Below are positions 1 through 64,000 of a stretch of 64,000 bases of DNA, piece after piece. Source of the DNA: Ensifer sp. LC163 (lineage in GTDB: Bacteria > Pseudomonadota > Alphaproteobacteria > Rhizobiales > Rhizobiaceae); contig NZ_MBSS01000019.1 of assembly GCF_001695855.1 (NCBI RefSeq), forward strand, positions 1 through 64,000, written 5' to 3'. The notes beneath the pieces were generated by a model. The model was not told the DNA's origin, made no database searches, and worked only from the letters and a program-made list of their open reading frames with translations. The translations under genes were made by a program, and so were the position numbers. Positions within the stretch are counted from its first letter, which is position 1. The number at the start of each line of letters is the position of its first letter.

Positions 1-1
1 C

Positions 2-199
2 TCTAAAAGCCGGAAGAAACCATACGTCTACGACAAAGCCCTCTATCGTCGCAGACACAAGGTCGAGAACCTATTCGCCAAACTCAAGGATTGGAGGCGC
101 ATCGCAACACGCTATGACCGATGTGCCCACACCTTCTTCTCAGCAATCTGCATCGCAGCCTCGGTTATCTTCTGGCTGTGATTAACGAGTCCTGACCCT
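2..199 (+). mobile_element. IS5-type insertion sequence, 3' end (transposase C-terminus, partial)
   Basis: The window opens inside a transposase frame read from base 2 and ending at a TGA at 179-181 (59 codons visible). The end shows the arrangement typical of IS5-family (IS427-like) DDE transposases: R-R-H-K-V-E-N-L-F followed by K-L-K-D-W-R-R, then a hydrophobic tail ending in F-W-L. The E of the V-E-N-L-F stretch is probably the last acid of the DDE triad. Just after the stop, at about 186-198, the sequence GAGTCCTGACCCT looks like the terminal inverted repeat. The left part of the element lies outside the window, so it cannot be told whether the copy is intact. Confidence 0.75.
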
Positions 200-204
200 A
201 GCCG

Positions 205-528
205 ATGCAGGCCTTCCTCCGTCTTCGCAAAGATGAAGTTCCTTCCTCGGGAAGGTCTTCACCGCCTGGAGAAAGACTGGGTTGGAGGTGTCTGGTCGGC
301 GTGTGATTGGCAATGTGATGTCAGGTGTGCTTCCCGTCTTCGAAGATCTTGCCAGGGCAAAGTGGGATCAGGCTCTCCGACCGTAATCGGCAGCTCGTCA
401 GGACCCTCGATCTGGACTCGCGAAACGTTACCGATGCAGAACAAGCACTGCACGCCCTTGCTGACTTCACGTCGGGCATGACCGATCGATATGCTGTTGG
501 GATTGCGAGGATGCTTACCGGCATCTAG
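205..528 (+). pseudogene. Frameshifted C-terminal remnant of an HD-domain dNTP triphosphohydrolase-like gene
   Basis: Two consecutive frames read like adjoining parts of one protein. Frame 3 (about 243-386) gives V-S-G-R-R-V-I-G-N followed by a PVFEDLARAK-like helix and then a stop. Frame 1 (about 370-528) continues with L-A-D-F-T-S-G-M-T-D-R-Y-A-V and ends at TAG 526-528. The G-M-T-D-R-Y-A signature near the C-terminus is characteristic of dGTPase/dNTPase proteins. The HD catalytic core is absent, and the remnant begins right where the insertion sequence ends, so the element probably destroyed the gene. The family call rests on a short motif and is tentative. Confidence 0.4.
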
Positions 529-1048
529 TTGATGACGAGTCGGCATCGCCCGCAGATGCGAATCGAAGGCGATTAAACCGAAACGCCTTAACGACCGCTC
601 TTCTACCTTCCACGCCTAAAAGTGGACCGGTGCTTTCGGCCAAAACGTGGCATTTCAAAAATGACTGGGCAGGGGCGGCTTCTGGCATGACGCGGAAGTT
701 GTCGCCGTAAAGCCGGTTTGAGGCGGAGAATTTACAAGTCTCCATGCAGTCAGGCCCCCGCAACCAGATCAAACAAAGCCCGCAGGACAGCAATGTCCGC
801 GGGCTTTTTGACGTTCTGGAGCCCAATGTCCGCCGGCTTTCCACGTTCCAGATCGAGAGACCGTAAAAAAAGCACATCAGAAAAGCACAAATCTGCCGCT
901 GCGCCGCGGTCATTCCGTCGTCGGGCATTTTCCGAGCCGCTCCATGCTGCTACAGCTTGCCCATCCAACAGGAGAGCCCGGCGATGCTCGGGCCTGCCGC
1001 TGCCAGACCACCCTTTCGCAACGACATTGACAGTGTGAGCGCACCCCG
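529..1048. other. Gene-free stretch
   Basis: No convincing coding frame is present on either strand; the open frames here lack ribosome binding sites and family motifs. The only structured element is the hairpin at 775-809. The aldo/keto reductase gene follows without a strong Shine-Dalgarno sequence. Confidence 0.5.
775..809 (+). terminator. Rho-independent terminator without an obvious upstream gene
   Basis: A 9-bp stem (AAAGCCCGC at 775-783 with GCGGGCTTT at 799-807) encloses an inner GGAC/GTCC pairing (785-788 with 795-798) and is followed by a short T run. No gene on the + strand reads into it. It may be the end of a small RNA or the leftover terminator of a lost gene. Confidence 0.6.
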
Positions 1049-1978
1049 ATGCAGAGATTCAACCTGGGAACAACTGACTTGGCCGTATCGTCCGCCGTCT
1101 TGGGCCTGATGCGAATCGCCGATCTCAGCGACGAGGCGATTCGGCGGCTCTTTAGCAAGGCGCGGGATGTCGGCATCAACGTCTTCGATCACGCCGACAT
1201 CTATGGTGGCGAAGCGCATGAGTGCGAGCGTCGTTTTGGCGCGGCCTTGCGTCTGACCCCGGGTGAGCGGGAGTCGATTGTGATCCAGAGCAAGTGCGGC
1301 ATTCGGCCGGGCTATTTTGATTTCTCCAAGGACCATATTCTCCAGGCCGTTGACCGCTCGCTTAAAGCCTTGAAAACCGACTACCTGGATCTCCTTCTGC
1401 TGCACCGCCCGGATACACTGGTGGAGCCGGAGGAAGTGGCCGAGGCTTTCGATCGCCTTCACGCTGCGGGTAAGGTTCGGCACTTCGGCGTATCAAACCA
1501 CACACCGCGGCAAATCGATCTGCTGAAGACCGCCGTGAACCAACCACTTGTCGCCAATCAAATCCAGCTCAGCATTGCCCATGCCCCGTCCGTTGCCTTC
1601 GGTCTCGCCGCGAACATGGCTGGTTTGGAGCAGTCGAGCGACCGCGACGGAGAGGTCATCGCCTATTCCCGGATCAACCGGATGACCCTTCAAGCCTGGT
1701 CGCCGTTCCAGCAGGGCTTCTTCGGGGGCGTATTCATTGGTGACGAGAAGAATTTTTCGGAACTCAATCGTGTGCTGATCGCGCTATCAAGCAAATACGG
1801 GGTATCGCCATCGGCCATCGCCTATGCCTGGATTGCTCGGCATCCCGCAAGGATTCAAGTGGTCTTGGGCACGACCAGCGCGGAGCGTCTCGGCGACATT
1901 GCACCCGGCGCCGACATCACCTTGTCGCGCGAGGACTGGTACCTTCTCTTCAGGGCGGCGGGGCATGTGCTCCCGTAG
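1049..1978 (+). CDS. Aldo/keto reductase family oxidoreductase
   Basis: 309 aa, a full-length single-domain NADPH-dependent aldo/keto reductase of the YdhF-like branch. The catalytic tetrad is visible: Asp47 and Tyr52 in F-D-H-A-D-I-Y-G-G, Lys82 in S-K-C-G, and His119 in L-L-L-L-H-R-P-D. The usual V-S-N motif after the active-site His (G-V-S-N-H) is present too. It probably reduces a carbonyl substrate in the cytoplasm; the substrate cannot be read from sequence. It stands alone and converges on the flavoprotein gene downstream, with a bidirectional hairpin between them. The start ATG at 1049 has only a weak ribosome binding site. Confidence 0.88.
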   Translation: MQRFNLGTTDLAVSSAVLGLMRIADLSDEAIRRLFSKARDVGINVFDHADIYGGEAHECERRFGAALRLTPGERESIVIQSKCGIRPGYFDFSKDHILQAVDRSLKALKTDYLDLLLLHRPDTLVEPEEVAEAFDRLHAAGKVRHFGVSNHTPRQIDLLKTAVNQPLVANQIQLSIAHAPSVAFGLAANMAGLEQSSDRDGEVIAYSRINRMTLQAWSPFQQGFFGGVFIGDEKNFSELNRVLIALSSKYGVSPSAIAYAWIARHPARIQVVLGTTSAERLGDIAPGADITLSREDWYLLFRAAGHVLP

Positions 1979-2088
1979 GAGCCGCTTCGGTTGGCTTCCG
2001 GACACTGCTGCCGCGCCGGCGCCGGCTGGGCCTCGTCGGCAGTCAGCTGTGCCGTCCGCACGGGCCCGCCGATGACCTTGAAATAGAG

Positions 2089-2118
2089 AAGGCCCGCCCG
2101 AATGAGAGCGGGCCTTTG
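2089..2118. terminator. Bidirectional rho-independent terminator
   Basis: Nine paired bases (AAGGCCCGC 2089-2097 with GCGGGCCTT 2108-2116) and a 10-nt loop lie between two convergent genes, so it can end transcription from both sides. Confidence 0.75.
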
Positions 2119-2156
2119 TCTTGCGGCGCAAGCGCACCTGCCTCTTGAGAGCGATA

Positions 2157-4718
2157 TCAGCTCCGCGGCTTGAGATTCTCTGGGTCGTAGAGCGGCTTGT
2201 AACCGACGCCGGCGACTTCGACGGGATAGGTTTCGGCGAAGTATTCGACGTTCAGCTTGCGGCCGACCTGGCAGTGGGACCAGGGCAGATAGGCAAGCGC
2301 GATGTTCTTGCCGATGGTCGGGCCGTAGGCGATCGAGGTGGTGTAGGAGCGGCGGCCGAGCTCGTCGACCAGCACCGCGCCGGTTTCCGGGTCCATGACC
2401 GGCAGGCTGCCGACCGGGTAACGCTTCACGCCGTTTCTATCGATGTTCTCCGTGAGGATGAGCGTGCAGAGCATGGCCGGCTGGTGCTCGCGGGCCTTGT
2501 ATTCAAGATGCTTCGCCTTGCCGCGGAAGTCCACGTCCTTGACCTTCGGGCGAGCCAGGTCGGCCTCGATGAGGTTGTACTGGGTGAGAAGATCGGCATT
2601 CTGTAGGCGCAGGCTCTTTTCCATACGGCGCGAGTTCGCATAGGTCTCGACGCCGAAGGCCATGACGCCGGTGGCGCGCAGTGCGTCCCAGACGGCGAGA
2701 CCGTCCTCATACTTCATGTGCAATTCCCAGCCCTGCTCGCCGACATAGGAGATGCGGAAGGCGGTGACGTTCTTGCCGGCGATTTCGATCGGCTTGATCG
2801 CGGCGAAAGCGAAGTTCTCGATATCGAGGCCCGCCGGATCGGCAACCACCTTCTTCAGCGTTTCGCGGGCGTTGGGCCCCCAGATGCCGATCGTGATGAA
2901 CTTCTCCGAAACGTCGGTGATGGTGACGTCAAGGCCGCGATCTTCGGCGACACGGCGCATGTACTGGAAGTCGCGCGGTCCGGCATCGGCGCCATTCACG
3001 AGGCGGCAGCGGTCGGCCATGCGGAAGACGGTGAAGTCGGCCCGCACCATGCCCTCGTCATCGAGGAAGTGGGTGTAGATGCCCTTGCCGATATTGCCGT
3101 CGCCGCCGATCTTGGCGGCACAAAGCCACTCGAGAAGCTCGACATGGTCAGGACCCGCGATGTCGACCATGTGGAAGTGCGAGAGGTTGACGATACCGCA
3201 ATCCTCGCTCATCGCCAGATGTTCGGCGTTGGAAACGCGCCAGAAATGGCGGCTGTCCCACTCGTTCTCGCGCACCGGGACGCGGTCGCCGTATCGTTCC
3301 AGGAGGTGTTCGTTGGCAGCGTAGCCGTGCGCGCGCTCCCAGCCGCCGAGTTCCATGAAGTAGCCGCCGAGCTCCTTCTCGCGCTCATAGAAGGGCGAGC
3401 GCTTGACGTTGCGGCCGCTGGCATAGGGCTCGCGCGTATGCACAGCCGGATAGTAGATCTTCTGCGCTGCCTCGAAGCAGCGACCCTCGATGAATTTTTC
3501 CTCGAGCTGGTGCGGGTAGAAGCGGGAATAATCGATCGAGGCGTGGTCGATCTCGGTGCGCCCGTCCGTCATCCAGTCGGCGATCAGCTTGCCGTAGCCG
3601 GGGCCGTCCTTCACCCAGATGGCGACGCAGTACCAGAGGCCGCGCACCTTCTGGCTCTCGCCGCAGGAGGGGCCGCCGGCGGCCGCGACCTGCAGCAGGC
3701 CGTTGAAGGAATGGCCTTCATTGTAGCCGAGTTCGCCGAGGATCGGCGTCAGTTCCATGGCGCGCTCGAGCGGCTCGATGATCTGCTCCATATCGAGGTC
3801 GCGCTGCGAGGGCGACAGGCGCGCTTCGTGCTTTTCAAGAATGTGCCGGGGATGGCAGAGGCGCGGGTTGGTGGTCTCGTAATAGCCCCACTCGATCTGG
3901 CCGCCTTCGGTGGTCTTCGGATCCCCGGTGTCGCGCATATAGGCGGAATTGCCCTGGTCGCGCAGGAGTGGAAAGCCGATTTCCTTGCCGGTGCCTTCGA
4001 ATTCGTTGTACGGGCCGAAGAAGGTGAGCGGATGGTCGACCGGCATGACCGGCAGATCCTCGCCGACCATTTCAGCGATCAGGCGGCCCCATATGCCGGC
4101 GCAGACGACGACATGGTCAGCCATGATCGTGCCGCGATGGGTGACAACGCCCTTGATGCGACCGTTCTCGACGATGAGCGACGTTGCCGGCGTGTTGCCG
4201 AAGATCTGGAGCTTGCCGGATTTCTCGGCCGCATCGACCAGCTTGCCGGCTACCGTCTGCGAGCGTGGGATGACGAGGCCGGCATCCGGGTCGAACATGC
4301 CGCCCATGACCTGATCTTCCTCGATCAGCGGGAACATCTGCTTGATATCCGCCGGCGAGACATAGTGGGCGCGGGTGCCGAAGGCCTTGGCGGAGGAAAG
4401 CTTGCGCTTGATCTCTTCCATCCAGACGTCGTCGCCAGTCCGTGCGACTTCCAGGCCGCCGATGCGGGCGTAGTGACCCATCTTCTCGAAGAAATCGATC
4501 GAATACTGCGTCGTCCAAACCGAGAGATAGTCGTGGCTGGTGGTGTAGCAGAAGTCCGACGCGTGCGCCGTCGAGCCGATATCGGTCGGGATGCCGGATT
4601 TGTCGATGCCGACGATGTCGTCCCAGCCGCGCTCGATCAGGTGATGCGCGATCGAGGCACCAACGATGCCACCCAGCCCGATGATTACGACCTTCGCCTT
4701 TTGCGGAAACTCTGCCAT
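2157..4718 (-). CDS. FAD-dependent dimethylglycine/sarcosine dehydrogenase-like protein with GcvT domain
   Basis: 853 aa, the usual size of the dimethylglycine/sarcosine dehydrogenase family. The N-terminal half is a DAO-type FAD oxidoreductase with the dinucleotide motif G14-x-G16-G17-x-x-G20 and a G-S-T-A-H52-A-S stretch where relatives attach FAD covalently through His. From about residue 440 it continues into a folate-binding aminomethyltransferase (GcvT-like) domain. Such enzymes oxidatively demethylate an N-methyl amine and pass the C1 unit to tetrahydrofolate. No catabolic partner is adjacent, so the substrate (dimethylglycine, sarcosine or another methylated amine) is open. An AGGG lies about 9 nt before the ATG. 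A lone MTHFR-like gene at 9.8 kb could use the C1 product, but it is not in the same operon. Confidence 0.85.
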   Translation of the reverse strand: MAEFPQKAKVVIIGLGGIVGASIAHHLIERGWDDIVGIDKSGIPTDIGSTAHASDFCYTTSHDYLSVWTTQYSIDFFEKMGHYARIGGLEVARTGDDVWMEEIKRKLSSAKAFGTRAHYVSPADIKQMFPLIEEDQVMGGMFDPDAGLVIPRSQTVAGKLVDAAEKSGKLQIFGNTPATSLIVENGRIKGVVTHRGTIMADHVVVCAGIWGRLIAEMVGEDLPVMPVDHPLTFFGPYNEFEGTGKEIGFPLLRDQGNSAYMRDTGDPKTTEGGQIEWGYYETTNPRLCHPRHILEKHEARLSPSQRDLDMEQIIEPLERAMELTPILGELGYNEGHSFNGLLQVAAAGGPSCGESQKVRGLWYCVAIWVKDGPGYGKLIADWMTDGRTEIDHASIDYSRFYPHQLEEKFIEGRCFEAAQKIYYPAVHTREPYASGRNVKRSPFYEREKELGGYFMELGGWERAHGYAANEHLLERYGDRVPVRENEWDSRHFWRVSNAEHLAMSEDCGIVNLSHFHMVDIAGPDHVELLEWLCAAKIGGDGNIGKGIYTHFLDDEGMVRADFTVFRMADRCRLVNGADAGPRDFQYMRRVAEDRGLDVTITDVSEKFITIGIWGPNARETLKKVVADPAGLDIENFAFAAIKPIEIAGKNVTAFRISYVGEQGWELHMKYEDGLAVWDALRATGVMAFGVETYANSRRMEKSLRLQNADLLTQYNLIEADLARPKVKDVDFRGKAKHLEYKAREHQPAMLCTLILTENIDRNGVKRYPVGSLPVMDPETGAVLVDELGRRSYTTSIAYGPTIGKNIALAYLPWSHCQVGRKLNVEYFAETYPVEVAGVGYKPLYDPENLKPRS

Positions 4719-5236
4719 TGATTGCGACCCTGATTGAAACTGAAGCCGGATTTTAGGATTTGCGGCGCTGCGACCAGAGCCTGTCTACGACATAATTATC
4801 GTGCTGCACGACCAGTGCCTGCACTCTGTAAGCCGGATTACTCCATCACGACCGCGTCGCCGACAAGGGGGCATCTCCGCGAAGGCTTAGTTTTCCTCAT
4901 CAGCGGCAGCCACGCAGTATCGCATAGAGCGGATCGCGCCTGCCCCAGGTGGTTTTCAAGTCGCTGACGGCCGAAGCCGTCCACGCGCGACGTCGCTCTT
5001 TCGTCGCGTCGAACGGCAATCCGGACCGAAAGTTGCGGTCTGAACGCCCGTCTCTCCTGGGGGAAACGCCAAGCTTTTCAGGCAAATAAGAATGTCATCG
5101 CCGGCCTCGTCAGGTGGGGCGTCGCGGCAGCCGAACTCGAAGGAGCGCCCGGCGCGCGGTCATGGAGCGTGTGCCTGAAGCACGCTGGGAGCCGTGATTG
5201 CGCCTGCCTGCGAACGACCAGGACGGAGGGCGTGCT
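4719..5236. other. Gene-free stretch between divergent genes
   Basis: No complete gene is seen. Some frames before 5200 look residually protein-like, but none carries a family motif, so they may be decayed parts of the sugar transporter whose permease fragment follows. Confidence 0.4.
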
Positions 5237-5524
5237 TTGGAATTTCGGGTTGATCGCCAGTTGGCCTTTTTGGCCGTCGTCAACATCGCCGTGTTGGCGG
5301 CAGGGGGCGTGTTGGTTGGCGCCAGCTTCCTGGATATCTACAACCTGCAATCCATGGCGGGCCAAGTGCCCGAACTCGGCCTTCTCGCGCTTGGCGTGAT
5401 GCTGGCGATGATCTCCGGCAATGGCGGCATCGACCTATCCGGCATCGCGCTTGCGAACCTGTCGGGGGGCGTCGCCTATTTCGTGCTCCGCGATACGGTT
5501 TCGCCGGACGATGCACTGCGGTAG
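5237..5524 (+). pseudogene. Truncated sugar ABC transporter permease (RbsC/LsrC/RhaP type), N-terminal part
   Basis: About 95 residues read from a TTG at 5237, which is preceded by GGAGGG at ideal spacing. They contain two hydrophobic segments and the permease signature A-M-I-S-G-N-G-G-I-D-L-S-G found near the N-terminus of ribose/rhamnose/AI-2-type inner-membrane permeases. The frame stops at 5522-5524, where the full protein (about 320-340 aa) should continue, so roughly two thirds of the gene is missing. It abuts the end of the SorC regulator gene, suggesting that a deletion removed the rest of a transporter once controlled by that regulator. It cannot form a functional channel. Confidence 0.75.
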
Positions 5525-5533
5525 CAGACGGGG

Positions 5534-6514
5534 CTATTGCAGAAGCAACTCCGCCGTCGCGATGTCAGTGACCAGATGGGTGGCGTAGCCGCCGTTCAAC
5601 GTCGCCCGGATCGCCGTCAGCTTGCTGGCGCCGCCGGCGACGCACAGGCGCCGCGGCACCTGGATCAGCTCGTTCAGCTCGATGCCTACCATGCGGTTGT
5701 CGAGATCGCCGCGCACCGGCCGCCCTTCGGCGTCGATGAAGCGGCAGATCAGTACCCCCACAGCGCCCCCGGCCTGGTAGGCGTCGATGTCTTCCTGACC
5801 GGTGATGTTCGCCGAGCGGATCAGGGTTTCCGGGCCGATGTCGCCGACGCCGAAGAGGATGATGTTCGACGAGTGGATGAGTTCGAACTGCTTGACCAGC
5901 ACCTGCTCGGCCAGAAGCGCCTGCTTCAGAGCGGGTGTCGACAGCAGGGCGGGGGCAAGCAGGTTGATGCAGCGGGCGTGGATGCGGCGCGACATCAGCG
6001 ACGTGCAGAATTCAGGCGCGAAATCCGGATTGGCGATCGAGCTTCCGGAGACTTGCACGACCGTCAATCCCTCCACGGGTTCGGGCAGCGAGATGCTGTC
6101 GGCCACGGCCAACACCGTCCGGCCCCAGGCGACGCCGATCGTGTCGCCCGGCTGAACCATATCGGCAAGCAGACGCGCTCCGGCCTCGCCGAGGCGTTGC
6201 ACCAGCGCGGCGTTGTCGAGGGCAGGAATGACCAGCGCGCCCTCAAGTCCGAATTTGTCCTTCAAGCGCCGGGCTGTCCCGGTGCGGGAACCGACTTCGG
6301 TGTTCAGGCGAATGGTGACCAGGCCACGCTCGCGCGCCTCCTGGAGGTAGTTGACAATCGTTGCCCGCGACACGCCGAGCATTTTGGCGATTTCGCTCTG
6401 GGTGAGCTGGTCGACGTAGTAGAGCCACGCGGCCCAGACGACGCCGTCGTCGAATTCCGCAGGCAACACTATGCCTTCGCCGACTGCCCGGTTTCCCCGC
6501 GGCGTATCCATCAT
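5534..6514 (-). CDS. SorC/DeoR-type sugar-responsive transcriptional regulator
   Basis: 326 aa from the ATG at 6514, the usual SorC length. This start follows GGGGAG at good spacing; the frame is open further upstream but without support. An N-terminal helix-turn-helix is visible (L-T-Q-S-E-I-A-K-M-L-G-V-S-R-A-T-I), followed by the sugar-phosphate-binding domain with G-x-x-W-G-R-T-V and a G-V-G-D-I-G motif. It is divergent from the RhaD-type aldolase/dehydrogenase gene, which it probably regulates in response to a phosphorylated sugar. It also abuts a truncated sugar permease, so it looks like the control gene of a partly eroded sugar-use locus. Confidence 0.85.
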   Translation of the reverse strand: MMDTPRGNRAVGEGIVLPAEFDDGVVWAAWLYYVDQLTQSEIAKMLGVSRATIVNYLQEARERGLVTIRLNTEVGSRTGTARRLKDKFGLEGALVIPALDNAALVQRLGEAGARLLADMVQPGDTIGVAWGRTVLAVADSISLPEPVEGLTVVQVSGSSIANPDFAPEFCTSLMSRRIHARCINLLAPALLSTPALKQALLAEQVLVKQFELIHSSNIILFGVGDIGPETLIRSANITGQEDIDAYQAGGAVGVLICRFIDAEGRPVRGDLDNRMVGIELNELIQVPRRLCVAGGASKLTAIRATLNGGYATHLVTDIATAELLLQ

Positions 6515-6981
6515 CGTCTGCTCCCCTGGATTGTCATGGCTTCTCCTGAAGCGGAAAAAGTGTCCGCCGTCAAACAAATTTGCCATGCGTGTTGACACAT
6601 GACACAGCATGGTAGCAATTGTCTCAGCGAAGGTTTTGGGAGACGCCGAGATGGAATGGACGACTATAGGCGCGCGCCAGCGGGTTGGAAACGAACCAAT
6701 CAGCGAAGTGCTTCGTGGTGTCTTTCGCGCTCCCGCAAACTGGCTGCAGCGCGCTCTTCACGTCGATCGCAACCTCCAAGGCATTCAGCCTCGCCGTGGT
6801 GGCGCCGACGCGGGTCTCCGCCTGCAGCCAGCCGGCGGATAGCGTTGCCGTTTTGTCCTCACGGCGCGCAAAAAACGATCCCTCGTTTGGCGCGCGTGCC
6901 GGCCATGGGCACCCGGCGACGAGACTTCATTTTCAACCCCCATAGGAAACGCTGCCAAGCGCCGGAAGACAGGAGCCTTTC
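6515..6981. promoter_or_regulatory. Divergent control region of the SorC regulator and the aldolase/dehydrogenase gene
   Basis: No gene is convincing in this 467-bp region. A TTGACA at 6592-6597 on the + strand is a plausible -35 box; a -10 box is only weakly matched near 6613-6620. The TTGACA is embedded in overlapping TGACAC/TGACA repeats (6593-6606) with a TTGTCTCA on the far side, an imperfect dyad that could be the SorC operator. The long leader to the aldolase start at 6982 contains no recognised riboswitch. Confidence 0.35.
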
Positions 6982-9030
6982 ATGAAATCCAGATGGTCAG
7001 AAACCGAATTCGCGCGCGTCGTCGACACTTATGTCAATGCCGGCATCAACCGGGACCTTGCAATCCGCACCTACACGACCCGACTTTTGGGTTCAGACCC
7101 CGAACTCGTGCTGCACGGCGGCGGCAACACCTCGGTCAAGACCACCTTCACGGAGATGGATGGTTCCGAGGTTGCCGTTCTGTGCGTCAAGGGCAGCGGC
7201 TGGGACATGGGCACGATCGAGCCGGCGGGCCTGCCTGCGGTCAGGCTGGAGCCGCTTCAGGCCATGGTCAAATTCCCAACGCTTAGCGATGACGACATGG
7301 TGATGCTGCAGCGCCGGCTGCTGCTCGACCCCGCCGCGCCGAACCCCTCGGTCGAAGCGATCCTGCACGCCAACCTGCCGTTCCGGCATATCGACCACAC
7401 CCATGCCAATGCCATCGTGTCGCTGACCAACCAGCCGCATGGCGAGGATCTGGTGAGGGAACTGTTCCCGGACTCCATCATCGTTCCCTACGTGATGCCG
7501 GGCTTCGATCTCGCCAAGGCCTGCGACGAGGCGTTCCGCGCCAATCCGGGCGCCGACGGCATGATCCTCCTGAAGCATGGCATCTTCACCTGGTCGGAAG
7601 ATCCGCGTGAATCCTATGAAAAGATGATTGCTGCGATCGACAAGGCCGAACAGCGCATCGCCCGCGGTAACCCGCGTCCCTTCGCGGTCGTCAAGCAGGC
7701 GGCATCGCTTGCCACGGCAGCCGAGATCGCGCCGGTTCTGCGTGGCGCCATCGCGATCGACAGCGGCGTCGAGGGTTGCCCCCGCCGCTTCGTGCTGGAG
7801 CATCGCTCCGGCCCCGCGGTTCTCGACTTCTGCAATGCCGAGAATGTTTCCGATCTGGTTCACCGCGGCAATGCGACCCCTGAGCATGTCATCCACATCA
7901 AGCGCTTTGGCGTGGCGCTGCCCGCTCCTGTTGCGGGCGACATGGCTGCCTGGGCTGAAACGGTGCGCCAAGCCGTCGCCGCCTACAAGGACGAGTATCG
8001 CGCCTATTTCGAGCGCAACAACGCGCGTGTCGGCGGTATCAAGCGCATGCTCGATCCGATGCCGCGTGTCTTCTATGTCGCGGGCGTCGGCCTGTTTGCC
8101 GCCGGCCCGACGAAAAAGGCCGCCCGAGTCGGCGCCGACGTCGCCGAAGCGACGATCGCTGTGATCCGCAATGCCGAAGGCATCGAGAGCTTCGAGGCTT
8201 TGTCGGAGGAGGATCTCTTCGACATCGAATACTGGTCGCTCGAGCAGGTGAAGCTGACGAAGCAGGCCGAGAAGCCGCTCAGCCGACAGGTCGCCGTGAT
8301 CACCGGCGGCGCCGGTGGCCTCGGGCTGGCAATTGCCGAGGCTTTGCATGCCGAGGGCGCCGAGATCGCGCTGCTCGACCTTGCCGAGGACGCGCTGAAG
8401 AAGGAAGCAGCACGGCTCGGCGGTGTCGGCCTCGTCTGCGATGTGACGAAGCCGGAGGCAGTCGACGCGGCGCTTGCCGATGTGGCCAGGCATTTCGGCG
8501 GTATCGATATCGTCATCTCGAATGCCGGCGCAGCCTTCCAGGGCGCCCTGCTCGATGTGTCGGAGGAGGTCTTCCAGAAAGCCTTCGCGCTGAACTTCTG
8601 GGGACATCATTACATCGCGCGTAGCGCGGTGAAGATCATGAAAGCCCAGCAGACCGGCGGCGCGCTGGTCTTCAATGTCTCGAAACAGGCGGTCAACCCA
8701 GGTCCCGACTTCGGCCCTTATGGAACGTCGAAGGCGGCGCTGATGGCGCTGATGCGCCAATATGCCGTTGAGCACGGTGCCGACGGCATCACCTCGAACG
8801 CCGTCAATGCCGACCGCATCCGCACCGGGCTGATGACCGACCAGATGATCGAGGAGCGCAGCCAGGCGCGCGGCATTTCGCCGGAAAGCTACATGCGCGG
8901 AAACCTGGTTCGACGCGAAGTGACGGCCCGGGACGTTGCGGCCGCTTTCGTCCACCTGGCCAAGGCGCGCACCAGCACGGGTGCGGTGCTCACGGTGGAC
9001 GGCGGCAATGTCGGCGCGATGATGCGCTGA
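6982..9030 (+). CDS. Bifunctional RhaD-type aldolase/short-chain dehydrogenase
   Basis: 682 aa, the size of the two-domain rhamnulose-1-phosphate aldolase/alcohol dehydrogenase family. Residues 1 to about 420 form a class II aldolase/adducin domain with H-G-G-G-N-T-S-V-K at 45-53, an H-T-H-A-N zinc-binding motif and K-H-G-I-F-T-W. From about 435 a short-chain dehydrogenase follows with T-G-G-A-G-G-L-G, N-A-G-A and Y-G-T-S-K (the Tyr-x3-Lys pair). The expected reaction is cleavage of a ketose-1-phosphate to DHAP and lactaldehyde, then oxidation of the aldehyde. An AGGAG precedes the ATG. It is divergent from a SorC regulator, not the DeoR regulator usual at rhizobial rha loci, and the kinase, isomerase and intact transporter are missing, so the true sugar may not be rhamnose. 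Confidence 0.88.
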   Translation: MKSRWSETEFARVVDTYVNAGINRDLAIRTYTTRLLGSDPELVLHGGGNTSVKTTFTEMDGSEVAVLCVKGSGWDMGTIEPAGLPAVRLEPLQAMVKFPTLSDDDMVMLQRRLLLDPAAPNPSVEAILHANLPFRHIDHTHANAIVSLTNQPHGEDLVRELFPDSIIVPYVMPGFDLAKACDEAFRANPGADGMILLKHGIFTWSEDPRESYEKMIAAIDKAEQRIARGNPRPFAVVKQAASLATAAEIAPVLRGAIAIDSGVEGCPRRFVLEHRSGPAVLDFCNAENVSDLVHRGNATPEHVIHIKRFGVALPAPVAGDMAAWAETVRQAVAAYKDEYRAYFERNNARVGGIKRMLDPMPRVFYVAGVGLFAAGPTKKAARVGADVAEATIAVIRNAEGIESFEALSEEDLFDIEYWSLEQVKLTKQAEKPLSRQVAVITGGAGGLGLAIAEALHAEGAEIALLDLAEDALKKEAARLGGVGLVCDVTKPEAVDAALADVARHFGGIDIVISNAGAAFQGALLDVSEEVFQKAFALNFWGHHYIARSAVKIMKAQQTGGALVFNVSKQAVNPGPDFGPYGTSKAALMALMRQYAVEHGADGITSNAVNADRIRTGLMTDQMIEERSQARGISPESYMRGNLVRREVTARDVAAAFVHLAKARTSTGAVLTVDGGNVGAMMR

Positions 9031-9069
9031 GTCTAAGGCATTCGCTATTCGATCAAGTAGGAAGTAGCG

Positions 9070-9101
9070 CAACCCCGGTAAGTCCAACTTTGTCGGGGTT
9101 G
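9070..9101 (+). terminator. Hairpin downstream of the aldolase/dehydrogenase gene
   Basis: Eight paired bases (CAACCCCG 9070-9077 with CGGGGTTG 9094-9101) lie 40 nt after the stop codon. There is no T tract, so termination would be weak or Rho-assisted. Confidence 0.4.
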
Positions 9102-9320
9102 GGCAAAATCTGCTCTCAAGGGGCGGCTGCGCTCGCCGGCCCATCTTCCCAGCTTCTGCAGTTCCGTGGGGTACAATGATCCATGCGCGGCCTGCAGGGG
9201 TGGGGTGAAGTCTTAGCGCTGCTACCAGGGAGGGGCGTCGGCTATATTCCCCTCATCGAAGCGAACGAAGCGCCAAGGACTGGCAGCTAGGCTTCGAAAG
9301 CCCGCGGAAAGGGGATCATC

Positions 9321-9467
9321 ATGAACGTAGCACGCTCTTTCAACAACTGGCGCAAGTACCGGCAGACGGTCTCCGAACTGGGCCGCATGTCCGCCCGCGA
9401 ACTGCGCGACCTCGGCATCGAGCGCGCCGACATCCCGAGCATTGCCCGGGCTGCCTTCGGCCGCTAA
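9321..9467 (+). CDS. DUF1127 family small protein
   Basis: 48 aa, a size typical of rhizobial DUF1127 proteins. It shows the family pattern: an N-terminal W-R-K-Y-R segment, then R-E-L-R-D-L-G-I-x-R-A-D-I near the C-terminus. An AAAGGGG lies at good distance before the ATG, and a strong terminator follows 30 nt after the stop, so this is a monocistronic unit. In Agrobacterium, small DUF1127 proteins have been linked to phosphate metabolism and RNA turnover; whether that holds here is not known. A TATATT at 9243-9248 could be its -10 box. Confidence 0.85.
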   Translation: MNVARSFNNWRKYRQTVSELGRMSARELRDLGIERADIPSIARAAFGR

Positions 9468-9496
9468 ACGCGCCTGAGACCACTAACGATTTCATG

Positions 9497-9530
9497 AAGC
9501 GCCCGCTCGGATCCGAGCGGGCGCTTTTGA
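9497..9530 (+). terminator. Strong rho-independent terminator of the DUF1127 gene
   Basis: A perfect inverted repeat spans 9497-9526 (arm AAGCGCCCGCTCG) and is followed by TTTTGA. It lies 30 nt after the DUF1127 stop codon. Confidence 0.85.
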
Positions 9531-9660
9531 TTCCGACTTACCGTTTGATCTGCCGATGCGCGGCGATCGTATCGATGCCGGTGCCATTCGACGGGCCGGT
9601 GCCCTTCGTTCCCTCGCGCTCTCGGCCCGTGGAGTGCCTGCGACACTTGGCGCGTCGACA

Positions 9661-9746
9661 CTGCAGTCGGCAATCCGATTTAGGGAACATGCAGCGATTC
9701 AAAGTGCTACAGCGACGCGCGTCAAATAGGACGCGCGTCGCTGTAG
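9661..9746 (-). repeat. RIME-type mosaic palindromic repeat, partial copy 1
   Basis: Contains the palindrome TACAGCGACGCGCGTC / GACGCGCGTCGCTGTA (9708-9743) joined to a shortened AT-rich arm with CCGATTTAGGGAACATGCAG. The same two-part design recurs at 15.3, 55.4 and 56.4 kb. Here the arm has lost half of its own palindrome. The element ends about 15 nt before the annotated start of the next gene. Confidence 0.75.
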
Positions 9747-9761
9747 ATCTCGCCCGGCTGC

Positions 9762-10724
9762 ATGGAAACGATGACGGCGTCGAGACCCAAGCGCTGTCGC
9801 ACCGGCAAAGGATCTTCATTGACTGCGTCCACAAGACACGATGTCGAGACTGCTCTGTTTCGCAACTATTCGCTGGAGATTACCGGCAAGGATATCGGGC
9901 AGATCGAAGCTGCGAGGTCCGAGATTCCCGTTGGTGCTCCAATCAACATCGCCTTCCTCGGGAACGAGACCCATGCGCAGCGCATTGAGGCGGCTGCCCG
10001 CATCCGCAAATGGGGGTTCGAACCCGTTCCGATCATTTCGTCCCGACGGCTGAGATCGGTGCAGGACCGGGACGAACTGCTCGGCGGCCTGATCAGCGCA
10101 GCGCGTCCCACCCGTTTCATGCTCGTGGGGGGCGATCCGTCGTCACCCGCCGGTCCTTATAAAGATTCGCTCGATCTGATTGCCGGTGGCATCATCGCGG
10201 ACCACGACATCGTCCATGTCGGGATCGCCGGCTATCCCGAAGGGCACCCGAGGATCGACCGAAGACGCCTGTGGGAGGCCCTCGAGCAGAAGGTCGAACT
10301 TCTGAAGACCTGCGGCTGCACGGTGGAGATCACCACGCAGTTCGGCTTTGACGCGGATGCGGTCATCGATTGGATCGTAGAGGTCAGGGCACGCGGTATC
10401 GATGTGCCGATCCGCATCGGCGTACCCGGACCTGCCGATGTGAAGCGCCTGCTGCGGTTTGCGGCACAGTTCGGTGTGGCTTCATCGGCGGCGATCGTCG
10501 GGAAATACGGGTTCTCGCTGGCCAATCTCGTCAGCAAGGTGGGGCCGGATCGGTTCATGAACCGGCTTCAAGGCGGCATGACGGGCCGGGATCTCGGTGC
10601 GGTCCTGCTGCATCTCTACCCCTTCGGCGGCATCGCCGAGACGGTCGCCTGGGCGGCGCGCGCCGCTGGCCGGCAAATAACCGAAAGCGAAGGTGGTGCT
10701 CTCGGCCGAGCCCCCTATCCTTGA
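9762..10724 (+). CDS. Methylenetetrahydrofolate reductase (MTHFR)-like protein
   Basis: 320 aa from the ATG at 9762. A shorter form from TTG 9819, preceded by AAAGGA six bases upstream, has the better ribosome binding site and may be the real start. The chain has the TIM-barrel pattern of MetF-like flavoproteins, with V-G-G-D-P-S-S-P near the middle (MetF proteins have G-G-D-x-P there) and P-I-R-I-G-V-P-G in the later strand. These proteins interconvert 5,10-methylene- and 5-methyl-tetrahydrofolate. Stand-alone copies of this branch often sit with demethylation pathways, but no such partner is adjacent here. It is convergent with the RidA-family gene, 15 nt away. Confidence 0.75.
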   Translation: METMTASRPKRCRTGKGSSLTASTRHDVETALFRNYSLEITGKDIGQIEAARSEIPVGAPINIAFLGNETHAQRIEAAARIRKWGFEPVPIISSRRLRSVQDRDELLGGLISAARPTRFMLVGGDPSSPAGPYKDSLDLIAGGIIADHDIVHVGIAGYPEGHPRIDRRRLWEALEQKVELLKTCGCTVEITTQFGFDADAVIDWIVEVRARGIDVPIRIGVPGPADVKRLLRFAAQFGVASSAAIVGKYGFSLANLVSKVGPDRFMNRLQGGMTGRDLGAVLLHLYPFGGIAETVAWAARAAGRQITESEGGALGRAPYP

Positions 10725-10739
10725 TGGCCCGGCGGCCCG

Positions 10740-11213
10740 TCAACCGAGCGGCGCCAGGGGCGCGAATGCTGTCGCCTTGATCTCGACCAGGCCACCGTCC
10801 GGATTGAGCTCGGCAACGGCAAGCTCGACCGCGGCGGGGTAGGGGGCGGCAAAGAACTCGTCGCGCACCGCGGCGATCGCCGCCAATTGTCCGGCCTTGT
10901 CCAATGCCAGGCGGTGACTGCCGAACACATGAAACATCTGGAGTTCGACAACGTCGTCCAGGCGCGCCTGGCATGCACTCAGCAATTGCTCGATCAGCGC
11001 GAAGACCCGCCGCAGCTCGCGACGAAATCCTTCGGCGTCCATCGGTTTGGTGGCGGCGTTTGCGGCAACGATGCCGGACAGATAGACAAAATCTCCCGCT
11101 CGGCGTGCGGGTGCATAGTGAAACTGCTCCACATCCAGCTGGAGTTCGGCTGGTATGGCGACCTTTCCGGTCCGGGTGGGTACGGCGGTGACGGCCATTT
11201 CAATGGGCTGCAT
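10740..11213 (-). CDS. RidA/YjgF/YER057c family protein lacking the canonical Arg
   Basis: 157 aa from the ATG at 11213, preceded by GAGAGA. The chain has the RidA fold pattern: F-V-Y-L-S-G near residue 43, a central helix, and a C-terminal V-E-I-K-A-T-A-F stretch. The usual P-A-R-S, which supplies the catalytic Arg of enamine/imine deaminases, reads P-Y-P-A-A-V-E-L here, so classical 2-aminoacrylate deaminase activity is doubtful. It lies 47 nt downstream of the TetR gene on the same strand and is probably co-transcribed with it and repressed by it. Confidence 0.82.
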   Translation of the reverse strand: MQPIEMAVTAVPTRTGKVAIPAELQLDVEQFHYAPARRAGDFVYLSGIVAANAATKPMDAEGFRRELRRVFALIEQLLSACQARLDDVVELQMFHVFGSHRLALDKAGQLAAIAAVRDEFFAAPYPAAVELAVAELNPDGGLVEIKATAFAPLAPLG

Positions 11214-11260
11214 CGTAATCTCTCTCAATTCGTTGAGACTGCCGCGTCGGCAGTCGGTGT

Positions 11261-11851
11261 TCATTGGAGTGCGGCGAGGGACGGTCCGACGAGAGCTTCC
11301 AGGCTCTGCCGGGTCGCGCCATCGCGGGCCTGCATGGAGATTGCTTGCATGATGGCGCCGTAATAGCTGGCCAATGTCGGTATGTCGGTCGTTTGCGGCA
11401 GATCGCCTTCCGCCACGCCGCGTTGCAACCTTGCGCGCACGCGTCCTACCGTTTCTTTCCTTATGCCCTTGAGCAGATCGTAGAGCGGCCGGGTTTCGGG
11501 CTGGCAGTTCATCACGCCGAGGATCAACAGGCAGCCGTTCGATTGCGGTGTCCTCAGTGCGACGTCGATACTGGCAAGGAGCATCGCACGTATCGCCAGT
11601 CGTGCCGTTTCGCCCGCATCGAGCTCGTGCATCGGGCCGGACCCCGCGGTCGCGACATAGAGGCTGACCGCCTCGCGAAACGCGGATTGCTTCGACCCGA
11701 ACGCCGCGTAGAAGCTCGGCGGCGTGATGCCGATGGCCGCCGTCAGATCGTTGAGCTGGGCGGCCTCGTAACCCTTCGCCCAAAACACATCCATGATCTT
11801 TTGAAGCGCAAGATCGCGGTCGAAACCACGCGGTCGTCCCCGGATTGCCAT
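11261..11851 (-). CDS. TetR/AcrR family transcriptional regulator
   Basis: 196 aa, normal for the family. The N-terminus is basic (R-G-R-P-R-G-F), then a helix-turn-helix with L-T-A-A-I-G-I-T-P-P-S-F-Y-A-A-F-G-S-K is seen at about 35-55. The rest is the variable ligand-binding domain. It is the first gene of a unit with the RidA-family gene, and a perfect 16-bp palindrome sits 20 nt upstream of its start codon, which suggests autoregulation. The ligand is unknown. Confidence 0.87.
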   Translation of the reverse strand: MAIRGRPRGFDRDLALQKIMDVFWAKGYEAAQLNDLTAAIGITPPSFYAAFGSKQSAFREAVSLYVATAGSGPMHELDAGETARLAIRAMLLASIDVALRTPQSNGCLLILGVMNCQPETRPLYDLLKGIRKETVGRVRARLQRGVAEGDLPQTTDIPTLASYYGAIMQAISMQARDGATRQSLEALVGPSLAALQ

Positions 11852-11871
11852 GAGTATTCCTTTCTGTAGTT

Positions 11872-11887
11872 GGATTTATATAAATCC
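11872..11887. promoter_or_regulatory. Probable TetR operator
   Basis: GGATTTATATAAATCC is a perfect 16-bp palindrome placed between the TetR start codon (11851) and the upstream region, where the promoter must lie. Confidence 0.6.
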
Positions 11888-12070
11888 CGAGCACCTTCCG
11901 CAAGGTCATCCGCAAAATTATGTAGTAGCGATTACAGAAAGGGTCGCTATACCCCGTTTGTTCAGCTATGGACAATCTTCGGCGCTTGATTACAGTCCTT
12001 CGAATGAGAGATTGCGGATCGACGATGGCGGTCGTCGCCGCGCAATCCTCGCGAACAACGGGGGGCAGGC

Positions 12071-12787
12071 ATGGAACAAAGCATCACTTTGGGCGCGCGA
12101 AACAACGCATGGCTCTATGCGCTGTTTGTCGTTTGCGCGGTTCTCGCAATCGTCGGCAGCCTGCTGGCCGGCGGCGAAGAATCCGGCTGGCGGTGGCTGC
12201 ATTACCTCACGAAACCGACAGCGACGGTACTTTTGCTCGTGGCCGTCCTTCGCAACATCAGCCCATCGTCGCGGGCTGATGCGACGGCAATCGTCATCGG
12301 GCTTGCCTTCGCGGCGGCCGGCGACTTCTTTCTCATGTTGCCGGGCGATTATTTCCTCGCCGGCCTTGTCTGCTTTCTCCTGACCCACTGCGCCTATATC
12401 TGGGCGCTCACCCGGGACAGCCGCTTTGCCGCGGACAAGAGCATATTCGCGCTGTTCGCACTGATCGGCTTTATCGTCATTGCCGGATTGTGGTCGTCCT
12501 TGCCCGCCGGCATGCGCATTCCCGTCGTCATCTACGCGCTGGCGCTGGCGGCGATGGCCGCACAGGCCATTTCCCGCGATCGACAGCTTTCAGGCGGAGC
12601 GCCGGAGAAATCCGCCGCGCGATTTGCAGCGCTTGGTGGCCTGTTCTTCATGGTCAGCGACACGCTGCTGGCCTACGGGCGGTTCCGCTGGGACATTCCC
12701 TACAATGCCATCTGGGTGCTGGGCACGTACTATACGGCACAATGGCTTTTCGCGCGTTCGACCGAAGGCAATGCGCATGCAGGATAG
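12071..12787 (+). CDS. YhhN family (lysoplasmalogenase-like) integral membrane protein
   Basis: 238 aa with about eight hydrophobic segments. Family motifs are visible: Y-L-T-K-P-T-A-T in the second helix region, A-A-G-D-F-F-L-M-L, and L-F-F-M-V-S-D-T-L-L-A. The conserved Asp residues in the last two are thought to be catalytic in eukaryotic members (TMEM86), which hydrolyse the vinyl ether of lysoplasmalogen. The bacterial role is poorly known. A GGGGGCAGG precedes the ATG. Its end overlaps the start of the aldehyde dehydrogenase gene by 11 nt, which points to translational coupling; an aldehyde-releasing hydrolase next to an aldehyde dehydrogenase would make sense. Confidence 0.85.
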   Translation: MEQSITLGARNNAWLYALFVVCAVLAIVGSLLAGGEESGWRWLHYLTKPTATVLLLVAVLRNISPSSRADATAIVIGLAFAAAGDFFLMLPGDYFLAGLVCFLLTHCAYIWALTRDSRFAADKSIFALFALIGFIVIAGLWSSLPAGMRIPVVIYALALAAMAAQAISRDRQLSGGAPEKSAARFAALGGLFFMVSDTLLAYGRFRWDIPYNAIWVLGTYYTAQWLFARSTEGNAHAG

Positions 12788-14201
12788 TCATCCGTCTCAG
12801 CTGCAGACTAGCTTCGAGCTCCTGCGTGCCGCCTGGCTCGAGCAGCGTCCGTCCTACGAGCAGCGCCGGGACGATCTGAAGCGTCTGCGCCGTCTCTTCC
12901 GCGAACGGCTGGATGACATGTCGAAGGCGGTCAGCGCCGATTTCGGCCATCGCTCAGTCCATGAAACGCTTCTCGGCGAGGGCAGCGTGGTCCTTTCGGA
13001 GATTGATCACACGCTTGCGAGGCTCAAGGCCTGGATGAAGCCCGAGCGGCGGGCGGCCGGATGGAAGCTCTGGCCGGCAAAGGCAGAAGTCCGGTACGTT
13101 CCTCTCGGTGTCGTCGGGATCATTTCGCCGTGGAACTATCCGGTCAATCTGGCGCTGGCACCCTTGGTTGCAGCGATCGGTGCCGGCAATCACGTCATGC
13201 TCAAGCCGTCCGAACATACGCCGCGCACGTCGGTGTTCTTGCGCGCGCTCATCGCCGATGTCTTCCCCGACACGCGCGCGACGGTGGTGCTCGGCGGCGC
13301 CGACCTCTCGGCCGCCTTTTCCGCCCTGCCTTTCGACCATCTGTTCTTCACCGGCTCCACCGCCGTTGGCCGCAAGGTGATGGCGGCTGCCGCGCAGAAT
13401 CTGACCCCGGTCACGCTGGAGCTCGGCGGCAAATCCCCGGCCATCGTCGGCGAAACGGCGGATCTGCGGCGGGCGGCGAACCGCATCGCAACGGGCAAGT
13501 TCTTCAACGCCGGCCAAACCTGCATCGCGCCGGACTATGTGCTTATCCAGGAGAGCAAGCGTGATGCTTTCGTCACCCTGCTGAAGCAGCAGATGGCCGA
13601 GCGCTACGGTGCCGGCAACCGCTATCAGGACTACACCTCGATCATCAACGAGGCCCAGCGCAGCCGCCTCGCCAATCTCGTAGCCGATGCGCAGGCGCGT
13701 GGACACGAGCTGGTTTCGCTGTTGGACATGAAACAGGCGCCGCCGTCGCGGGTCCGAATGTTCGAACCCACCGCGGTCCTCGAGCCTGACCGGGGCAGCG
13801 CAGTCATGCGCGAGGAAATCTTCGGTCCGATCCTGCCGGTGATCAGCTATCGCACCACGGACGAGGCGATCGGCTATGTGCTCGGGCGCGATCGGCCGCT
13901 GGCGCTTTATTGCTTCAGCGCAGACAAGGCAGAGATCGAAGCCATCCTCGCCCGCATCGTTGCGGGCGGCGTTTGCATCAACGATACGCTCTATCAGTTT
14001 GCCTGCAACGACATGCCTTTCGGCGGTGTCGGGGCAAGCGGCATGGGCCACTATCACGGCCGGGAGGGGTTCCTGACCTTCTCCAAGTCGATGTCCGTGC
14101 TGCGGAAGTATGATCCCGCGCCCAGCGACTTGATCACGCCGCCGTATAAGGGGCTGACGGACAAGCTCGTTCGCTTCATCACCTGGATTCCAGGGCGCTG
14201 A
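12777..14201 (+). CDS. Coniferyl-aldehyde-type NAD(P)-dependent aldehyde dehydrogenase
   Basis: 474 aa. The ATG at 12777 is chosen because AAGG lies 8 nt upstream; ATG 12771 is too close to it. Catalytic residues are visible: Glu215 in L-E-L-G-G-K-S and Cys249 in G-Q-T-C-I-A-P. The S-P-W-N-Y-P cofactor motif is also present, and the end carries a hydrophobic/basic tail. The I-A-P-D-Y after the Cys and the length match the coniferyl aldehyde dehydrogenase/fatty aldehyde dehydrogenase subgroup. It oxidises an aldehyde to the acid. It overlaps the YhhN gene, so the aldehyde may come from that enzyme and not from lignin units. Confidence 0.87.
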   Translation: MQDSHPSQLQTSFELLRAAWLEQRPSYEQRRDDLKRLRRLFRERLDDMSKAVSADFGHRSVHETLLGEGSVVLSEIDHTLARLKAWMKPERRAAGWKLWPAKAEVRYVPLGVVGIISPWNYPVNLALAPLVAAIGAGNHVMLKPSEHTPRTSVFLRALIADVFPDTRATVVLGGADLSAAFSALPFDHLFFTGSTAVGRKVMAAAAQNLTPVTLELGGKSPAIVGETADLRRAANRIATGKFFNAGQTCIAPDYVLIQESKRDAFVTLLKQQMAERYGAGNRYQDYTSIINEAQRSRLANLVADAQARGHELVSLLDMKQAPPSRVRMFEPTAVLEPDRGSAVMREEIFGPILPVISYRTTDEAIGYVLGRDRPLALYCFSADKAEIEAILARIVAGGVCINDTLYQFACNDMPFGGVGASGMGHYHGREGFLTFSKSMSVLRKYDPAPSDLITPPYKGLTDKLVRFITWIPGR

Positions 14202-14264
14202 AGGTGTCAAGCTGCCCGGGCTTGCGCCGGGCAGCCTTGAAGCATTCTCTGGTGTCGCCAGGCG

Positions 14265-14600
14265 CTAGAACTTCGCCGTCAGCGTTGCCCGGACGGTTCA
14301 TCCCGGCGACGGCATCAGGCCCAGTGTCAGCGCGTCCATGTCGTAGACGTCCGTCACGTTGTCGATCGACAGGTCGAAGCTGGCGTTGTCGTTGATCTTG
14401 TAGGTGGCGAACAGGTCGACGAGCGCATAGGGCTCCCAGGCGATCGATGCGGTATAGCCACCGCTGCTGGTGCTCTTCGAATCGACCGCGCGTTCGCCCT
14501 GACAGGTGACGCGACCGCCAAGCGTGAGCGTCTCGTCGTAGAGCCTCGTCCCGAGCGTCAAGGTTCCACTCATCTTCGGCGGAACATGCAATTTGTTCGC
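14265..14600 (-). pseudogene. C-terminal remnant of a TonB-dependent outer-membrane receptor
   Basis: The reverse strand encodes the last strands of a TonB-dependent heme/siderophore-type receptor: V-P-P-K, then L-T-L-G-G-R-V-T, then L-V-D-L-F-A-T-Y-K-I-N, then L-S-I-D-N-V-T-D-V-Y. An in-frame TGA at 14298-14300 interrupts the final segment, and the frame then continues T-V-R-A-T-L-T-A-K-F to a natural stop at 14265-14267. F as the last residue is typical of outer-membrane barrels. The N-terminal plug and most of the barrel are missing, so this is a relic. Confidence 0.72.
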
Positions 14601-14718
14601 ATGGGAAAAACAACGCCGAAAGAAAAAAAACGGCGCCGGCGTCACATGGCGCCGCCGCCAATCGTCATCAAGGTATCGCGCTTGAACGTGCTGTCCTTAA
14701 CCGGTGGTGATATCGAAA

Positions 14719-15215
14719 ATGACCCAGCTGACCTCGCTTCTTCTGATCAAAGGCGTGCTGCTCTCGGGGCTCGCGCTCTGGCTCGCGGTAATCGTCCTTA
14801 ACAACGCCGTCGCCTTTCGCAACGGCGTCTTTTCGATCGGTTTGCTGATGGGCATGCAGCTGTTTGATCAGGAGCCCGCGATCCGTACGCCGCTGTTGTC
14901 GCGCGCGTCAAGAATGCCCTATGGCATCGCGCGGTCTTCAGCTTCGTTCTGGTGATCGAAGTCGCGGCTATCCTGCTTCTGGCCTGGGCCGCCGTTCTGT
15001 TTATCGGCACGCTCTTCGGCGTGGCGGGCGGTGCCGCCGCGATCGTCTGGGCAAACCTCGCTCTCGCCGCCTTCATCGCCCTCGGTCTCATCATGCTTCT
15101 CGGTGGCGCCTGGTTTGCCTACTACATTCGCCAGGAAACCATGCAGATCACACATTTTATATTGATTGGTCTCGGAGTGGCCGGCACGCTGTTGGTGAAC
15201 ATGCCGGCTCAGTAG
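14719..15215 (+). pseudogene. DUF2165 family small membrane protein, frameshifted
   Basis: The first frame (14719-14955) gives the N-terminal half of a DUF2165 protein (L-N-N-x-V-A-F-R-x-G-V-F, L-M-G-M-Q-L-F-D). The second half (helices and C-terminus to 15215) lies in another frame. The frames join if one base is restored near 14908, giving L-L-S-R-A-V-K-N-A-L-W-H-R-A-V-F. The intact protein would be about 165 aa with four membrane helices. Either the gene is a recent pseudogene or the base was lost in sequencing. The function of the family is unknown. Confidence 0.72.
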
Positions 15216-15262
15216 AGCAGTGCCAAACCCTGCGGCTGGCCGGCAGGTCAACCACATTGCCT

Positions 15263-15366
15263 CTACAGCGCCGCGCGTCTATTTAGACGCGCAAAGGTCG
15301 CTGTAACACTTTGAGTTGCTGCATAATTTTGTCCTTAAATCGATTCCGATTTAAGGAATTATGCCG
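15263..15366 (+). repeat. RIME-type mosaic palindromic repeat, copy 2
   Basis: Two modules: TACAGCGCCGCGCGTC paired with GACGCGCAAAGGTCGCTGTA (15264-15305), then an AT-rich palindrome built on CCTTAAATCGATTCCGATTTAAGG (15332-15355) flanked by GCATAAT/ATTATGC. It is almost the reverse complement of the 55.4-kb copy and collinear with the one at 56.4 kb. It lies between convergent genes. Confidence 0.85.
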
Positions 15367-15429
15367 TAAGTCCCGCCCGGGGTCGCGAACGGGCGGCGGC
15401 CGGTGCAGCGTTTATACGCTTGCTGGGTT

Positions 15430-15903
15430 TTAGCGCGGCTTGAGCGTCTTGCTCATATTGGTGCCGGTGACGCGAAACCCCGTCGCCTCATAGACATGCC
15501 GGGCACGCCGGTTATCCTCGGCCACGCGCAGTTTGATCTGCTCGAACCCCTTTGCCGAGAGTTCGGCCTCAAGCGCCGCCATGGCGAGCTTGCCAAAGCC
15601 TTTTCCCTGGTGGTCGGGCAAAATATGGAAATCGCTGATGAAGGCGGAGCGGCCCTTCGCGTCCGGTCGATACCAGAGATAGCCGACATGCTCTGCACTT
15701 GCGGTCTCGATCAGGCACAGCAGGACATTGCCTGGCGTATGGATTCCTTGTGGCAGATCCTCGGCGATTTCGCCGGTTGCCTGGGCAAGGGCGTCTGCAT
15801 CCGGAAGCCCGTAGTTGGCGGCGATCTCCGCGGCATAATCGGGGATGAAATAGGCGAGATATCCACCATACTCGCTCTCAAGCATCGGTTTGAATGAGAT
15901 CAT
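15430..15903 (-). CDS. GNAT family N-acetyltransferase
   Basis: 157 aa from the ATG at 15903, which follows AAAGAG; the frame is open further upstream but lacks support. The acetyl-CoA-binding motif A is visible as L-P-D-H-Q-G-K-G-F-G-K (the Q/R-x-x-G-x-G/A pattern), followed by the R-V-A-E-D-N-R-R-A-R-H-V-Y-E-A-T-G-F motif B region. The substrate is unknown. It is divergent from the VOC-family gene, with an orphan terminator between them. Confidence 0.85.
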   Translation of the reverse strand: MISFKPMLESEYGGYLAYFIPDYAAEIAANYGLPDADALAQATGEIAEDLPQGIHTPGNVLLCLIETASAEHVGYLWYRPDAKGRSAFISDFHILPDHQGKGFGKLAMAALEAELSAKGFEQIKLRVAEDNRRARHVYEATGFRVTGTNMSKTLKPR

Positions 15904-16138
15904 GGCTCTTTCGCATGTCTGCAGGATTCGACGAGCGGTCTGGACGCCGCGACGGCTCGTGCCGCGGATTTTGTGAACGGCCACGTGGTCTCGTGGCAGC
16001 GAGGTAGACGTCAATCGCCCGCCCGACCCCACCCTAAAACTGATGGCGGTCGCGTTCCCCGGTCTTCTGCCAGACAAAGGCAGCTGAGCGCAACCGATCT
16101 GTTCGGATTTTGATGAGGCAGGGGCGATCCCGAAAACA

Positions 16139-16165
16139 AAAAAGGCCGGCTATGCCGACCTTTTC
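16139..16165 (-). terminator. Orphan rho-independent terminator, probable end of a minus-strand RNA
   Basis: On the minus strand AAGGTCGGC/GCCGGCCTT form a hairpin followed by TTTTTTGTTTT. It lies inside the 548-nt region between two divergent genes (15904-16451), so no annotated gene explains it. On the + strand the T run is shorter. The rest of that region shows no coding potential. Confidence 0.55.
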
Positions 16166-16451
16166 CCGTTCGCTGCTTTACCCTGCCAGTACATCCGTGG
16201 TCAGCGGTTGAGCGCGAACTCTGACCGGAACACATCCGTCTCACCAAGACTGTCTATGCTCAACGATCAATTCGTTGTGCCGCATATGGCGGGCGATTGC
16301 GGCTATTTCAAGCCCTGGCAACAACGTCGTCAATAATTGTTTGTCCGGCCCGCCCAGAGATGGGGGCGGCCAAGGTGCTCGCGCCCGGCCACCATTGACG
16401 GGCCTCTGGTCGGACCTAAATTCCTGCCGATTGCGAACGGAGGATTTCAGG

Positions 16452-16871
16452 ATGGAACTGCATCGTGGGCGGCTGATCGACCATATTCAGCTCGTGATCA
16501 AGGACCTGGGCGCAAGTCGGCGTTTCTATGACGGCGTTTTTCGGGCTCTCGAGGTGCCGATGGGAGGCGAGGGCGAAGATTATTTCTGGGTCGACGAGCT
16601 GTTTGTCTCGACTGCCGACAGCGAGGCGGCCCAGGGCAGATTGACCGGGCGCCATCACATCGCCTTCCAGGCCCGCGACCGCGCGATGGTTGACGCCTTT
16701 CACAAGGCCGGTCTGGAAAATGGCGGGCAGGACAACGGTCGGCCCGGCGAACGTCCCTATCACCCCGGCTATTACGCCGCGTTCCTGCTTGACCCCGATG
16801 GCAACAACATTGAGGCCGTGTTTCACGGGCCGGCCAACCGCAGTGCCAGTTCGGTAAAGATCACGTTCTAG
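16452..16871 (+). CDS. VOC superfamily (glyoxalase/bleomycin-resistance-like) protein
   Basis: 139 aa from the ATG at 16452, which follows a GGAGGA. The chain has the two beta-alpha-beta-beta-beta units of the VOC fold. Candidate metal ligands are His in I-D-H-I-Q-L near the N-terminus, H-H in G-R-H-H-I-A-F, and Glu in N-N-I-E-A-V-F-H. This resembles single-domain glyoxalase-like proteins of unknown substrate. It stands alone. Confidence 0.83.
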   Translation: MELHRGRLIDHIQLVIKDLGASRRFYDGVFRALEVPMGGEGEDYFWVDELFVSTADSEAAQGRLTGRHHIAFQARDRAMVDAFHKAGLENGGQDNGRPGERPYHPGYYAAFLLDPDGNNIEAVFHGPANRSASSVKITF

Positions 16872-17002
16872 CTGCGGCCGGGGGCCGCGGCGCTGCTCGA
16901 GCGCCGCGTGGCGTCGATATCCGGATGCAATGCCTGCGGTGTCCTGCCCGCAGGCTGCTACGGGTGGGGCGGAGCGCAAAGCGTGCCTGCGAACCCGTTC
17001 AC

Positions 17003-17037
17003 TTGACATTCTTCTAAAAAGAGAACAAATAGAGAAC
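17003..17037 (+). promoter_or_regulatory. Promoter overlapped by an alphaproteobacterial SOS (LexA) box
   Basis: TTGACA at 17003-17008 and CAAATA at 17026-17031 (17-bp spacer) form a good sigma-70-type promoter. GAAC at 17023-17026 and GAAC at 17034-17037 are separated by exactly 7 bases, matching the direct-repeat LexA box GAAC-N7-GAAC of alphaproteobacteria. The box overlaps the -10 element, so LexA binding would block transcription of the small gene starting at 17055. Confidence 0.65.
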
Positions 17038-17054
17038 AGATGTGGAGATGAACC

Positions 17055-17264
17055 ATGACCCGCACTGAAATCATCAATCGCGCACTGGCCGCAGTCGCCG
17101 ACTCTCGCTTGAAGCGAGAGCGCGACAGTGAGCGCCGTAAGCAGATTTTTGGCCGTATCGACCTCACTGCACCTTTGCCGAAATTGAGCCGAGGCGTGCA
17201 ACTGAACTTGGATCTGGAGGGCGGCCGGAAACGGTCCGAGCTGACGAGGACAAAGTCCCATTGA
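17055..17264 (+). CDS. Small basic protein of unknown function, predicted SOS-regulated
   Basis: 69 aa, hydrophilic and rich in Arg and Lys. It has a predicted helical N-terminal part (I-I-N-R-A-L-A-A-V-A, then a run of charged residues including R-E-R-D-S-E-R-R-K) and no membrane segment, Cys or known domain. A GGAG precedes the ATG at 17055. The promoter directly upstream contains a perfect GAAC-N7-GAAC motif, so induction by DNA damage is likely. No family is recognised. Known SOS microproteins such as SulA or SidA act as division inhibitors, but this protein does not resemble them. Confidence 0.65.
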   Translation: MTRTEIINRALAAVADSRLKRERDSERRKQIFGRIDLTAPLPKLSRGVQLNLDLEGGRKRSELTRTKSH

Positions 17265-17514
17265 TCAGAAGAGCCACCGGGATCGGTGGCGGCGCACGGT
17301 CCGCGGCCGTCGGCTATGGCGTGTGATCGGCCTTGGCTGATCAGCCTTCGCCGGGAAGGCAGAACCCTGCGAGGCGCGGGCAAGGGTTTGCCGCTTGCGC
17401 GTGCGACACCAAGCCTCCGGCGAGCCGGAGAGATCACGGCCCGGCAGGGCATCAACATGTTCTGACGTTCGCTGCCGGCCGGCCTACCCAGCGTCAGAGC
17501 GATGCCAATGCTCG

Positions 17515-18768
17515 TCAGTGGTACCGGCTGATCGCCAGATCCGCCGTCTCGATCTCGGATTTGGTGCCGCTGATCAGATCGCTCAACACGCGGCCCGAGC
17601 CGCAGGCCATGGTCCAGCCGAGCGTGCCGTGACCGGAGTTGAGAAACAGGTTGGCGAAGCGGGTGGCGCCGACGACCGGCGTTCCATCCGGCGTCATTGG
17701 CCGCAATCCGGACCAGAAGGTTGCTTCCTTCTGGTTGCCCGCGCCGCCGAACAGGTCCTCGACGGAATGCTCGAGCGTCGCGCGACGTGTCTGCGGAAGA
17801 TCGTTGCTGAAGCCGGCAATCTCCGCCATGCCGCCGACACGAATGCGGTCGCCAAGCCGCGTGATGGCAATCTTGTAGGTCTCGTCCATGATCGTCGATA
17901 CCGGCGCACGCGTCTCATCGACGATCGGCACGGTGATGGAGTAGCCCTTCACGGGATAGACGGGCAGGCGAAGGCCGAGCGGCTTCAAAAGCGCTGGCGT
18001 ATAGCTGCCAAGCGCGGCGACGAAGATGTCGGAACGGATCTCGCCTTCTGCCGTTTCGACGGCGACGACGCGGTTGCCCTCCTGTCGAAGCCGGCGGATA
18101 TCGACGCCGAAGCGGAACTGGACACCGAGGGCTTCGGCGCGCTTCTGCAGCTCGTTGGTGAACTTGAAGCAGTCACCGGTTTCATCATTGGGCAACCGGA
18201 GACCGCCGACGATCTTGTCGCGGACCGGTTGGAGGCCCGGCTCTGCGGCCACGCAGCCCGCCGGATCGAGGACCTCGAAGGGGACGCCATCGGCCTTCAG
18301 CACCTCAATATCCTTGCCGATGCCGTCGAGCTGCTTGGCGGTCCGAAAGAGTTGCAGGGTGCCCTGTGTGCGGTGGTCATAGGCGATGCCCGTTTCCTCG
18401 CGCAGCGCAATCAGGCAATCGCGGCTGTATTCGGCAAGGCGGACCATCCGGCCCTTGTTGACGGCATAACGCGCCGATGTGCAGTTGCGCAGCATCGCCG
18501 TCATCCAGCGCCAGGTGGCAGCGTCCACCATCGGGCGGATGATCAAGGGCGCGTGCTTCATGAATAGCCACTTGAGCGCCTTCTGCGGGATGCCGGGTGC
18601 CGCCCAGGGGGAGGCATAGCCAGGAGAAATTTCGCCGGCATTGGCGAAGCTTGTCTCCAGCGCAGGACCGGATTGACGATCGAGAACGGTCACCTCGTGG
18701 CCCGCCTTGGCGAGATAATATGCCGAGGTCACGCCGATCACGCCGGCGCCCAAAATAGTAATCTTCAT
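17515..18768 (-). CDS. dadA: D-amino acid dehydrogenase
   Basis: 417 aa, the typical length of the DadA small subunit. The FAD-binding [13 protein letters not shown] motif starts at residue 7, and the family motif [17 protein letters not shown] appears near residue 40. C-terminal [14 protein letters not shown] closes the FAD site. It oxidises D-amino acids (D-alanine typically) to 2-oxo acids at the inner face of the membrane and passes electrons to the respiratory chain. AGGA precedes the ATG. No alanine racemase is adjacent; a divergent Lrp-type regulator probably controls it. Confidence 0.92.
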
Positions 18769-18978
18769 CGCATCCTCAGGATCACAGATCGATCGTCAAA
18801 AAGGCTGAGGCGCACGCAAGGTGCCTGCTGTTGCCAGCCCACCTCCCGGATCCCCAACACCGGCAGAATTGCGCTAGAACATAGTGAAATAATCGAGCGC
18901 GATCATGCGAAGTAGCGCTTGATAATTCGAGCATTCGCTGATTTTAAGAATGATCGGCGGAAAAATGAAAGAATCTGC

Positions 18979-19440
18979 ATGTCCGGTCTTGATGCTATCG
19001 ATCGCAACATCATTCGTCTGCTGCGCCTCAATGCACGCATGAGCAACACCAAGCTCGCGGCCGAGGTGGGGCTGTCGCCTTCGGCCTGCCTGAGGCGCAT
19101 CAATCTGCTGGAGCAGGGGGGCGTGATCCGCGGCTATACGGCGCTGGTCGGAAACGCTGACGGCGACAACGCCATCGCGGTGATCATCAACATCACGCTC
19201 GAACGCCAGACCGAGGAGCACCTCAATCGCTTCGAAGCGGCGGTGAGGAAACACCCGGAAATCCAGGAGTGCTACCTCATGACCGGCGGTTCCGATTATC
19301 TGTTGCGGGTGGAGGTCGAAACTGCCGGCGACTTCGAGCGCATCCACAAGGAAATCCTTGCAAAGCTCCCGGGCGTCCTGCGGATTCATTCGAGCTTTTC
19401 GATCCGCAACGTTCTCGTGTCGCGCTCAAGGCGGCGCTAG
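18979..19440 (+). CDS. Lrp/AsnC family transcriptional regulator
   Basis: 153 aa from the ATG at 18979, normal for the family. An N-terminal winged helix-turn-helix (D-A-I-D-R-N-I-I-R-L-L-R, then V-G-L-S-P-S-A-C-L-R-R-I) is followed by the RAM ligand-binding domain with E-C-Y-L-M-T-G-G-S-D-Y-L. It is divergent from dadA and most likely regulates it in response to an amino acid, as is common in alphaproteobacteria. The ribosome binding site is weak. A RIME-like repeat begins directly at its stop codon. Confidence 0.9.
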   Translation: MSGLDAIDRNIIRLLRLNARMSNTKLAAEVGLSPSACLRRINLLEQGGVIRGYTALVGNADGDNAIAVIINITLERQTEEHLNRFEAAVRKHPEIQECYLMTGGSDYLLRVEVETAGDFERIHKEILAKLPGVLRIHSSFSIRNVLVSRSRRR

Positions 19441-19548
19441 AGCATGTCGCGCAAAAGTGCGCGGCGGTTTTGCGATAACGACATGCGCAAGAACAAGAGC
19501 TTAAAGCGCAGCAAGCGAATCCTAGAGATCGCGACGCGCTTTAGGCCC
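19441..19548 (+). repeat. Rhizobial intergenic repeat, second type
   Basis: Starts with GAGCATGTCGCGCAAAAGTG and ends with GATCGCGACGCGCTTTAGG. Inside, CATGTCGCGCAAAA is followed by an inverted partner (TTTTGCGATAACGACATG), and AAAGCG...CGCTTT brackets the second half. It resembles repeats widely dispersed between genes in Sinorhizobium and relatives, and differs from the four copies of the first type in this window. Confidence 0.6.
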
Positions 19549-19580
19549 TGACCCTTGCTCGATCGTGTTGCTATGGCTGA

Positions 19581-19621
19581 ACCGGGTGCTGCTTCCGGCC
19601 TTGTGGAAAGCAGCACCCGGT
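19581..19621 (+). terminator. Long hairpin downstream of the Lrp-type gene
   Basis: Fourteen paired bases (ACCGGGTGCTGCTT 19581-19594 with AAGCAGCACCCGGT 19608-19621) close a 13-nt loop. There is no T run, so it may end transcription weakly or protect the 3' end of the upstream mRNA. Confidence 0.4.
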
Positions 19622-19702
19622 GGCTGACCAAACGAGTTTCGCCGCGCCGCCCGTCAACTGGCCTTGCCGGCGCAGAGGCCGTGTCGGCGTTGCCAGCGCG
19701 GA

Positions 19703-19960
19703 TCAGTGAAGCGCGCGCTGCGTTGGTGGCGTTGATTGCAGCCACGGCGGGAACGCCCGGCTCGAAACCAGACGTGCGATCAGGCGCCCGTTTGGACTGA
19801 GGACGTCCACGATCGCGCCACGATATTCGTATTCCTCGGCGAGTTCGTCGGCGATGAGCTGCCCGTAAGCGACCGCGCGACCGTCATTGGGGTGCTGTTT
19901 GCCGGCCGGATCGCGGCTCGTCACACCGGCCGCATGGATATGGTACATGTAGCGTGGCAT
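19703..19960 (-). CDS. DUF6894-like small protein
   Basis: 85 aa from the ATG at 19960, preceded by GGGAGCGG. It begins M-P-R-Y-M-Y-H-I-H, typical of small rhizobial proteins in which a P-R-Y/F-x-F-x-x family start is followed by a D-x-x-G segment (here D-P-A-G-K), a central helix and a beta hairpin (V-D-V-L-S-P-N-G-R). The function is unknown. No neighbour suggests a pathway. Confidence 0.6.
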   Translation of the reverse strand: MPRYMYHIHAAGVTSRDPAGKQHPNDGRAVAYGQLIADELAEEYEYRGAIVDVLSPNGRLIARLVSSRAFPPWLQSTPPTQRALH

Positions 19961-20344
19961 AGTCCGCCGCTCCCTTCCGATTTGCATGGGTTTTCAATGC
20001 TTCTCGCATCCACAACCGATGGCGGAGGGATGTCAGAGACACGCGATGACGGCATTTTATAACACGGTTTGTGGGGCCGTTCCCGTGACATGGGCGTGAC
20101 GGGCGAAATCGAAGTCGCTAAAATTCAGATAACAATTTGATAAGATGCCGCTTTTTCGGACCGCTATTGGCCGGTGCATCCGTGTAAGAGGCACCTGCGC
20201 GCCGGCATTTCGGCCCTCTCTGCACCCAAGGCGCAAGTGGCTGCTACGCATCGCCTGGCGCGATCGGACATCCGACCGGCGCTGAGCGCATGGCTGGTCT
20301 GCGAAGTCAGATCTACGAAATCGGGCGGTTTCTTGTATGGTCAA
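19961..20344. other. Gene-free stretch upstream of the sRNA
   Basis: No coding frame is convincing. The promoter of the sRNA must lie in its last 60 bases or so, but clear -35/-10 boxes could not be fixed. Confidence 0.4.
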
Positions 20345-20505
20345 CTCATCGAAGCGATGCATCTCCTCCCGCAGGACTTCGAGTGTGCAGGCGCTTTCTC
20401 CTCCTCCCAACGAGCGCTTGCCGGAATGGCGACACTCCTCCTCCCGGTTGCCATTCAATCCATTTAAAAAGCCTGCCGCACCTCCTCCCGCGGCAGGCTT
20501 TTTTC
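20345..20505 (+). ncRNA. Trans-acting sRNA with four anti-Shine-Dalgarno loops (alpha-r14/NfeR1 type)
   Basis: Four CTCCTCCC-type motifs occur at about 20360, 20400, 20437 and 20482. At least three sit in hairpin loops: AGGCGCT/AGCGCTT encloses the second, GAATGGC/GCCATTC the third, and AAAAAGCCTGCCGC/GCGGCAGGCTTTTTT the fourth, which is also a strong terminator ending at about 20505. Repeated CCUCCUCCC loops are the hallmark of the rhizobial alpha-r14 family, whose S. meliloti member NfeR1 pairs with ribosome binding sites of many mRNAs, including transporter genes, and affects osmoadaptation and nodulation. The 5' end is an estimate. No coding frame fits. Confidence 0.75.
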
Positions 20506-20708
20506 TTTGGCGCGGTCTTTGTGCAAGGCAGGGAGCGATCATCGAGAATTTGAGCTGGGCTCGAAAAGCGCGGTGCATCTTGCCCGTGTCGGGGTAAGCG
20601 AAGCGCATGGGCGCGCCACCGCAGGAGGCTTCGGACGAGGAGTGACGCGACTGTGAAACAGACAGCAGTCGACCCGGGCGCGTCAGGCGCCCGACCCGTC
20701 ACAATGGT

Positions 20709-21740
20709 CTAGCTCGCGCGCTTGGCGAGCCAGTTCTGCCATTCATTCTCGTTGCCGTGGAACACGTTGAGGTCGATCTTGCCTTCGACGCCGTGCGAGA
20801 GGCCCGAGCCCGAATACTGCCAGAAGACCCACTTGCGACCTGGATATCTCTTGGAGGGATGAGCTGCCACCGAGCGCAGCCAGAACGGGTAGTCGAGCAG
20901 TTCGCCCGTCAGGTTGTCTTGATAGAAATCCGGGGCGGTGTAGATGATCGGGCGCTGGCCGTAATGCGCCTCGAGCTTGTCCATGAAGACCTGCATCTTT
21001 TCGAGCACGCGGGCGCGCGACAGGCGCCTCTTGCAGCTCGACTCGCCGTTGTATTCGACATCGATCACCGGCGGCAGTGCTCCAGCTTCTCTCGGAACAT
21101 TGCGGATGAACCAGTCGGCCTGCTCGCCGGCTGTCCGGCACCAATAGAAGAAGTGATAGGCACCGCGCTTCAGCCCGGCTTCCTTTGCCTTGCGCCAGTT
21201 CTTCTTAAACATCGGATCGAGGTGGTCGCCGCCGTCGGTCGCCTTGATATAGGCGAAGTTGGCACCCTGCGTGCGCAGCTTGGCCCAGTCGATATCGCCC
21301 TGCCAGCGCGACACGTCGACGCCATGGACGGCAAGTTTGCGTGGCGATGTGCGCCCGAAGTTGATCGGCTTGGCGTCGCGGAAGCGATGTCCATAGATCT
21401 GTGTGCGCGTTCCCGGCGTGGTCAGGACCGCGGGTGTTGCCGGCGGGATCACAGCGACGGGCCGCTCCAGCGGCAAGGGCGTCTCGGCCGTCCTTGCCTC
21501 CGGCCGGAAGGCTTCGGGTTCCGGCACCGGTCCGGCCCAGGCGAGCATCTTCTGTGGCGGGGCTGCTTGCGCCGCCACGACGCCGACATTGGCCGAAGGC
21601 ACGGGAGATGAGGGCACGACCGAGCTCGTCGTTTCGCGCGACGGCTGCTGCGGCACGATGGTGTCCAGCGTCGAACTGGACGTGCAGCCTGCCAAAGCCA
21701 GGCAGGCAAGGAACATTGCTGGCACAGCTGATAAACGCAT
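20709..21740 (-). CDS. Lipoprotein with GH25 (Chalaropsis-type lysozyme) domain
   Basis: 343 aa from the ATG at 21740; the frame is open upstream and an ATG at 21761 is possible. A signal peptide with lipobox L-A-L-A-G-C anchors it as a lipoprotein. A Pro-rich linker of roughly 100 residues follows, then the GH25 domain from about 140: G-V-D-V-S-R-W-Q-G near its start and V-I-D-V-E-Y (catalytic Asp-x-Glu) in the middle, with Y-H-F-F-Y-W between. It should cleave the muramyl-glucosaminyl bond of peptidoglycan in the periplasm. It is a single gene. Confidence 0.9.
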   Translation of the reverse strand: MRLSAVPAMFLACLALAGCTSSSTLDTIVPQQPSRETTSSVVPSSPVPSANVGVVAAQAAPPQKMLAWAGPVPEPEAFRPEARTAETPLPLERPVAVIPPATPAVLTTPGTRTQIYGHRFRDAKPINFGRTSPRKLAVHGVDVSRWQGDIDWAKLRTQGANFAYIKATDGGDHLDPMFKKNWRKAKEAGLKRGAYHFFYWCRTAGEQADWFIRNVPREAGALPPVIDVEYNGESSCKRRLSRARVLEKMQVFMDKLEAHYGQRPIIYTAPDFYQDNLTGELLDYPFWLRSVAAHPSKRYPGRKWVFWQYSGSGLSHGVEGKIDLNVFHGNENEWQNWLAKRAS

Positions 21741-22062
21741 GAGCACCCGTACGCAAAACATTGTCGACGGCGAATAACGGTGCCGCCGGGACCCCATTGA
21801 TGTGAAATTGCTAACGGAAACTTACCGGAAAAGATTAAATACAATCTTTACGATCGATCCCCCTACGGCGAGCCCACCGGAAAACGCTCTGCGGCCTCGG
21901 CCTCGTCCTCGATTAATAGCACCCGCATGAAACCGCCTCGCCTTGCACGACGCTCCGACGCACGGCGATCCTGGCGCACTTTCATTGAGTGAACCTGTCA
22001 TCGCCCGGAAATGAACCATACCCGGTTCAATCAGCGACGAGGCGTGAGCCTCGGCGCATCTC
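21741..22062. other. Gene-free stretch
   Basis: This region upstream of the GH25 gene and downstream of the Rrf2 gene shows no gene, repeat or clear terminator. Confidence 0.4.
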
Positions 22063-22572
22063 TCAGCTCTGCTCTGTGGGATGACGTGTGCACGATGGCA
22101 ACCTGTTACCCATGACAGCGCCATAGCGCCTTTCGAAATCCGCGGCGATATCAGAAATGGCGACCTCGCCGAGGCGCGCGAGCAGCAAGGCCTCGGCCTC
22201 ATCGAGCGTTCGCTCCAGCGCCGAATTGACCGCCTGTTCCACCAGGCATTGCGGTTCGTCGGTTGCGACACCCATGGCGAAGAAGCCGGGACTGCCGATG
22301 GTTCGATAGACGTCGAGGAGGGTGATATCGGAAAGTGGGCGCGACAACGTCCAGCCGCCGCCGTGGCCTTTCTCTGAAGACACGTAACCGGCGTCGCGAA
22401 GTCCGGCCATCGTCCGGCGCACGACGGCGGAGTTCGTGCCAAGCATCCTGGCGATCGTCTCGGATGTCATCGGGTCCGCATGCTTTTCCATGTGCAGCAA
22501 CACATGCAGCAGTCGTGAGAGTCGTCCGTCCTGTCGCAATTGCAACCTTCCCTGTTTTGCATCTGATAGCAT
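22063..22572 (-). CDS. Rrf2 family transcriptional regulator
   Basis: 169 aa. The winged helix-turn-helix shows T-S-E-T-I-A-R-M-L-G-T-N-S-A-V-V-R-R-T and then G-L-R-D-A-G-Y-V-S-S-E-K-G-H-G-G-G-W, the typical Rrf2 wing. The region where IscR-like members carry three Cys has only one (P-Q-C-L-V-E), so an Fe-S cluster of the IscR type is unlikely. It lies 69 nt downstream of the flavin oxidoreductase gene on the same strand and probably controls that operon. Confidence 0.87.
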   Translation of the reverse strand: MLSDAKQGRLQLRQDGRLSRLLHVLLHMEKHADPMTSETIARMLGTNSAVVRRTMAGLRDAGYVSSEKGHGGGWTLSRPLSDITLLDVYRTIGSPGFFAMGVATDEPQCLVEQAVNSALERTLDEAEALLLARLGEVAISDIAADFERRYGAVMGNRLPSCTRHPTEQS

Positions 22573-22641
22573 GGAAAGTGCGGGCCAGGGGAGCCCGCGG
22601 TTCGATTGTCGAGCGCGGGATTTCGGGGCAGCGATCGTCCG

Positions 22642-23529
22642 TCAGTCAAACATCAGCGACCGGTGGGTGGCGGCTCCGGCCATGGCGCCGTCTCCAACCG
22701 CCAGCGCGACCGATCCGGTCGGCCTTGCCGCATCACCGCAGGCGAAGACGCCGGGAACCGTCGTTGCCTTCATGGCATCGGTTCGGATGTAGCGTCCGAG
22801 CGGGCCGTCGTCGAAGATGCAGCCGAGCTGGTCGGCAAATGGCGCCGAGACCACCGTCCTGGTGGTGGTGAATATGCCGTCCATCGGCAGTATCCGCCCA
22901 TCCCGCATGACAACGTCGACGCGCTCACCGTCGAGCCTGTCGATCACCCCTCGCTCCACTGTGACATTGCGCCCTTGAAGCTGCTGCAGTTGGTCCGCAT
23001 CGGGTTCGAATGCGCCGTTGAGAAAGAAGGTGGTTGGACCCCAGTCCGGCAGCATCAGTGCCTGATGCATCGAAAGCGGCGACGTCGCAAGCACGCCGAT
23101 CCTGCCCTCGTTAAGTTCGTAGCCATGGCAATAGGGGCAGTGGAAGACGCTGCTGCCCCAGCGTTCGGCAAGGCCCGCAAGCTCCGGCAGGACATCGGTG
23201 ACGCCGGTGGCGAGGACAAGCCGTTTTCCAATGGCGTCGGAGCCATGCCGCAGGGCGACCTTGAAGCCATCCTGCACGCGCTCGGCATTTTTGGCCTCGG
23301 TCTGCTGCCATTCGACCGTCCGGTATTCCATCAATTGTGAGCGGGCGTCGGCGGCGATCTGCGCCGGAGTGCTGCCATCCTGGGTCAGAAAGCCGTGCGA
23401 CGTCCGGGCGAAACGGTTCCTGCGCAAGCCGATGTCGATAACCAGCACCTTGCGGCGCGCGCGGGCGAGTTGAAGGCCGGCGGAAAGCCCGGCGTAGCTG
23501 CCGCCAAGGATGATTGCATCGTAGGTCAT
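22642..23529 (-). CDS. Thioredoxin-reductase-like NAD(P)/FAD-dependent oxidoreductase
   Basis: 295 aa, the length of low-molecular-weight thioredoxin reductases. FAD motif G-G-S-Y-A-G-L-S-A-G lies near residue 9 and the second nucleotide region is around 140. The C-P-Y-C-H-G-Y-E motif is the C-x-x-C disulfide of the family, and F-A-C-G-D-A-A-R-P closes the FAD site. It may reduce a disulfide protein or small molecule; it is not the housekeeping TrxB, and relatives next to Rrf2 regulators are often stress-related. A TTCAT-N7-ATGAA dyad lies upstream. Confidence 0.85.
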   Translation of the reverse strand: MTYDAIILGGSYAGLSAGLQLARARRKVLVIDIGLRRNRFARTSHGFLTQDGSTPAQIAADARSQLMEYRTVEWQQTEAKNAERVQDGFKVALRHGSDAIGKRLVLATGVTDVLPELAGLAERWGSSVFHCPYCHGYELNEGRIGVLATSPLSMHQALMLPDWGPTTFFLNGAFEPDADQLQQLQGRNVTVERGVIDRLDGERVDVVMRDGRILPMDGIFTTTRTVVSAPFADQLGCIFDDGPLGRYIRTDAMKATTVPGVFACGDAARPTGSVALAVGDGAMAGAATHRSLMFD

Positions 23530-23880
23530 ATCGGGCCTCTTTTTACGAGTTACGCATCTTCATATGTTACATGAATGAGGTCCGCAATATCATGGAACAA
23601 CAAAAGTTTCGTGATTCGATTCGAAGACGATGATACCGACGCCGCCGATCGACCCCGGCCAGGGGCACAGGTGCCAACCGACAGGCTTGTCAGCGGTCGG
23701 GCCAATGGACCCGCACCTAAAGTTGCTCCGTTGCTCTTTCCCGGCAGACAAAAATCCGCCCATTTGGTAGTCGAAAGCATCGCATTGATGCGTGTTCAGC
23801 CTCGGTCCCCGGCCTCGGGGATTGGCACGCTTCCCGCCAAGGTCCCATGCGGGACGACCTGATGAACGCCCGGATTTCCC
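23530..23880. other. Intergenic region between divergent genes
   Basis: Apart from the dyad at 23559-23575 no gene or repeat is seen in this 351-nt stretch. Confidence 0.4.
23559..23575. promoter_or_regulatory. Candidate operator upstream of the oxidoreductase-Rrf2 unit
   Basis: TTCATATGTTACATGAA has 5-bp inverted arms around 7 bases and sits 30-46 nt before the start codon at 23529, where a repressor would compete with RNA polymerase. Assignment to the Rrf2 protein rests on proximity. Confidence 0.4.
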
Positions 23881-24468
23881 ATGCTTCGCAGTTTGTACAA
23901 TTGGACGATGGACCTCGCTGGCCGGAAGTCGGCCGCCTGGTGGCTTTCCCTTGTCGCCTTCGTCGAAAGCTCCGTCTTCGTCGTTCCTGCCGACGTCCTG
24001 TTTCTGCCGATGGTGTTGGCAAAGCCGCATAGAGCCTATCGCTACGCTTTCCTTGCCACCCTTTTTTCGGTGCTTGGCGGCATCGCGGGCTGGTTCCTCG
24101 GACATTATGCCTTCGATGCGATCGCCCGTCCGATCCTGCAGTTCTACGGCAAGATCGACGCGTTCGAAGCGATGCGCGCGTCGGTCGATATGGAGGCGAT
24201 CGTGCTCTTGCTGGTGACGTCAGGGCTGGCGCATGTTCCGCCGATGAAGGTCGTCACGATCCTGTCGGGAGCCGCCAATGTCAGCCTTGGCATGTTCATC
24301 GCATCGGCGGTGATCACACGTGGCGCGCGCTTCTTCATCCTCGCCGCGGTTCTTCGTCGGCACGGCGACCCCGTCCGGCATTTCATCGAGAAGCGCCTGG
24401 GTTTGATTGCCGCCGTCGGCGCCGCAGCGCTCATCCTGCTTTACGGCGTTTACGTTCTCGCGAAGTAA
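23881..24468 (+). CDS. YqaA family (SNARE-associated/VTT-like) membrane protein
   Basis: 195 aa with about five hydrophobic segments. Family marks are F-V-E-S-S-V-F-V-V-P-A-D-V-L near residue 27 (the E-x-S-x-x-P-x-x pattern), G-G-I-A-G-W-F-L-G in the next helix and a second half ending in a membrane helix. YqaA/DedA-like proteins act in the inner membrane and some flip lipids. The role of this branch is not known. It stands alone between regulators and a glycan gene pair. Confidence 0.82.
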   Translation: MLRSLYNWTMDLAGRKSAAWWLSLVAFVESSVFVVPADVLFLPMVLAKPHRAYRYAFLATLFSVLGGIAGWFLGHYAFDAIARPILQFYGKIDAFEAMRASVDMEAIVLLLVTSGLAHVPPMKVVTILSGAANVSLGMFIASAVITRGARFFILAAVLRRHGDPVRHFIEKRLGLIAAVGAAALILLYGVYVLAK

Positions 24469-24753
24469 GAGCCGCAAGCCGGAGCGCGGCCGGAAATCTG
24501 CGCACGGCAGGACAATCGCCATGACTGCAACCAGCGTCGGAGTCCCTTCCTCGGCTGCATGCGCAGTTGTATCGGGGAACGGAGACGTGCCGTCGACGCA
24601 GGTTGCCGTCTTTTTGATGCTACTCGCAGTCTCGCCCCGCTCGTTGGCGCCCGGCATCTACCGCAAATTGATATCTTGCAAACCGGCGATGAGAGGTGGC
24701 CAAATGGGAGAAACCCAGGTCGCGCAGTTAAAGTCTCAGAGAGGCAAGTCTTC

Positions 24754-26025
24754 ATGCGGCTTATCGTTGTCAACGACGTGTCGGAGGCCCTGGGCGGTGC
24801 GACCAAGGTTGCGCTCCAATGCGTTGAGGCTGGTGTTGCGGCGGGGCTCGACTGTGCCGTTCTAGTCGGTGACGACGGCGCAGGCATTCGTTCCCGATTC
24901 CCGGGCGTGCAGGTGGAAGCGCTGGGCGAGCGCCCTTTGCGCGACGGCGTCCATTTCACAAACCTGTTCGACAGGAATTTCAACGTTCGGGCCTATCGTG
25001 CGTTGCGCCGTTTGCTCAAGACCGGGAACGACACGGTCGTTCATGTTCACGGCTGGTCGCAGATCCTGTCGCCCTCGATCTTTCACGCGCTTGCACGCAG
25101 TGAAGCCCAGATCATCGTCACCGCGCATGATTTTTTCCTGACCTGTCCGAACGGCGCCTATGTTCACTATGGGAGGGGCGATATCTGCGCTGAAAAACCG
25201 CTGTCTGCCGGTTGCCTTGCCAGCGCCTGCGACAAGCGCAACTACCCCCACAAGCTGTGGCGCTTTGCCCGATCGATGACGCAGAGTGCCGCGGGCGCGG
25301 CCTTCTGGGCGCGCGTCGGCGTTATTCTGGCACATGAGGGCATGGAGTCATACCTAAGCGAGGGCCCCCTTCGAAACTTCCTGACATTGCGCACCCCGTC
25401 GACGCCGCTCACGCAATCCCCGGTCGAGGCCTGGAAAAACGAACGCGCCATGTTTCTTGGCCGCATGTCGGTGGAAAAGGGTGTTCGGACCCTCGCCGAG
25501 GCGCTCAACGCCACGGGCAAGGCGGCGACCTTGATCGGGCGAGGGCCGTTGCTCCAAGAGATACAGCGGACTCTTCCGCACTGCCATGTTCCAGGCTGGC
25601 TCGATGACGACGAGGTTGCCGCCGTCGCGTCCAGGGCGCGCTATTTCTTCATGCCGTCAAGGATGCCCGAACCCTATGGTCTGGTGGCTGCCGAGGCGCT
25701 GATGTCCGGGATACCGGTGATCGCCAGCAGCAACGCCCTAATTGCCACGGAGATCGAGGAGCATCAGGCCGGGCTGGTGTTCGAGAGCGGCAATGCGCGA
25801 TCTCTCGCCGAGACAATGGCGCTGATGGAGAGCGACGGTCTGGTGCGGCACCTGAGCAGGGGGGCTTTCGCCTATGGCAAGAAGGTCGCGCCCTCGAGAG
25901 ACGAATGGCGCCAGCGGATAATCGACATCTACTCGGGACGGCTCGAATTCGTGACGCATGACAAGCTGAAAGAGCTAATCGGGCGGCCCGCCCGACAGGA
26001 GTTCGAAATGGCCGGTCGGATCTGA
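24754..26025 (+). CDS. GT4-type glycosyltransferase
   Basis: 423 aa from the ATG at 24754, preceded by AGAGG; earlier in-frame starts lack support. It is a GT-B glycosyltransferase. N-terminal V-N-D-V-S-E-A-L-G-G-A-T is the acceptor-side loop, H-G-W-S-Q and T-A-H-D-F-F-L-T-C-P follow, then the donor-binding half with F-L-G-R-M-S-V-E-K-G. The E-x7-E motif is E-P-Y-G-L-V-A-A-E. Several Cys lie at 150-180 (C-P, C-A, C-L, C-D), a pattern seen in some cell-wall glycosyltransferases. It is co-transcribed with the epimerase gene 11 nt downstream. The polymer is unknown. Confidence 0.85.
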   Translation: MRLIVVNDVSEALGGATKVALQCVEAGVAAGLDCAVLVGDDGAGIRSRFPGVQVEALGERPLRDGVHFTNLFDRNFNVRAYRALRRLLKTGNDTVVHVHGWSQILSPSIFHALARSEAQIIVTAHDFFLTCPNGAYVHYGRGDICAEKPLSAGCLASACDKRNYPHKLWRFARSMTQSAAGAAFWARVGVILAHEGMESYLSEGPLRNFLTLRTPSTPLTQSPVEAWKNERAMFLGRMSVEKGVRTLAEALNATGKAATLIGRGPLLQEIQRTLPHCHVPGWLDDDEVAAVASRARYFFMPSRMPEPYGLVAAEALMSGIPVIASSNALIATEIEEHQAGLVFESGNARSLAETMALMESDGLVRHLSRGAFAYGKKVAPSRDEWRQRIIDIYSGRLEFVTHDKLKELIGRPARQEFEMAGRI

Positions 26026-26036
26026 AAGGGAGCAGG

Positions 26037-27008
26037 ATGGCGCGCGCATTGGTGACCGGCGGAGCCGGATTTGTAGGACGCCATCTCTGCGGCCGATTGA
26101 TATCGGAGGGCGTCGATGTCGTCTGCGTCGATTCACTTGCGCGCGGAACCGGGGCAATGCCCCCCGCCGATTGGCCGCACCCGCCAAAGGGCGGCTTCTC
26201 CCTCATCGAGGAGGACTGCCGCCGGTATTTCGATCGCACTGACGATCGTTTCGACATGGTGTTTCACCTGGCGGCAGTGGTCGGCGGCCGCGTCATGCTG
26301 GAAACCCAGACGCTTCTCGTCGCCGAGGACCTCGCGGTGGATACCGATATGTGGCGCTGGGCTGCGCGCACGCACCCGGGAGTTGTCATATATTTCAGCT
26401 CCAGCGCCGCCTATCCCGTGAGCCTGCAGCGCCCGGAAGGATACCGCAAACTCAGCGAAGACATGATCGGTTTCGAACATACGATCGGCGTTCCAGATCT
26501 GAGCTATGGCTGGGCGAAGCTCAGCGGCGAATATCTGATGAAGCTTTATGTCGAAAACTATGGTGGACGGGCGGTCGCTTATCGCCCGTTCAGCGGGTAC
26601 GGCGAGGATCAGGACTTGAGCTATCCGTTTCCGGCGATCTGCAGACGTCTCATCGAAGAGCGCGGAGCGGAAGAGGTTTTCGTCTGGGGCTCCGGCCGGC
26701 AATGCCGTGACTTCATCCATATCTCGGACTGCGTCGACTTCGTCTGGAAGACCTTTTCGCGGCTGCAGAACGGTGCATGTCTCAACATCTCCACCGGCAT
26801 CGCCACTTCCTTCATCGAACTCGCCCGGTTGGTCAGCCGGCGCATCGGTTGGGAGCCGAGAATAAGCGGCCGGTCGGACAAACCCGAGGGTGTGTTCTTT
26901 CGCTGCGGCGACACGACGCTGCAGGCGTCCTATGGCCTTGCGCCGCGCATCGATCTCGATACCGGCGTGGCGCGGACGCTCGACCGACTGCGATCGAGCG
27001 TGCACTGA
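26037..27008 (+). CDS. NAD-dependent epimerase/dehydratase (extended SDR)
   Basis: 323 aa. The Rossmann motif T-G-G-A-G-F-V-G-R-H-L is at residues 7-17 and the catalytic pair is Y-G-W-A-K (Tyr-x3-Lys), with F-S-S-S-A-A-Y before it as in sugar-nucleotide epimerases. Later, F-V-W-G-S-G-x-Q-x-R-D-F-I-H-I is the family's substrate-side motif. It probably modifies a nucleotide sugar for the glycosyltransferase encoded just upstream (11-nt spacing, AAAGGGAGCAGG ribosome binding site). It converges on hpaI. Confidence 0.88.
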   Translation: MARALVTGGAGFVGRHLCGRLISEGVDVVCVDSLARGTGAMPPADWPHPPKGGFSLIEEDCRRYFDRTDDRFDMVFHLAAVVGGRVMLETQTLLVAEDLAVDTDMWRWAARTHPGVVIYFSSSAAYPVSLQRPEGYRKLSEDMIGFEHTIGVPDLSYGWAKLSGEYLMKLYVENYGGRAVAYRPFSGYGEDQDLSYPFPAICRRLIEERGAEEVFVWGSGRQCRDFIHISDCVDFVWKTFSRLQNGACLNISTGIATSFIELARLVSRRIGWEPRISGRSDKPEGVFFRCGDTTLQASYGLAPRIDLDTGVARTLDRLRSSVH

Positions 27009-27029
27009 GGTACCGGCCGCCGCGGCCTT

Positions 27030-27845
27030 TCAATACCCCGATGCGGGCGCATTCGCTCCGGCTGGCGACGCAGAGACATATTCGGCAAAGCTCGCCCGCA
27101 GGCGGCTGGTCGCTCCCACAAGCAGACTGACATCGTTGCCGACTGCAACGAAGAGCGCGCCGAGTTCGAGGTAGCGTTTGGCGAGTGCGGTGTCCGAGGT
27201 CAGGATACCCGCAGCCTTGCCGTGCGACTGGATGCGTGCGAGCGCGGCCTCGACCGCCTCCTGCACTTCCGGCGCGCCCGGCTTGCCGAGGAAGCCCATG
27301 TCGGCTGCCAGGTCCGCCGGGCCGATAAAGACGCCATCGACGCCTTCGGTCGAAGCAATGTCGTCAAGTGCCGCCAGCCCCGCACGGCTTTCCACCTGCA
27401 GCAGCAGGCAGATCTCGGCGTTGGCGGTCGGCAGATAATCGTCAATGCGGTTGAAGGCGGAGGCGCGCGCCAGTGCTGCACCAACGCCGCGCATGCCGTG
27501 GGGCGGATAGCGCACGGCCCTGACCAGAGCGCGAGCCTGTTCACCCGTCTCGACCATCGGCACCAGCAGCGTCTGCGCGCCGATATCGAGAAGCTGCTTG
27601 ATCAGCCAGGGCTCGCCGATCGGCGGACGGATGATCGCGTGGCTGTTCGAACCGGAGAGCGCCTGCAACTGCGCCATCATCAGCGGCACGTCATTGGGGG
27701 CATGTTCGCCGTCGATCAGCAGCCAGTCGAAGCCGGCGCCACCGCAGATTTCGGCAGTGTATGGATTGGCGAGCGCCAGCCAGAGACCGATCTGCGGTCG
27801 CCCTTCGGCAAGCGCAAGCTTGAACATATTGCGTGGAGCAGGCAT
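27030..27845 (-). CDS. hpaI: 4-hydroxy-2-oxoheptane-1,7-dioate aldolase
   Basis: 271 aa, the usual HpaI length. HpcH/HpaI class II aldolase with [12 protein letters not shown] near residue 41, the metal-binding Glu in Q-V-E-S-R-A-G, and Asp in [11 protein letters not shown]. It cleaves 4-hydroxy-2-oxoheptanedioate to pyruvate and succinic semialdehyde, the last step of the homoprotocatechuate meta pathway. It is the final gene of the unit hpaF-hpaE-hpaD-decarboxylase-hpaG-hpaH-hpaI, 9 nt after hpaH. Confidence 0.93.
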
Positions 27846-27854
27846 GGGCGCACC

Positions 27855-28658
27855 CTATTCGAAGAAGCAGCTGACGGTTCCCTGCGGCCCGAAATCGGCG
27901 ACGATGGTATCGCCGTGGCGGGCCTCGACGGGGCGGATGAACGAGCCGGCAAGCACGATCTGCCCGGCGTCGATGCGGTCGCCATAGCCGGCGAGCCGGT
28001 TGGCAAGCCAGGCGATGCCGCGGGCTGGGTCGTTGAGGACGCCGGCGCCAAGCCCGGTCTCTTCGACCTCGGCGTTGCGCGAGACGATGGCGCCCATCCA
28101 GCGCATGTCGACGTCCTGCGGCCGCATGGCACGGCCGCCGATGACGATGCCGGCATTGGCGGCGTTGTCGGAAATCGTGTCGACGATGGTGCGGGTCTTC
28201 TTCGTTTCCGGATCGGCACGCAGGATGCGCGTGTCGAGGATTTCAAGCGCCGGCGTGACGTAGTCTGTGGCGTTCAGCACGTCGAAGACACTGACATTGG
28301 GGCCGGCCAGCGGCGCCTTCATGACGAAGGCGATCTCGGCTTCGATCCGCGGCTGGATGAAGCGATCCCGAGGGATCGTCGCGCCGTCCTCGAACATCAT
28401 GTCGTCGAACAGCACGCCGGAATCGGGAATATCGATGTTCAGCGCATATTGCATTGCCTTTGACGTAAGCCCGATCTTCCAGCCGATGACCCTGCGGCCA
28501 CGGGCGATCTTCTGCTTCACCCAGGCCGCTTGCACCGCATAGGCGTCGTCCATGGTCATGCCTGGATGCTTCAGGGAAAACAGGCCGGTCTGGATGCGGC
28601 TCGTTTCCGCCTCATCGAGTGCCTTTGCGGCATCGGCGATTTCACTGGCGTTCAGCAT
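27855..28658 (-). CDS. hpaH: 2-oxo-hept-4-ene-1,7-dioate hydratase
   Basis: 267 aa, matching HpaH. It is a member of the fumarylacetoacetase-like hydratase/decarboxylase family. Visible motifs include G-W-K-I-G-L-T-S-K near residue 58, a metal-site region I-E-A-E-I-A-F-V-M, and L-A-G-S-F-I-R-P close to the C-terminus. It hydrates the dienoate product of HpaG for aldol cleavage by HpaI. The gene is 9 nt from hpaI and 3 nt from hpaG, so the three are translated from one mRNA. Confidence 0.93.
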   Translation of the reverse strand: MLNASEIADAAKALDEAETSRIQTGLFSLKHPGMTMDDAYAVQAAWVKQKIARGRRVIGWKIGLTSKAMQYALNIDIPDSGVLFDDMMFEDGATIPRDRFIQPRIEAEIAFVMKAPLAGPNVSVFDVLNATDYVTPALEILDTRILRADPETKKTRTIVDTISDNAANAGIVIGGRAMRPQDVDMRWMGAIVSRNAEVEETGLGAGVLNDPARGIAWLANRLAGYGDRIDAGQIVLAGSFIRPVEARHGDTIVADFGPQGTVSCFFE

Positions 28659-28661
28659 GGC

Positions 28662-29531
28662 TCAGGCCTCGTCGGCAATCGGGTTGCGAAGCAGGCCGAT
28701 GCCATCGGCCTCGACCTCGACGACGTCGCCGGGTTTCAACCAGATCGGCGGGTCGAAGCGGGCGCCGGCCCCGGTCGGCGTTCCCGTCACGATCACGTCG
28801 CCGGGCACCAGCGTCGTGAAGGTCGAGACGTAGTTGATGATCTTGCGGAAGGAGAAGATCATCCGGCTGGTGCGGTCCTGCTGGCGGATTTCGCCGTTGA
28901 CGCGGGTCTCGAGCTTGATATCGGCGATCTGCGCTTCGTCGGTGAAGGGAACCAGCCATGGCCCGATCGACCCAGTGCGGTCGAAGTTCTTGCCCTGGGT
29001 GACGTTGAACTTGGCGTGTCGCACCCAGTCGCGGATCGTGCCTTCGTTAGAGAGCGAAAGTGCTGCGATGTGGTCGAGCGCCGAGGCTTCGGGAATGCGG
29101 CGGCCGGCCTTGCCGATGACGATGACGATCTCGCCCTCGTAGTCGAGCTGCGGGCTTTCGGGCGGGCGGATCAGCGGCTGATCGTGACCGGTGAAGGAAC
29201 GCGGAAAACGGATGAACAGCGACGGGTTGGACGGCGCTGCCTGGCCATCCCGATACTCTTCGTTGCGGTCGGGGAAATTGACGCCAACGCAGATGATCTT
29301 TTCCGGCGCGGGGATTGGGATTTCGAAGCGGGTATCGGCCAGCGACAAATCCGGGGTGAGGGCGAAGGACTCGTCTGCCAGTTTCGTGAGGGCGCCGTCG
29401 GCGATGACCTCGCGCAGCGTCGGCCATTTCGAGCCGTAGCGCCGAGATAGATCGACGATGCCGTGGTCGGTGACAAGACCATATCCCTTGCCGCGGGCCA
29501 CGGAAAAGGCGGCGAATTTCGCAAACGTCAT
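28662..29531 (-). CDS. hpaG: Fumarylacetoacetate-hydrolase-family decarboxylase/isomerase of the homoprotocatechuate pathway
   Basis: 289 aa, about two thirds of the fused E. coli HpaG. It has a short N-terminal cap and one FAH domain with V-G-V-N-F near residue 82, the metal ligands in L-D-Y-E-G-E-I-V-I-V-I-G-K, then F-T-D-E-A-Q, and G-T-P-T-G-A-G-A near the end. It should decarboxylate 5-oxo-pent-3-ene-1,2,5-tricarboxylate and isomerise the product to 2-oxohept-3-enedioate. Only one FAH-domain gene is present, so it must serve both activities or the second is done by HpaH or spontaneously. Confidence 0.88.
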   Translation of the reverse strand: MTFAKFAAFSVARGKGYGLVTDHGIVDLSRRYGSKWPTLREVIADGALTKLADESFALTPDLSLADTRFEIPIPAPEKIICVGVNFPDRNEEYRDGQAAPSNPSLFIRFPRSFTGHDQPLIRPPESPQLDYEGEIVIVIGKAGRRIPEASALDHIAALSLSNEGTIRDWVRHAKFNVTQGKNFDRTGSIGPWLVPFTDEAQIADIKLETRVNGEIRQQDRTSRMIFSFRKIINYVSTFTTLVPGDVIVTGTPTGAGARFDPPIWLKPGDVVEVEADGIGLLRNPIADEA

Positions 29532-29582
29532 TTCAAGCCTCCAGCCTGTTCAGGCGACGCTGACAGACAGACATGTTTGGTC

Positions 29583-31016
29583 TCATTGAATTTCCTGGTG
29601 CCGTGTTTCGAGCGCCATCTTCGCCGCGACCTCCGTTATGACATCGTAGGCGACATCGGCATCGTCCTCGGTCATGTCGAACTGACCGGCCTGGAAGCGG
29701 ATGGCGACGTGGCCGTCGACCCGTGTCTGGGTCAGGTAGATCCGGCCATCGTCGTTGATGGCATTGACCAGCGCGATGTTGTGGGCGTCGCTATCGGTGC
29801 CGCCGCGATGGCGGAACGAGAACAGCGAGAAGCGCGGAGCCGTGACGATTTCGAAGTTGTCGTGCGCACCAAGGCGCTCGGAAAGGTGCTTCGCCCAGGC
29901 GACATGGTTGCGGATCATCGTCTTCAATCCGTCTAGCCCGTGGAAGCGCAACAGGAACCATAATTTCAGCGCGCGGAAGCGTCGGCCGAGCGGGATGGTC
30001 CATTCGGAATAGTTGATGATGCCGTCGCGGCCGTGGGTCTTCAGATATTCCGGCTGGATCGCCAGCGTGCGGACGAGATCATCAGGATTGCGGATGAAAT
30101 GGGCGGAGCAGTCGAACTGGGCGCCCAGCCATTTGTGCGGGTTGAAGACGACCGAATCCGCCTCGTCGACGCCGGTCCAGAGCGGCCGGAATTCCTCGCA
30201 GATCATCGCCGATCCTGCCCATGCTGCGTCGACATGGACATAGAGGCCGTGCTTGTGGGCGACACGCACGACTTCGGCGATATCATCGCAGGCGCCCGTA
30301 CTGGTGCCGCCGGTGCAGGCGATGACGCCGGCCGGCAGAAGACCTGCGGCCCTATCCCTCAGAATTGCCGCTTCGAGTGCTTCGCAATCCATGGACTGCA
30401 GCGGTCCGGTCGCAAGTATGCGCACGAGGTTTTCCTCGCCGATGCCCGAGACCCAGATCGCCCGGTCGATCGAGGTGTGGACCTGGTCCGAGGAGTAGAT
30501 GCGCAACGGCGCGTGGACGCTGAGGCCCTGTTTGTTGCCCTTCCAGTTCAAGGCGCGCTCGCGCATGACGAGCACGGCGGACAGCGTGGCAGAGGAGGCC
30601 GAATCCTGGATGACGCCGGAAAAGCCGTCGGGAAGGCCGATCGCCTGGCGCAACCAGTCGAGAACCCTGGTTTCAAGCTCGGTGGCAGCGGGGGAGGTCT
30701 GCCATAGCATGCATTGGGCGGCCATCGCCGTCACCAGATATTCGGCAATGACGGAAACGGGGGCGGCGTTGGCCGGGAAATAGGCGAAGAAGCGCGGGTG
30801 CTGCCAATGGGTCATGCCCGGCAGGATGATGTTTTCGAAGTCCTCGAAGATCGCCTGCATGTCCTCGCCGGTCTGCGGCGGTCTGCTCGGGATCTGGGCG
30901 GCGATCGCGCCGGGTGCCGTCTGGGCGCGAACGGGCCTGTCGCGCAACGACGCGCGATAGGTTGATCCCCATTCCGCCGCCTTCTGCGACCATTCTCCAA
31001 AAGTCTTCTCGTCCAT
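29583..31016 (-). CDS. Aromatic-L-amino-acid decarboxylase (PLP group II)
   Basis: 477 aa, typical of the DOPA/tyrosine/tryptophan decarboxylase group. The PLP lysine is Lys295 in F-N-P-H-K-W. Earlier motifs include H-P-R-F-F-A-Y-F-P, T-S-P-A-A-T-E-L-E and V-H-V-D-A-A-W-A-G-S. It turns an aromatic amino acid such as tyrosine or DOPA into the amine (tyramine, dopamine). It lies inside the hpa operon between hpaD and hpaG (51 and 69 nt away), so its product is expected to feed the same pathway after deamination. GGGGAGGAACGG precedes the ATG. The substrate preference cannot be read from sequence. Confidence 0.88.
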   Translation of the reverse strand: MDEKTFGEWSQKAAEWGSTYRASLRDRPVRAQTAPGAIAAQIPSRPPQTGEDMQAIFEDFENIILPGMTHWQHPRFFAYFPANAAPVSVIAEYLVTAMAAQCMLWQTSPAATELETRVLDWLRQAIGLPDGFSGVIQDSASSATLSAVLVMRERALNWKGNKQGLSVHAPLRIYSSDQVHTSIDRAIWVSGIGEENLVRILATGPLQSMDCEALEAAILRDRAAGLLPAGVIACTGGTSTGACDDIAEVVRVAHKHGLYVHVDAAWAGSAMICEEFRPLWTGVDEADSVVFNPHKWLGAQFDCSAHFIRNPDDLVRTLAIQPEYLKTHGRDGIINYSEWTIPLGRRFRALKLWFLLRFHGLDGLKTMIRNHVAWAKHLSERLGAHDNFEIVTAPRFSLFSFRHRGGTDSDAHNIALVNAINDDGRIYLTQTRVDGHVAIRFQAGQFDMTEDDADVAYDVITEVAAKMALETRHQEIQ

Positions 31017-31085
31017 TCCGTTCCTCCCCTTGCACCAATGCGTGCCGGATGTCTTGCGCCGGCATCCATCTTTTCATGCCTCGAT

Positions 31086-32066
31086 TTACGGGGCGATGAT
31101 AGGTTGTGCCTTCAGCACTGGTTCCACCGTCTCGGCTCCAGCAAATTGGCTGCCTTCCTCGAACCAGGAGCGTGGCGCAGGCGCGCCCCAGAGCGTCTGG
31201 CGCTGCGGGTCCTTGAGATCCCATTTGATCGGCTCGAGGTCGGGATCGACCGTCTGGTAGTCCGAGCAATAGATCTCGATGCGGTGGTTGTCGGGATCGC
31301 GGACATAGAGGAAGAAGGCATTGGAAATGCCATGGCGGCCGGGACCGCGCTCGATATTGGCAAGCCATCCCGAGGTCGACATCAGGTCGAGCAGGTCGAT
31401 GATGTTGAGCGGCGTCGGCACCCAGAAGGCGGTATGGTGCAGGCGCGGACCGCGACCATTGGTAAAGGCGATGTCGTGCACGCCGCCCTTGCGGTGGGTC
31501 CAGGCGGCCCAGAGCCGGCCGGTCTCTTCGTCAGCCGTGTACTCGGTAACCCGGAAGCCGATCTCGTTATAGAAGGCGACGGCGTCGTCGACATTGGGCG
31601 AGAAGCAGTTGAAATGGTCGATGCGCAGCGGCTTCACACCGCGATAGAGCGCGTATTTCTGATGGATCGGCGGCAGGCGGTCCATCTTCGAATAGAATTC
31701 CAATGGAATGCCCTGCGGATCGCGGGTGCGGAACGTGCGCGACTGATAGGGGCGCTCGATCCATTCGACCGGCAGCGCCTTCTGCTTGAAGAAATGCGCG
31801 GCCTTGTCGAGGTCCTCGTCGCCGAAGACCTTGAAGCCGAGATCGCGGGCCTCGGCAGTCGCTGCCTTCTTCAGCACGATGCAGTGATGGCCGCGTTCTT
31901 CCATGGCGCGCAGGTAGATCGTGTCGGCGGTCTCGTCGGTGACCTGCAGGCCCAGCACGTCGACATAGAAGGCGCGCGATTTGGCAAGATCGGTGACGGC
32001 GAGCTCGACATGGCTCAGCCGCACGATGTTGAACGGCGGGTGAAGGTTCGGTTTCGGTAAGGGCAT
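31086..32066 (-). CDS. hpaD: Homoprotocatechuate (3,4-dihydroxyphenylacetate) 2,3-dioxygenase
   Basis: 326 aa, type I extradiol dioxygenase of the VOC superfamily, like the Brevibacterium/Arthrobacter enzymes and unlike the LigB-type HpaD of E. coli. The metal triad is visible: His151 in I-D-H-F-N-C-F, His210 or His211 in R-L-H-H-T-A-F, Glu264 in H-R-I-E-I-Y. Two VOC modules (about 15-120 and 145-280) are present. It opens the ring of homoprotocatechuate between C2 and C3 using Fe2+ (or Mn2+). The gene lies between hpaE and the decarboxylase gene. Confidence 0.93.
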   Translation of the reverse strand: MPLPKPNLHPPFNIVRLSHVELAVTDLAKSRAFYVDVLGLQVTDETADTIYLRAMEERGHHCIVLKKAATAEARDLGFKVFGDEDLDKAAHFFKQKALPVEWIERPYQSRTFRTRDPQGIPLEFYSKMDRLPPIHQKYALYRGVKPLRIDHFNCFSPNVDDAVAFYNEIGFRVTEYTADEETGRLWAAWTHRKGGVHDIAFTNGRGPRLHHTAFWVPTPLNIIDLLDLMSTSGWLANIERGPGRHGISNAFFLYVRDPDNHRIEIYCSDYQTVDPDLEPIKWDLKDPQRQTLWGAPAPRSWFEEGSQFAGAETVEPVLKAQPIIAP

Positions 32067-32108
32067 GTTGTCTCCTCCAGTTTGGGCGGCGCGGTTCGTG
32101 TCTCGCGC

Positions 32109-33626
32109 TCAGCCGCCGAGCTTGGCGATCGCATGGGCCGAACTGGCAAACGCGATGTTCTTGGTTTCCATGTAAAAATCGAAGGACCAGTCGCCGCCGT
32201 CGCGGCCGATGCCGGAACTTTTGACGCCGCCGAAGGGCGCCGGCAGATGACGGACATTCTCCGAATTGACCCAGATCATCCCGGCTTCGAGGTGATCGGT
32301 GAAGCGGAAGGCGCGCGTGAGGTCGGAGGTCCAGAGATAGCCGGTGAGCCCGTATTGAACGTCGTTGGCCAGCGCCAGCGCCTCGGCCTCATCCTTGAAC
32401 GGAATGGCGGTCAGGACCGGCCCGAAGATTTCCTCCTGCGCGATCCGCATGGAATTGTTTGCGCCGGTAAAGAGCGTCGGCTGGACGTAACAGCCGCCAC
32501 CGGGACCTTCGAATTTCGCGCCGCCGGCGGCAACCGTCGCACCTTCCCTCTGGCCGATGCCGATATAGTCGAGCACCTTCTTTTCATGCTCCGGGTGGAT
32601 CAGCGGGCCTACGACGGTTTCAGGATCGAGCGGATGGCCGATCCTGATACGCTTGGCCTTTTCGGCAACCAGCGTAGTGAAGCGATCGTAGATGCTGCCT
32701 TCCACCAGCAGGCGCGAAGAGGAGGTGCAGCGTTCGCCGTTCAGCGAATAGATCATGAAGACCGCAGCGTCGGCCGCGCGCTCCAGATCGGCGTCGGCAA
32801 AGACGATGACCGGGTTCTTGCCGCCGAGTTCGAAATGCACCCGCTTCAGCGTGTCGGCGCCCTGTTTCATGATCAGCGAGCCCGTCCGGCTTTCGCCGAC
32901 GAAGCCGATCGCCTTGATGGCGGGATGCTCGGTCAGTGCCTTGCCTGCGTCCTCGCCGAAGCCGTTGACGAGGTTCCAGACTCCCTTGGGAAGGCCCGCT
33001 TCCTCGGCGATCTCGACGAGCAGGCGCGCCGTCAGCGGCGAGAATTCGGCCGGCTTATGGACGATGGTACAGCCGGCGGAGAGCGCCGGCGCGATCTTCC
33101 ACGTCGACAGCATGAACGGCGTGTTCCACGGCGTGATGATGCCGACCGGGCCGATCGGCACGCGCGTGGTCATGTTGATCTGGTTATCGCCGCGAAGCAC
33201 CTTGCCGTCGCGGGCCTCGGGGGCGCGATCGGCGAAGAAGCGAAAATTCTCCGCTCCGCGCAGAGCGGCCTTGGCCATGAACTTGAGCGACTGTCCGGTG
33301 TCCATGCATTCGACGAAGGCGATCTCTTCGGCGCGCGCGACGATGGCGTCGGCGATCTTGTGCAGGAGTTTTTTGCGCGCGTCGCCCGCCGTTGCTGCCC
33401 ACGCCGGGAAAGCTTCCCTTGCAGCGTGTGCGGCGCGATCGATATCGGTTGCCTTGCCGCGCGCGACCGTGGCAAGCGGCTTGAGGTCGACGGGAGAAAT
33501 CGTCTCGAAGCTGTCGCCGTCCAACGCCGGTACGGCTTGCCCGTTGATGTGGTTCAAGACCCCATGCGTGCGGAAGCGGGCGAGATAGGCTTCCGCCTTT
33601 GCGATGTTCTCATCGAGTCTGGACAT
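32109..33626 (-). CDS. hpaE: 5-carboxymethyl-2-hydroxymuconate semialdehyde dehydrogenase
   Basis: 505 aa from the ATG at 33626, which follows GGAGA; an upstream TTG in the same frame is not needed. It has the aldehyde dehydrogenase fold with catalytic Glu266 (F-E-L-G-G-K-N) and Cys300 (N-G-E-R-C-T-S-S-S-R), plus I-T-P-W-N-T-P-F-M-L as the cofactor motif. It oxidises the ring-cleavage product of HpaD with NAD+. It lies 42 nt before hpaD and 69 nt after hpaF. Confidence 0.93.
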   Translation of the reverse strand: MSRLDENIAKAEAYLARFRTHGVLNHINGQAVPALDGDSFETISPVDLKPLATVARGKATDIDRAAHAAREAFPAWAATAGDARKKLLHKIADAIVARAEEIAFVECMDTGQSLKFMAKAALRGAENFRFFADRAPEARDGKVLRGDNQINMTTRVPIGPVGIITPWNTPFMLSTWKIAPALSAGCTIVHKPAEFSPLTARLLVEIAEEAGLPKGVWNLVNGFGEDAGKALTEHPAIKAIGFVGESRTGSLIMKQGADTLKRVHFELGGKNPVIVFADADLERAADAAVFMIYSLNGERCTSSSRLLVEGSIYDRFTTLVAEKAKRIRIGHPLDPETVVGPLIHPEHEKKVLDYIGIGQREGATVAAGGAKFEGPGGGCYVQPTLFTGANNSMRIAQEEIFGPVLTAIPFKDEAEALALANDVQYGLTGYLWTSDLTRAFRFTDHLEAGMIWVNSENVRHLPAPFGGVKSSGIGRDGGDWSFDFYMETKNIAFASSAHAIAKLGG

Positions 33627-33695
33627 GTCATTCTCCAATCGTGGTGCGCTGCCGCTCGTGCGGGCGCAGAAACGTCGTGCCGACTTCTGTCGGTG

Positions 33696-34088
33696 TCAGT
33701 TGCCCTTCTGGCGAAGGCGTGGGTGGATCGCGTTCTTCTTCCAGCTGAGGTCCGGATCGATCTCGCGGATCTCCAGGCTGAGGGCGAAATGGGGCGTGTC
33801 GAAAAGGCTGGCGAGCTCTTGTGTGACGGCGTCGAAGATGGCCGCCCCGGTCGCCTGCTTTTCGGCGTCCGAGCGGCCACGGCCAATGCGGAACGACATG
33901 TCGATGAAGCTGTTCTGCGGCAAGAGATCGGCAATGGCATAATGGGCGCTGCGGACGGTACGGACGCGCACGGCGCCGATCTCGAAAAGGCCGGTGTCGA
34001 GGATGGTCTTGTGGATCGTGCGGCACAGGCGGTCGAAGTCGACGCGCTCGTCGAGATTGGCGGAGTGTTCGATCGTGAAGTGCGGCAT
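33696..34088 (-). CDS. hpaF: 5-carboxymethyl-2-hydroxymuconate delta-isomerase
   Basis: 130 aa, the length of HpaF (CHMI), a tautomerase-superfamily enzyme. The mature protein would begin with Pro2 (M-P-H-F-T-I-E-H), the catalytic base of this family. Other marks are H-Y-A-I-A-D, S-F-I-D-M-S-F-R-I-G-R-G-R and L-S-W-K-K-N near the end. It shifts the double bond of the HpaE product for the decarboxylation step. As the first gene of the operon it is divergent from hpaR, with a candidate operator 31-42 nt upstream. Confidence 0.92.
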   Translation of the reverse strand: MPHFTIEHSANLDERVDFDRLCRTIHKTILDTGLFEIGAVRVRTVRSAHYAIADLLPQNSFIDMSFRIGRGRSDAEKQATGAAIFDAVTQELASLFDTPHFALSLEIREIDPDLSWKKNAIHPRLRQKGN

Positions 34089-34118
34089 TTTTGTCCCCGG
34101 TACCCATCGGCTTATTAA

Positions 34119-34130
34119 TTAACACGTTAA
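34119..34130. promoter_or_regulatory. Candidate HpaR operator in the hpaF-hpaR intergenic region
   Basis: TTAACACGTTAA is a 12-bp sequence with 5-bp inverted arms embedded in an AT-rich island (ATTAATTAAC...GTTAACAAT) that contrasts with the GC-rich surroundings. It lies within 45 nt of the hpaF start and 90 nt of the hpaR start. MarR-family repressors bind such dyads. Confidence 0.5.
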
Positions 34131-34220
34131 CAATATGGCGGCCGGTGTCAAGCGGCATTCCTCGTTGTCGAGCCATCGTCGACAATTGCGAAAAGGCGAA
34201 AAATCGCCCATAGATCGGGC

Positions 34221-34691
34221 ATGAGCCGTGCGAAAACCCCCACCGAACTTGGGCCGGACGCCCTTCTTCCCCACAATACGCGTCGGTCGCTGCCGATCGC
34301 GCTCCTGCGCGCGCGCGAAGCGGTGATGGGGCATTTCCGGCCGATGCTGGCACGTCACGAAATCACCGAGCAGCAATGGCGCGTCATCAGGATCCTTGCC
34401 GAATCCGGCAAGGTCGATGCCTCCGAGATGGCCGACAAGGCCTTCATTCTGGCGCCGAGCCTGACGCGCATCATCCGGTCGCTTGAGGAGCGCGGGCTGA
34501 TCACCAAGCACAAGGACGCCGATGACGGGCGCCGGGTGCTTCTCGAGATCGCGCCCGCCGGCATGCGGGTCATCGCCGACGTCGGCCCGGAGAGCCGGGC
34601 GATCTACGACCAACTCGAGGCACGTTACGGCCACGAGCGCGTCGAGGTGCTGCTCGACATGCTGGACGAGCTCGCAACGCTCGGCGACTGA
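34221..34691 (+). CDS. hpaR: MarR family repressor of the homoprotocatechuate operon
   Basis: 156 aa. The winged helix-turn-helix includes the family's pattern E-Q-Q-W-R-V-I-R-I-L-A-E, S-L-T-R-I-I-R-S-L-E-E-R-G-L-I and K-D-A-D-D-G-R-R-V-L-L-E-I-A-P-A-G, matching HpaR (the motif T-R-I-I-R and the wing R-R). It is divergent from hpaF, as in other species, where it represses the pathway until a hydroxyphenylacetate ligand is present. It converges on the kinase gene, 17 nt apart. Confidence 0.9.
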   Translation: MSRAKTPTELGPDALLPHNTRRSLPIALLRAREAVMGHFRPMLARHEITEQQWRVIRILAESGKVDASEMADKAFILAPSLTRIIRSLEERGLITKHKDADDGRRVLLEIAPAGMRVIADVGPESRAIYDQLEARYGHERVEVLLDMLDELATLGD

Positions 34692-34708
34692 GCGGGAGCC
34701 TGCAAACC

Positions 34709-35722
34709 TCACGCGGGGACCGGTAGCGTTCCCGCAAAGAGCAGGGTTTCGTCCGCGTAGCGACGCAGGCGCGCCTCGGCGCCGGGAAGCTCCGGCCGCG
34801 CGGCAAACCAGCCGATGTAAGTGAGGCTCCGAAGCGTCATGAAAAGTGGCAGGGCCGAAAGTGCGGCATCGGGCAACGGACGCCTGCTTCTGTACCCCTC
34901 GATCAATGACCTTTCGATCGACGGGTAGGCCGGTTCGTTGCGGTTCTTGAGAAGCGCGGTCGCGATATCGAACAGGCGAAAGCCGAAACCCGCATCGTCG
35001 AAGTCGATGAACGCCACGCCGTCGTCACGAACCAGCACGTTCTCGCGCACGAGGTCGGCATGGATTAAGCCGTAGTCGAACGCGCCCGCCGGCACGTTTT
35101 CCAGACTGCTCCGAAGGCGATCACGCAGAATGCCGAGGCCACGCCTCTGTTCGGCCGACAGGCCCTCGCAGTCCCAGAAGCGACCCCAGACCGGGCTTTC
35201 GCCGAGCAGGCCCTCGGCGTCCCAGGCGGCACGTTTGAAGTCGTGCGGCATCGACCAGCGATCGGCAAGATTGTGCATGTAGGCCATCATGGCGCCAAGC
35301 GCATGAAAGATGGCGACCTGCCGCTCGCCGCTATGGGCGAGCGGAACACCGCTTTCACCAAGCGGCGCACCATGCATCCAGCTGACGATATCGGCATGCT
35401 GGCCCGCGCAATCGTCGGTCGCGTCGAGACGCACCAGAAGGCGGCCGTCCGGTGCCGCGATCGCGCTCGGCACCGCAAGGCCGCTGTCGCGCAGCGCCGT
35501 CATCCACTGCAGTTCCGAGCGCAGCGCGGACTCGTCATGATAACCCGGACGATGCAGTCGAAGCACTGCTGGCTCGCCATCGGCGAGCGTGATCCGGAAG
35601 ACGGCGTTCTCGCGATATTTCAGCAACATCGGCTTCGCGTTCTCAAGTCCCCAATGGGCGACGGCTTCTCGCGCGCGGGCTTCGAGTGCTTCCAGGAGAC
35701 GTTGCGGCAGATGCTCGGCCAT
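34709..35722 (-). CDS. APH-fold small-molecule kinase, partner of an aminotransferase-like phospho-lyase
   Basis: 337 aa in the aminoglycoside phosphotransferase/homoserine-kinase-like group. N-terminal lobe: E-N-A-V-F-R-I, A-V-L-R-L-H-R-P. Catalytic loop: H-A-D-L-V-R-E-N at 221-228. Metal loop: F-I-D-F-D-D-A-G near 240. The closest arrangement known to me is the hydroxylysine-kinase-like family, which phosphorylates an amino alcohol. It is the last gene of a six-gene operon and lies 7 nt after a phospho-lyase-type class III aminotransferase gene. Together these may phosphorylate a beta-hydroxy amine and then eliminate phosphate and ammonia. The substrate is unknown; antibiotic resistance is unlikely in this setting. 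Confidence 0.82.
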   Translation of the reverse strand: MAEHLPQRLLEALEARAREAVAHWGLENAKPMLLKYRENAVFRITLADGEPAVLRLHRPGYHDESALRSELQWMTALRDSGLAVPSAIAAPDGRLLVRLDATDDCAGQHADIVSWMHGAPLGESGVPLAHSGERQVAIFHALGAMMAYMHNLADRWSMPHDFKRAAWDAEGLLGESPVWGRFWDCEGLSAEQRRGLGILRDRLRSSLENVPAGAFDYGLIHADLVRENVLVRDDGVAFIDFDDAGFGFRLFDIATALLKNRNEPAYPSIERSLIEGYRSRRPLPDAALSALPLFMTLRSLTYIGWFAARPELPGAEARLRRYADETLLFAGTLPVPA

Positions 35723-35729
35723 GGCCTGC

Positions 35730-37013
35730 TCACAGGCCCGACAAAACGTCGTCGAGGGTCGACAGCATCAGGTCGGCGTTCTCCCGGGAGAACGGCATGG
35801 GCGGACGGATCTTCGTCGTGCATTGGTGAATGCCGAGCTTGCCCATCAGCACGCCGCGCTCGCGCATGTCGTTGATAACCTTGGTGGCAAGATCGGCAGC
35901 CGGCGCCTTCCGGTCCCGGTCGAGCACAAGCTCTGCCCCGAAAAACAATCCGCTGCCGCGCACGTCGCCGATGATGTCGTGCTTGTCCCTGAGCCTGTCG
36001 ATGCCTGCCTTGGCATAGGCGCCGACCTCGCGGGCGTTGTCGACCAGCTTTTCCTCGTCGATGACGTCGAGCACGGCCATCGCCGCGGCGCAGGAGACCG
36101 GATTGCCGCCGAAGGTGTTGAAGTAGCGGAAGGCCTTGCGAAAGGCGTTCAGTGTCTCGCTGCCGGCAACGACACCGCCGATCGGATGGCCGTTGCCCAT
36201 CGGCTTACCCAAGGTGACGATATCGGGAACGATGCCGGCCTTCTGGTGGCCCCACATGTGCCCGCCCGTGCGGCCGAAGCCGGGTTGGACCTCGTCGGCG
36301 ATCACCACGCCACCGGCTTTCCGCACGACCGCAACGGTTGCGTCGAGGAAGCCCTGGGGCAAATCGGGAAAACCTTCATTGGCGAAGAACGGGTCGATGA
36401 TCAGCGTGGAAAAGCCAAACGGGCTTTCCTGCAGCTCGGCGATCGCCCCTTCCACCTCGGCCGCAAACGCGATCGAAAAGGCCTCGCCGGGAACGCCGCC
36501 GAGCGGCCGATAGCTGTCGGGTGCCGGCACGTGCCGCACATGGCCGCCAAACCCGCCGACCGGCGGCATCCGGGTAGAAAGCTGGGAAACGGCGGCGGTA
36601 TTGCCGTGATAGGTGTGATCGGTTGCGATCACCCCGGTCTTGCCGGTGACCGCCTGAGCCATCCGCAGCGCAATGTCGTTGGCCTCGCTGCCGGTGCAGG
36701 TCAGGATAGCCGTGTCGAGGCTATGGTCAAACGTCGCCGTCAGCCGCTCGACATAGTCGAGAATACCTTCATGCAGGTAGCGCGTGTGGGTGTTCAGCGT
36801 TGACGCCTGCCGGGCGATCGCCTCGACCACGCGCGGATGGCAGTGGCCGACATGCGGCACATTGTTGTAGCAGTCGAGATAGCGTCTGCCGTCGGCGTCC
36901 CAGAGCCAGACGCCTTCCCCCCGCACGATATGCACCGGGTCGCTGTAAAACAGCGACATGTTCTTGCCGAGCAGCCGTTCGCGGCGTGCCAGCAGCGCTG
37001 CGGTGTCGCTCAT
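35730..37013 (-). CDS. Class III aminotransferase-fold phospho-lyase (AGXT2L1/ethanolamine-phosphate phospho-lyase-like)
   Basis: 427 aa. Sequence blocks agree closely with eukaryotic AGXT2L1/AGXT2L2: C-Y-N-N-V-P-H-V-G-H-C-H-P, L-N-T-H-T-R-Y-L-H, L-G-K-P-M-G-N-G-H-P, Y-F-N-T-F-G-G-N-P-V-S-C and K-I-R-P-P-M-P-F. The PLP lysine is Lys270. Family members split O-phosphoethanolamine or 5-phosphohydroxylysine into an aldehyde, ammonia and phosphate. Its kinase neighbour would supply the phosphorylated substrate. It sits 1 nt from the upstream aminotransferase gene. In this aromatic island a phospho-octopamine-like substrate giving 4-hydroxyphenylacetaldehyde is plausible but unproven. Confidence 0.85.
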   Translation of the reverse strand: MSDTAALLARRERLLGKNMSLFYSDPVHIVRGEGVWLWDADGRRYLDCYNNVPHVGHCHPRVVEAIARQASTLNTHTRYLHEGILDYVERLTATFDHSLDTAILTCTGSEANDIALRMAQAVTGKTGVIATDHTYHGNTAAVSQLSTRMPPVGGFGGHVRHVPAPDSYRPLGGVPGEAFSIAFAAEVEGAIAELQESPFGFSTLIIDPFFANEGFPDLPQGFLDATVAVVRKAGGVVIADEVQPGFGRTGGHMWGHQKAGIVPDIVTLGKPMGNGHPIGGVVAGSETLNAFRKAFRYFNTFGGNPVSCAAAMAVLDVIDEEKLVDNAREVGAYAKAGIDRLRDKHDIIGDVRGSGLFFGAELVLDRDRKAPAADLATKVINDMRERGVLMGKLGIHQCTTKIRPPMPFSRENADLMLSTLDDVLSGL

Positions 37014-37014
37014 G

Positions 37015-38373
37015 TTATTTGCCCTCGGCAGCGCTCAGGCCCGAATCCAGGGCCGAAAGAATGCGCGAGACATCCTCGGCGGCGATGACGAGTGGCGGTG
37101 ACAGGATCACGTTCGGGCCGGATGTGCGGACCATGACGCCTGCCTCATAGGCAACATCCTGGACCTTCTGCACCACGTCCTTCGCAGCGGGCGACTTCTT
37201 CTCGCGATCCGATACAAGCTCAAGCGCGCACATCAGGCCCTTGCCGCGCACATCGCCGACGAGCTCGTGACTCGCTTTTAGTGCCTGTAGGCCCGCCATC
37301 AGCTCCTCGCCGCGCGCGCCGGCATTGGCCGCGACATCGAGGCGTTTCGTTTCCTTGAGCGTGGCAAGGGCCGCGGCAGCGCCGACCGGATGACCGGAAT
37401 AGGTGTAGCCATGGCCGATCGAGCCGGCAGCCGTCCTGTTGGTTTCGAAAGCCTCGGCGACCTTGTCCGAGATCATCACCGCGCCGAAGGGGTAATAGCC
37501 GTTGGTGATCGCCTTGGCGGTCGACATCAGATCCGGCTTGACGCCCCAGAGGCGCGAACCGGTCCAGGCGCCGGTGCGGCCGAAGGCGGTGATCACCTCG
37601 TCGGCAATCAGCAGAATGCCGTGACGGTCGCAGATGTCGCGCATCAGCGGCATGAAGGTTTCGTGCGGTACGATCACGCCGCCGGCACCAAGAACCGGCT
37701 CCATGATCAACGCAGCGATGGTGTCGGCGCCCTGGAAGGCGATCTCTTCTTCGAAGAGGCGGGCAATGCCCCTGGTGATTTCGGCGCCGTCCGTCGTCGT
37801 GAACGGGTTGCGGTAGGTGTAGGGGGCGGGCAGGTGAAAGACGCCCGGCAGCAGCGGCTCGTAGTTGCGGCGGAAATTGGCGTTGCCGTTGACCGACGCG
37901 CCGCCGAAATGCGTGCCGTGATAGCCCTTCTTCAGCGCGACGAACTTCGTGCGTTCCGGCTGGCCGTTGAGCTTGTGGTACTGGCGGGCGAGACGAAGGC
38001 AGGTCTCGACCGAATCCGATCCGCCCGAGGTGAAGAACGAGCGACTGAGGCCATCCTCCTTGAACCATTCGGCAAGTTCGTAGGAAAGCTCGATGAGCGG
38101 CGAATTGGTGGTGCCGCGGAAGGTCGAGTAATAGGGCAGGTCGTCGAGCTGATCGCGGATCGCCTTCTTCACCGGCTCGCAGGAATAGCCGAGATTGACA
38201 TTCCACAGGCCGCCGACCGCATCGAGAACCTTCTTGCCGTGGACGTCGACGATCTCCACGCCTTCGCCGGTATTGATGATGCGCGGCGGCGTCGCGTGCA
38301 TTTCGGCGGGGTGCGCCATCGGATGCCACAGGTGGCGGGCATTGTTCTCGATGAGGAAGTTGGTTTCGCGCAT
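37015..38373 (-). CDS. Class III omega-aminotransferase
   Basis: 452 aa, the length of amine/beta-alanine:pyruvate transaminases. The PLP lysine is Lys287 in S-T-A-K-A-I-T-N-G-Y-Y-P. Other marks are F-T-S-G-G-S-D-S-V-E-T, K-K-G-Y-H-G-T, L-I-A-D-E-V-I-T-A-F-G-R-T-G and G-Y-T-Y-S-G-H-P. It probably deaminates a primary amine (tyramine or dopamine would fit the island) to the aldehyde with pyruvate as acceptor. It shares an operon with the phospho-lyase, which has the same fold but belongs to a different subfamily, so the two are not duplicates of one function. Confidence 0.88.
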   Translation of the reverse strand: MRETNFLIENNARHLWHPMAHPAEMHATPPRIINTGEGVEIVDVHGKKVLDAVGGLWNVNLGYSCEPVKKAIRDQLDDLPYYSTFRGTTNSPLIELSYELAEWFKEDGLSRSFFTSGGSDSVETCLRLARQYHKLNGQPERTKFVALKKGYHGTHFGGASVNGNANFRRNYEPLLPGVFHLPAPYTYRNPFTTTDGAEITRGIARLFEEEIAFQGADTIAALIMEPVLGAGGVIVPHETFMPLMRDICDRHGILLIADEVITAFGRTGAWTGSRLWGVKPDLMSTAKAITNGYYPFGAVMISDKVAEAFETNRTAAGSIGHGYTYSGHPVGAAAALATLKETKRLDVAANAGARGEELMAGLQALKASHELVGDVRGKGLMCALELVSDREKKSPAAKDVVQKVQDVAYEAGVMVRTSGPNVILSPPLVIAAEDVSRILSALDSGLSAAEGK

Positions 38374-38391
38374 GTCTTGCTCCTGGTCAGT

Positions 38392-39039
38392 TCAAATGCC
38401 GAGCATCCGGAGGGCTCTGGCGTAGCTTTCTGCGGGTCTGATGACATCGAAATGCACGTTGGGCAGAGACACTGCCTCGGCGCCCTCGATGTTCTTCTTC
38501 TGGTCGTCGACGAAGACGCAGGCCTCCCGCGGCAGGTCGAGTTCGGAAAGCACGACTTCGTAGGCCTGCGGATCCGGCTTCAATATTCCGGTGTAGGTGG
38601 CATCGACGATGACGTCGAAAAGCTCGATGAGCGGGAAGCGTTTGCGAAACTCCACGCCGTAGAAGAGGTCGAGTTCGTTGGAAAGAATGGCGAGCCTGAT
38701 GCCGGCATCCTTTGCCCGCAGGATCGCATCGCGCGCTTCCGGGCGCAGCACCAGTTCTGGTTCGGCGCCGCGGGCACGCTGGACGAAGGTCTTCATATCC
38801 GTCCAGTCCTCGCCGACGAGGTGCCCGACCTCGCGGGTGCGCTTCGTCCAATAGTCACGTTCGGTAATCTCACGCTTTTGCATCGACACCCAGAGCGGAT
38901 CGGAAGCCGTGTCGAACGGCCCCCGCCAGGTCAGGCTGCCTGGGGCAAGGCCGAGCGCGCGCTCGGTGACGTCGTGGGTTTCGAACAGCGTGCGGGTGAC
39001 GACGCCGCCGAAGTCGAGGATGAGGGCGCGATCCGTCAC
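38392..39039 (-). CDS. HAD-IA family hydrolase
   Basis: 215 aa from the GTG at 39039, which overlaps the stop of the UPF0261 gene in a GTGA motif. HAD motifs: D-F-G-G-V-V-T (motif I with one Asp and Gly where the usual second Asp stands), S-N-E (motif II Ser region), K-P-D-P (motif III Lys), V-D-D-Q (motif IV). The missing second Asp of D-x-D is typical of dehalogenase/epoxide-hydrolase-like members, so it may not be a phosphatase. It is translationally coupled to its neighbour in the amine operon. The substrate is unknown. Confidence 0.82.
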   Translation of the reverse strand: MTDRALILDFGGVVTRTLFETHDVTERALGLAPGSLTWRGPFDTASDPLWVSMQKREITERDYWTKRTREVGHLVGEDWTDMKTFVQRARGAEPELVLRPEARDAILRAKDAGIRLAILSNELDLFYGVEFRKRFPLIELFDVIVDATYTGILKPDPQAYEVVLSELDLPREACVFVDDQKKNIEGAEAVSLPNVHFDVIRPAESYARALRMLGI

Positions 39040-40289
39040 GGGCGGCCTCCCGGGATGATGCCACGTGCGATCCAATCGTCGAAGATGGCGAGCGCCTTTG
39101 CCGAGAACTCCGGTGCGTTGATGTGGCTGTCGATCTCGTGAAGGTGGACCGACGCCGGCACGGCGCGGCGCATCTCATCGATGAAGGCGTCGAGCGCCTC
39201 CGGTTCGTGCAGCGGCTCTTCCGGCTTGTCCCATTCCTGAATGCCCTTGAGCGGCAGGATGAAGGCGACTTCGGCGCTGGTGTCGGCGAGCTTGCCGCCG
39301 ATGATGCGGGCGATCTCGCGCCGCCCTTCCGGCGATGTCGTCACCGAACCGAGCAGCCGGTTGTGAGCGTGATAGGGCCGGTCGGCGAAGGCCGCGGGCA
39401 GTGCCTGCCATGCGGGCAGGTCCACCATGTCGATCGCTCCTGGTGCTACAAGCTGCGGAATTCCGGCGCGCCCGGCATTTTCCAGCCGGTCGGGCCCGGA
39501 GGTGACGACCGTGCCGTGGTGATGGTTGCTGACCTCCTGAATGCAGAAGTCGAAGACGGCGGTAAAGCCGTTCTGTGCAGCGATTGCCTCGAAGGCACGG
39601 CCACCCATTCCGGTCGCGTGAAACACCGCGACGTCATAGCCCCGTCGTTCCAGTTCAGGCTTCAGGTACTTCATGTATTTGAGGCAGCTCGACCCGAGCG
39701 AGGTCATGCCGATCAGCGGCCGCTCCTTGTCCGGCTTGGTGCCGAAACGGGCCGCGCCGACCACTGCGCCGCAGGCCTGCGACAGCACCGATCGGCAGAT
39801 GCCGTTGAGGCCGTATAGCCCGCCCGCCCAAAGGATCATCATCAGATCAGGCGCGATGCGCTCCGGCGGCAGCAGGTGCGAATAGGCGATGGTCGAGACG
39901 ACGAATTTCGGCACGCCGAGCGGCAGGGCTGCCGCGACATCGAGTGCCAGATCGGTGCCCATCGAACCGCCAAGGATGATGACGCCATCTGCCTGCCCTG
40001 CGTCATGGAGGGTGCGGGAAAGAGTTGCGGCCCCTTTGGCCATCAGCGCCATCGCGCTGTTTTCGTCGCCGCTCGCGGCAATCGCTACGATCGACGTGCC
40101 GGCCGCCTCGGCGATATCGTGACGCGAATACTCCGGCGCATAGGGCGGATCACCGAGGATGCTGACGTCCATCATGACAGGCAGGCCGCCGGCCTCCCGG
40201 ATGACCGACGCCATGAATTGTAGCTCTTCGCATTTCGTGTCTCCCGTTCCCACCACGAGGATATTGGGTAGACGGTTCATCGCATTCAT
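39036..40289 (-). CDS. Tm-1-like ATP-binding domain (UPF0261) protein
   Basis: 417 aa, the full size of the UPF0261 family. Marks: V-V-G-T-G-D-T-K near the start, V-I-I-L-G-G-S-M-G-T-D-L-A-L, and F-H-A-T-G-M-G-G-R-A-F-E near the middle. In tomato Tm-1 this domain binds ATP; bacterial members usually pair with a TIM-barrel partner, which is not seen here. Its start overlaps the IclR stop (TGATG) and its end overlaps the HAD gene. The function in the operon is unknown. Confidence 0.85.
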   Translation of the reverse strand: MNAMNRLPNILVVGTGDTKCEELQFMASVIREAGGLPVMMDVSILGDPPYAPEYSRHDIAEAAGTSIVAIAASGDENSAMALMAKGAATLSRTLHDAGQADGVIILGGSMGTDLALDVAAALPLGVPKFVVSTIAYSHLLPPERIAPDLMMILWAGGLYGLNGICRSVLSQACGAVVGAARFGTKPDKERPLIGMTSLGSSCLKYMKYLKPELERRGYDVAVFHATGMGGRAFEAIAAQNGFTAVFDFCIQEVSNHHHGTVVTSGPDRLENAGRAGIPQLVAPGAIDMVDLPAWQALPAAFADRPYHAHNRLLGSVTTSPEGRREIARIIGGKLADTSAEVAFILPLKGIQEWDKPEEPLHEPEALDAFIDEMRRAVPASVHLHEIDSHINAPEFSAKALAIFDDWIARGIIPGGRP

Positions 40290-41071
40290 CAGCCGGCCCT
40301 CCTTGCCAGCGGATTGGCAGTCGCTTGCTCCAACCCAAAGAATTTCTCAGAAATGCGTTTGGCGATCGCTGCCGTTGCCGGACCGAGTTCAGCGATCGTC
40401 TCCGCATTGGCGCGCACCTGCGGTGCCGCGACGGCGATCGCGCCGATCGGCACGCTGTTCGGCGCGCGGATGGGGGCGGCGACGCTGATGACGCCGCTTT
40501 CAAGCCCCTGCTGGCTGATCGAATAGCCGCGGTGCGCCGTCTCCGTGAGCAGACGGCGAAGCTCGGTCCTCGACGTGATCGTGTGCTCGGTGAATGCTTC
40601 GAGCGGCATGGACAGCGCATCTTCGACCTGCCTTGCCGGGCAGAAGGCGAGGAAGGCGTGGCCTGATGCTGTCGCGTGGAACGGCAGCGTGCTTCCGACA
40701 TCGACGATGACCCGATGCGCGCGCGGTGAATCTTCCACGTGAACAGTCGAGAGCCGGCCGGCGACGAATTCCGAGAGATGCACGGTCTCGCCTGATGTGC
40801 TGGCAAGCTCCTTTACGAACGGAATGGCGACACTGAGAAAGGGGAACCGTGCCTCCCGGATGCGAGCAAGCCGGACCGGCGCGCCGCCGATGCGATAGCG
40901 TTTGGTGTCCGGATCCTGTTCGACGAAGCCATGCCTTTCAAGCTCGACGAGAAAGCGTCGCGCCGTCGCCTTGTCGAGCGCGCAATGCCTGGCGATGTCG
41001 CTCAAGCCCACTTCCTTGTCCAGCCGCGAGATCGCGTCCAACAGGGTCAGTGCCTTACCGATGGTGCTCAT
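40289..41071 (-). CDS. IclR family transcriptional regulator
   Basis: 260 aa from the ATG at 41071, preceded by GGAGGA. The N-terminal winged helix has D-I-A-R-H-C-A-L-D-K-A-T-A-R-R and the C-terminal IclR effector domain shows H-A-T-A-S-G-H-A-F-L-A-F and then G-Y-S-I-S-Q-Q-G-L-E-S-G-V-I-S-V-A-A-P-I, typical for the family. It is the first gene of the six-gene amine operon and divergent from the APC permease gene, so it likely controls both directions in response to an aromatic or amine ligand. Confidence 0.9.
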   Translation of the reverse strand: MSTIGKALTLLDAISRLDKEVGLSDIARHCALDKATARRFLVELERHGFVEQDPDTKRYRIGGAPVRLARIREARFPFLSVAIPFVKELASTSGETVHLSEFVAGRLSTVHVEDSPRAHRVIVDVGSTLPFHATASGHAFLAFCPARQVEDALSMPLEAFTEHTITSRTELRRLLTETAHRGYSISQQGLESGVISVAAPIRAPNSVPIGAIAVAAPQVRANAETIAELGPATAAIAKRISEKFFGLEQATANPLARRAG

Positions 41072-41378
41072 CCAGTCCTCCGTCGCCGAGCGCCGCTGCC
41101 AGTGATCCCGATGCCCGTTCCCTTGATTTCCAGGCGGTTTGACCACCCGTATCGCGTTTTATCCGGCCGAGATACTTAACATGCGAAATAACTTGACAGG
41201 TCGCCGTGCCATTTGCAAGTCTATATTTGAAGCAACGGTTTGAATATTGAACCGACTACTGCGCGCGACCAAGAACAAAAAGCAACGTGGCCGGCAGCAG
41301 CTTCGCGGAGGACGCCTTTGGAGAGATGGACCTGAGGCAAAAGGCAAACATTGCCAAGAAAAGGGGAGCTAAGAAGCT
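41072..41378. promoter_or_regulatory. Divergent control region between the IclR operon and the permease gene
   Basis: A TTGACA at 41193-41198 on the + strand lacks a -10 box at normal spacing (TATATT at 41222-41227 is 23 nt away). CGGTTTGAATATTGAACCG at 41236-41254 has 5-bp inverted arms around an AT-rich centre and could be a regulator site. No gene is seen. Confidence 0.35.
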
Positions 41379-42830
41379 ATGGACAATCATTCGTCGCCCG
41401 TGACCGGCGTGAACCAATTGCGCAAGAACGCGCTTGGGGTCGGCGCCGTCACGTTTCTCGTCGTATCGGCTGCCGCACCGCTGACGGCGGTTGCCGGTGG
41501 TGTTCCGCTGTCGATGATGCTCGGAAACGGCGCCGGTATTCCCGGCACCTTCCTGCTCGTCACGCTGATCCTGCTGCTGTTTTCCGTCGGTTATGTCGCC
41601 ATGGCGCGGCACATCCGCAACGCCGGCGCCTTCTACGCCTATACGGCCCAAGGCCTCGGTGGGTTGATGGGTGGTGCCGCGGCGATGATTGCCATCCTTG
41701 CCTATAACGCCATGCAGATCGGTGTCTTCGGCCTGTTCGGCGCGGCAACCGCGGGGCTTTTTGCCGGGCTTGGTATCGACCTGCCCTGGTGGGTGTGGAC
41801 CTTTATCGGCATCGCGATCGTCGGCGTTCTCGGTTATCGCCGCGTCGACCTGTCGGCCAAGGTGCTGACCGTGCTGGTCATTCTCGAATATCTTGTCGTG
41901 CTGGTCATCGACGTTGCGATCATCGCCAAGGGTGGCGACAGCGGCCTGACGATGACCTCCTTCACGCCGTCTGCTCTGATGTCCGGTTCTCCCTCGATCG
42001 GCATCCTGTTCTGCTTTGCGGCCTTCATCGGCTTTGAAGCGACGACGATCTACAGCGAGGAAGCCCGCGATCCGCACACAACCGTGCCGCGCGCGACCTA
42101 TATCTCCGTGCTGATCATCGGCGTTTTCTACATGCTGACATCCTGGCTGATGGTGAATGCGGCGGGTGCCGACAAGTTGGTGCCGGAACTGCAGGGTCTT
42201 GCCGATCCGACGACCTTCCTCTTCGGCCTGGCGGAGCGTTATGCCGGCGGCTGGCTGCCGCCGATCATGAACGTGCTTTTCGTCACCAGCCTGTTTGCCG
42301 GCGTGCTGGCGTTCCACAACGGCGTCGCCCGGTATCTCTATGTCGCCGGCCGCGAGCGCCTGCTGCCGGCCTCGATCGGCGTCACTCATCCCGTCTATCA
42401 TAGCCCGCATGCCGGCTCGGTCATTCAGACGATCACTGCCGCCCTCGTCGTTGCGCTGTTTGCGGCAACAGGACAGGATCCGGTGCTGGCGCTGTTCTCC
42501 TGGCTGACCAATGTCGGCACGCTTGCCGTCATGGTGCTGATGGCGTTTACCGCCTTTGCCATCGTCGCCTTCTTCAATCGCAATCCGGGGCTGGAATCGA
42601 ACACGCTCGTGACAAAGATCATCCCGGTCATCACCGGCGTCATCCTGATTGCGGTGATCATTGCCATTGCCGTCAACTTCGGCGACCTCGCCGGCGCCAC
42701 CGGTCTGCTCGCCGTCTTCCTGCCGGGACTCGTGGTGATTGCCGGCGTCATCGGCCTTGCGTTGGCGGCTATGCTCAAATCGGGCCGTCCGCTGGAGTTC
42801 GCGCGGCTTGGCGCCGGCCAGGAGATCTGA
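41379..42830 (+). CDS. APC family amino acid/amine permease
   Basis: 483 aa with about 12 hydrophobic helices. The first helix carries F-L-V-V-S-A-A-A-P-L-T, the conserved broken helix of the APC superfamily. F-I-G-F-E-A-T-T-I-Y-S-E-E in helix 6 is the substrate-binding turn of amino acid permeases (F-x-G-F-E). It imports an amino acid or amine through the inner membrane by proton symport. It is divergent from IclR and precedes the aldehyde dehydrogenase gene by 59 nt, which points to uptake of the substrate for this pathway. Confidence 0.9.
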   Translation: MDNHSSPVTGVNQLRKNALGVGAVTFLVVSAAAPLTAVAGGVPLSMMLGNGAGIPGTFLLVTLILLLFSVGYVAMARHIRNAGAFYAYTAQGLGGLMGGAAAMIAILAYNAMQIGVFGLFGAATAGLFAGLGIDLPWWVWTFIGIAIVGVLGYRRVDLSAKVLTVLVILEYLVVLVIDVAIIAKGGDSGLTMTSFTPSALMSGSPSIGILFCFAAFIGFEATTIYSEEARDPHTTVPRATYISVLIIGVFYMLTSWLMVNAAGADKLVPELQGLADPTTFLFGLAERYAGGWLPPIMNVLFVTSLFAGVLAFHNGVARYLYVAGRERLLPASIGVTHPVYHSPHAGSVIQTITAALVVALFAATGQDPVLALFSWLTNVGTLAVMVLMAFTAFAIVAFFNRNPGLESNTLVTKIIPVITGVILIAVIIAIAVNFGDLAGATGLLAVFLPGLVVIAGVIGLALAAMLKSGRPLEFARLGAGQEI

Positions 42831-42889
42831 TCCGATAGGGGTGGCCGAGAAATCGGCCGCCCCTCCGCCTGACAAATGGAACGGGGAAC

Positions 42890-44368
42890 ATGCAGGAAAA
42901 AATCGACCAGTTGCGCCGCAATGTGGTGCCGCCGCAAAAACTCTTCATCGGCGGCAATTGGCGTGAGGCCCGGTCCGGCAGGACGCTCGATGTCATCTCG
43001 CCGATCGACGGGACGCGGCTGACGACCATCGCCGATGCCGGCGTTGACGACGTTGATGTCGCTGCGTCTGCAGCCCGGGCGGCCTTCGAGACAGGCAAGT
43101 GGTCGAAGGCGGCGCCGGCGGAGCGCAAGAAAGTGCTTCTGCGCGTGGCCGAACTCATCGAGAAGAACGCTCTCGAGCTTGCGGTTCTCGGCGTGCGCGA
43201 CAATGGTACCGAGATTTCGATGGCGCTGAAGGCGGAGCCGGGCAGCGCCGCCGGCACCTTCCGCTACTATGCCGAGGCGATCGACAAGATCTATGGCGAG
43301 ATCGCGCCGACCGCAGGCAACGTGCTCGGCCTTGTGCATCGCGAGTCGGTCGGCATCGTCGCCGCCATCGTTCCCTGGAATTTTCCGCTGATGATCGGCG
43401 CCTGGAAGATCGCACCGGCGCTTGCCGCCGGAAACTCGGTCATCCTGAAGCCGGCCGAGGGCGCATCGCTGACCCTGTTGCGGCTGGCCGAACTCTGTGC
43501 CGAGGCCGGGCTGCCCGAGGGCGTGCTGAACGTCGTGACGGGGAGGGGCGCCATGACAGGCGAGGCGATCGGTCTCCATGCCGATATCGACGTGCTCGCC
43601 TTCACCGGTTCGGGCGGCGTCGGGCGTCGGCTGCTGGAATATTCGGCGCGCTCCAACCTCAAACGCGTCTATCTGGAACTGGGTGGCAAGTCGCCCAACA
43701 TCGTCTTTGCCGATGCGCCGGATTTGGACCAGGCGGCCAAGGTGTCTGCCTATGGCATCTTCCGCAACTCCGGCCAGGTCTGCGTCGCCGGCTCGCGCCT
43801 GCTGGTCGAGCGGTCCATCCACGAAGCATTCGCCGAGAAGGTTGCCGCGATCGCGGCAAACATAAAGGTGGGCGATCCTCTGTTGCTGTCGGCGGAAGCC
43901 GGCGCGATCTCCAGCCAAATCCAGCTCGAAAAAAACCTCGGCTTCGTCGAGCAGGCAGTCAACGAAGGCGCGCGGCTGAGGACCGGCGGCAAGCGCATCC
44001 TCGAAGACACCGGTGGCTTCTACATGCAGCCGACGATCTTCGACGTCGAGCCCGACATGAGCCTCGCCAAAGAAGAAGTCTTCGGCCCGATCCTCTCGAT
44101 CATCCCCTTCGAAGATGAGGCCGATGCGCTGGGCATCGCCAATGGAACCGTATACGGGCTTGCATCGGCGGTCTGGACCGCGAACCTCTCGCGGGCGCAT
44201 CGCATGGTGCGCTCCATCCGGGCCGGCGTCGTGCACGTCAACACCTATGGTGGCGCCGACAACACGGTGCCGCTTGGCGGGGTGAAGCAATCGGGCAATG
44301 GTCACGACAAGTCCCTGCATGCGCTCGACAAATACACCGACCTGAAGACCGCCTGGATCCAGCTCTGA
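42890..44368 (+). CDS. NAD(P)-dependent aldehyde dehydrogenase
   Basis: 492 aa, typical of the betaine-/phenylacet-/gamma-aminobutyraldehyde dehydrogenase group. Glu263 in L-E-L-G-G-K-S and Cys298 in G-Q-V-C-V-A-G are the catalytic pair; I-V-P-W-N-F-P-L is the cofactor motif. It probably oxidises the aldehyde made by the amine-removing enzymes (for instance 4-hydroxyphenylacetaldehyde to 4-hydroxyphenylacetate). It forms a unit with the permease gene, ends in a strong terminator, and converges on hpaC. Confidence 0.9.
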   Translation: MQEKIDQLRRNVVPPQKLFIGGNWREARSGRTLDVISPIDGTRLTTIADAGVDDVDVAASAARAAFETGKWSKAAPAERKKVLLRVAELIEKNALELAVLGVRDNGTEISMALKAEPGSAAGTFRYYAEAIDKIYGEIAPTAGNVLGLVHRESVGIVAAIVPWNFPLMIGAWKIAPALAAGNSVILKPAEGASLTLLRLAELCAEAGLPEGVLNVVTGRGAMTGEAIGLHADIDVLAFTGSGGVGRRLLEYSARSNLKRVYLELGGKSPNIVFADAPDLDQAAKVSAYGIFRNSGQVCVAGSRLLVERSIHEAFAEKVAAIAANIKVGDPLLLSAEAGAISSQIQLEKNLGFVEQAVNEGARLRTGGKRILEDTGGFYMQPTIFDVEPDMSLAKEEVFGPILSIIPFEDEADALGIANGTVYGLASAVWTANLSRAHRMVRSIRAGVVHVNTYGGADNTVPLGGVKQSGNGHDKSLHALDKYTDLKTAWIQL

Positions 44369-44394
44369 CGGCAACGAACTGCCGTCGTCAAAAC

Positions 44395-44428
44395 GAAACG
44401 GGCCGGGGTGCAACCCCGGCCCGTTTCG
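44395..44428. terminator. Bidirectional rho-independent terminator between the dehydrogenase gene and hpaC
   Basis: A 14-bp stem (GAAACGGGCCGGGG 44395-44408 with CCCCGGCCCGTTTC 44414-44427) with a 5-nt loop stands between convergent genes. Confidence 0.85.
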
Positions 44429-44441
44429 TCTCCGTCGATCC

Positions 44442-44954
44442 CTACCCGCCGAAGCTTCCGAGCTGCGTCGGCACGTGTACGTAGTTGCGGTCGAAGTAGA
44501 GAAGTGCGTTGCCGTCGCTGCGCGATCGGATGGCGACGACCCGGCCGACCAGGATGTGGTGGGTGCCGAGCAATCTCGCTTCCGCCAGCTCGCAATCGAG
44601 CGAGACGATCGCATCCTTCACGGCGAGACTTCCCGATTTCATTTCCACCCAGTCGGCGGCGGCGTAGCGCGCCGCCATGTCCTGCGTCGCGCCGGCGAAA
44701 TGCCCGGCAAGCTCGGTGTGGTCGTGGCTGAGCACGTTGACGCAGAAGCGGCGGTTGTCGATGAACAGGCCGCATTGCGTCGAGTTGCGGTTCATGCAGA
44801 CCAGCAGGCTCGGCGGGTCGTCGGTGACCGAGCACATTGCCGTCGCCGTAAACCCGCCGCGCCCGGCGGGTCCGTTGGTGGTGACGACATTGACGGGCGC
44901 GCAGACCCGCGCCATCGCGTTGCGGAATTCAGTCTTGGAGACAACCGTTTCCAT
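44442..44954 (-). CDS. hpaC: 4-hydroxyphenylacetate 3-monooxygenase, flavin reductase component
   Basis: 170 aa from the ATG at 44954, preceded by GAGG; the upstream frame is open but overlaps hpaB. It is a flavin reductase domain with V-N-V-V-T-T-N-G, T-A-T-A-M-C-S-V-T-D-D-P-P-S-L-L-V-C and F-C-V-N-V-L-S. It reduces FAD/FMN with NADH and hands it to HpaB. It lies 10 nt after hpaB and shares its transcript. It is not in the lower-pathway operon, so upper and lower steps are separately controlled. Confidence 0.92.
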   Translation of the reverse strand: METVVSKTEFRNAMARVCAPVNVVTTNGPAGRGGFTATAMCSVTDDPPSLLVCMNRNSTQCGLFIDNRRFCVNVLSHDHTELAGHFAGATQDMAARYAAADWVEMKSGSLAVKDAIVSLDCELAEARLLGTHHILVGRVVAIRSRSDGNALLYFDRNYVHVPTQLGSFGG

Positions 44955-44964
44955 GGCGATCGCC

Positions 44965-46527
44965 TCATTCGGCCGCATTGCGGATCGGCGCTTCGGCGCC
45001 AAGCGGCGGCAGCCAGGTGTCGCCAGTCCATCCCTGCTCGTCATAGTCGCTCATGCAGGTGTCGACGAGCGCTTCCATTTCCTTCAGGCGTCCACCGCGC
45101 TCGGCGCCCTTCAGAACCTGCAGCCGGACTTCTTCGGGGGCGCCGGCATAGTTGAGCTCATAGAGCGCATGGCGCCCGCCGAACTCGGTGCCGGTCGCGT
45201 CCCAGAGCAGCTTCATGATCTTGATGCGCTCGATATGCCCCATGTCGTTGGAGCCGCGGACATATTGCGCGAGGTAACGGTCGATCTCGCCATTGCCGAA
45301 ATCCCTGGCCGACGACGGCAGGTAGATCAGGCCCGAGGCGACGACCCGGCGAATGGTGTCGACCACCCGCGGATAGGCTTCCGACATGAAGGTCCGGTAG
45401 GAGAGCGCGGCCTCGAGATTGGGCAGAACCGCCCCATCCGCCCAGGGGGTCGGGTTGTAGGCCATGGCATTGGAGAAACTCCAGAACATGTGCCGGAGCG
45501 CGATGACTTCGCCAAGCGCTGCCTGGTTGCCGCGAAAGGCGTCGCCGCCTGTTGCCCGGAGCGCCTTGGCCAGCAGACCGGCCAGGAAGTCGAGCTTGAC
45601 GGCAAATCGGGTGCACCCCTGAAAGCAGTAGCCGTGCATGAAGCCCGATGCCGGATGAAACGACAGGATCTTCGCAGCATCGCGCAGGACCAGCACGTCT
45701 TCCCAGGGCACAAAGACATTGTCGAGCACCAGGATGGCATCGTTTTCGTCGAACCGCGACGACAGGGGGTAGTCGAAGGGGTGCCCGACGGTATTGGCCG
45801 TCTGCTCGTAGGAAACGCGGCAGAACATCTTGATGCCCGGCGCATTCATCGGGACGATGAACATGACCGAGAGTGACGGATCCTCGGTCACCGTCGCCGA
45901 ACTCTGGGCAAGAAAATTGTAGTGCGTCAGCGCCGACGAGGTCGCCACCACCTTGGCGCCCGAGACATAGATGCCGGCATCCGTTTCCCTGGTGATATGA
46001 ACGAAGACGTCCTTGACCGCATCGGCCGGTTTGTGCCGGTCGATGGGCGGATTGACGATCGCGTGGTTCATGAACAAAGCCGCTTCCTGGGCGCGGCTGT
46101 GCCAGGCGAGCGCATTGTCCTTGAAGGGGCCGTACCATGATGCGTTGGCGCCGAGCGTGTTCATCAGCGCGGCCTTGTAGTCGGCCGTCCGTCCCATCCA
46201 CCCATAGGACATGCGCGCCCATTCGGCGATGGCGCCTTGCTGGGCCGCGAGGTCGGCCGACGATCGGGCGACGCGGAAGTATTTGTGCGTGTAGCCGCCG
46301 GAGCCGGTGTCGGTGGGCGCGGTCAGGGCCTCTTTCCTCGCCGGATCGTGCAGCGCATCGTAGAGCCTTGCCAGCGATCGCGCCGAATTGCGCATGGCGG
46401 GATGCGCGGTCACATCGTGGATGCGCTCGCCGTTGATATAGACCTCGCGACCGTCACGCAGGCTTTCGATATATTCCGCCCCGGTAAACGGGCGCGCCTT
46501 GTCGGCGCGAAAGTCCTCAGCTCTCAT
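44965..46527 (-). CDS. hpaB: 4-hydroxyphenylacetate 3-monooxygenase, oxygenase component
   Basis: 520 aa, the expected length of HpaB. Family marks: G-R-E-V-Y-I-N-G-E near residue 27, Y-G-P-F-K-D-N, Y-V-S-G-A-K-V-V-A-T-S-S-A-L-T, V-L-D-N-V-F-V-P-W-E-D-V-L and Y-V-R-G-S-N-D. It uses reduced FAD and oxygen to hydroxylate 4-hydroxyphenylacetate to 3,4-dihydroxyphenylacetate, the HpaD substrate. It is divergent from the AraC-type regulator gene. A GGAGGAG lies just upstream of the ATG. Confidence 0.93.
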   Translation of the reverse strand: MRAEDFRADKARPFTGAEYIESLRDGREVYINGERIHDVTAHPAMRNSARSLARLYDALHDPARKEALTAPTDTGSGGYTHKYFRVARSSADLAAQQGAIAEWARMSYGWMGRTADYKAALMNTLGANASWYGPFKDNALAWHSRAQEAALFMNHAIVNPPIDRHKPADAVKDVFVHITRETDAGIYVSGAKVVATSSALTHYNFLAQSSATVTEDPSLSVMFIVPMNAPGIKMFCRVSYEQTANTVGHPFDYPLSSRFDENDAILVLDNVFVPWEDVLVLRDAAKILSFHPASGFMHGYCFQGCTRFAVKLDFLAGLLAKALRATGGDAFRGNQAALGEVIALRHMFWSFSNAMAYNPTPWADGAVLPNLEAALSYRTFMSEAYPRVVDTIRRVVASGLIYLPSSARDFGNGEIDRYLAQYVRGSNDMGHIERIKIMKLLWDATGTEFGGRHALYELNYAGAPEEVRLQVLKGAERGGRLKEMEALVDTCMSDYDEQGWTGDTWLPPLGAEAPIRNAAE

Positions 46528-46622
46528 GGTTCTCCTCCTTGAATTTCGTCAAGACTAGGCATTGATTGTCGAGGCTGCCATGGACAGAATGACAAAATGA
46601 CTTGCACTTTTTCGGGTGGTTC

Positions 46623-47504
46623 ATGGCCGACGGCATTCCAAGCTTCTTTGTCTATGGAGAACCGGAACAGCAGCTCGAACCCGGGTTCTTTCACGTCGAG
46701 ACGGTGATGGCCCGGCGTGGGCTACATCAAGGGCAGGTCAAGGCCCACAAGCATGATCGACTTGCCCAGGTGACCTATTGGTTCCGCGGTCGTGGAACAT
46801 ATTTCATCGAAGACAAGGTATTGGACTTTTCCGCGCCGGCCGTCAGCTTTGTCCCGAGCGGCATCGTGCACGGCTTCTCCGTCGAGCCACAGGAAAGCGA
46901 CGCCATCGTCATTTCGATTGCCGACGGCCTGATGTTGTCTGTGACGGACCAGACGGTCCTGGCCCTCGATGCACCGATCATGGTCGCGGGCACCAGTAAC
47001 GACAGGCAATGGCAGCGCCTGTCCCAGTTGATGGATATGATTGCGGACGAGTATGCCGTCGCGGCCTTCGGCACCCAGTCGATGATGGCGTCGCTCGCAT
47101 CGGCGATCCTGACACAGATCGCCCGCCTTGCCTCGCTTGCGCCGTTACTATCGCGGTCGCCCGATGTTCTGCTCGCAACGCAGCTGCGGCGACTGGTCGA
47201 CGCGCATTTTCGCGAGAACTGGAGCGTCGCGCGCTACACGGATGCCCTTGCGACCACGCCGCATCTGCTTGCCAAGGCCAGCAATGCGGCATTCGGAATG
47301 CCGGTGAAGGAACTGATCAACGAGCGCCGGTTGCTCGAAGCCAAGCGCCTGCTGCTCTTCACCGTTCGGTCGCTCGAGGATGTCGCCTACGAGATCGGCC
47401 TCAGGGATGCCGCCTATTTCTCGCGGTTCTTCCGATTGCGCACCGGCCTGGCACCGAGCGACTGGCGCCGGCTGAAGCTGGCAGAGGCGATTGTCCCATC
47501 CTGA
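46623..47504 (+). CDS. hpaA: AraC family activator of 4-hydroxyphenylacetate hydroxylase
   Basis: 293 aa from the ATG at 46623 behind GGGTGG; an upstream TTG in frame is less likely. The N-terminal half is a cupin ligand-binding domain (H-K-H-D-R-L-A-Q-V-T-Y-W, then V-P-S-G-I-V-H-G-F). The C-terminal half has two helix-turn-helix units, the second in D-V-A-Y-E-I-G-L-R-D-A-A-Y-F-S-R-F-F-R-L-R-T-G. This fits HpaA, which activates hpaBC in the presence of 4-hydroxyphenylacetate, and the gene is divergent from hpaB as in other species. Confidence 0.88.
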   Translation: MADGIPSFFVYGEPEQQLEPGFFHVETVMARRGLHQGQVKAHKHDRLAQVTYWFRGRGTYFIEDKVLDFSAPAVSFVPSGIVHGFSVEPQESDAIVISIADGLMLSVTDQTVLALDAPIMVAGTSNDRQWQRLSQLMDMIADEYAVAAFGTQSMMASLASAILTQIARLASLAPLLSRSPDVLLATQLRRLVDAHFRENWSVARYTDALATTPHLLAKASNAAFGMPVKELINERRLLEAKRLLLFTVRSLEDVAYEIGLRDAAYFSRFFRLRTGLAPSDWRRLKLAEAIVPS

Positions 47505-47965
47505 ATACGCCTTTGGCCTTCGAGCTCCGACAATGCGCCCTTCCTTGCTTCATTGTGTGGCGCTGAGAGGAGGAGATGTCGGTTGAATGGTGCTCCCTAG
47601 ACGGTCTTTGCCGAGCCGACCAAACAATTTCCGGGATAACGATGATTGTGCCTTGAAAACCGGGAGCCGTTGACTATCTAGGGCATCACTACCCGTATCG
47701 ATGGCGTCCTGCAGCGGCTATGCCCGCGCGTTTGACGTTGTCCGGGTCAAGAAAGGGCGCTCCCCGTCAAGGGTCGAGCGCCTTTTCTATTTCAGGCTCT
47801 CCCAGGAGATAGGGCGGTGGCGGCAGGTCCTGCCGGTCGTCGGCGAAGATCAGCGCCGAAGTCGCGAGACGTCTGGTCCGCTGCCCCCAGCATTTCTGGG
47901 CGGCGTGCTTCGCTGTGGTGGAACAAATGCGCTTCTGGTGAATTGTTGTTGCGGGAGGTTCCGAC
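47505..47965. other. Gene-free stretch with a terminator-like hairpin
   Basis: A hairpin around 47752-47786 (AAAGGGCGCTC with GAGCGCCTTTT) followed by CTATTTC could end a transcript from the + strand, but no gene precedes it within 250 nt except hpaA. No protein frame is convincing. Confidence 0.4.
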
Positions 47966-48394
47966 ATGTCACTCCGTCATCCGAAGACCAGACGCTCCTC
48001 CGCGATGCTGTTGCGACCGGCGCAATGGCCACGCCACGCTGCGGCGTCCCAGGCGCGTCGTGCCTGGCTCGATGCGCTCTTGGGCCGGCCGGAGCCCGAC
48101 GATCGTGCGTTGCGCGAGGCCAAGGTAGCCGATGCGGGCGATGGCCAAATTGCCAGCTCCGGGATCTATTTTGACGAAACGACAACGGCGAGCCGCCAGC
48201 CGCGTCCTCACGATTACAGTTCGGCAAAACGGGAGCCCGCATTTGCGGCAACCGCCGACGTCGATGCCACCGGCGGAGCGCTCTGGAACGCGATCCTGGG
48301 CGCCGACACAACCCACGGCATGCAGCGCTTTGCCAGGCTGATCGCCCTTTTCATTCTTCTTTCCGGGCTCGCATTCTGGCTGCTGACGCCATGA
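47966..48394 (+). CDS. Hypothetical tail-anchored protein
   Basis: 142 aa with a Shine-Dalgarno GGGAGG before the ATG. The N-terminal 45 residues are basic (several R-R and R-P pairs), the middle is polar, and the C-terminus is one hydrophobic helix (F-A-R-L-I-A-L-F-I-L-L-S-G-L-A-F-W-L) that would anchor it in the inner membrane with the rest in the cytoplasm. I recognise no family. Codon use looks like that of the neighbours. It stands alone, followed by a broken esterase on the other strand. Confidence 0.6.
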   Translation: MSLRHPKTRRSSAMLLRPAQWPRHAAASQARRAWLDALLGRPEPDDRALREAKVADAGDGQIASSGIYFDETTTASRQPRPHDYSSAKREPAFAATADVDATGGALWNAILGADTTHGMQRFARLIALFILLSGLAFWLLTP

Positions 48395-48410
48395 ACGCGT
48401 TCGCCGAAAG

Positions 48411-48770
48411 GGCGTGGCTTGCGGCCGCAGCCCAGATGTCCGGCCGCCGGAAGGCATGGGAGAACGCGCCGTAGCCGCCCGAGCTTTTTCCGAAAACGCC
48501 GCGCCGTCCGGTGCCGCCGCAGCCAAAGCGGGTTTCGACCGTCGGAAGCATCTCGTCGATGAGGAAATCTTCCCAGCGGCCGACGACCGTGCTGTTGACA
48601 TATTGGTTGCCGCCGAGCGAGGTGAAGCAATCGGGAAAGGCGACGACCACCGGCGGCATCAGCCCGGTCGCAATCAGCCGGTCAAGACGTTCCGGGACGT
48701 TTTCGACGAAGGCCTTCCATGCGGTGTGCAGCGGGCCGCCTGCGGTAAAGCCGACGAGGCCTTGCAACAT
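48411..48770 (-). pseudogene. Fragment of an alpha/beta-hydrolase esterase
   Basis: Reverse-strand frame with F-P-D-C-F-T-S-L-G-G-N-Q-Y, then W-E-D-F-L-I-D-E-M-L-P and the nucleophile elbow G-K-S-S-G-G-Y-G-A (Ser in G-x-S-x-G), as in enterochelin-esterase/putative esterase family proteins. Homology is lost at both ends: no start with the usual N-terminal part, and after about residue 115 the frame reads nonsense to its stop. The catalytic Asp and His regions are missing, so the fragment is inactive. Confidence 0.7.
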
Positions 48771-48917
48771 TGCAAAGTGGCTGAGACCGGGAATCCTCGA
48801 ACGTGATCGCGGTTGAGGATTTACGTATCTTTACTTAAAGAGCATTAGACTGCCGTCAAAGGCGACGCGCCTTTGCATGGAACCCTCTCCCCCCCCGCCG
48901 ACTGAGATGGAACAGTA

Positions 48918-50408
48918 ATGACAGGTCCTTCCGACGCCAACATTTTTGATCTGGCGCCAATCGCGATGTGGATTGAGGATTTCAGTGGGGTCAAAGCGCA
49001 GTTCGATCGCTGGCGGGCTGAAGGCGTGGCGGATATCCGTGCCTTTCTCCAGCAAGATCTGACGCGTGTCGCCGCGTGCTCCGGCCAAATTCGCGTGCTT
49101 CAGGTCAACCGCCGCACACTGGACCTGTTCGAAGCCAGGGATATCGATCATCTCTCGGTCAACCTGTCGAAGATCTTTCGTGACGAGATGCTGGAAAGCC
49201 ACGTCAACGAGCTTGCCGAATTGTGGGAAGGAAAGACCGAGTTCAGCAGCAGCGCGGTCAATTACACTCTATCCGGCCGCAGGCTGGACATTCAGCTGCG
49301 CGGTTCCGTCCTGCCCGGATACGAAAATACGCTCGGGCGGCTGCTGCTGACGACGGAAGATGTCACGGCGCGCGAGGAGGCGCGGCGCAAGGAACGGGAG
49401 AACCGGCGCTATGCGGAAGGCATCTTCGCGCATTCGCCGGTGTCGCTATGGGTGGAGGATTTCAGCCGGATAAAGGTGCTGCTCGAGGACGTCCGTGATC
49501 GCGGGATCGTCGATTTTCGCGTCTTCACCGACGTCCATCCGGAGTTCGTGCGGCAATGCATGAGCGAGATCAGGGTCATCGACATCAACCAGGCGACGCT
49601 CGACCTGTTCTGCGCGCCCGACCGGAACACGCTGCTGCAGCATCTCGGCGATATCTTCCGCAATGAGATGGAGAAGCATTTCCGCGAGCAACTGATCGAG
49701 CTGTGGAACGGCAATCTTCTGCACCACCGCGAGGTGATCAACTATGCACTCGATGGATCCGAGCGCCACGTCCTGCTGCAATTCTCCGTTCTTCCGGGGC
49801 ATGAAGCCGACTGGTCCCTTGTCCAGGTGGCGTTGACCGATATCACCGCGCGCAAGAAGGCTGAGGCCTATCTCGAATATCTCGGCAAACATGATGTGCT
49901 GACCAAGCTGCACAACCGCGCCTTCTACACGGACGAACTGAACAGGCTTGAGCGCAAGTCGCTCCGGCCGGTGTCGGCCATCGTCATCGACCTTGACGGC
50001 CTGAAAGCCGCCAACGACCAGCTCGGTCACGATGCCGGCGATGCCCTGTTGCGCCGGCTCGGCGAAGTCTTGAACGGTGCGGTATCGCAGCCCAACCATG
50101 CCGCCCGCATCGGCGGCGACGAGTTCGCCATCCTGATGCCCGGCGCTGACCGGCAGGCGGCGGCAACGATGGTCGAGACCATCAACGAGTTGTTGAAGAT
50201 CAACAACCAGTTCTATTCCAACGCCCCCGTCAGTATATCGCTCGGCGCTGCAACCAGCGAAGCGGGTGAAACGATGGAGGCGCTGGTCAAGCGTGCCGAT
50301 TTGAGCATGTACGAACAGAAGCGAGCTCGATACGCCGAGCAGGAGAGCCGCGACGTTCAGAGCGGAAAGGCGGCCGTTGAGCGTGGCAGCGCGGCATCGG
50401 CGGCCTAG
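48918..50408 (+). CDS. Diguanylate cyclase with two PAS-like sensor domains
   Basis: 496 aa, soluble. Two similar sensor units (about 10-150 and 165-310) share the sequence pattern P-x-x-x-W-V/I-E-D-F-S and D-L-F near each other, so they look like an internal duplication. The GGDEF domain follows (about 320-480) with R-I-G-G-D-E-F at 397-403, intact for GTP cyclisation. No inhibitory R-x-x-D site is seen before it. It should make cyclic-di-GMP in response to a small ligand or redox cue. It is a single gene. The Shine-Dalgarno is weak, and a small hairpin (AAAGGCG/CGCCTTT, 48858-48874) lies upstream. Confidence 0.88.
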   Translation: MTGPSDANIFDLAPIAMWIEDFSGVKAQFDRWRAEGVADIRAFLQQDLTRVAACSGQIRVLQVNRRTLDLFEARDIDHLSVNLSKIFRDEMLESHVNELAELWEGKTEFSSSAVNYTLSGRRLDIQLRGSVLPGYENTLGRLLLTTEDVTAREEARRKERENRRYAEGIFAHSPVSLWVEDFSRIKVLLEDVRDRGIVDFRVFTDVHPEFVRQCMSEIRVIDINQATLDLFCAPDRNTLLQHLGDIFRNEMEKHFREQLIELWNGNLLHHREVINYALDGSERHVLLQFSVLPGHEADWSLVQVALTDITARKKAEAYLEYLGKHDVLTKLHNRAFYTDELNRLERKSLRPVSAIVIDLDGLKAANDQLGHDAGDALLRRLGEVLNGAVSQPNHAARIGGDEFAILMPGADRQAAATMVETINELLKINNQFYSNAPVSISLGAATSEAGETMEALVKRADLSMYEQKRARYAEQESRDVQSGKAAVERGSAASAA

Positions 50409-50457
50409 CGCTGCTGTCGCGCAGGCAAGGCGCTAGGAAGAGGGTGGGGCCGCCCGT

Positions 50458-50799
50458 CTACCAGCTGGCGCCGTCGATCAGCCGGTGCGGAATATCCTCC
50501 CAAACGGAGCGATCGAACAGGCGCATGTTGACACCCATGCGTGTCGCATCGGTGCCGATCGGCGACCAGTGCGTGGTGCAGCCGCAGGTGCCGCAATGGT
50601 GCATCGTCAAGGTGGCGTCGCCTTGGACATAGCCGACGAGCTTGCCCTGAGGGTCGCTGATCGACACCTCTTCGGCATCATAATAGCCCCAAAGCGTGCC
50701 CAGCCGGGAGCACAGCGAACAGTTGCAACTGCCGAGCGTGTCGGGTCGGACACGGACGGAAAGGCGAACTGATTTGCAATGGCAATGGCCCTCGATCAT
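50458..50799 (-). CDS. GFA family (glutathione-dependent formaldehyde-activating-like) protein
   Basis: 113 aa from the ATG at 50799, preceded by GAAGG; a longer form from an ATG at 50835 cannot be excluded. The zinc-binding Cys pattern of the family is complete: C6-x-C8, C25-x-C27-x2-C30 and C69-x2-C72-x-C74. True formaldehyde-activating activity has been shown only for a few members, so the substrate is open. It converges on the diguanylate cyclase gene. Confidence 0.87.
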   Translation of the reverse strand: MIEGHCHCKSVRLSVRVRPDTLGSCNCSLCSRLGTLWGYYDAEEVSISDPQGKLVGYVQGDATLTMHHCGTCGCTTHWSPIGTDATRMGVNMRLFDRSVWEDIPHRLIDGASW

Positions 50800-51245
50800 T
50801 CGACCTTCTTCCCGTTGATTTTCTTTGCCAGACATCCGGTTTCGGATGTTGCCAGGTCCCAGGATCGGACTGTCACAGCCACGGCCGATCATGGCAATGG
50901 TAAAAATTTGGAAGCCGCGACGAGGCGGTCACCGGCAAGCATCTTGGTTTGCCGCGACCAGGTGCTCGCTGCCACAGAGCGGCTACCATTGCTGGCCAAC
51001 TGTAGGTCGGCCGCGTTCGCATTCGACGTCTTCGCCTGCCACGATGTTCAGCCAGCGATTGCCCGTGCCAGCCGCGCATGTCTATACTCCGGGTAAGGCT
51101 TCAATTTCTGAACGGAGCCTGCGCCCGCCCGATGGCCGGATCCTTGCCCGCCGACCGGTGCGCGGTGTCTTCGCGAACTCCGATGCCGCCGCCCTCGATC
51201 GAGGGCGTCATTTGCCAGCCAAACCTCTTGTCGCGGGAGAAAAGC
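50800..51245. other. Intergenic region between divergent genes
   Basis: Open frames run through this 446-nt stretch on the + strand, but they lack ribosome binding sites and motifs. No repeat is seen. Confidence 0.4.
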
Positions 51246-52991
<1,746 letters not shown>

Positions 52992-53025
52992 TCTACGCGT
53001 CGAGACGTTGGCGGTCGCCTCGGCG

Positions 53026-53523
53026 TCAATCCTGCCGAAAATTGCCGAGGTGCTCGACCAGGTCGCGGGCGAGCGGCGAGAGGTCTTCTTCCGACTGCAG
53101 GCAGATCGACAGGCGACGTGTCGCCCACTTGTCGGTCAGGTTGAGTTCGGCGATCGCCGCCATGCGACGGCCCCGGCGCGCGGCTGTCTGCGGGACGATG
53201 CCGACACCGACATCCTGCGCGGCCAAGCGGCAGACGCCCTCGAAGCTGCGGACCCGCAGACGGAAGTTCAGTCGGCGGCCGATGCGGGCCGCCTGGCCCT
53301 CGATATGGTCCTGCAGGGCGCTGCCTTCCGCAAGGCCGACGAACGCGTGATCGAGCAGGTCCGTGAAACCGATTTGCCGGTGGTTTGCCAAGGCATGATC
53401 CTTTGAGACCACGGCAAACAGCCGATCTATCGCGAAGGGGATCAGCCGCAAGCCTGTCGCATAGATGGCGTCCGGGATAATGCCGATCTCGGCCAGACCG
53501 GCCCGCTTCCGTTTGAGATTGGA
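53026..53523 (-). pseudogene. C-terminal remnant of a LysR-type regulator
   Basis: Only the effector-binding half is left: L-A-E-I-G-I-I-P-D-A, then R-L-F-A-V-V-S-K-D-H-A-L-A and V-G-V-G-I-V-P-Q-T-A-A-R near the end. A stop codon at 53524-53526 precedes it in frame, and no helix-turn-helix is present upstream. The frame is otherwise clean for about 165 codons, so decay is recent or the fragment is still translated from an internal TTG. It lies between ggt and the efflux pump. Confidence 0.7.
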
Positions 53524-53612
53524 TCACTGACCGTGAAGCGGACGCGCAGCCGTTGAGACAAGGACCGCCCCAGCGGTCCGCCTAACGCCGGATCGCGGTC
53601 CAATCGAAGTCG

Positions 53613-55061
53613 CTATGCCGCGTCTGTGTTTCTCGAATGCCCTGAGACTTCCGCACCCGCGTCCCGCGGCAGGCCCAGAAAACGGAGGGCCGAGAGAATG
53701 CCAATCGTCGCGACGACAAGAAACGCCCAGCGGAAGTCGGCAAGGGCAGACGTTTCGCCGCCGCGCAGCGCCTGCGACAGGTTGAGAACGGCGGCGGCAA
53801 CGGCAACGCCCATGAGCATCGCCACCTGCTGGAGCATGCTCGACAGGGTCGAAGCCGAACTGCGCTGGCTTGCATTGATGTCGGCAAAGCCAAGGGTGTT
53901 GAGCGCGGTAAACTGCATCGAGCGGAAAAGCCCGGCTGCAAACAAAAGCAGAAGCGTCGGCAGCCTGGGCGTATCTGTCGATAGCGCTGCGCAGGCGCCG
54001 ATCGCCAGCGATGCGAGCAGGCCATTGCCGACAAGCACCGTGCGGAAGCCGAAACGGCGCAGCAACGGCGTCGTCACCGACTTCATCGCGAGATTGCCGG
54101 CGAAGTAGGCAAGTACATAAATGCCGGTCTGGATCGGGTCGAGGCCAAACCCGACCTGAAACAGCAGCGGGATCAGAAAAGGCGTCGCATTGATCGCGAC
54201 CCGGCAGGCGGTGCCGGCCGACAGCGTCGACATCGCAAAGGTCTGAACCTTCAAGGCGGAGAGATCGAGCAGCGGATTGGCGATCGCCTTGAAATGCCGT
54301 GTTGCCATGACCCCGGTGGCAGCACCCGTTGCCAGCAGCAGGACGATCGCCAGCGCATTGGCGGTGCCGTGCACGAAGGCTTCGAGGCCGGCCAGCACCA
54401 GCGTGAGGCCGGTTGACGACAGCAGGAAGCCCTTGACGTCGAGGCGGCGCGTCGCTTGCTCTCGCTGGTCCGGAACGAAGCGCAGCACAAGCGCAAGGCC
54501 GATCAGCCCGATCGGGATGTTGATCAGAAAATTCCAGTGCCAGCTGAACCACGCGGTGATGACGCTGCCGAGAAGCGGGCCGACGACCGGGGCGATCAGC
54601 GCCGGCCAGGTGATGAGCGCGATCGCGCCGACAAGCTCCGACTTGCGGGCGTTCTTCAGGACGATGATCCGGCCGACCGGCGTCATCAACGCGCCGCCGA
54701 TGCCCTGCACGGCGCGTGCGGCGATGAACTGGCCGAGGCTTCCCGACAATCCGCAAAAGAGCGAGGCGAGCGTGAAAATGGCGATTGCGACAAGGAAGAC
54801 GTTGCGCGCCCCAAAGCGGTCGCCGAGCCAGCCGGAGAGCGGAATGAAGGCTGCCATCGTCAGCATGTAGACGGTGATGCCGATGCTCATGGCGACGGGT
54901 TGCACGCCGAAGGAGATCGCCATCTGCGGCAAGGAGGTGATGACGATCGTTCCGTCGAGCATCTGCATGAAGAAGGCGACGGCGACGACGAGCGCGACGA
55001 TGCGGGAATGGCGGGTCGCAGATGCGCCGGATGCCTGCGTGCCGTTCGGGATCGCGGTCAT
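53613..55061 (-). CDS. MFS efflux transporter, DHA2 family (EmrB-like)
   Basis: 482 aa from the ATG at 55061 behind GGTGA, with about 14 hydrophobic helices, the DHA2 number. Motif D1 (L-D-G-T-I-V-I-T-S-L-P-Q) is in the first helix, motif A (G-W-L-G-D-R-F-G-A-R) follows helix 2, and motif C-like G-P-L-L-G appears in helix 5. It exports drugs or other compounds with protons. No membrane-fusion partner is adjacent. The neighbouring LysR relic may have been its regulator. Confidence 0.88.
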   Translation of the reverse strand: MTAIPNGTQASGASATRHSRIVALVVAVAFFMQMLDGTIVITSLPQMAISFGVQPVAMSIGITVYMLTMAAFIPLSGWLGDRFGARNVFLVAIAIFTLASLFCGLSGSLGQFIAARAVQGIGGALMTPVGRIIVLKNARKSELVGAIALITWPALIAPVVGPLLGSVITAWFSWHWNFLINIPIGLIGLALVLRFVPDQREQATRRLDVKGFLLSSTGLTLVLAGLEAFVHGTANALAIVLLLATGAATGVMATRHFKAIANPLLDLSALKVQTFAMSTLSAGTACRVAINATPFLIPLLFQVGFGLDPIQTGIYVLAYFAGNLAMKSVTTPLLRRFGFRTVLVGNGLLASLAIGACAALSTDTPRLPTLLLLFAAGLFRSMQFTALNTLGFADINASQRSSASTLSSMLQQVAMLMGVAVAAAVLNLSQALRGGETSALADFRWAFLVVATIGILSALRFLGLPRDAGAEVSGHSRNTDAA

Positions 55062-55381
55062 GTGGTCACCGCCGACCTGCGTTGCAAACAGGGATGCGGC
55101 CATCCGGCACGGGGGGAGGCGAGAGCGCGGCTGCAGTGGGGTGCGAAATCATCGGGATGCTTCAGAACTGATCACGGTTTTCCCGACCCGCACCTTGTCA
55201 GCGCGGATCGGCGAGAAAAAACGCAAGGCCGCCTTACGGATTGGCGTCGGCGTCCTTGTATGCCTCTCCAAACAGGCTTGTGTCGATCCATTTGTGGTAA
55301 TCGGCGGAGCCTTCGCGAAGTTTCGTCGTTCGACGATAGCAATGGGACCGCGTCTACCTGCCGCGCGGCAAACCTGACCCT

Positions 55382-55487
55382 ACTGCACACTTCCCTGAAT
55401 CGGATTCGATTTAGGGACAAAATTGTGCAGCAGATCAAAGTGTTACAGCGACCTTTGCGCGCCTGAACAGGCGCGCGGCGCTGTAGG
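55382..55487 (-). repeat. RIME-type mosaic palindromic repeat, copy 3
   Basis: Reads as the reverse orientation of the 15.3-kb copy: an AT-rich module (TGAATCGGATTCGATTTAGG) followed by TACAGCGACCTTTGCGCGCC and its partner GGCGCGCGGCGCTGTA (55444-55484). It occupies part of the 472-nt region between two same-strand genes, which otherwise holds no gene. Confidence 0.85.
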
Positions 55488-55533
55488 AATCTACGAGATG
55501 CCGTCCACCATTCGGCAGGGCACGCTGTTGCGG

Positions 55534-56160
55534 TCAGTTCGCAGCGAAGCAGTAAAATAGACCGTCGCCGCCCGTTCCCTTGAAGGCTTCCTGGGTGCAG
55601 CCGCCGCGCGTCGCATGCGACGCGTTCCAGGACTTGGCCTCGGCGCTTTCGTTCAGGCCGGTTCGGTCGCTGTGGCCGACGATGGCCGCGCCGTCGGTCC
55701 CGCCCAGGGTCCAGTTGCCGCAGGTTTCCGGCGCGGCAGTGCCGTCGGCCTTGGAGCCGGTGAGAATATCGTGACGGTTCGGCGTGTCGCCACGGCCGTT
55801 GATGACCTCGCCCTTCTCGTTAAGCGCGGTCTGCTTCGTGAGGTTGTTCTTGTCGCTATGCAGGGAGGCGACATCGTCGGCGATCTTTTCACCCTTGGCG
55901 TTGTACCAGGGGCCGGCGCCGATACGGTCCTTAGCGTTTTCCGCGTCGGTGGACAGGTAAGCCTTCCAGGTCTTGCCGGTCGAGCCGCTCGCCGAGGCGA
56001 GCGTGTTGCAATAGGCGTCGGCGCCGGCAAGGCCGCCAAGATCGCCGCCCTTGCCCGGATTGGCACTGGTGACGAAGAAACTCATTGTCGTGTCCTGGGC
56101 GTACGCCCCGACGACTGAACAGGCCAAAGCGGCCGCGACAAGTATAAGCCTACGTTTCAT
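55534..56160 (-). CDS. Secreted small protein (endostatin/lectin-like bacterial family)
   Basis: 208 aa from the ATG at 56160, preceded by GGGAGGAAACG. A cleavable signal peptide ends near A-Y-A-Q. The mature protein starts F-F-V-T-S-A-N-P-G-K-G-G-D-L-G-G-L-A-G-A-D, then has K-T-W-K-A-Y-L-S-T and R-I-G-A-G-P-W-Y-N-A-K-G, a pattern shared by many bacterial periplasmic or secreted proteins of lectin/endostatin-like fold. Four Cys occur after the signal peptide, probably in two disulfides. The function is unknown; carbohydrate binding is a guess from the fold. Confidence 0.7.
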   Translation of the reverse strand: MKRRLILVAAALACSVVGAYAQDTTMSFFVTSANPGKGGDLGGLAGADAYCNTLASASGSTGKTWKAYLSTDAENAKDRIGAGPWYNAKGEKIADDVASLHSDKNNLTKQTALNEKGEVINGRGDTPNRHDILTGSKADGTAAPETCGNWTLGGTDGAAIVGHSDRTGLNESAEAKSWNASHATRGGCTQEAFKGTGGDGLFYCFAAN

Positions 56161-56420
56161 GGCGTTTCCTCCCGGTGCGATTTGAACCGGATGAAGCCTA
56201 GGGGCAGCCAGGATCGGAGTAAAATCGAAATCTTGTGATCCGCCGCGACAGGCGTGTTCGCGATCTCCAAGCGACATTCCGGCCGGAGTGGTCGGCGCCG
56301 GCGGCCGCCGCCGAAAATGTATGAAGATAAGGCGCTGTTTGGGCGTAGAAAGGCGCTGGCGCTTGGGTCATGCCGGGCATGTGCCCGGATGACCGGAGGC
56401 AGCCTGCGCAAGAGACGGAC

Positions 56421-56522
56421 AACAGCGCCGCGCATCAAATATGATGCGCAAAGGACGCTGTAACGCTTTAAACTTGCTGCATAATTCCTTAAATCGATTC
56501 CGATTTAAGGAATTATGCAGCA
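56421..56522 (+). repeat. RIME-type mosaic palindromic repeat, copy 4
   Basis: Collinear with the 15.3-kb copy: ACAGCGCCGCGCATC with GATGCGCAAAGGACGCTGTA (56422-56462), then the AT-rich palindrome with CCTTAAATCGATTCCGATTTAAGG (56487-56510) flanked by TGCATAATT/AATTATGCA. Its arms are the most symmetric of the four copies. Confidence 0.85.
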
Positions 56523-56622
56523 GAGCGTTTCCGGTTCGCACGGAGCCGCGGAAACGCGCTATCTCTTTGTTCTGCGCATTTCCTGACGGAAAACCGCTTC
56601 GCACTTTTCCTGGAAATGCTCT
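56523..56622 (+). repeat. Rhizobial intergenic repeat, third type
   Basis: Directly abuts the preceding repeat. GAGCGTTTCC near the start is mirrored by GGAAATGCTC at the end, and GGAAACGC and GGAAAACCGC/GCACTTTTCC occur inside. Similar elements are dispersed in Sinorhizobium/Mesorhizobium intergenic regions. The two repeats fill most of the 475-nt gap between genes. Confidence 0.6.
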
Positions 56623-56635
56623 AATAAATCTCGGC

Positions 56636-56974
56636 TCAGTTCAGCCTGAGGTCGATGCCGGGGTGGAGCTTCTTGAGATTGGGCAGCGACTTCGACTGCC
56701 ACGGGATCTCGGAGGTTCCGCGTACCGTCAATTGCACGTTCGGCCGGTTGCGGGCCTCGATCGTCAGTTTTGCGAGCAGGTTGATCCCCGACGAGTTCAG
56801 GAACTGCAATTCCGCCAGGTCGATCGTCATGCGGTCGGGCTCGGCCTCAAGCACGCCCATGGCGAGCGAGAAGATCGGGGCATAAGCTTCTGTGCCGGGA
56901 AGCCGCATGGTTCCCTCGAAGTGGATGTCGTTGCCCTCGGACCAAACGCGGTAGTCCTCGTCCTTGATTTCCAT
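56636..56974 (-). CDS. Slr1659-like STAS-domain protein (anti-anti-sigma type)
   Basis: 112 aa from the ATG at 56974. Features of the Slr1659 group: E-D-Y-R-V-W near the start, [14 protein letters not shown] at 52-65 with Ser61/Ser62 at the usual phosphorylation site, and [10 protein letters not shown] near the end. It would cycle between a phosphorylated state (made by the kinase encoded 13 nt upstream) and a free state (made by the SpoIIE-type phosphatase). The target of the free form is not obvious. It is the last gene of the five-gene unit. Confidence 0.85.
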
Positions 56975-56987
56975 ATTCACCTGCTCA

Positions 56988-57548
56988 TCAGTTCGAGATA
57001 TCGGGGACGGGGATCGAGGCATAGGTCTCGAGCGCAATGCCGCCGCCGTCGCTATTGGGTCCGAAAACCCACGCGAAACGAACGCCATAATCGCTCATGA
57101 GTGTTAATAGACCAAGTCCAGATCCGCTCTTGCCGGTGCCGATTGCGTTGGCTTCAATGCGTTCGATCAGGAGATCGCCCGGATCACCCGTGGTGATCTC
57201 GGACAGCAGATCCTGGAAACGCGCCGCAGTTTCGCCGTCGACCACGTTCGACACCTTCGCACGGAAATTGCTGTCGTCGATAGAGGCCTCGACGACGATG
57301 CCGCCCGCGGCACGGAACTTGACCGCGTTTTCGACCAGCTCATTCGTCAGATAGCCGATGTTGTGGCGGACTTCCTTGTAGGCATTTCGCGAGGCGCGGT
57401 AGCGCATGGCGATCAGCTCGGCGACAAAATCCGAGGCGATGGCGCAGTGTTTCCAGCTCAGGTTGAGCTGGCCGTCATAGAGGCGCAGCCGCGTCACGCT
57501 TTCGTTGGCACCCCTGGTCAGGTCCGCCGGTCCGTACAAAGTCGTCAT
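56988..57548 (-). CDS. Slr1658/SiaB-like HATPase, probable Ser/Thr kinase of the STAS protein
   Basis: 186 aa. The GHKL ATPase N-box is visible as [12 protein letters not shown] and a G-box as G-S-G-L-G-L-L, as in the SiaB/Slr1658 family of anti-sigma-like kinases. It should bind ATP and phosphorylate the STAS protein encoded immediately downstream. It lies 4 nt after the phosphatase gene and 13 nt before the STAS gene, so the three form a minimal partner-switching core in one mRNA. Confidence 0.85.
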
Positions 57549-57552
57549 CTAC

Positions 57553-59913
57553 TCACCTGTGTCTCATGACCACGAGGGTAATGTCGTCGTGTATCTTCTG
57601 CTTACCGATATGCGCCATCAAGTCCTCGATGATACCTGATTTAGCATCCTCGGCGCTGCATCCGTAAAATTGCCGGGCACTGTCGCAAAGCCGGTCGATG
57701 CCAAACAGTTCGCCCGCCGCGTTTTCTGCCTCCGTCACACCATCAGTGTGCAGGATAATCATGTCGCCGCGGGCAAAGGCGACTTCGCGGGTGGCGACAA
57801 AGCGCGAAATATCCGACTCCAGGCCGATCGGCAGGCCGAGGTCCAGCGTATCGATGCGCTCCACTTCATCGCCGTTGCGAACGACGATCAGCTCCTCATG
57901 CTGCCCGGAAAGCGTCAGGCGGGCGCCATCATAGTCGAGGAATGCGAGGGAAAGATGCTTGCCGGTGTTGGTGCGCACGATGTTCTTGTAGATCGCCCGG
58001 TTCAGGCGGTTCAGGAACTGGTTGGGATCCATGTCGCCGGCCTCCTGCAAGGCGCGGGCAACCGACTGCACCATCAGCATCAATACGCCGCTTTCAAGGC
58101 CGTGGCCGGTGACGTCGCCGATGCCGATCTTCAACCGTGCGCCATCGCGCAGGACATCGTAATAGTCGCCACCCACTTCGTCGGCGGGGCGCATATAGGC
58201 GGCAATTTCGAGATCCGCGATCTCGTCAAGCTCGCCCGCCTTCGGCAGCACCATCATCTGGATTTGCCGGGCGACCGCCAGCTCAGCGCCAAGGCGCAGG
58301 TTCTCGCTGCGCAGTTGCGCGTTCAGGGCGGAGATCTGCTGGTTGGCCTCTTCGATCTGCTTCGTGCGCTCCTCGACGAGATGCTCGAGGTTCTCGGTGT
58401 GGAAGCTGATCTCTTCGGCCATTCGATTGAAAGCTGTGCCGGCTTCGCCCACTTCGTCGCGCGTCGAGATCGGCACCCGGACCGAGTAGTCCTTCGCCTG
58501 GATACGCTTGGCGGCACCGGCAAGCGCACTGATGCCGGCGGTCACGCGCTTGGAGATGCCGAACACCGCCGCTGTCACGAAGAGCAAGGACGCAAGCAAC
58601 GCCAGGATCTGATAGGCGAGGATACGGTTGGTCGCTTCGGAAATACCGGCCTGTGCCGCAAACAGTGAGGCATAGATTTCCCGCTCCGGCACGACGATGC
58701 CGATCGACATGGTCTCGCGGCGCACCGGACCGGACACCCAGAAGTTCTCTGGCGCGAGCTGCTTCAGGAGAATGAGATAGGGGACCTTCTCACCGCCCTC
58801 GTCGAGCAGCACACGCTGAATGGTGCCGTCGGCGCCGAGTGGGAGGCCCGCGATCGCAGGCTGTACGCTGCGGCGCAGCGAGCGCTCCAACCCGGTGACG
58901 CCTTGTCCACCGGTGTCGCTCGACCGCTGCAGGCCGATCGCCTTTTCGCCGGCCGGGTTGATAGCAAGCACGTTACCGTCGGACATCGCCAGAAACCCGA
59001 AGCCACTGTCGCCGACTTTGACGCTTTCGACAACCTCGGCCAGCTGATCGAGCGTGATATCGGTTCCGGCCGCTCCGGCGACACCCTTGCGGTCGCGCGA
59101 CCACAGCGGCTGGAAGAAACTGACGATCAGTTTCCCCGTGGCGGCATCCGTATAAGGTGCCGTCTGGGTGGTATCGGCTGCAACGGGCCTGAGGCTCGGA
59201 TCCTTCGCCCATCCCTCCCAGGACTCGTAGAGGCCGGGGAAGAAGAAGTTCCAGAAGTTGGCCTCGTTGTGACCGGGGTAGAGACGGTCGAACGTCTGCG
59301 CCTGATCGGCATAGGGCGCCATCCGCAAGATCGGCCGCTCCTTTGGTCCGACGTAGTACATCTGCAGTTTGGAGCGGCCGTGCGCAAGCAGGGCGGGAGC
59401 AACCAGATCGAGAACGGCGCTGTTCTCGATATCGGTCTGCACCTCGGGTAGCGGCCGGTGGTCGGGGCCAAGGAGATAGCTCCAAACGCTCACGCTCGAG
59501 AGCGGTCCCGGAAGGTTCTGGGCCCACCCACCTTTGGGATCGTAAGCCACGGTAACGGATTCCGGTGCGTGCCGCGCCAGTGCCTCTCCGACGTCGGACC
59601 TGCGCACGGGGCGGTCGATCTGCGCCTGGAGCACGCCCGCGAGCGTGGCGACGTCGGCGTGAACCTGGCCGAGCAGAAGATCAACCCGCGCGCCCGTCGA
59701 TTCCGCGTAGGTGAGCATGTAATCTTCGTTTGCCTTTTGCAGGCCCTGTCCGACCTCCGTCGTCGCGTCGCGCGACAATCTTTGAACGTTCCAGAGCGCC
59801 AGGCCGCCTGTTACCAGGAGGTCGAAGAGCACGGCGCTGCCGACGACCAGCACGAACTTGGCGCGAAAGGATCTCAAACCGAACCGGGGACGTTGGACAT
59901 TGCTTTCGCTCAT
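57553..59913 (-). CDS. Membrane-bound SpoIIE/PP2C phosphatase with Cache and HAMP domains (SiaA-like)
   Basis: 786 aa. A signal-anchor helix (about 15-40) precedes a large periplasmic Cache sensor (about 45-420), then a second helix (I-L-A-L-L-A-S-L-L-F-V), a HAMP linker, a coiled coil (V-E-E-R-T-K-Q-I-E-E-A-N) and the PP2C domain from about 560. Acidic metal motifs are intact: E-V-G-G-D-Y-Y-D, G-D-V-T-G-H-G, L-H-T-D-G-V-T-E. It should dephosphorylate the STAS protein when the Cache domain binds its ligand. It overlaps the fusion gene by 4 nt (ATGA). Confidence 0.88.
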   Translation of the reverse strand: MSESNVQRPRFGLRSFRAKFVLVVGSAVLFDLLVTGGLALWNVQRLSRDATTEVGQGLQKANEDYMLTYAESTGARVDLLLGQVHADVATLAGVLQAQIDRPVRRSDVGEALARHAPESVTVAYDPKGGWAQNLPGPLSSVSVWSYLLGPDHRPLPEVQTDIENSAVLDLVAPALLAHGRSKLQMYYVGPKERPILRMAPYADQAQTFDRLYPGHNEANFWNFFFPGLYESWEGWAKDPSLRPVAADTTQTAPYTDAATGKLIVSFFQPLWSRDRKGVAGAAGTDITLDQLAEVVESVKVGDSGFGFLAMSDGNVLAINPAGEKAIGLQRSSDTGGQGVTGLERSLRRSVQPAIAGLPLGADGTIQRVLLDEGGEKVPYLILLKQLAPENFWVSGPVRRETMSIGIVVPEREIYASLFAAQAGISEATNRILAYQILALLASLLFVTAAVFGISKRVTAGISALAGAAKRIQAKDYSVRVPISTRDEVGEAGTAFNRMAEEISFHTENLEHLVEERTKQIEEANQQISALNAQLRSENLRLGAELAVARQIQMMVLPKAGELDEIADLEIAAYMRPADEVGGDYYDVLRDGARLKIGIGDVTGHGLESGVLMLMVQSVARALQEAGDMDPNQFLNRLNRAIYKNIVRTNTGKHLSLAFLDYDGARLTLSGQHEELIVVRNGDEVERIDTLDLGLPIGLESDISRFVATREVAFARGDMIILHTDGVTEAENAAGELFGIDRLCDSARQFYGCSAEDAKSGIIEDLMAHIGKQKIHDDITLVVMRHR

Positions 59914-61085
59914 AGTGGTTTGCGCCCGGACGCTGCCCAGATCGGCCAGCCTGCATAGCCCTTCGGATGCAGTGCCGCGAAGATGTGATCCCGGAAGCCC
60001 TGGCGAAAACGGTCGATGAATTCGGGTGCTTCGCCGTGTCTCACCGCCATTGCCGCAAACATCTTCTCCCAGCCGGCGATGACGTCGGCGAAATCCTGTG
60101 GGTCACCGTCCAGATTGGTGACCATGAAGGATTCGACCAGGATGTCGTCGAAGCCCGCGTCGGCGAGATAGCGCCGGCTCTTCGGCCCGAGCTCCACATC
60201 CATTTCGAAATGGCTCAAAAGCCTCGCGAGCTCATTGTAGGTCCATTGGATGCTTTGCGCCCGCGGCTCGCCAAGGCAGTGCGAGTTCTTTTCATTGGTG
60301 ATGTAGACGCGTCCGCCGGGTTTGCAGATCCGGTAGAGTTCCTTCAAGAGCAGGTCGGGTTCGTTGAATATCTGCAGCGAATGGCGGCAACTCACGAAGT
60401 CGAACTGATTGTCTTCGAGCAGCATTTCCGACGCATCGCCGTAGGTGTATTCGATATCGGTGACGCCGAAGTTGGAGGCGACTTCCCGCGCATAAGCAAG
60501 GCTGGCCTTGGAGTGGTCGAGGGCGACGATCCGCGCCGGCTGAAACTCCTTCTGTACGAGCACGGAGAAATCGCCGATGCCGCAGCAGATGTCGGCCATG
60601 GCGATGCCGGGCCGCATGCCGTGGCGCGGCAGGATGGTGCGCTCGTGGCGCCAGGTCATTTTCGTCTGCGCGCGGAGGATGGGAATGAAGCTCGTATCCT
60701 CGACAAAGCTCTGCCCGGGGTAGAAGGTCGAATCGTAGACCTCGACGGTAATCTGCGGTTCGATCTGGTTGAGATGTCCGAACATTCGCGTGGTCCAGCC
60801 GACGACGCTCGACGTCACGACAACCACGCGCAAGTCGGCGCGTGCGCGGCACGCATCGAGGGCAACCCGCACGAAACCGTGGAAGGCGGTGTTGTTCATC
60901 TGGATCAGGCGTTTCACGTCGACGTAGAGCACGCCGCGCACGTCGTCGATCGCCTGCCTGAGCATGGCAATGCTATCGGCGATCTCGTCGATCGACCTCG
61001 GCCGGATGACGCCGGCGAGCGAAAACACCTGGCTGTTGGCGTCGAACGCCACCTTGAAGTTTGGGGAAAGGCTCGCGACGCTCAA
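59910..61085 (-). CDS. STAS-like domain fused to a SAM-dependent methyltransferase
   Basis: 391 aa starting from TTG 61085, which overlaps the stop of the upstream gene (TTGA). Residues 1 to about 115 look like a STAS domain (F-S-L-A-G-V-I-R-P near 22, then D-V-K-R-L-I-Q-M-N-N-T-A-F-H-G-F, where N-T-A replaces the usual N-S-S-G). Residues about 155-320 form a class I methyltransferase with motif I A-D-I-C-C-G-I-G-D-F and F-D-F-V-S-C-R-H-S-L-Q. The substrate is unknown. Phosphorylation-type control of a methyltransferase through its STAS part is a reasonable reading of this fusion. Confidence 0.8.
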   Translation of the reverse strand: MSVASLSPNFKVAFDANSQVFSLAGVIRPRSIDEIADSIAMLRQAIDDVRGVLYVDVKRLIQMNNTAFHGFVRVALDACRARADLRVVVVTSSVVGWTTRMFGHLNQIEPQITVEVYDSTFYPGQSFVEDTSFIPILRAQTKMTWRHERTILPRHGMRPGIAMADICCGIGDFSVLVQKEFQPARIVALDHSKASLAYAREVASNFGVTDIEYTYGDASEMLLEDNQFDFVSCRHSLQIFNEPDLLLKELYRICKPGGRVYITNEKNSHCLGEPRAQSIQWTYNELARLLSHFEMDVELGPKSRRYLADAGFDDILVESFMVTNLDGDPQDFADVIAGWEKMFAAMAVRHGEAPEFIDRFRQGFRDHIFAALHPKGYAGWPIWAASGRKPL

Positions 61086-61600
61086 CTCACCAGCCCTTCC
61101 AGCGGCAGGTCGACGATCAGTGTCACTGCAGGCGACGTGTTTTCCTCGATGCGGATGCGCGCATCGAAGTTGATGGCGAGATCAAGAAGGATGGATTCGC
61201 GGCTGGGCGCCATGTCGGTGGAGATGGCATCGAGATAGCGGGAATGCGCATCGCTGCGATCGATCTTCGACACGGCCTCGCGGTAGAACGGAACCTGTCC
61301 GGGCGGGCAGGGAAACGTGATCTGAACCCGTTCCGTCGGCCCGTTTCGATAAATCGCCAGGCCGATTTGACCGCTGGAGGAGCCGCCGCGGAAGGAAACT
61401 TCGAGCAGTTCGTTGAGCGCGGACGAAAAGAAGTTCGAATGACGCACCGGATCAGCCCTGCTGTGGCTGATCATGCGGGCCAGATAAGTAGAGAGATGGT
61501 CGCAATGCTGCCACTCTGAAAGAAACGTGCCCATCTCCATTTCAAACTGGAGCAAGGGCTCGAAAATCGCGTCAGCTGGAACACTGTTACCGACATCCAT
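61082..61600 (-). CDS. Degenerate HATPase-like regulatory protein
   Basis: 172 aa from the ATG at 61600 (GGAGG 11 nt upstream; ATG 61618 is an alternative). An N-box-like S-A-L-N-E-L-L-E-V-S-F is visible, but no convincing G-box follows. The second half has L-D-L-A-I-N-F-D-A-R-I-R-I-E-E-N-T as in two-layer ATPase-like folds. It is the first gene of the partner-switching operon and is coupled to the STAS-methyltransferase gene. It may bind that STAS domain without phosphorylating it. Confidence 0.6.
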   Translation of the reverse strand: MDVGNSVPADAIFEPLLQFEMEMGTFLSEWQHCDHLSTYLARMISHSRADPVRHSNFFSSALNELLEVSFRGGSSSGQIGLAIYRNGPTERVQITFPCPPGQVPFYREAVSKIDRSDAHSRYLDAISTDMAPSRESILLDLAINFDARIRIEENTSPAVTLIVDLPLEGLVS

Positions 61601-61745
61601 GCTGCTTTTTTCCTCCATCTGTGGAACTTTGCCACGGCCCACAGGCACTTCTAAACTGATTTGCAAGGCACGCAAACTTCGAAGCGGTCCGGGCGGTTCT
61701 TGCGCCGGCGGCCGATCCGACCCGGTAGCATCGCTCCCTGCTTTG

Positions 61746-63425
61746 CTACGAAATTTCCATTGTCGCTGACTGGCGCAAATAATTGTCGATGGCGTTGGGC
61801 GGCATGGGAACGCCGAGGAAATAACCCTGCAAGCGATCGCAGCCTTCGCGTTCCAGCCACAGGGCCTGGGCACGCGTTTCGACGCCCTCCGCGGTCACAG
61901 CCATTCCCAGACCGTGCGCGAGCGCGATGATCGAACGGACGATCACCTGGCTTTTTTCGTCGTTTTCGAGATCCTTGATGAAGTAGCGGTCGATCTTGAT
62001 CGTGTCGAACGGGAAGTTCTTGAGATAGCTCAGCGACGAGTAATAGGTGCCGAAATCATCGAGTGAAATCTGAATGCCGAGCACATTCAAGGTGTTGAGC
62101 GTGTCGAGATTGTTGGTGGTCTTTTCGAGAAGAACCGATTCGGTAATTTCCAGTTCGAGCCGATCTGCCCGCAAGCCCACCATATCAAGTGTCTGCGACA
62201 CGCGATCGGTGAAACCGTCGTGCAGGAACTGCGCCGGAGACAGGTTGACCGCCACAGTGAAATGCGAGGGCCATGTGGTTGCCTGCCGGCAGGCCTGCTC
62301 CAGCACCCATTGGCCGATATCGCTCATCAGCCCATCTGCCTCGGCCATCGGCACGAAGACATTGGGTGGAATGATGCCTACCAGCGGATGACGCCACCGC
62401 ACCAGAGCCTCGAAGCCGACGATCTCAAAGGGCGGTCTGACCAGCGGCTGGTACTCGATGGAGAACTGGTTTTCCCTGAGTGCGGTGCGCAGGCTCCGGC
62501 GCAGCATTTCCCGCTGCTCCAGCACGATCAGCATCGAGCGGCTGAAGGTTTTGGCGCGGCCCCGGCCTTCCTTCTTGGCTGCGTAAAGAGCGATGTCGGC
62601 AGCCTTCATCAACTGTTCGCCCTCGTTTCCGTCGGGTGGCGCAATGGCAATGCCAATGCTTGCGCCGACAAAAGCCGAGATGCCGTCGACCGTGAAAGGT
62701 TCCTTGAAAGCATTGACCACCGCTTCGGCCAATCGCTCGGCTTCCGCAGGCTGATCGGCGTCGCGCTGGATGATCGCGAACTCGTCACCCGCAAGCCGGT
62801 AGGCAACCTCGCCGTCGCGCAAGACGCTGCGGATACGTTCAGCTGCCATCCGGAGCACTGCGTCGCCAGCGCCGTGCCCGAGGGTATCATTGATCGGCTT
62901 GAAATCGTCGAGGTCGATCTGCATCAGCGCCGGCTTCTTTTCATGGACTGCCGGCAGCACGCTTCGCAGGTCATCGCTGAACTGGCGACGGTTGGGCAAG
63001 CCGGTCAGGGCATCATGGGTGGCCTGATGAAGCAGTAACGCACGTTCGTTCTCGCCCTGGCTCGCGACTTCCCGTCTTACCGATGCCCCATCCGTCTCTA
63101 TGACGCCGACGCCGTTCCCAGCGCGAAAGACGAGCAGGGTTCGCCGTGAACGATTGGGCCCGTCGATGATTTCGATGCTGCGGGGAACGCCATTGGCAAG
63201 AACGGATTCAGCCATGGCCTTCGAGGCCGGTTCCAGCAGTTCGGGGTAGACATGCCAGAGCGTCGCATCGACCAGTCCGGCCACCTCGTAGGCCCGTTGA
63301 AGAGCAACCGAGGATCCCACGAGATGAAGAGCCTCGTCATAGACAGAGATGACTTCGTCTGTGTTGCCAAGGACGGTATCGTCCACGGAAGATGCAGCAG
63401 ACAACGTCGAGTCAGTGCTTGACAT
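61746..63425 (-). CDS. GGDEF-EAL cyclic-di-GMP protein
   Basis: 559 aa from the ATG at 63425. An N-terminal PAS-like sensor (about 20-130) has no membrane segment. The GGDEF domain reads R-L-A-G-D-E-F, a variant still active in many cyclases. The EAL domain is canonical at most sites: F-E-A-L-V-R-W, N-L-S-P-A-Q-F, E-L-E-I-T-E-S, I-K-I-D-R-Y-F, A-E-G-V-E-T, Q-G-Y-F-L-G-V-P-M. Loop 6 reads D-D-F-G-T-Y-Y-S-S where D-D-F-G-T-G-Y-S-S is usual. It may make and/or degrade cyclic-di-GMP. It lies 145 nt upstream of the partner-switching operon on the same strand. Confidence 0.9.
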   Translation of the reverse strand: MSSTDSTLSAASSVDDTVLGNTDEVISVYDEALHLVGSSVALQRAYEVAGLVDATLWHVYPELLEPASKAMAESVLANGVPRSIEIIDGPNRSRRTLLVFRAGNGVGVIETDGASVRREVASQGENERALLLHQATHDALTGLPNRRQFSDDLRSVLPAVHEKKPALMQIDLDDFKPINDTLGHGAGDAVLRMAAERIRSVLRDGEVAYRLAGDEFAIIQRDADQPAEAERLAEAVVNAFKEPFTVDGISAFVGASIGIAIAPPDGNEGEQLMKAADIALYAAKKEGRGRAKTFSRSMLIVLEQREMLRRSLRTALRENQFSIEYQPLVRPPFEIVGFEALVRWRHPLVGIIPPNVFVPMAEADGLMSDIGQWVLEQACRQATTWPSHFTVAVNLSPAQFLHDGFTDRVSQTLDMVGLRADRLELEITESVLLEKTTNNLDTLNTLNVLGIQISLDDFGTYYSSLSYLKNFPFDTIKIDRYFIKDLENDEKSQVIVRSIIALAHGLGMAVTAEGVETRAQALWLEREGCDRLQGYFLGVPMPPNAIDNYLRQSATMEIS

Positions 63426-64000
63426 CCTACCCTTTCCCTTTCCGTTGCGGTTTCGTTTGAACCGCCCGCGAGCATCGCTCGAGCTATCCAAGTGGCGAGA
63501 ACGGTGTCGCGCTCTAATTCAGTCGGTCCTCATGCAGAGCTATCGCACAAAGTGTCACCGTCAAGGTTACACGCAAGTGGTGTGGCCGGTCATCAAAGCC
63601 AGCGGTTCGAACTGCGTGTACAGGCACCTGCATCTTCCCTGTCCGGTTGCAATTTTGTAGCTCTTTCTATCACTTGCGGGCGACGCAGGCAATTTTCGAG
63701 CGACTCGGCGAGCATAGCGATATCTAGCGATCTGATGGCTTTGCTAATCCGTCATGGCTAAAATAGTGTTACCTTGCCAACAGCGGCGATCGCCAGCATT
63801 AACCATTTTTGGTTGGACGGGCAGGGCGCCCAAGGGCTTGGCGCATCGATGAGACGCCTGGCACCTCACGCATTCGATCGGCTTCCGCAGAAGGCAGCGA
63901 ACCACACCTCGCTGAAGGCATAACCCCAGGTTATGCGGCTCTGCAATTTTTGTCGTCTGCCGACCGAGCGCCGAATCGTTATGGTGATCCATAACAAAAG
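63426..64000. other. Gene-free end of the window with two small dyads
   Basis: No coding frame is convincing. CATAACC/GGTTATG (63918-63934, 3-nt centre) and GTTATGG/CCATAAC (63978-63995, 4-nt centre) are short inverted repeats sharing the GTTATG core; a regulator site or the start of a repeat outside the window is possible. Confidence 0.35.

Follow-up and report, generated by a model that had tools for sequence, protein, structure and literature searches.

Two adjacent genes in Ensifer sp. LC163 are likely to act together in removing the amino group of beta-hydroxylated arylethylamines in two steps, and so probably add a new substrate branch to a known enzyme pair. They lie in a stretch of 64,000 nucleotides, the whole of which was analysed and is referred to here as the window, and encode a small-molecule kinase and a putative class-III PLP phospho-lyase. 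Such a unit would probably let a soil-type bacterium use adrenaline-like amines, by a trick already known for simpler ones.

A kinase and a putative phospho-lyase encoded side by side

The phospho-lyase gene (35730..37013, - strand) is followed, after a gap of 7 nt (35723-35729), by the gene for an APH-fold kinase (34709..35722, - strand). The coordinates, strand and spacing are as an earlier sequence-only reading had given them, and the motif blocks that it quoted are present in both translations (HADLVREN and FIDFDD in the kinase; NNVPHVGHCHP, GKPMGNGHP and NTFGGNPVSC in the lyase). The kinase belongs to Pfam family PF01636 (APH; E=1e-23), and its residues H221, D223, N228 and D240-D243 are invariant across 24 aligned sequences. 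It therefore has the APH fold with the catalytic HxDxxxxN and DFDD of the amino alcohol kinases of the 6ef6 type. We propose that it is an ATP-dependent O-kinase of beta-hydroxy-arylethylamines.

The phospho-lyase belongs to PF00202 (Aminotran_3; Pfam E=1.1e-73) and combines the class-III aminotransferase fold with the PLP lysine, as AGXT2L-type proteins do. Lys270 and Asp240 are invariant across 18 aligned sequences. Among solved proteins its best matches were 5g4i (411 bits) and 6tor (351 bits), followed by dialkylglycine decarboxylase (203 bits), so that by bit score it is closer to characterised phospho-lyases than to transaminases. The proposed reaction is the release of phosphate and ammonia to yield an arylacetaldehyde. 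Assignment as PbfA was considered and rejected, the score against NF049939 being 213 bits for a cut-off of 525.

The pair ends a six-gene operon within an hpa island

The sequence-only reading had described a two-gene unit. The pair itself is real, but the unit is not limited to it: lyase and kinase are the last genes of a six-gene operon on the - strand. The operon opens with an IclR-family regulator (40289..41146), which is also found in the loci of many relatives, and continues with a UPF0261/Tm-1-like protein (39036..40289; NCBIfam NF002676 above cut-off, a Pfam match, and 9mpy and Tm-1 as solved relatives). A HAD-IA hydrolase (38392..39075; Pfam Hydrolase, 4.8e-19) and an omega-transaminase of the PRK07481 subfamily (37015..38373; above cut-off) come next, and both accompany the pair in many loci. 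As a guess, the hydrolase might be a phosphatase of unused phospho-amine.

The flanking genes that the sequence-only reading had named (hpa genes, an aromatic decarboxylase, an amine permease and an aldehyde dehydrogenase) do lie beside the operon. Divergent from the operon is an APC amino acid/amine permease (41379..42830, + strand; Pfam AA_permease_2), also present in many relatives' loci, followed by an aldehyde dehydrogenase (42890..44368, + strand). Beyond them lie a flavin reductase (44442..45044, - strand; Pfam Flavin_Reduct, 4.9e-37), proposed to act in the HpaC role and with its true start probably inside this ORF, an HpaB-type 4-hydroxyphenylacetate 3-monooxygenase oxygenase (44965..46527, - strand; Pfam HpaB_N and HpaB; TIGR02310, 754 bits, cut-off 885) and an AraC-type regulator resembling HpaA (46602..47504, + strand; TIGR02297, 146 bits). 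On the other side of the pair, the MarR-type regulator HpaR (34221..34691, + strand; TIGR02337) precedes a row of genes on the - strand: an HpaF-type isomerase (33696..34088; NF011605, 85 bits, and position), HpaE dehydrogenase (32109..33638; TIGR02299), HpaD homoprotocatechuate 2,3-dioxygenase (31086..32066; TIGR02295), an aromatic L-amino acid decarboxylase of DOPA/tyrosine type (29583..31016; DOPA decarboxylase 7xin, 6.8e-112; tyrosine decarboxylase 6eei, 7.4e-97), an HpaG-like fumarylacetoacetate-hydrolase-family protein (28662..29531; TIGR02303, 161 bits), HpaH hydratase (27855..28658; TIGR02312) and HpaI aldolase (27030..27845; TIGR02311). HpaD, HpaE, HpaH, HpaI and HpaR, which mark the homoprotocatechuate meta-cleavage pathway, all pass their curated cut-offs, whereas HpaB, HpaF, HpaG and HpaA are assigned as best-matching families with scores below theirs.

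These neighbours suggest the following route. After import of the amine by the APC permease, the kinase would transfer a phosphate from ATP to the hydroxyl on the side chain of octopamine or noradrenaline; in relatives linked to phenylacetate (paa) genes the substrate would be phenylethanolamine. Elimination of this phosphate by the PLP phospho-lyase would leave an enamine/imine, which would yield ammonia and (4-hydroxy- or 3,4-dihydroxy-)phenylacetaldehyde. The aldehyde dehydrogenase, for which an arylacetaldehyde is a candidate substrate only, is proposed to oxidise this product to the arylacetate; its best solved relatives, KauB and then gamma-glutamyl-gamma-aminobutyraldehyde dehydrogenase, are by name not arylacetaldehyde enzymes, which counts against our reading. 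HpaBC would convert the arylacetate to homoprotocatechuate, and HpaD-E-F-G-H-I would open the ring and break it down. The omega-transaminase is proposed to take non-hydroxylated amines of the tyramine/dopamine type, of which the decarboxylase, acting on tyrosine or DOPA, would be a further source. No copper amine oxidase was found in the window's own genome.

Linkage to arylacetate catabolism recurs in several lineages

The sequence-only reading had named lack of linkage to aromatic genes in related genomes as grounds for abandoning it, and such linkage was found in several lineages. The comparison set of close relatives comprised the 51 loci (L032-L082) whose kinase shows 40% identity or more. 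In 35 of these loci the examined stretch contains one or more of hpaD, E, F, G and H, a frequency which argues that the arrangement is not due to chance; the other 16 have none of them there, which counts against our reading. Within clade A, the kinase-tree group that holds the window kinase, members with hpa genes occur in Rhizobiaceae, Labrys, Roseobacters, Sphingobium and the actinobacterium Paenarthrobacter. Members with paa genes occur in Mesorhizobium (in strain AR07, paaX-pcaF-paaABCDE-paaZ adjoins the pair) and in part of a second proteobacterial family, where paa genes adjoin the pair in L128 but their markers turned up in just 7 of the 21 loci examined, which counts against our reading. 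That the linkage is an accident of one clade was rejected, since it spans several lineages and two arylacetate pathways. The layout can also be tight: across 109 loci, 46 have both the kinase and hpaF, and in half of these (23) the kinase stop is at most 57 bp from the hpaF start on the same strand.

Sixteen annotated clade-A records, picked for diversity and hence non-random, showed hpa-type settings in nine, paa in one, an annotated tyramine oxidase in one and nothing clear in five. Since an arylacetaldehyde product suits both hpa and paa settings, we infer a beta-hydroxy-arylethylamine substrate such as octopamine, noradrenaline or phenylethanolamine. The paa-gene settings and the tyramine oxidase likewise indicate arylethylamines, so that the aromatic amine reading gains support from its recurrent surroundings.

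Co-occurrence extends beyond physical linkage. HpaD was encoded elsewhere in all 14 tested genomes whose kinase has no hpaD-H in the examined stretch, compared with 34 of the 151 genomes sampled from the window's family. In that sample, 14 genomes have a kinase of high score (the window's own among them); HpaD occurs in 13 of these, versus 21 of the 137 others, and in 6 of the 7 in which such a kinase is located away from HpaD. The division between high scores (at least 213 bits) and the rest (at most 164) was set post hoc from a gap in the scores, and the kinase tree reproduced it. Related genomes are not independent, and the Fisher values therefore overstate certainty.

Some relatives do not have aromatic neighbours. 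In a Rhodobacterales subgroup no aromatic catabolic genes were seen near L133 and L136 (inspected by eye), L134 and L137 (markers only) or L092 (annotation), and none of 4 sampled genomes of the subgroup encodes HpaD. Records from R. pomeroyi, Gemmobacter, Pseudomonas MPC6 and Leisingera likewise showed no clear aromatic genes in the 9-12 kb searched. The Rhodobacterales subgroup argues against taking clade membership alone as proof of function, and we rejected that shortcut.

The kinase tree and alternative substrates

The sequence-only reading had compared the kinase with hydroxylysine and ethanolamine kinases. This comparison did not hold, the nearest solved relative being 6ef6 (4.7e-50), which we take to be a 1-amino-2-propanol kinase. 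By tree grouping the window kinase is not of the 6ef6 type either, since the two stand across the main split: the window kinase falls in a 28-row group with support of 100/100 that leaves out 6ef6, and a second tree gave the same split. Twenty-five positions differ consistently between 47 hpa-linked kinases and 35 of clade B, and in genome samples linkage to hpaD-H was found in 8 of 22 clade-A loci and 0 of 33 clade-B loci.

This separation bears on the possibility that the pair's substrate is a simple amino alcohol, either ethanolamine or 1-amino-2-propanol, broken down to acetaldehyde or propionaldehyde, and that the location of the genes in hpa islands is incidental. The identity of 6ef6, the name of the solved lyase relative 6tor (ethanolamine-phosphate phospho-lyase), the clade-A loci without aromatic neighbours and the L128 permease, which is ethanolamine permease-like and counts against our reading, all point in this direction. 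However, the exclusion of 6ef6 from so well-supported a group, the recurrent hpa, paa and tyramine-oxidase settings, the close same-strand spacing of kinase and hpaF and the presence of HpaD in all 14 tested genomes whose kinase lies away from hpaD-H make this explanation unlikely.

Another beta-hydroxy aromatic amine might instead be the substrate, for example one formed when a beta-hydroxylated aromatic amino acid (phenylserine, dihydroxyphenylserine or the like) is decarboxylated, or a phenylethanolamine from plants. A DOPA/tyrosine-type decarboxylase does stand within the window's hpa gene row and adjoins the module in six Shinella loci (L062, L063, L066, L069, L071 and L072), but it is missing from the stretches of most of the 51 close relatives, and we think this version improbable. 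It is a neighbour of the octopamine/noradrenaline reading and not its opposite. Finally, the class-III protein might transaminate tyramine or other aromatic amines while the kinase serves an unrelated metabolite. This would fit the protein's public label (aspartate aminotransferase family protein) and the presence of a second class-III enzyme in the operon, which shows the fold to be common here, but is very improbable given the protein's far greater closeness to phospho-lyases, the blocks it has in common with 5g4i and 6tor, and the adjacency of kinase and class-III genes in 15 of the 16 annotated clade-A records (in TC1 a regulator lies between them; in Pseudomonas MPC6 the partner is distant, at 28% to the window lyase).

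Comparison with known systems

The net conversion proposed for the pair is that of octopamine hydro-lyase of Pseudomonas aeruginosa and synephrinase of Arthrobacter (EC 4.2.1.87/88), which form 4-hydroxyphenylacetaldehyde and are described as single enzymes working without ATP. We know of no gene for either activity. A broader proposal, to which we give an even chance, is that phosphorylation followed by phospho-elimination is a general bacterial route from aryl-ethanolamines to arylacetaldehydes feeding hpa or paa pathways. On this view the octopamine-to-4-hydroxyphenylacetaldehyde activity would gain genes open to testing, and the natural substrate of 5g4i would be an O-phospho-aryl-ethanolamine, not phosphoethanolamine, which would provide a natural role for an already crystallised phospholyase. 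If correct, kinase and phospho-lyase chemistry, known for ethanolamine, hydroxylysine and aminopropanol, would also cover neuro-active aromatic amines such as octopamine and noradrenaline, plant-associated and marine bacteria would have a reason to retain the pair with hpa or paa genes, and the UPF0261/Tm-1-like protein and HAD hydrolase would be tied to aromatic amine catabolism. A search of openly licensed PMC papers turned up no title or abstract opening that describes such a route for aromatic amines, which is weak evidence of absence.

The 1-amino-2-propanol kinase offers a precedent, in that a beta-hydroxyamine is phosphorylated before elimination; 6ef6 has the APH fold of the window kinase and differs in its position in the tree. 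The window lyase has the class-III fold and signature blocks of 6tor. It differs from the ethanolamine-phosphate and 5-phosphohydroxylysine phospho-lyases in being bacterial, in lying in an aromatic catabolic island and in its proposed aromatic substrate. For hydroxylysine a kinase partner is known, judging from the title of Veiga-da-Cunha 2012 as cited in PMC8154272. PbfA, the (R)-1-hydroxy-2-aminoethylphosphonate ammonia-lyase, also applies the class-III fold to a beta-hydroxyamine but, according to PMC8154272, releases water, not the phosphate proposed here.

The closest parallel is the phospholyase of Paenarthrobacter aurescens TC1 (5g4i/5g4j), the best solved relative of the window lyase at 45% identity. 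5g4i is AAur_pTC20101, with 446 of 446 residues aligned and zero differences. Its island contains a related kinase, on a long branch and weakly placed within the clade, together with a phenylacetaldehyde dehydrogenase (feaB), hpaE, hpaI and a copper amine oxidase; it differs from the window in its regulators and in having an SDR gene nearby.

Results

The APH-fold kinase gene (34709-35722, minus strand; Pfam APH) starts 7 nt past the end of the gene for a class-III protein and candidate phospho-lyase (35730-37013; Pfam Aminotran_3). Both genes lie where the sequence-only reading had placed them, and the APH and class III aminotransferase folds, like the motifs assigned to each protein, were recovered from the translated sequences. 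The closest solved structures to the class-III protein were the phospholyase 5g4i (411 bits) and the ethanolamine-phosphate phospho-lyase 6tor (351 bits), with the next entry at 203. That of the kinase was 6ef6 (4.7e-50; runner-up 6.5e-15), titled only 'Aminoglycoside phosphotransferase' in the structure search, which we take to be the 1-amino-2-propanol kinase of a mycobacterial microcompartment.

The pair comes last in an operon encoding an IclR regulator (40289-41146), a UPF0261/Tm-1-like protein (39036-40289), a HAD hydrolase (38392-39075), a class-III transaminase (37015-38373), the lyase and the kinase, from which genes for an APC permease and an aldehyde dehydrogenase diverge. Downstream are hpaR (convergent), hpaF-E-D, a decarboxylase gene and hpaG-H-I of the homoprotocatechuate pathway; hpaB, a flavin reductase and an AraC regulator lie on the opposite side. 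HpaI, H, D, E and R passed curated cut-offs, and HpaB, F, G and A scored under them. Among solved relatives, the decarboxylase (29583-31016) is nearest to DOPA/tyrosine decarboxylases. Its gene separates hpaD from hpaG, a place taken by a gabD-annotated dehydrogenase in L086, L089 and L098; in six Shinella loci it adjoins the module (the pair with its operon neighbours) instead. The top solved relatives of the aldehyde dehydrogenase were KauB and then a gamma-glutamyl-gamma-aminobutyraldehyde dehydrogenase, which counts against an arylacetaldehyde reading. No copper amine oxidase turned up in a search of the window's own genome, which would allow tyramine-type amines to be substrates of the transaminase.

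The UPF0261/Tm-1-like and HAD genes accompany the pair in many Rhizobiaceae loci, and the former in several Roseobacters too; we know of no role for either protein in amine breakdown. The IclR protein scored highest against the BhcR family, under its cut-off. At the Ruegeria locus L079 (1-4500), the module adjoins genes that by eye resemble those of the beta-hydroxyaspartate cycle. To the right of the island lie, by eye, a GGDEF-type sensor-like gene (48918-50408) and a gamma-glutamyltransferase-like gene (51078-52991).

The sequence-only reading had asked, among other checks, whether the pair is linked to aromatic genes in related genomes; it is, in several lineages. A kinase scan of the genome collection returned 54 loci, of which 51 were counted, the three others (L083-L085) being remote. 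One or more of hpaD, E, F, G and H lay within the examined stretch of 35 of the 51; none did in the other 16 (L055, L060, L062, L063, L066-L069, L071-L073, L076, L077, L079-L081), where L060 carries hpaR only and L073 is just a 4.2-kb piece. Kinase and hpaF occurred together in 46 of 109 loci compared, and in 23 of these hpaF starts on the same strand at most 57 bp from the kinase stop, so that the two are likely to be cotranscribed there. The window and the Ensifer relatives closest to it have hpaR in between.

In a 151-genome sample of the family, the kinase was found in 28 (E<=1e-30) and HpaD in 34 (E<=1e-100). HpaD was present in 13/14 genomes with a high-scoring kinase (at least 213 bits) versus 21/137 of the remainder (Fisher 5.6e-9, own genome included), and still in 6/7 where that kinase was not beside HpaD (Fisher 1.6e-4), although both values overstate significance because the genomes are related. 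Without the window's own genome, picked for having both, the count was 12/13; where only low-scoring kinases (at most 164 bits) occurred, it was 1/14. This split was chosen after the score gap was seen, and the tree later gave the same one. HpaD (77-91% identity) was also found in 16/16 genomes of kinase-scan loci (in 14 the kinase lies apart from hpaD-H, in two it is linked), a test that left out the genomes of L063 and L073. Among 23 genomes tested in a phylum sample, HpaD occurred in 4/9 where a kinase belonged to clade A (two of these four genomes are from the window's own family) and in 1/14 that had clade-B kinases only.

These clades come from a 120-row kinase tree with 85 rows in clade A, the window included, and 35 in clade B, including 6ef6 and Agrobacterium fabrum C58; the root is the midpoint, so the clades are two sides of one branch. 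A row was labelled as linked when one or more of hpaB, D, E, F, G, H, R, hpcB and hpcD matched at 55% identity or above; such rows numbered 53 in clade A versus 0/35 in clade B. A smaller, more careful 43-row tree recovered clade A (28 rows) with 100/100 support. Genome samples alone gave hpaD-H in 8/22 clade-A versus 0/33 clade-B loci (Fisher 2.6e-4, again overstated by relatedness). Clade-B kinases and the hpa-linked ones are distinguished by 25 positions, which include V225, R226 and E227 of the catalytic loop. Clade B is a widespread sister kinase/lyase type (L096, L139, L143, L167 and similar), often with an SDR gene near.

Twenty annotated plasmid records, picked for diversity, included 16 with a clade-A kinase: hpa-type genes were near in nine, phenylacetate (paa) genes in one, a tyramine oxidase in one and nothing clear in five. 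Three of the hpa-type cases are Rhizobium CIAT894, Agrobacterium leguminum and A. tumefaciens CFBP7129. In four more, from Ruegeria conchae, Ruegeria THAF33, Phaeobacter porticola and Pseudosulfitobacter, the pair goes with hpaR, hpaF or hpaE and differing transporters. Sphingobium TomTYG72 carries a gene annotated hpcB, for a homoprotocatechuate dioxygenase. The tyramine oxidase record is Phyllobacterium zundukense, where this annotated gene and one for an aldehyde dehydrogenase are next to the pair and a permease. In the ninth hpa-type case, pTC2 of Paenarthrobacter aurescens TC1 (L090/L183), phenylacetaldehyde dehydrogenase (feaB), hpaI, hydratase, hpaE and copper amine oxidase genes are near the pair, and the class-III protein AAur_pTC20101 matches crystallised 5g4i over 446/446 residues with zero differences. 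This setting, with a kinase, suggests that the natural substrate of 5g4i is other than phosphoethanolamine. The four records with kinases outside clade A (Acinetobacter, A. fabrum C58, S. meliloti, Klebsiella) had no hpa or paa genes; the A. fabrum C58 stretch ends in a tannase/feruloyl-esterase family gene.

In Mesorhizobium AR07, the record with paa genes, TetR and APC permease genes are followed by those of the lyase and kinase, then by paaX, pcaF, paaABCDE, a further phenylacetate gene and paaZ. L128, from a different family of the same phylum, has paaA, C, D, E and Z, each over its curated cut-off, then permease, lyase and kinase. In L128's family the lyase (E<=1e-150) occurred in 23/198 sampled genomes, and 21 loci from 20 of these were examined: paa markers were present in seven (L128, L186, L190, L192, L193, L195, with paaZ alone 7 kb from the pair, and L197) and absent from 14, of which L184 spans only 4.6 kb.

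Other clade-A loci had no such neighbours. In a Rhodobacterales subgroup, L133 and L136 showed no recognisable aromatic genes by eye, L134 and L137 gave no marker matches, and HpaD was found in 0/4 sampled genomes; Paracoccus L092 is similar, with no aromatic genes near by annotation. Clear aromatic genes were not found within 9-12 kb in Ruegeria pomeroyi, Gemmobacter, Pseudomonas MPC6 or Leisingera; in R. pomeroyi and Leisingera the pair is still accompanied by a class-III aminotransferase and an aldehyde dehydrogenase. HpaD is encoded elsewhere in the genomes of three L079-type Ruegeria relatives.

Discussion

Since the hpa and paa pathways both begin with arylacetic acids, an arylacetaldehyde product, and hence a beta-hydroxy-arylethylamine substrate, would be the simplest single explanation of the two settings. 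The amine would enter through the permease; the kinase, judging by fold, motif and partner, would phosphorylate the side-chain hydroxyl; and the PLP enzyme, given its closeness to known phospho-lyases, would eliminate phosphate and free ammonia and the arylacetaldehyde. Oxidation would yield the arylacetate, to be degraded by HpaBC and then HpaD-I, an established pathway whose genes are present in the window. From PLP chemistry, secondary amines such as synephrine would require prior demethylation. The clade-A loci without aromatic genes, together with the closest solved relatives of the aldehyde dehydrogenase, indicate that some clade-A pairs need not act on aromatic amines.

Octopamine is mentioned as a substrate of engineered HpaBC in PMC10816480. 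Titles and abstract openings in the openly licensed PMC literature yielded no aromatic version of the kinase/phospho-lyase route. The design itself is known for hydroxylysine, ethanolamine and amino alcohols, with a kinase partner for hydroxylysine reportedly described by Veiga-da-Cunha in 2012, going by the title as cited in PMC8154272. The pair therefore probably represents a new substrate range, aromatic amines, for a known kinase and phospho-lyase design.
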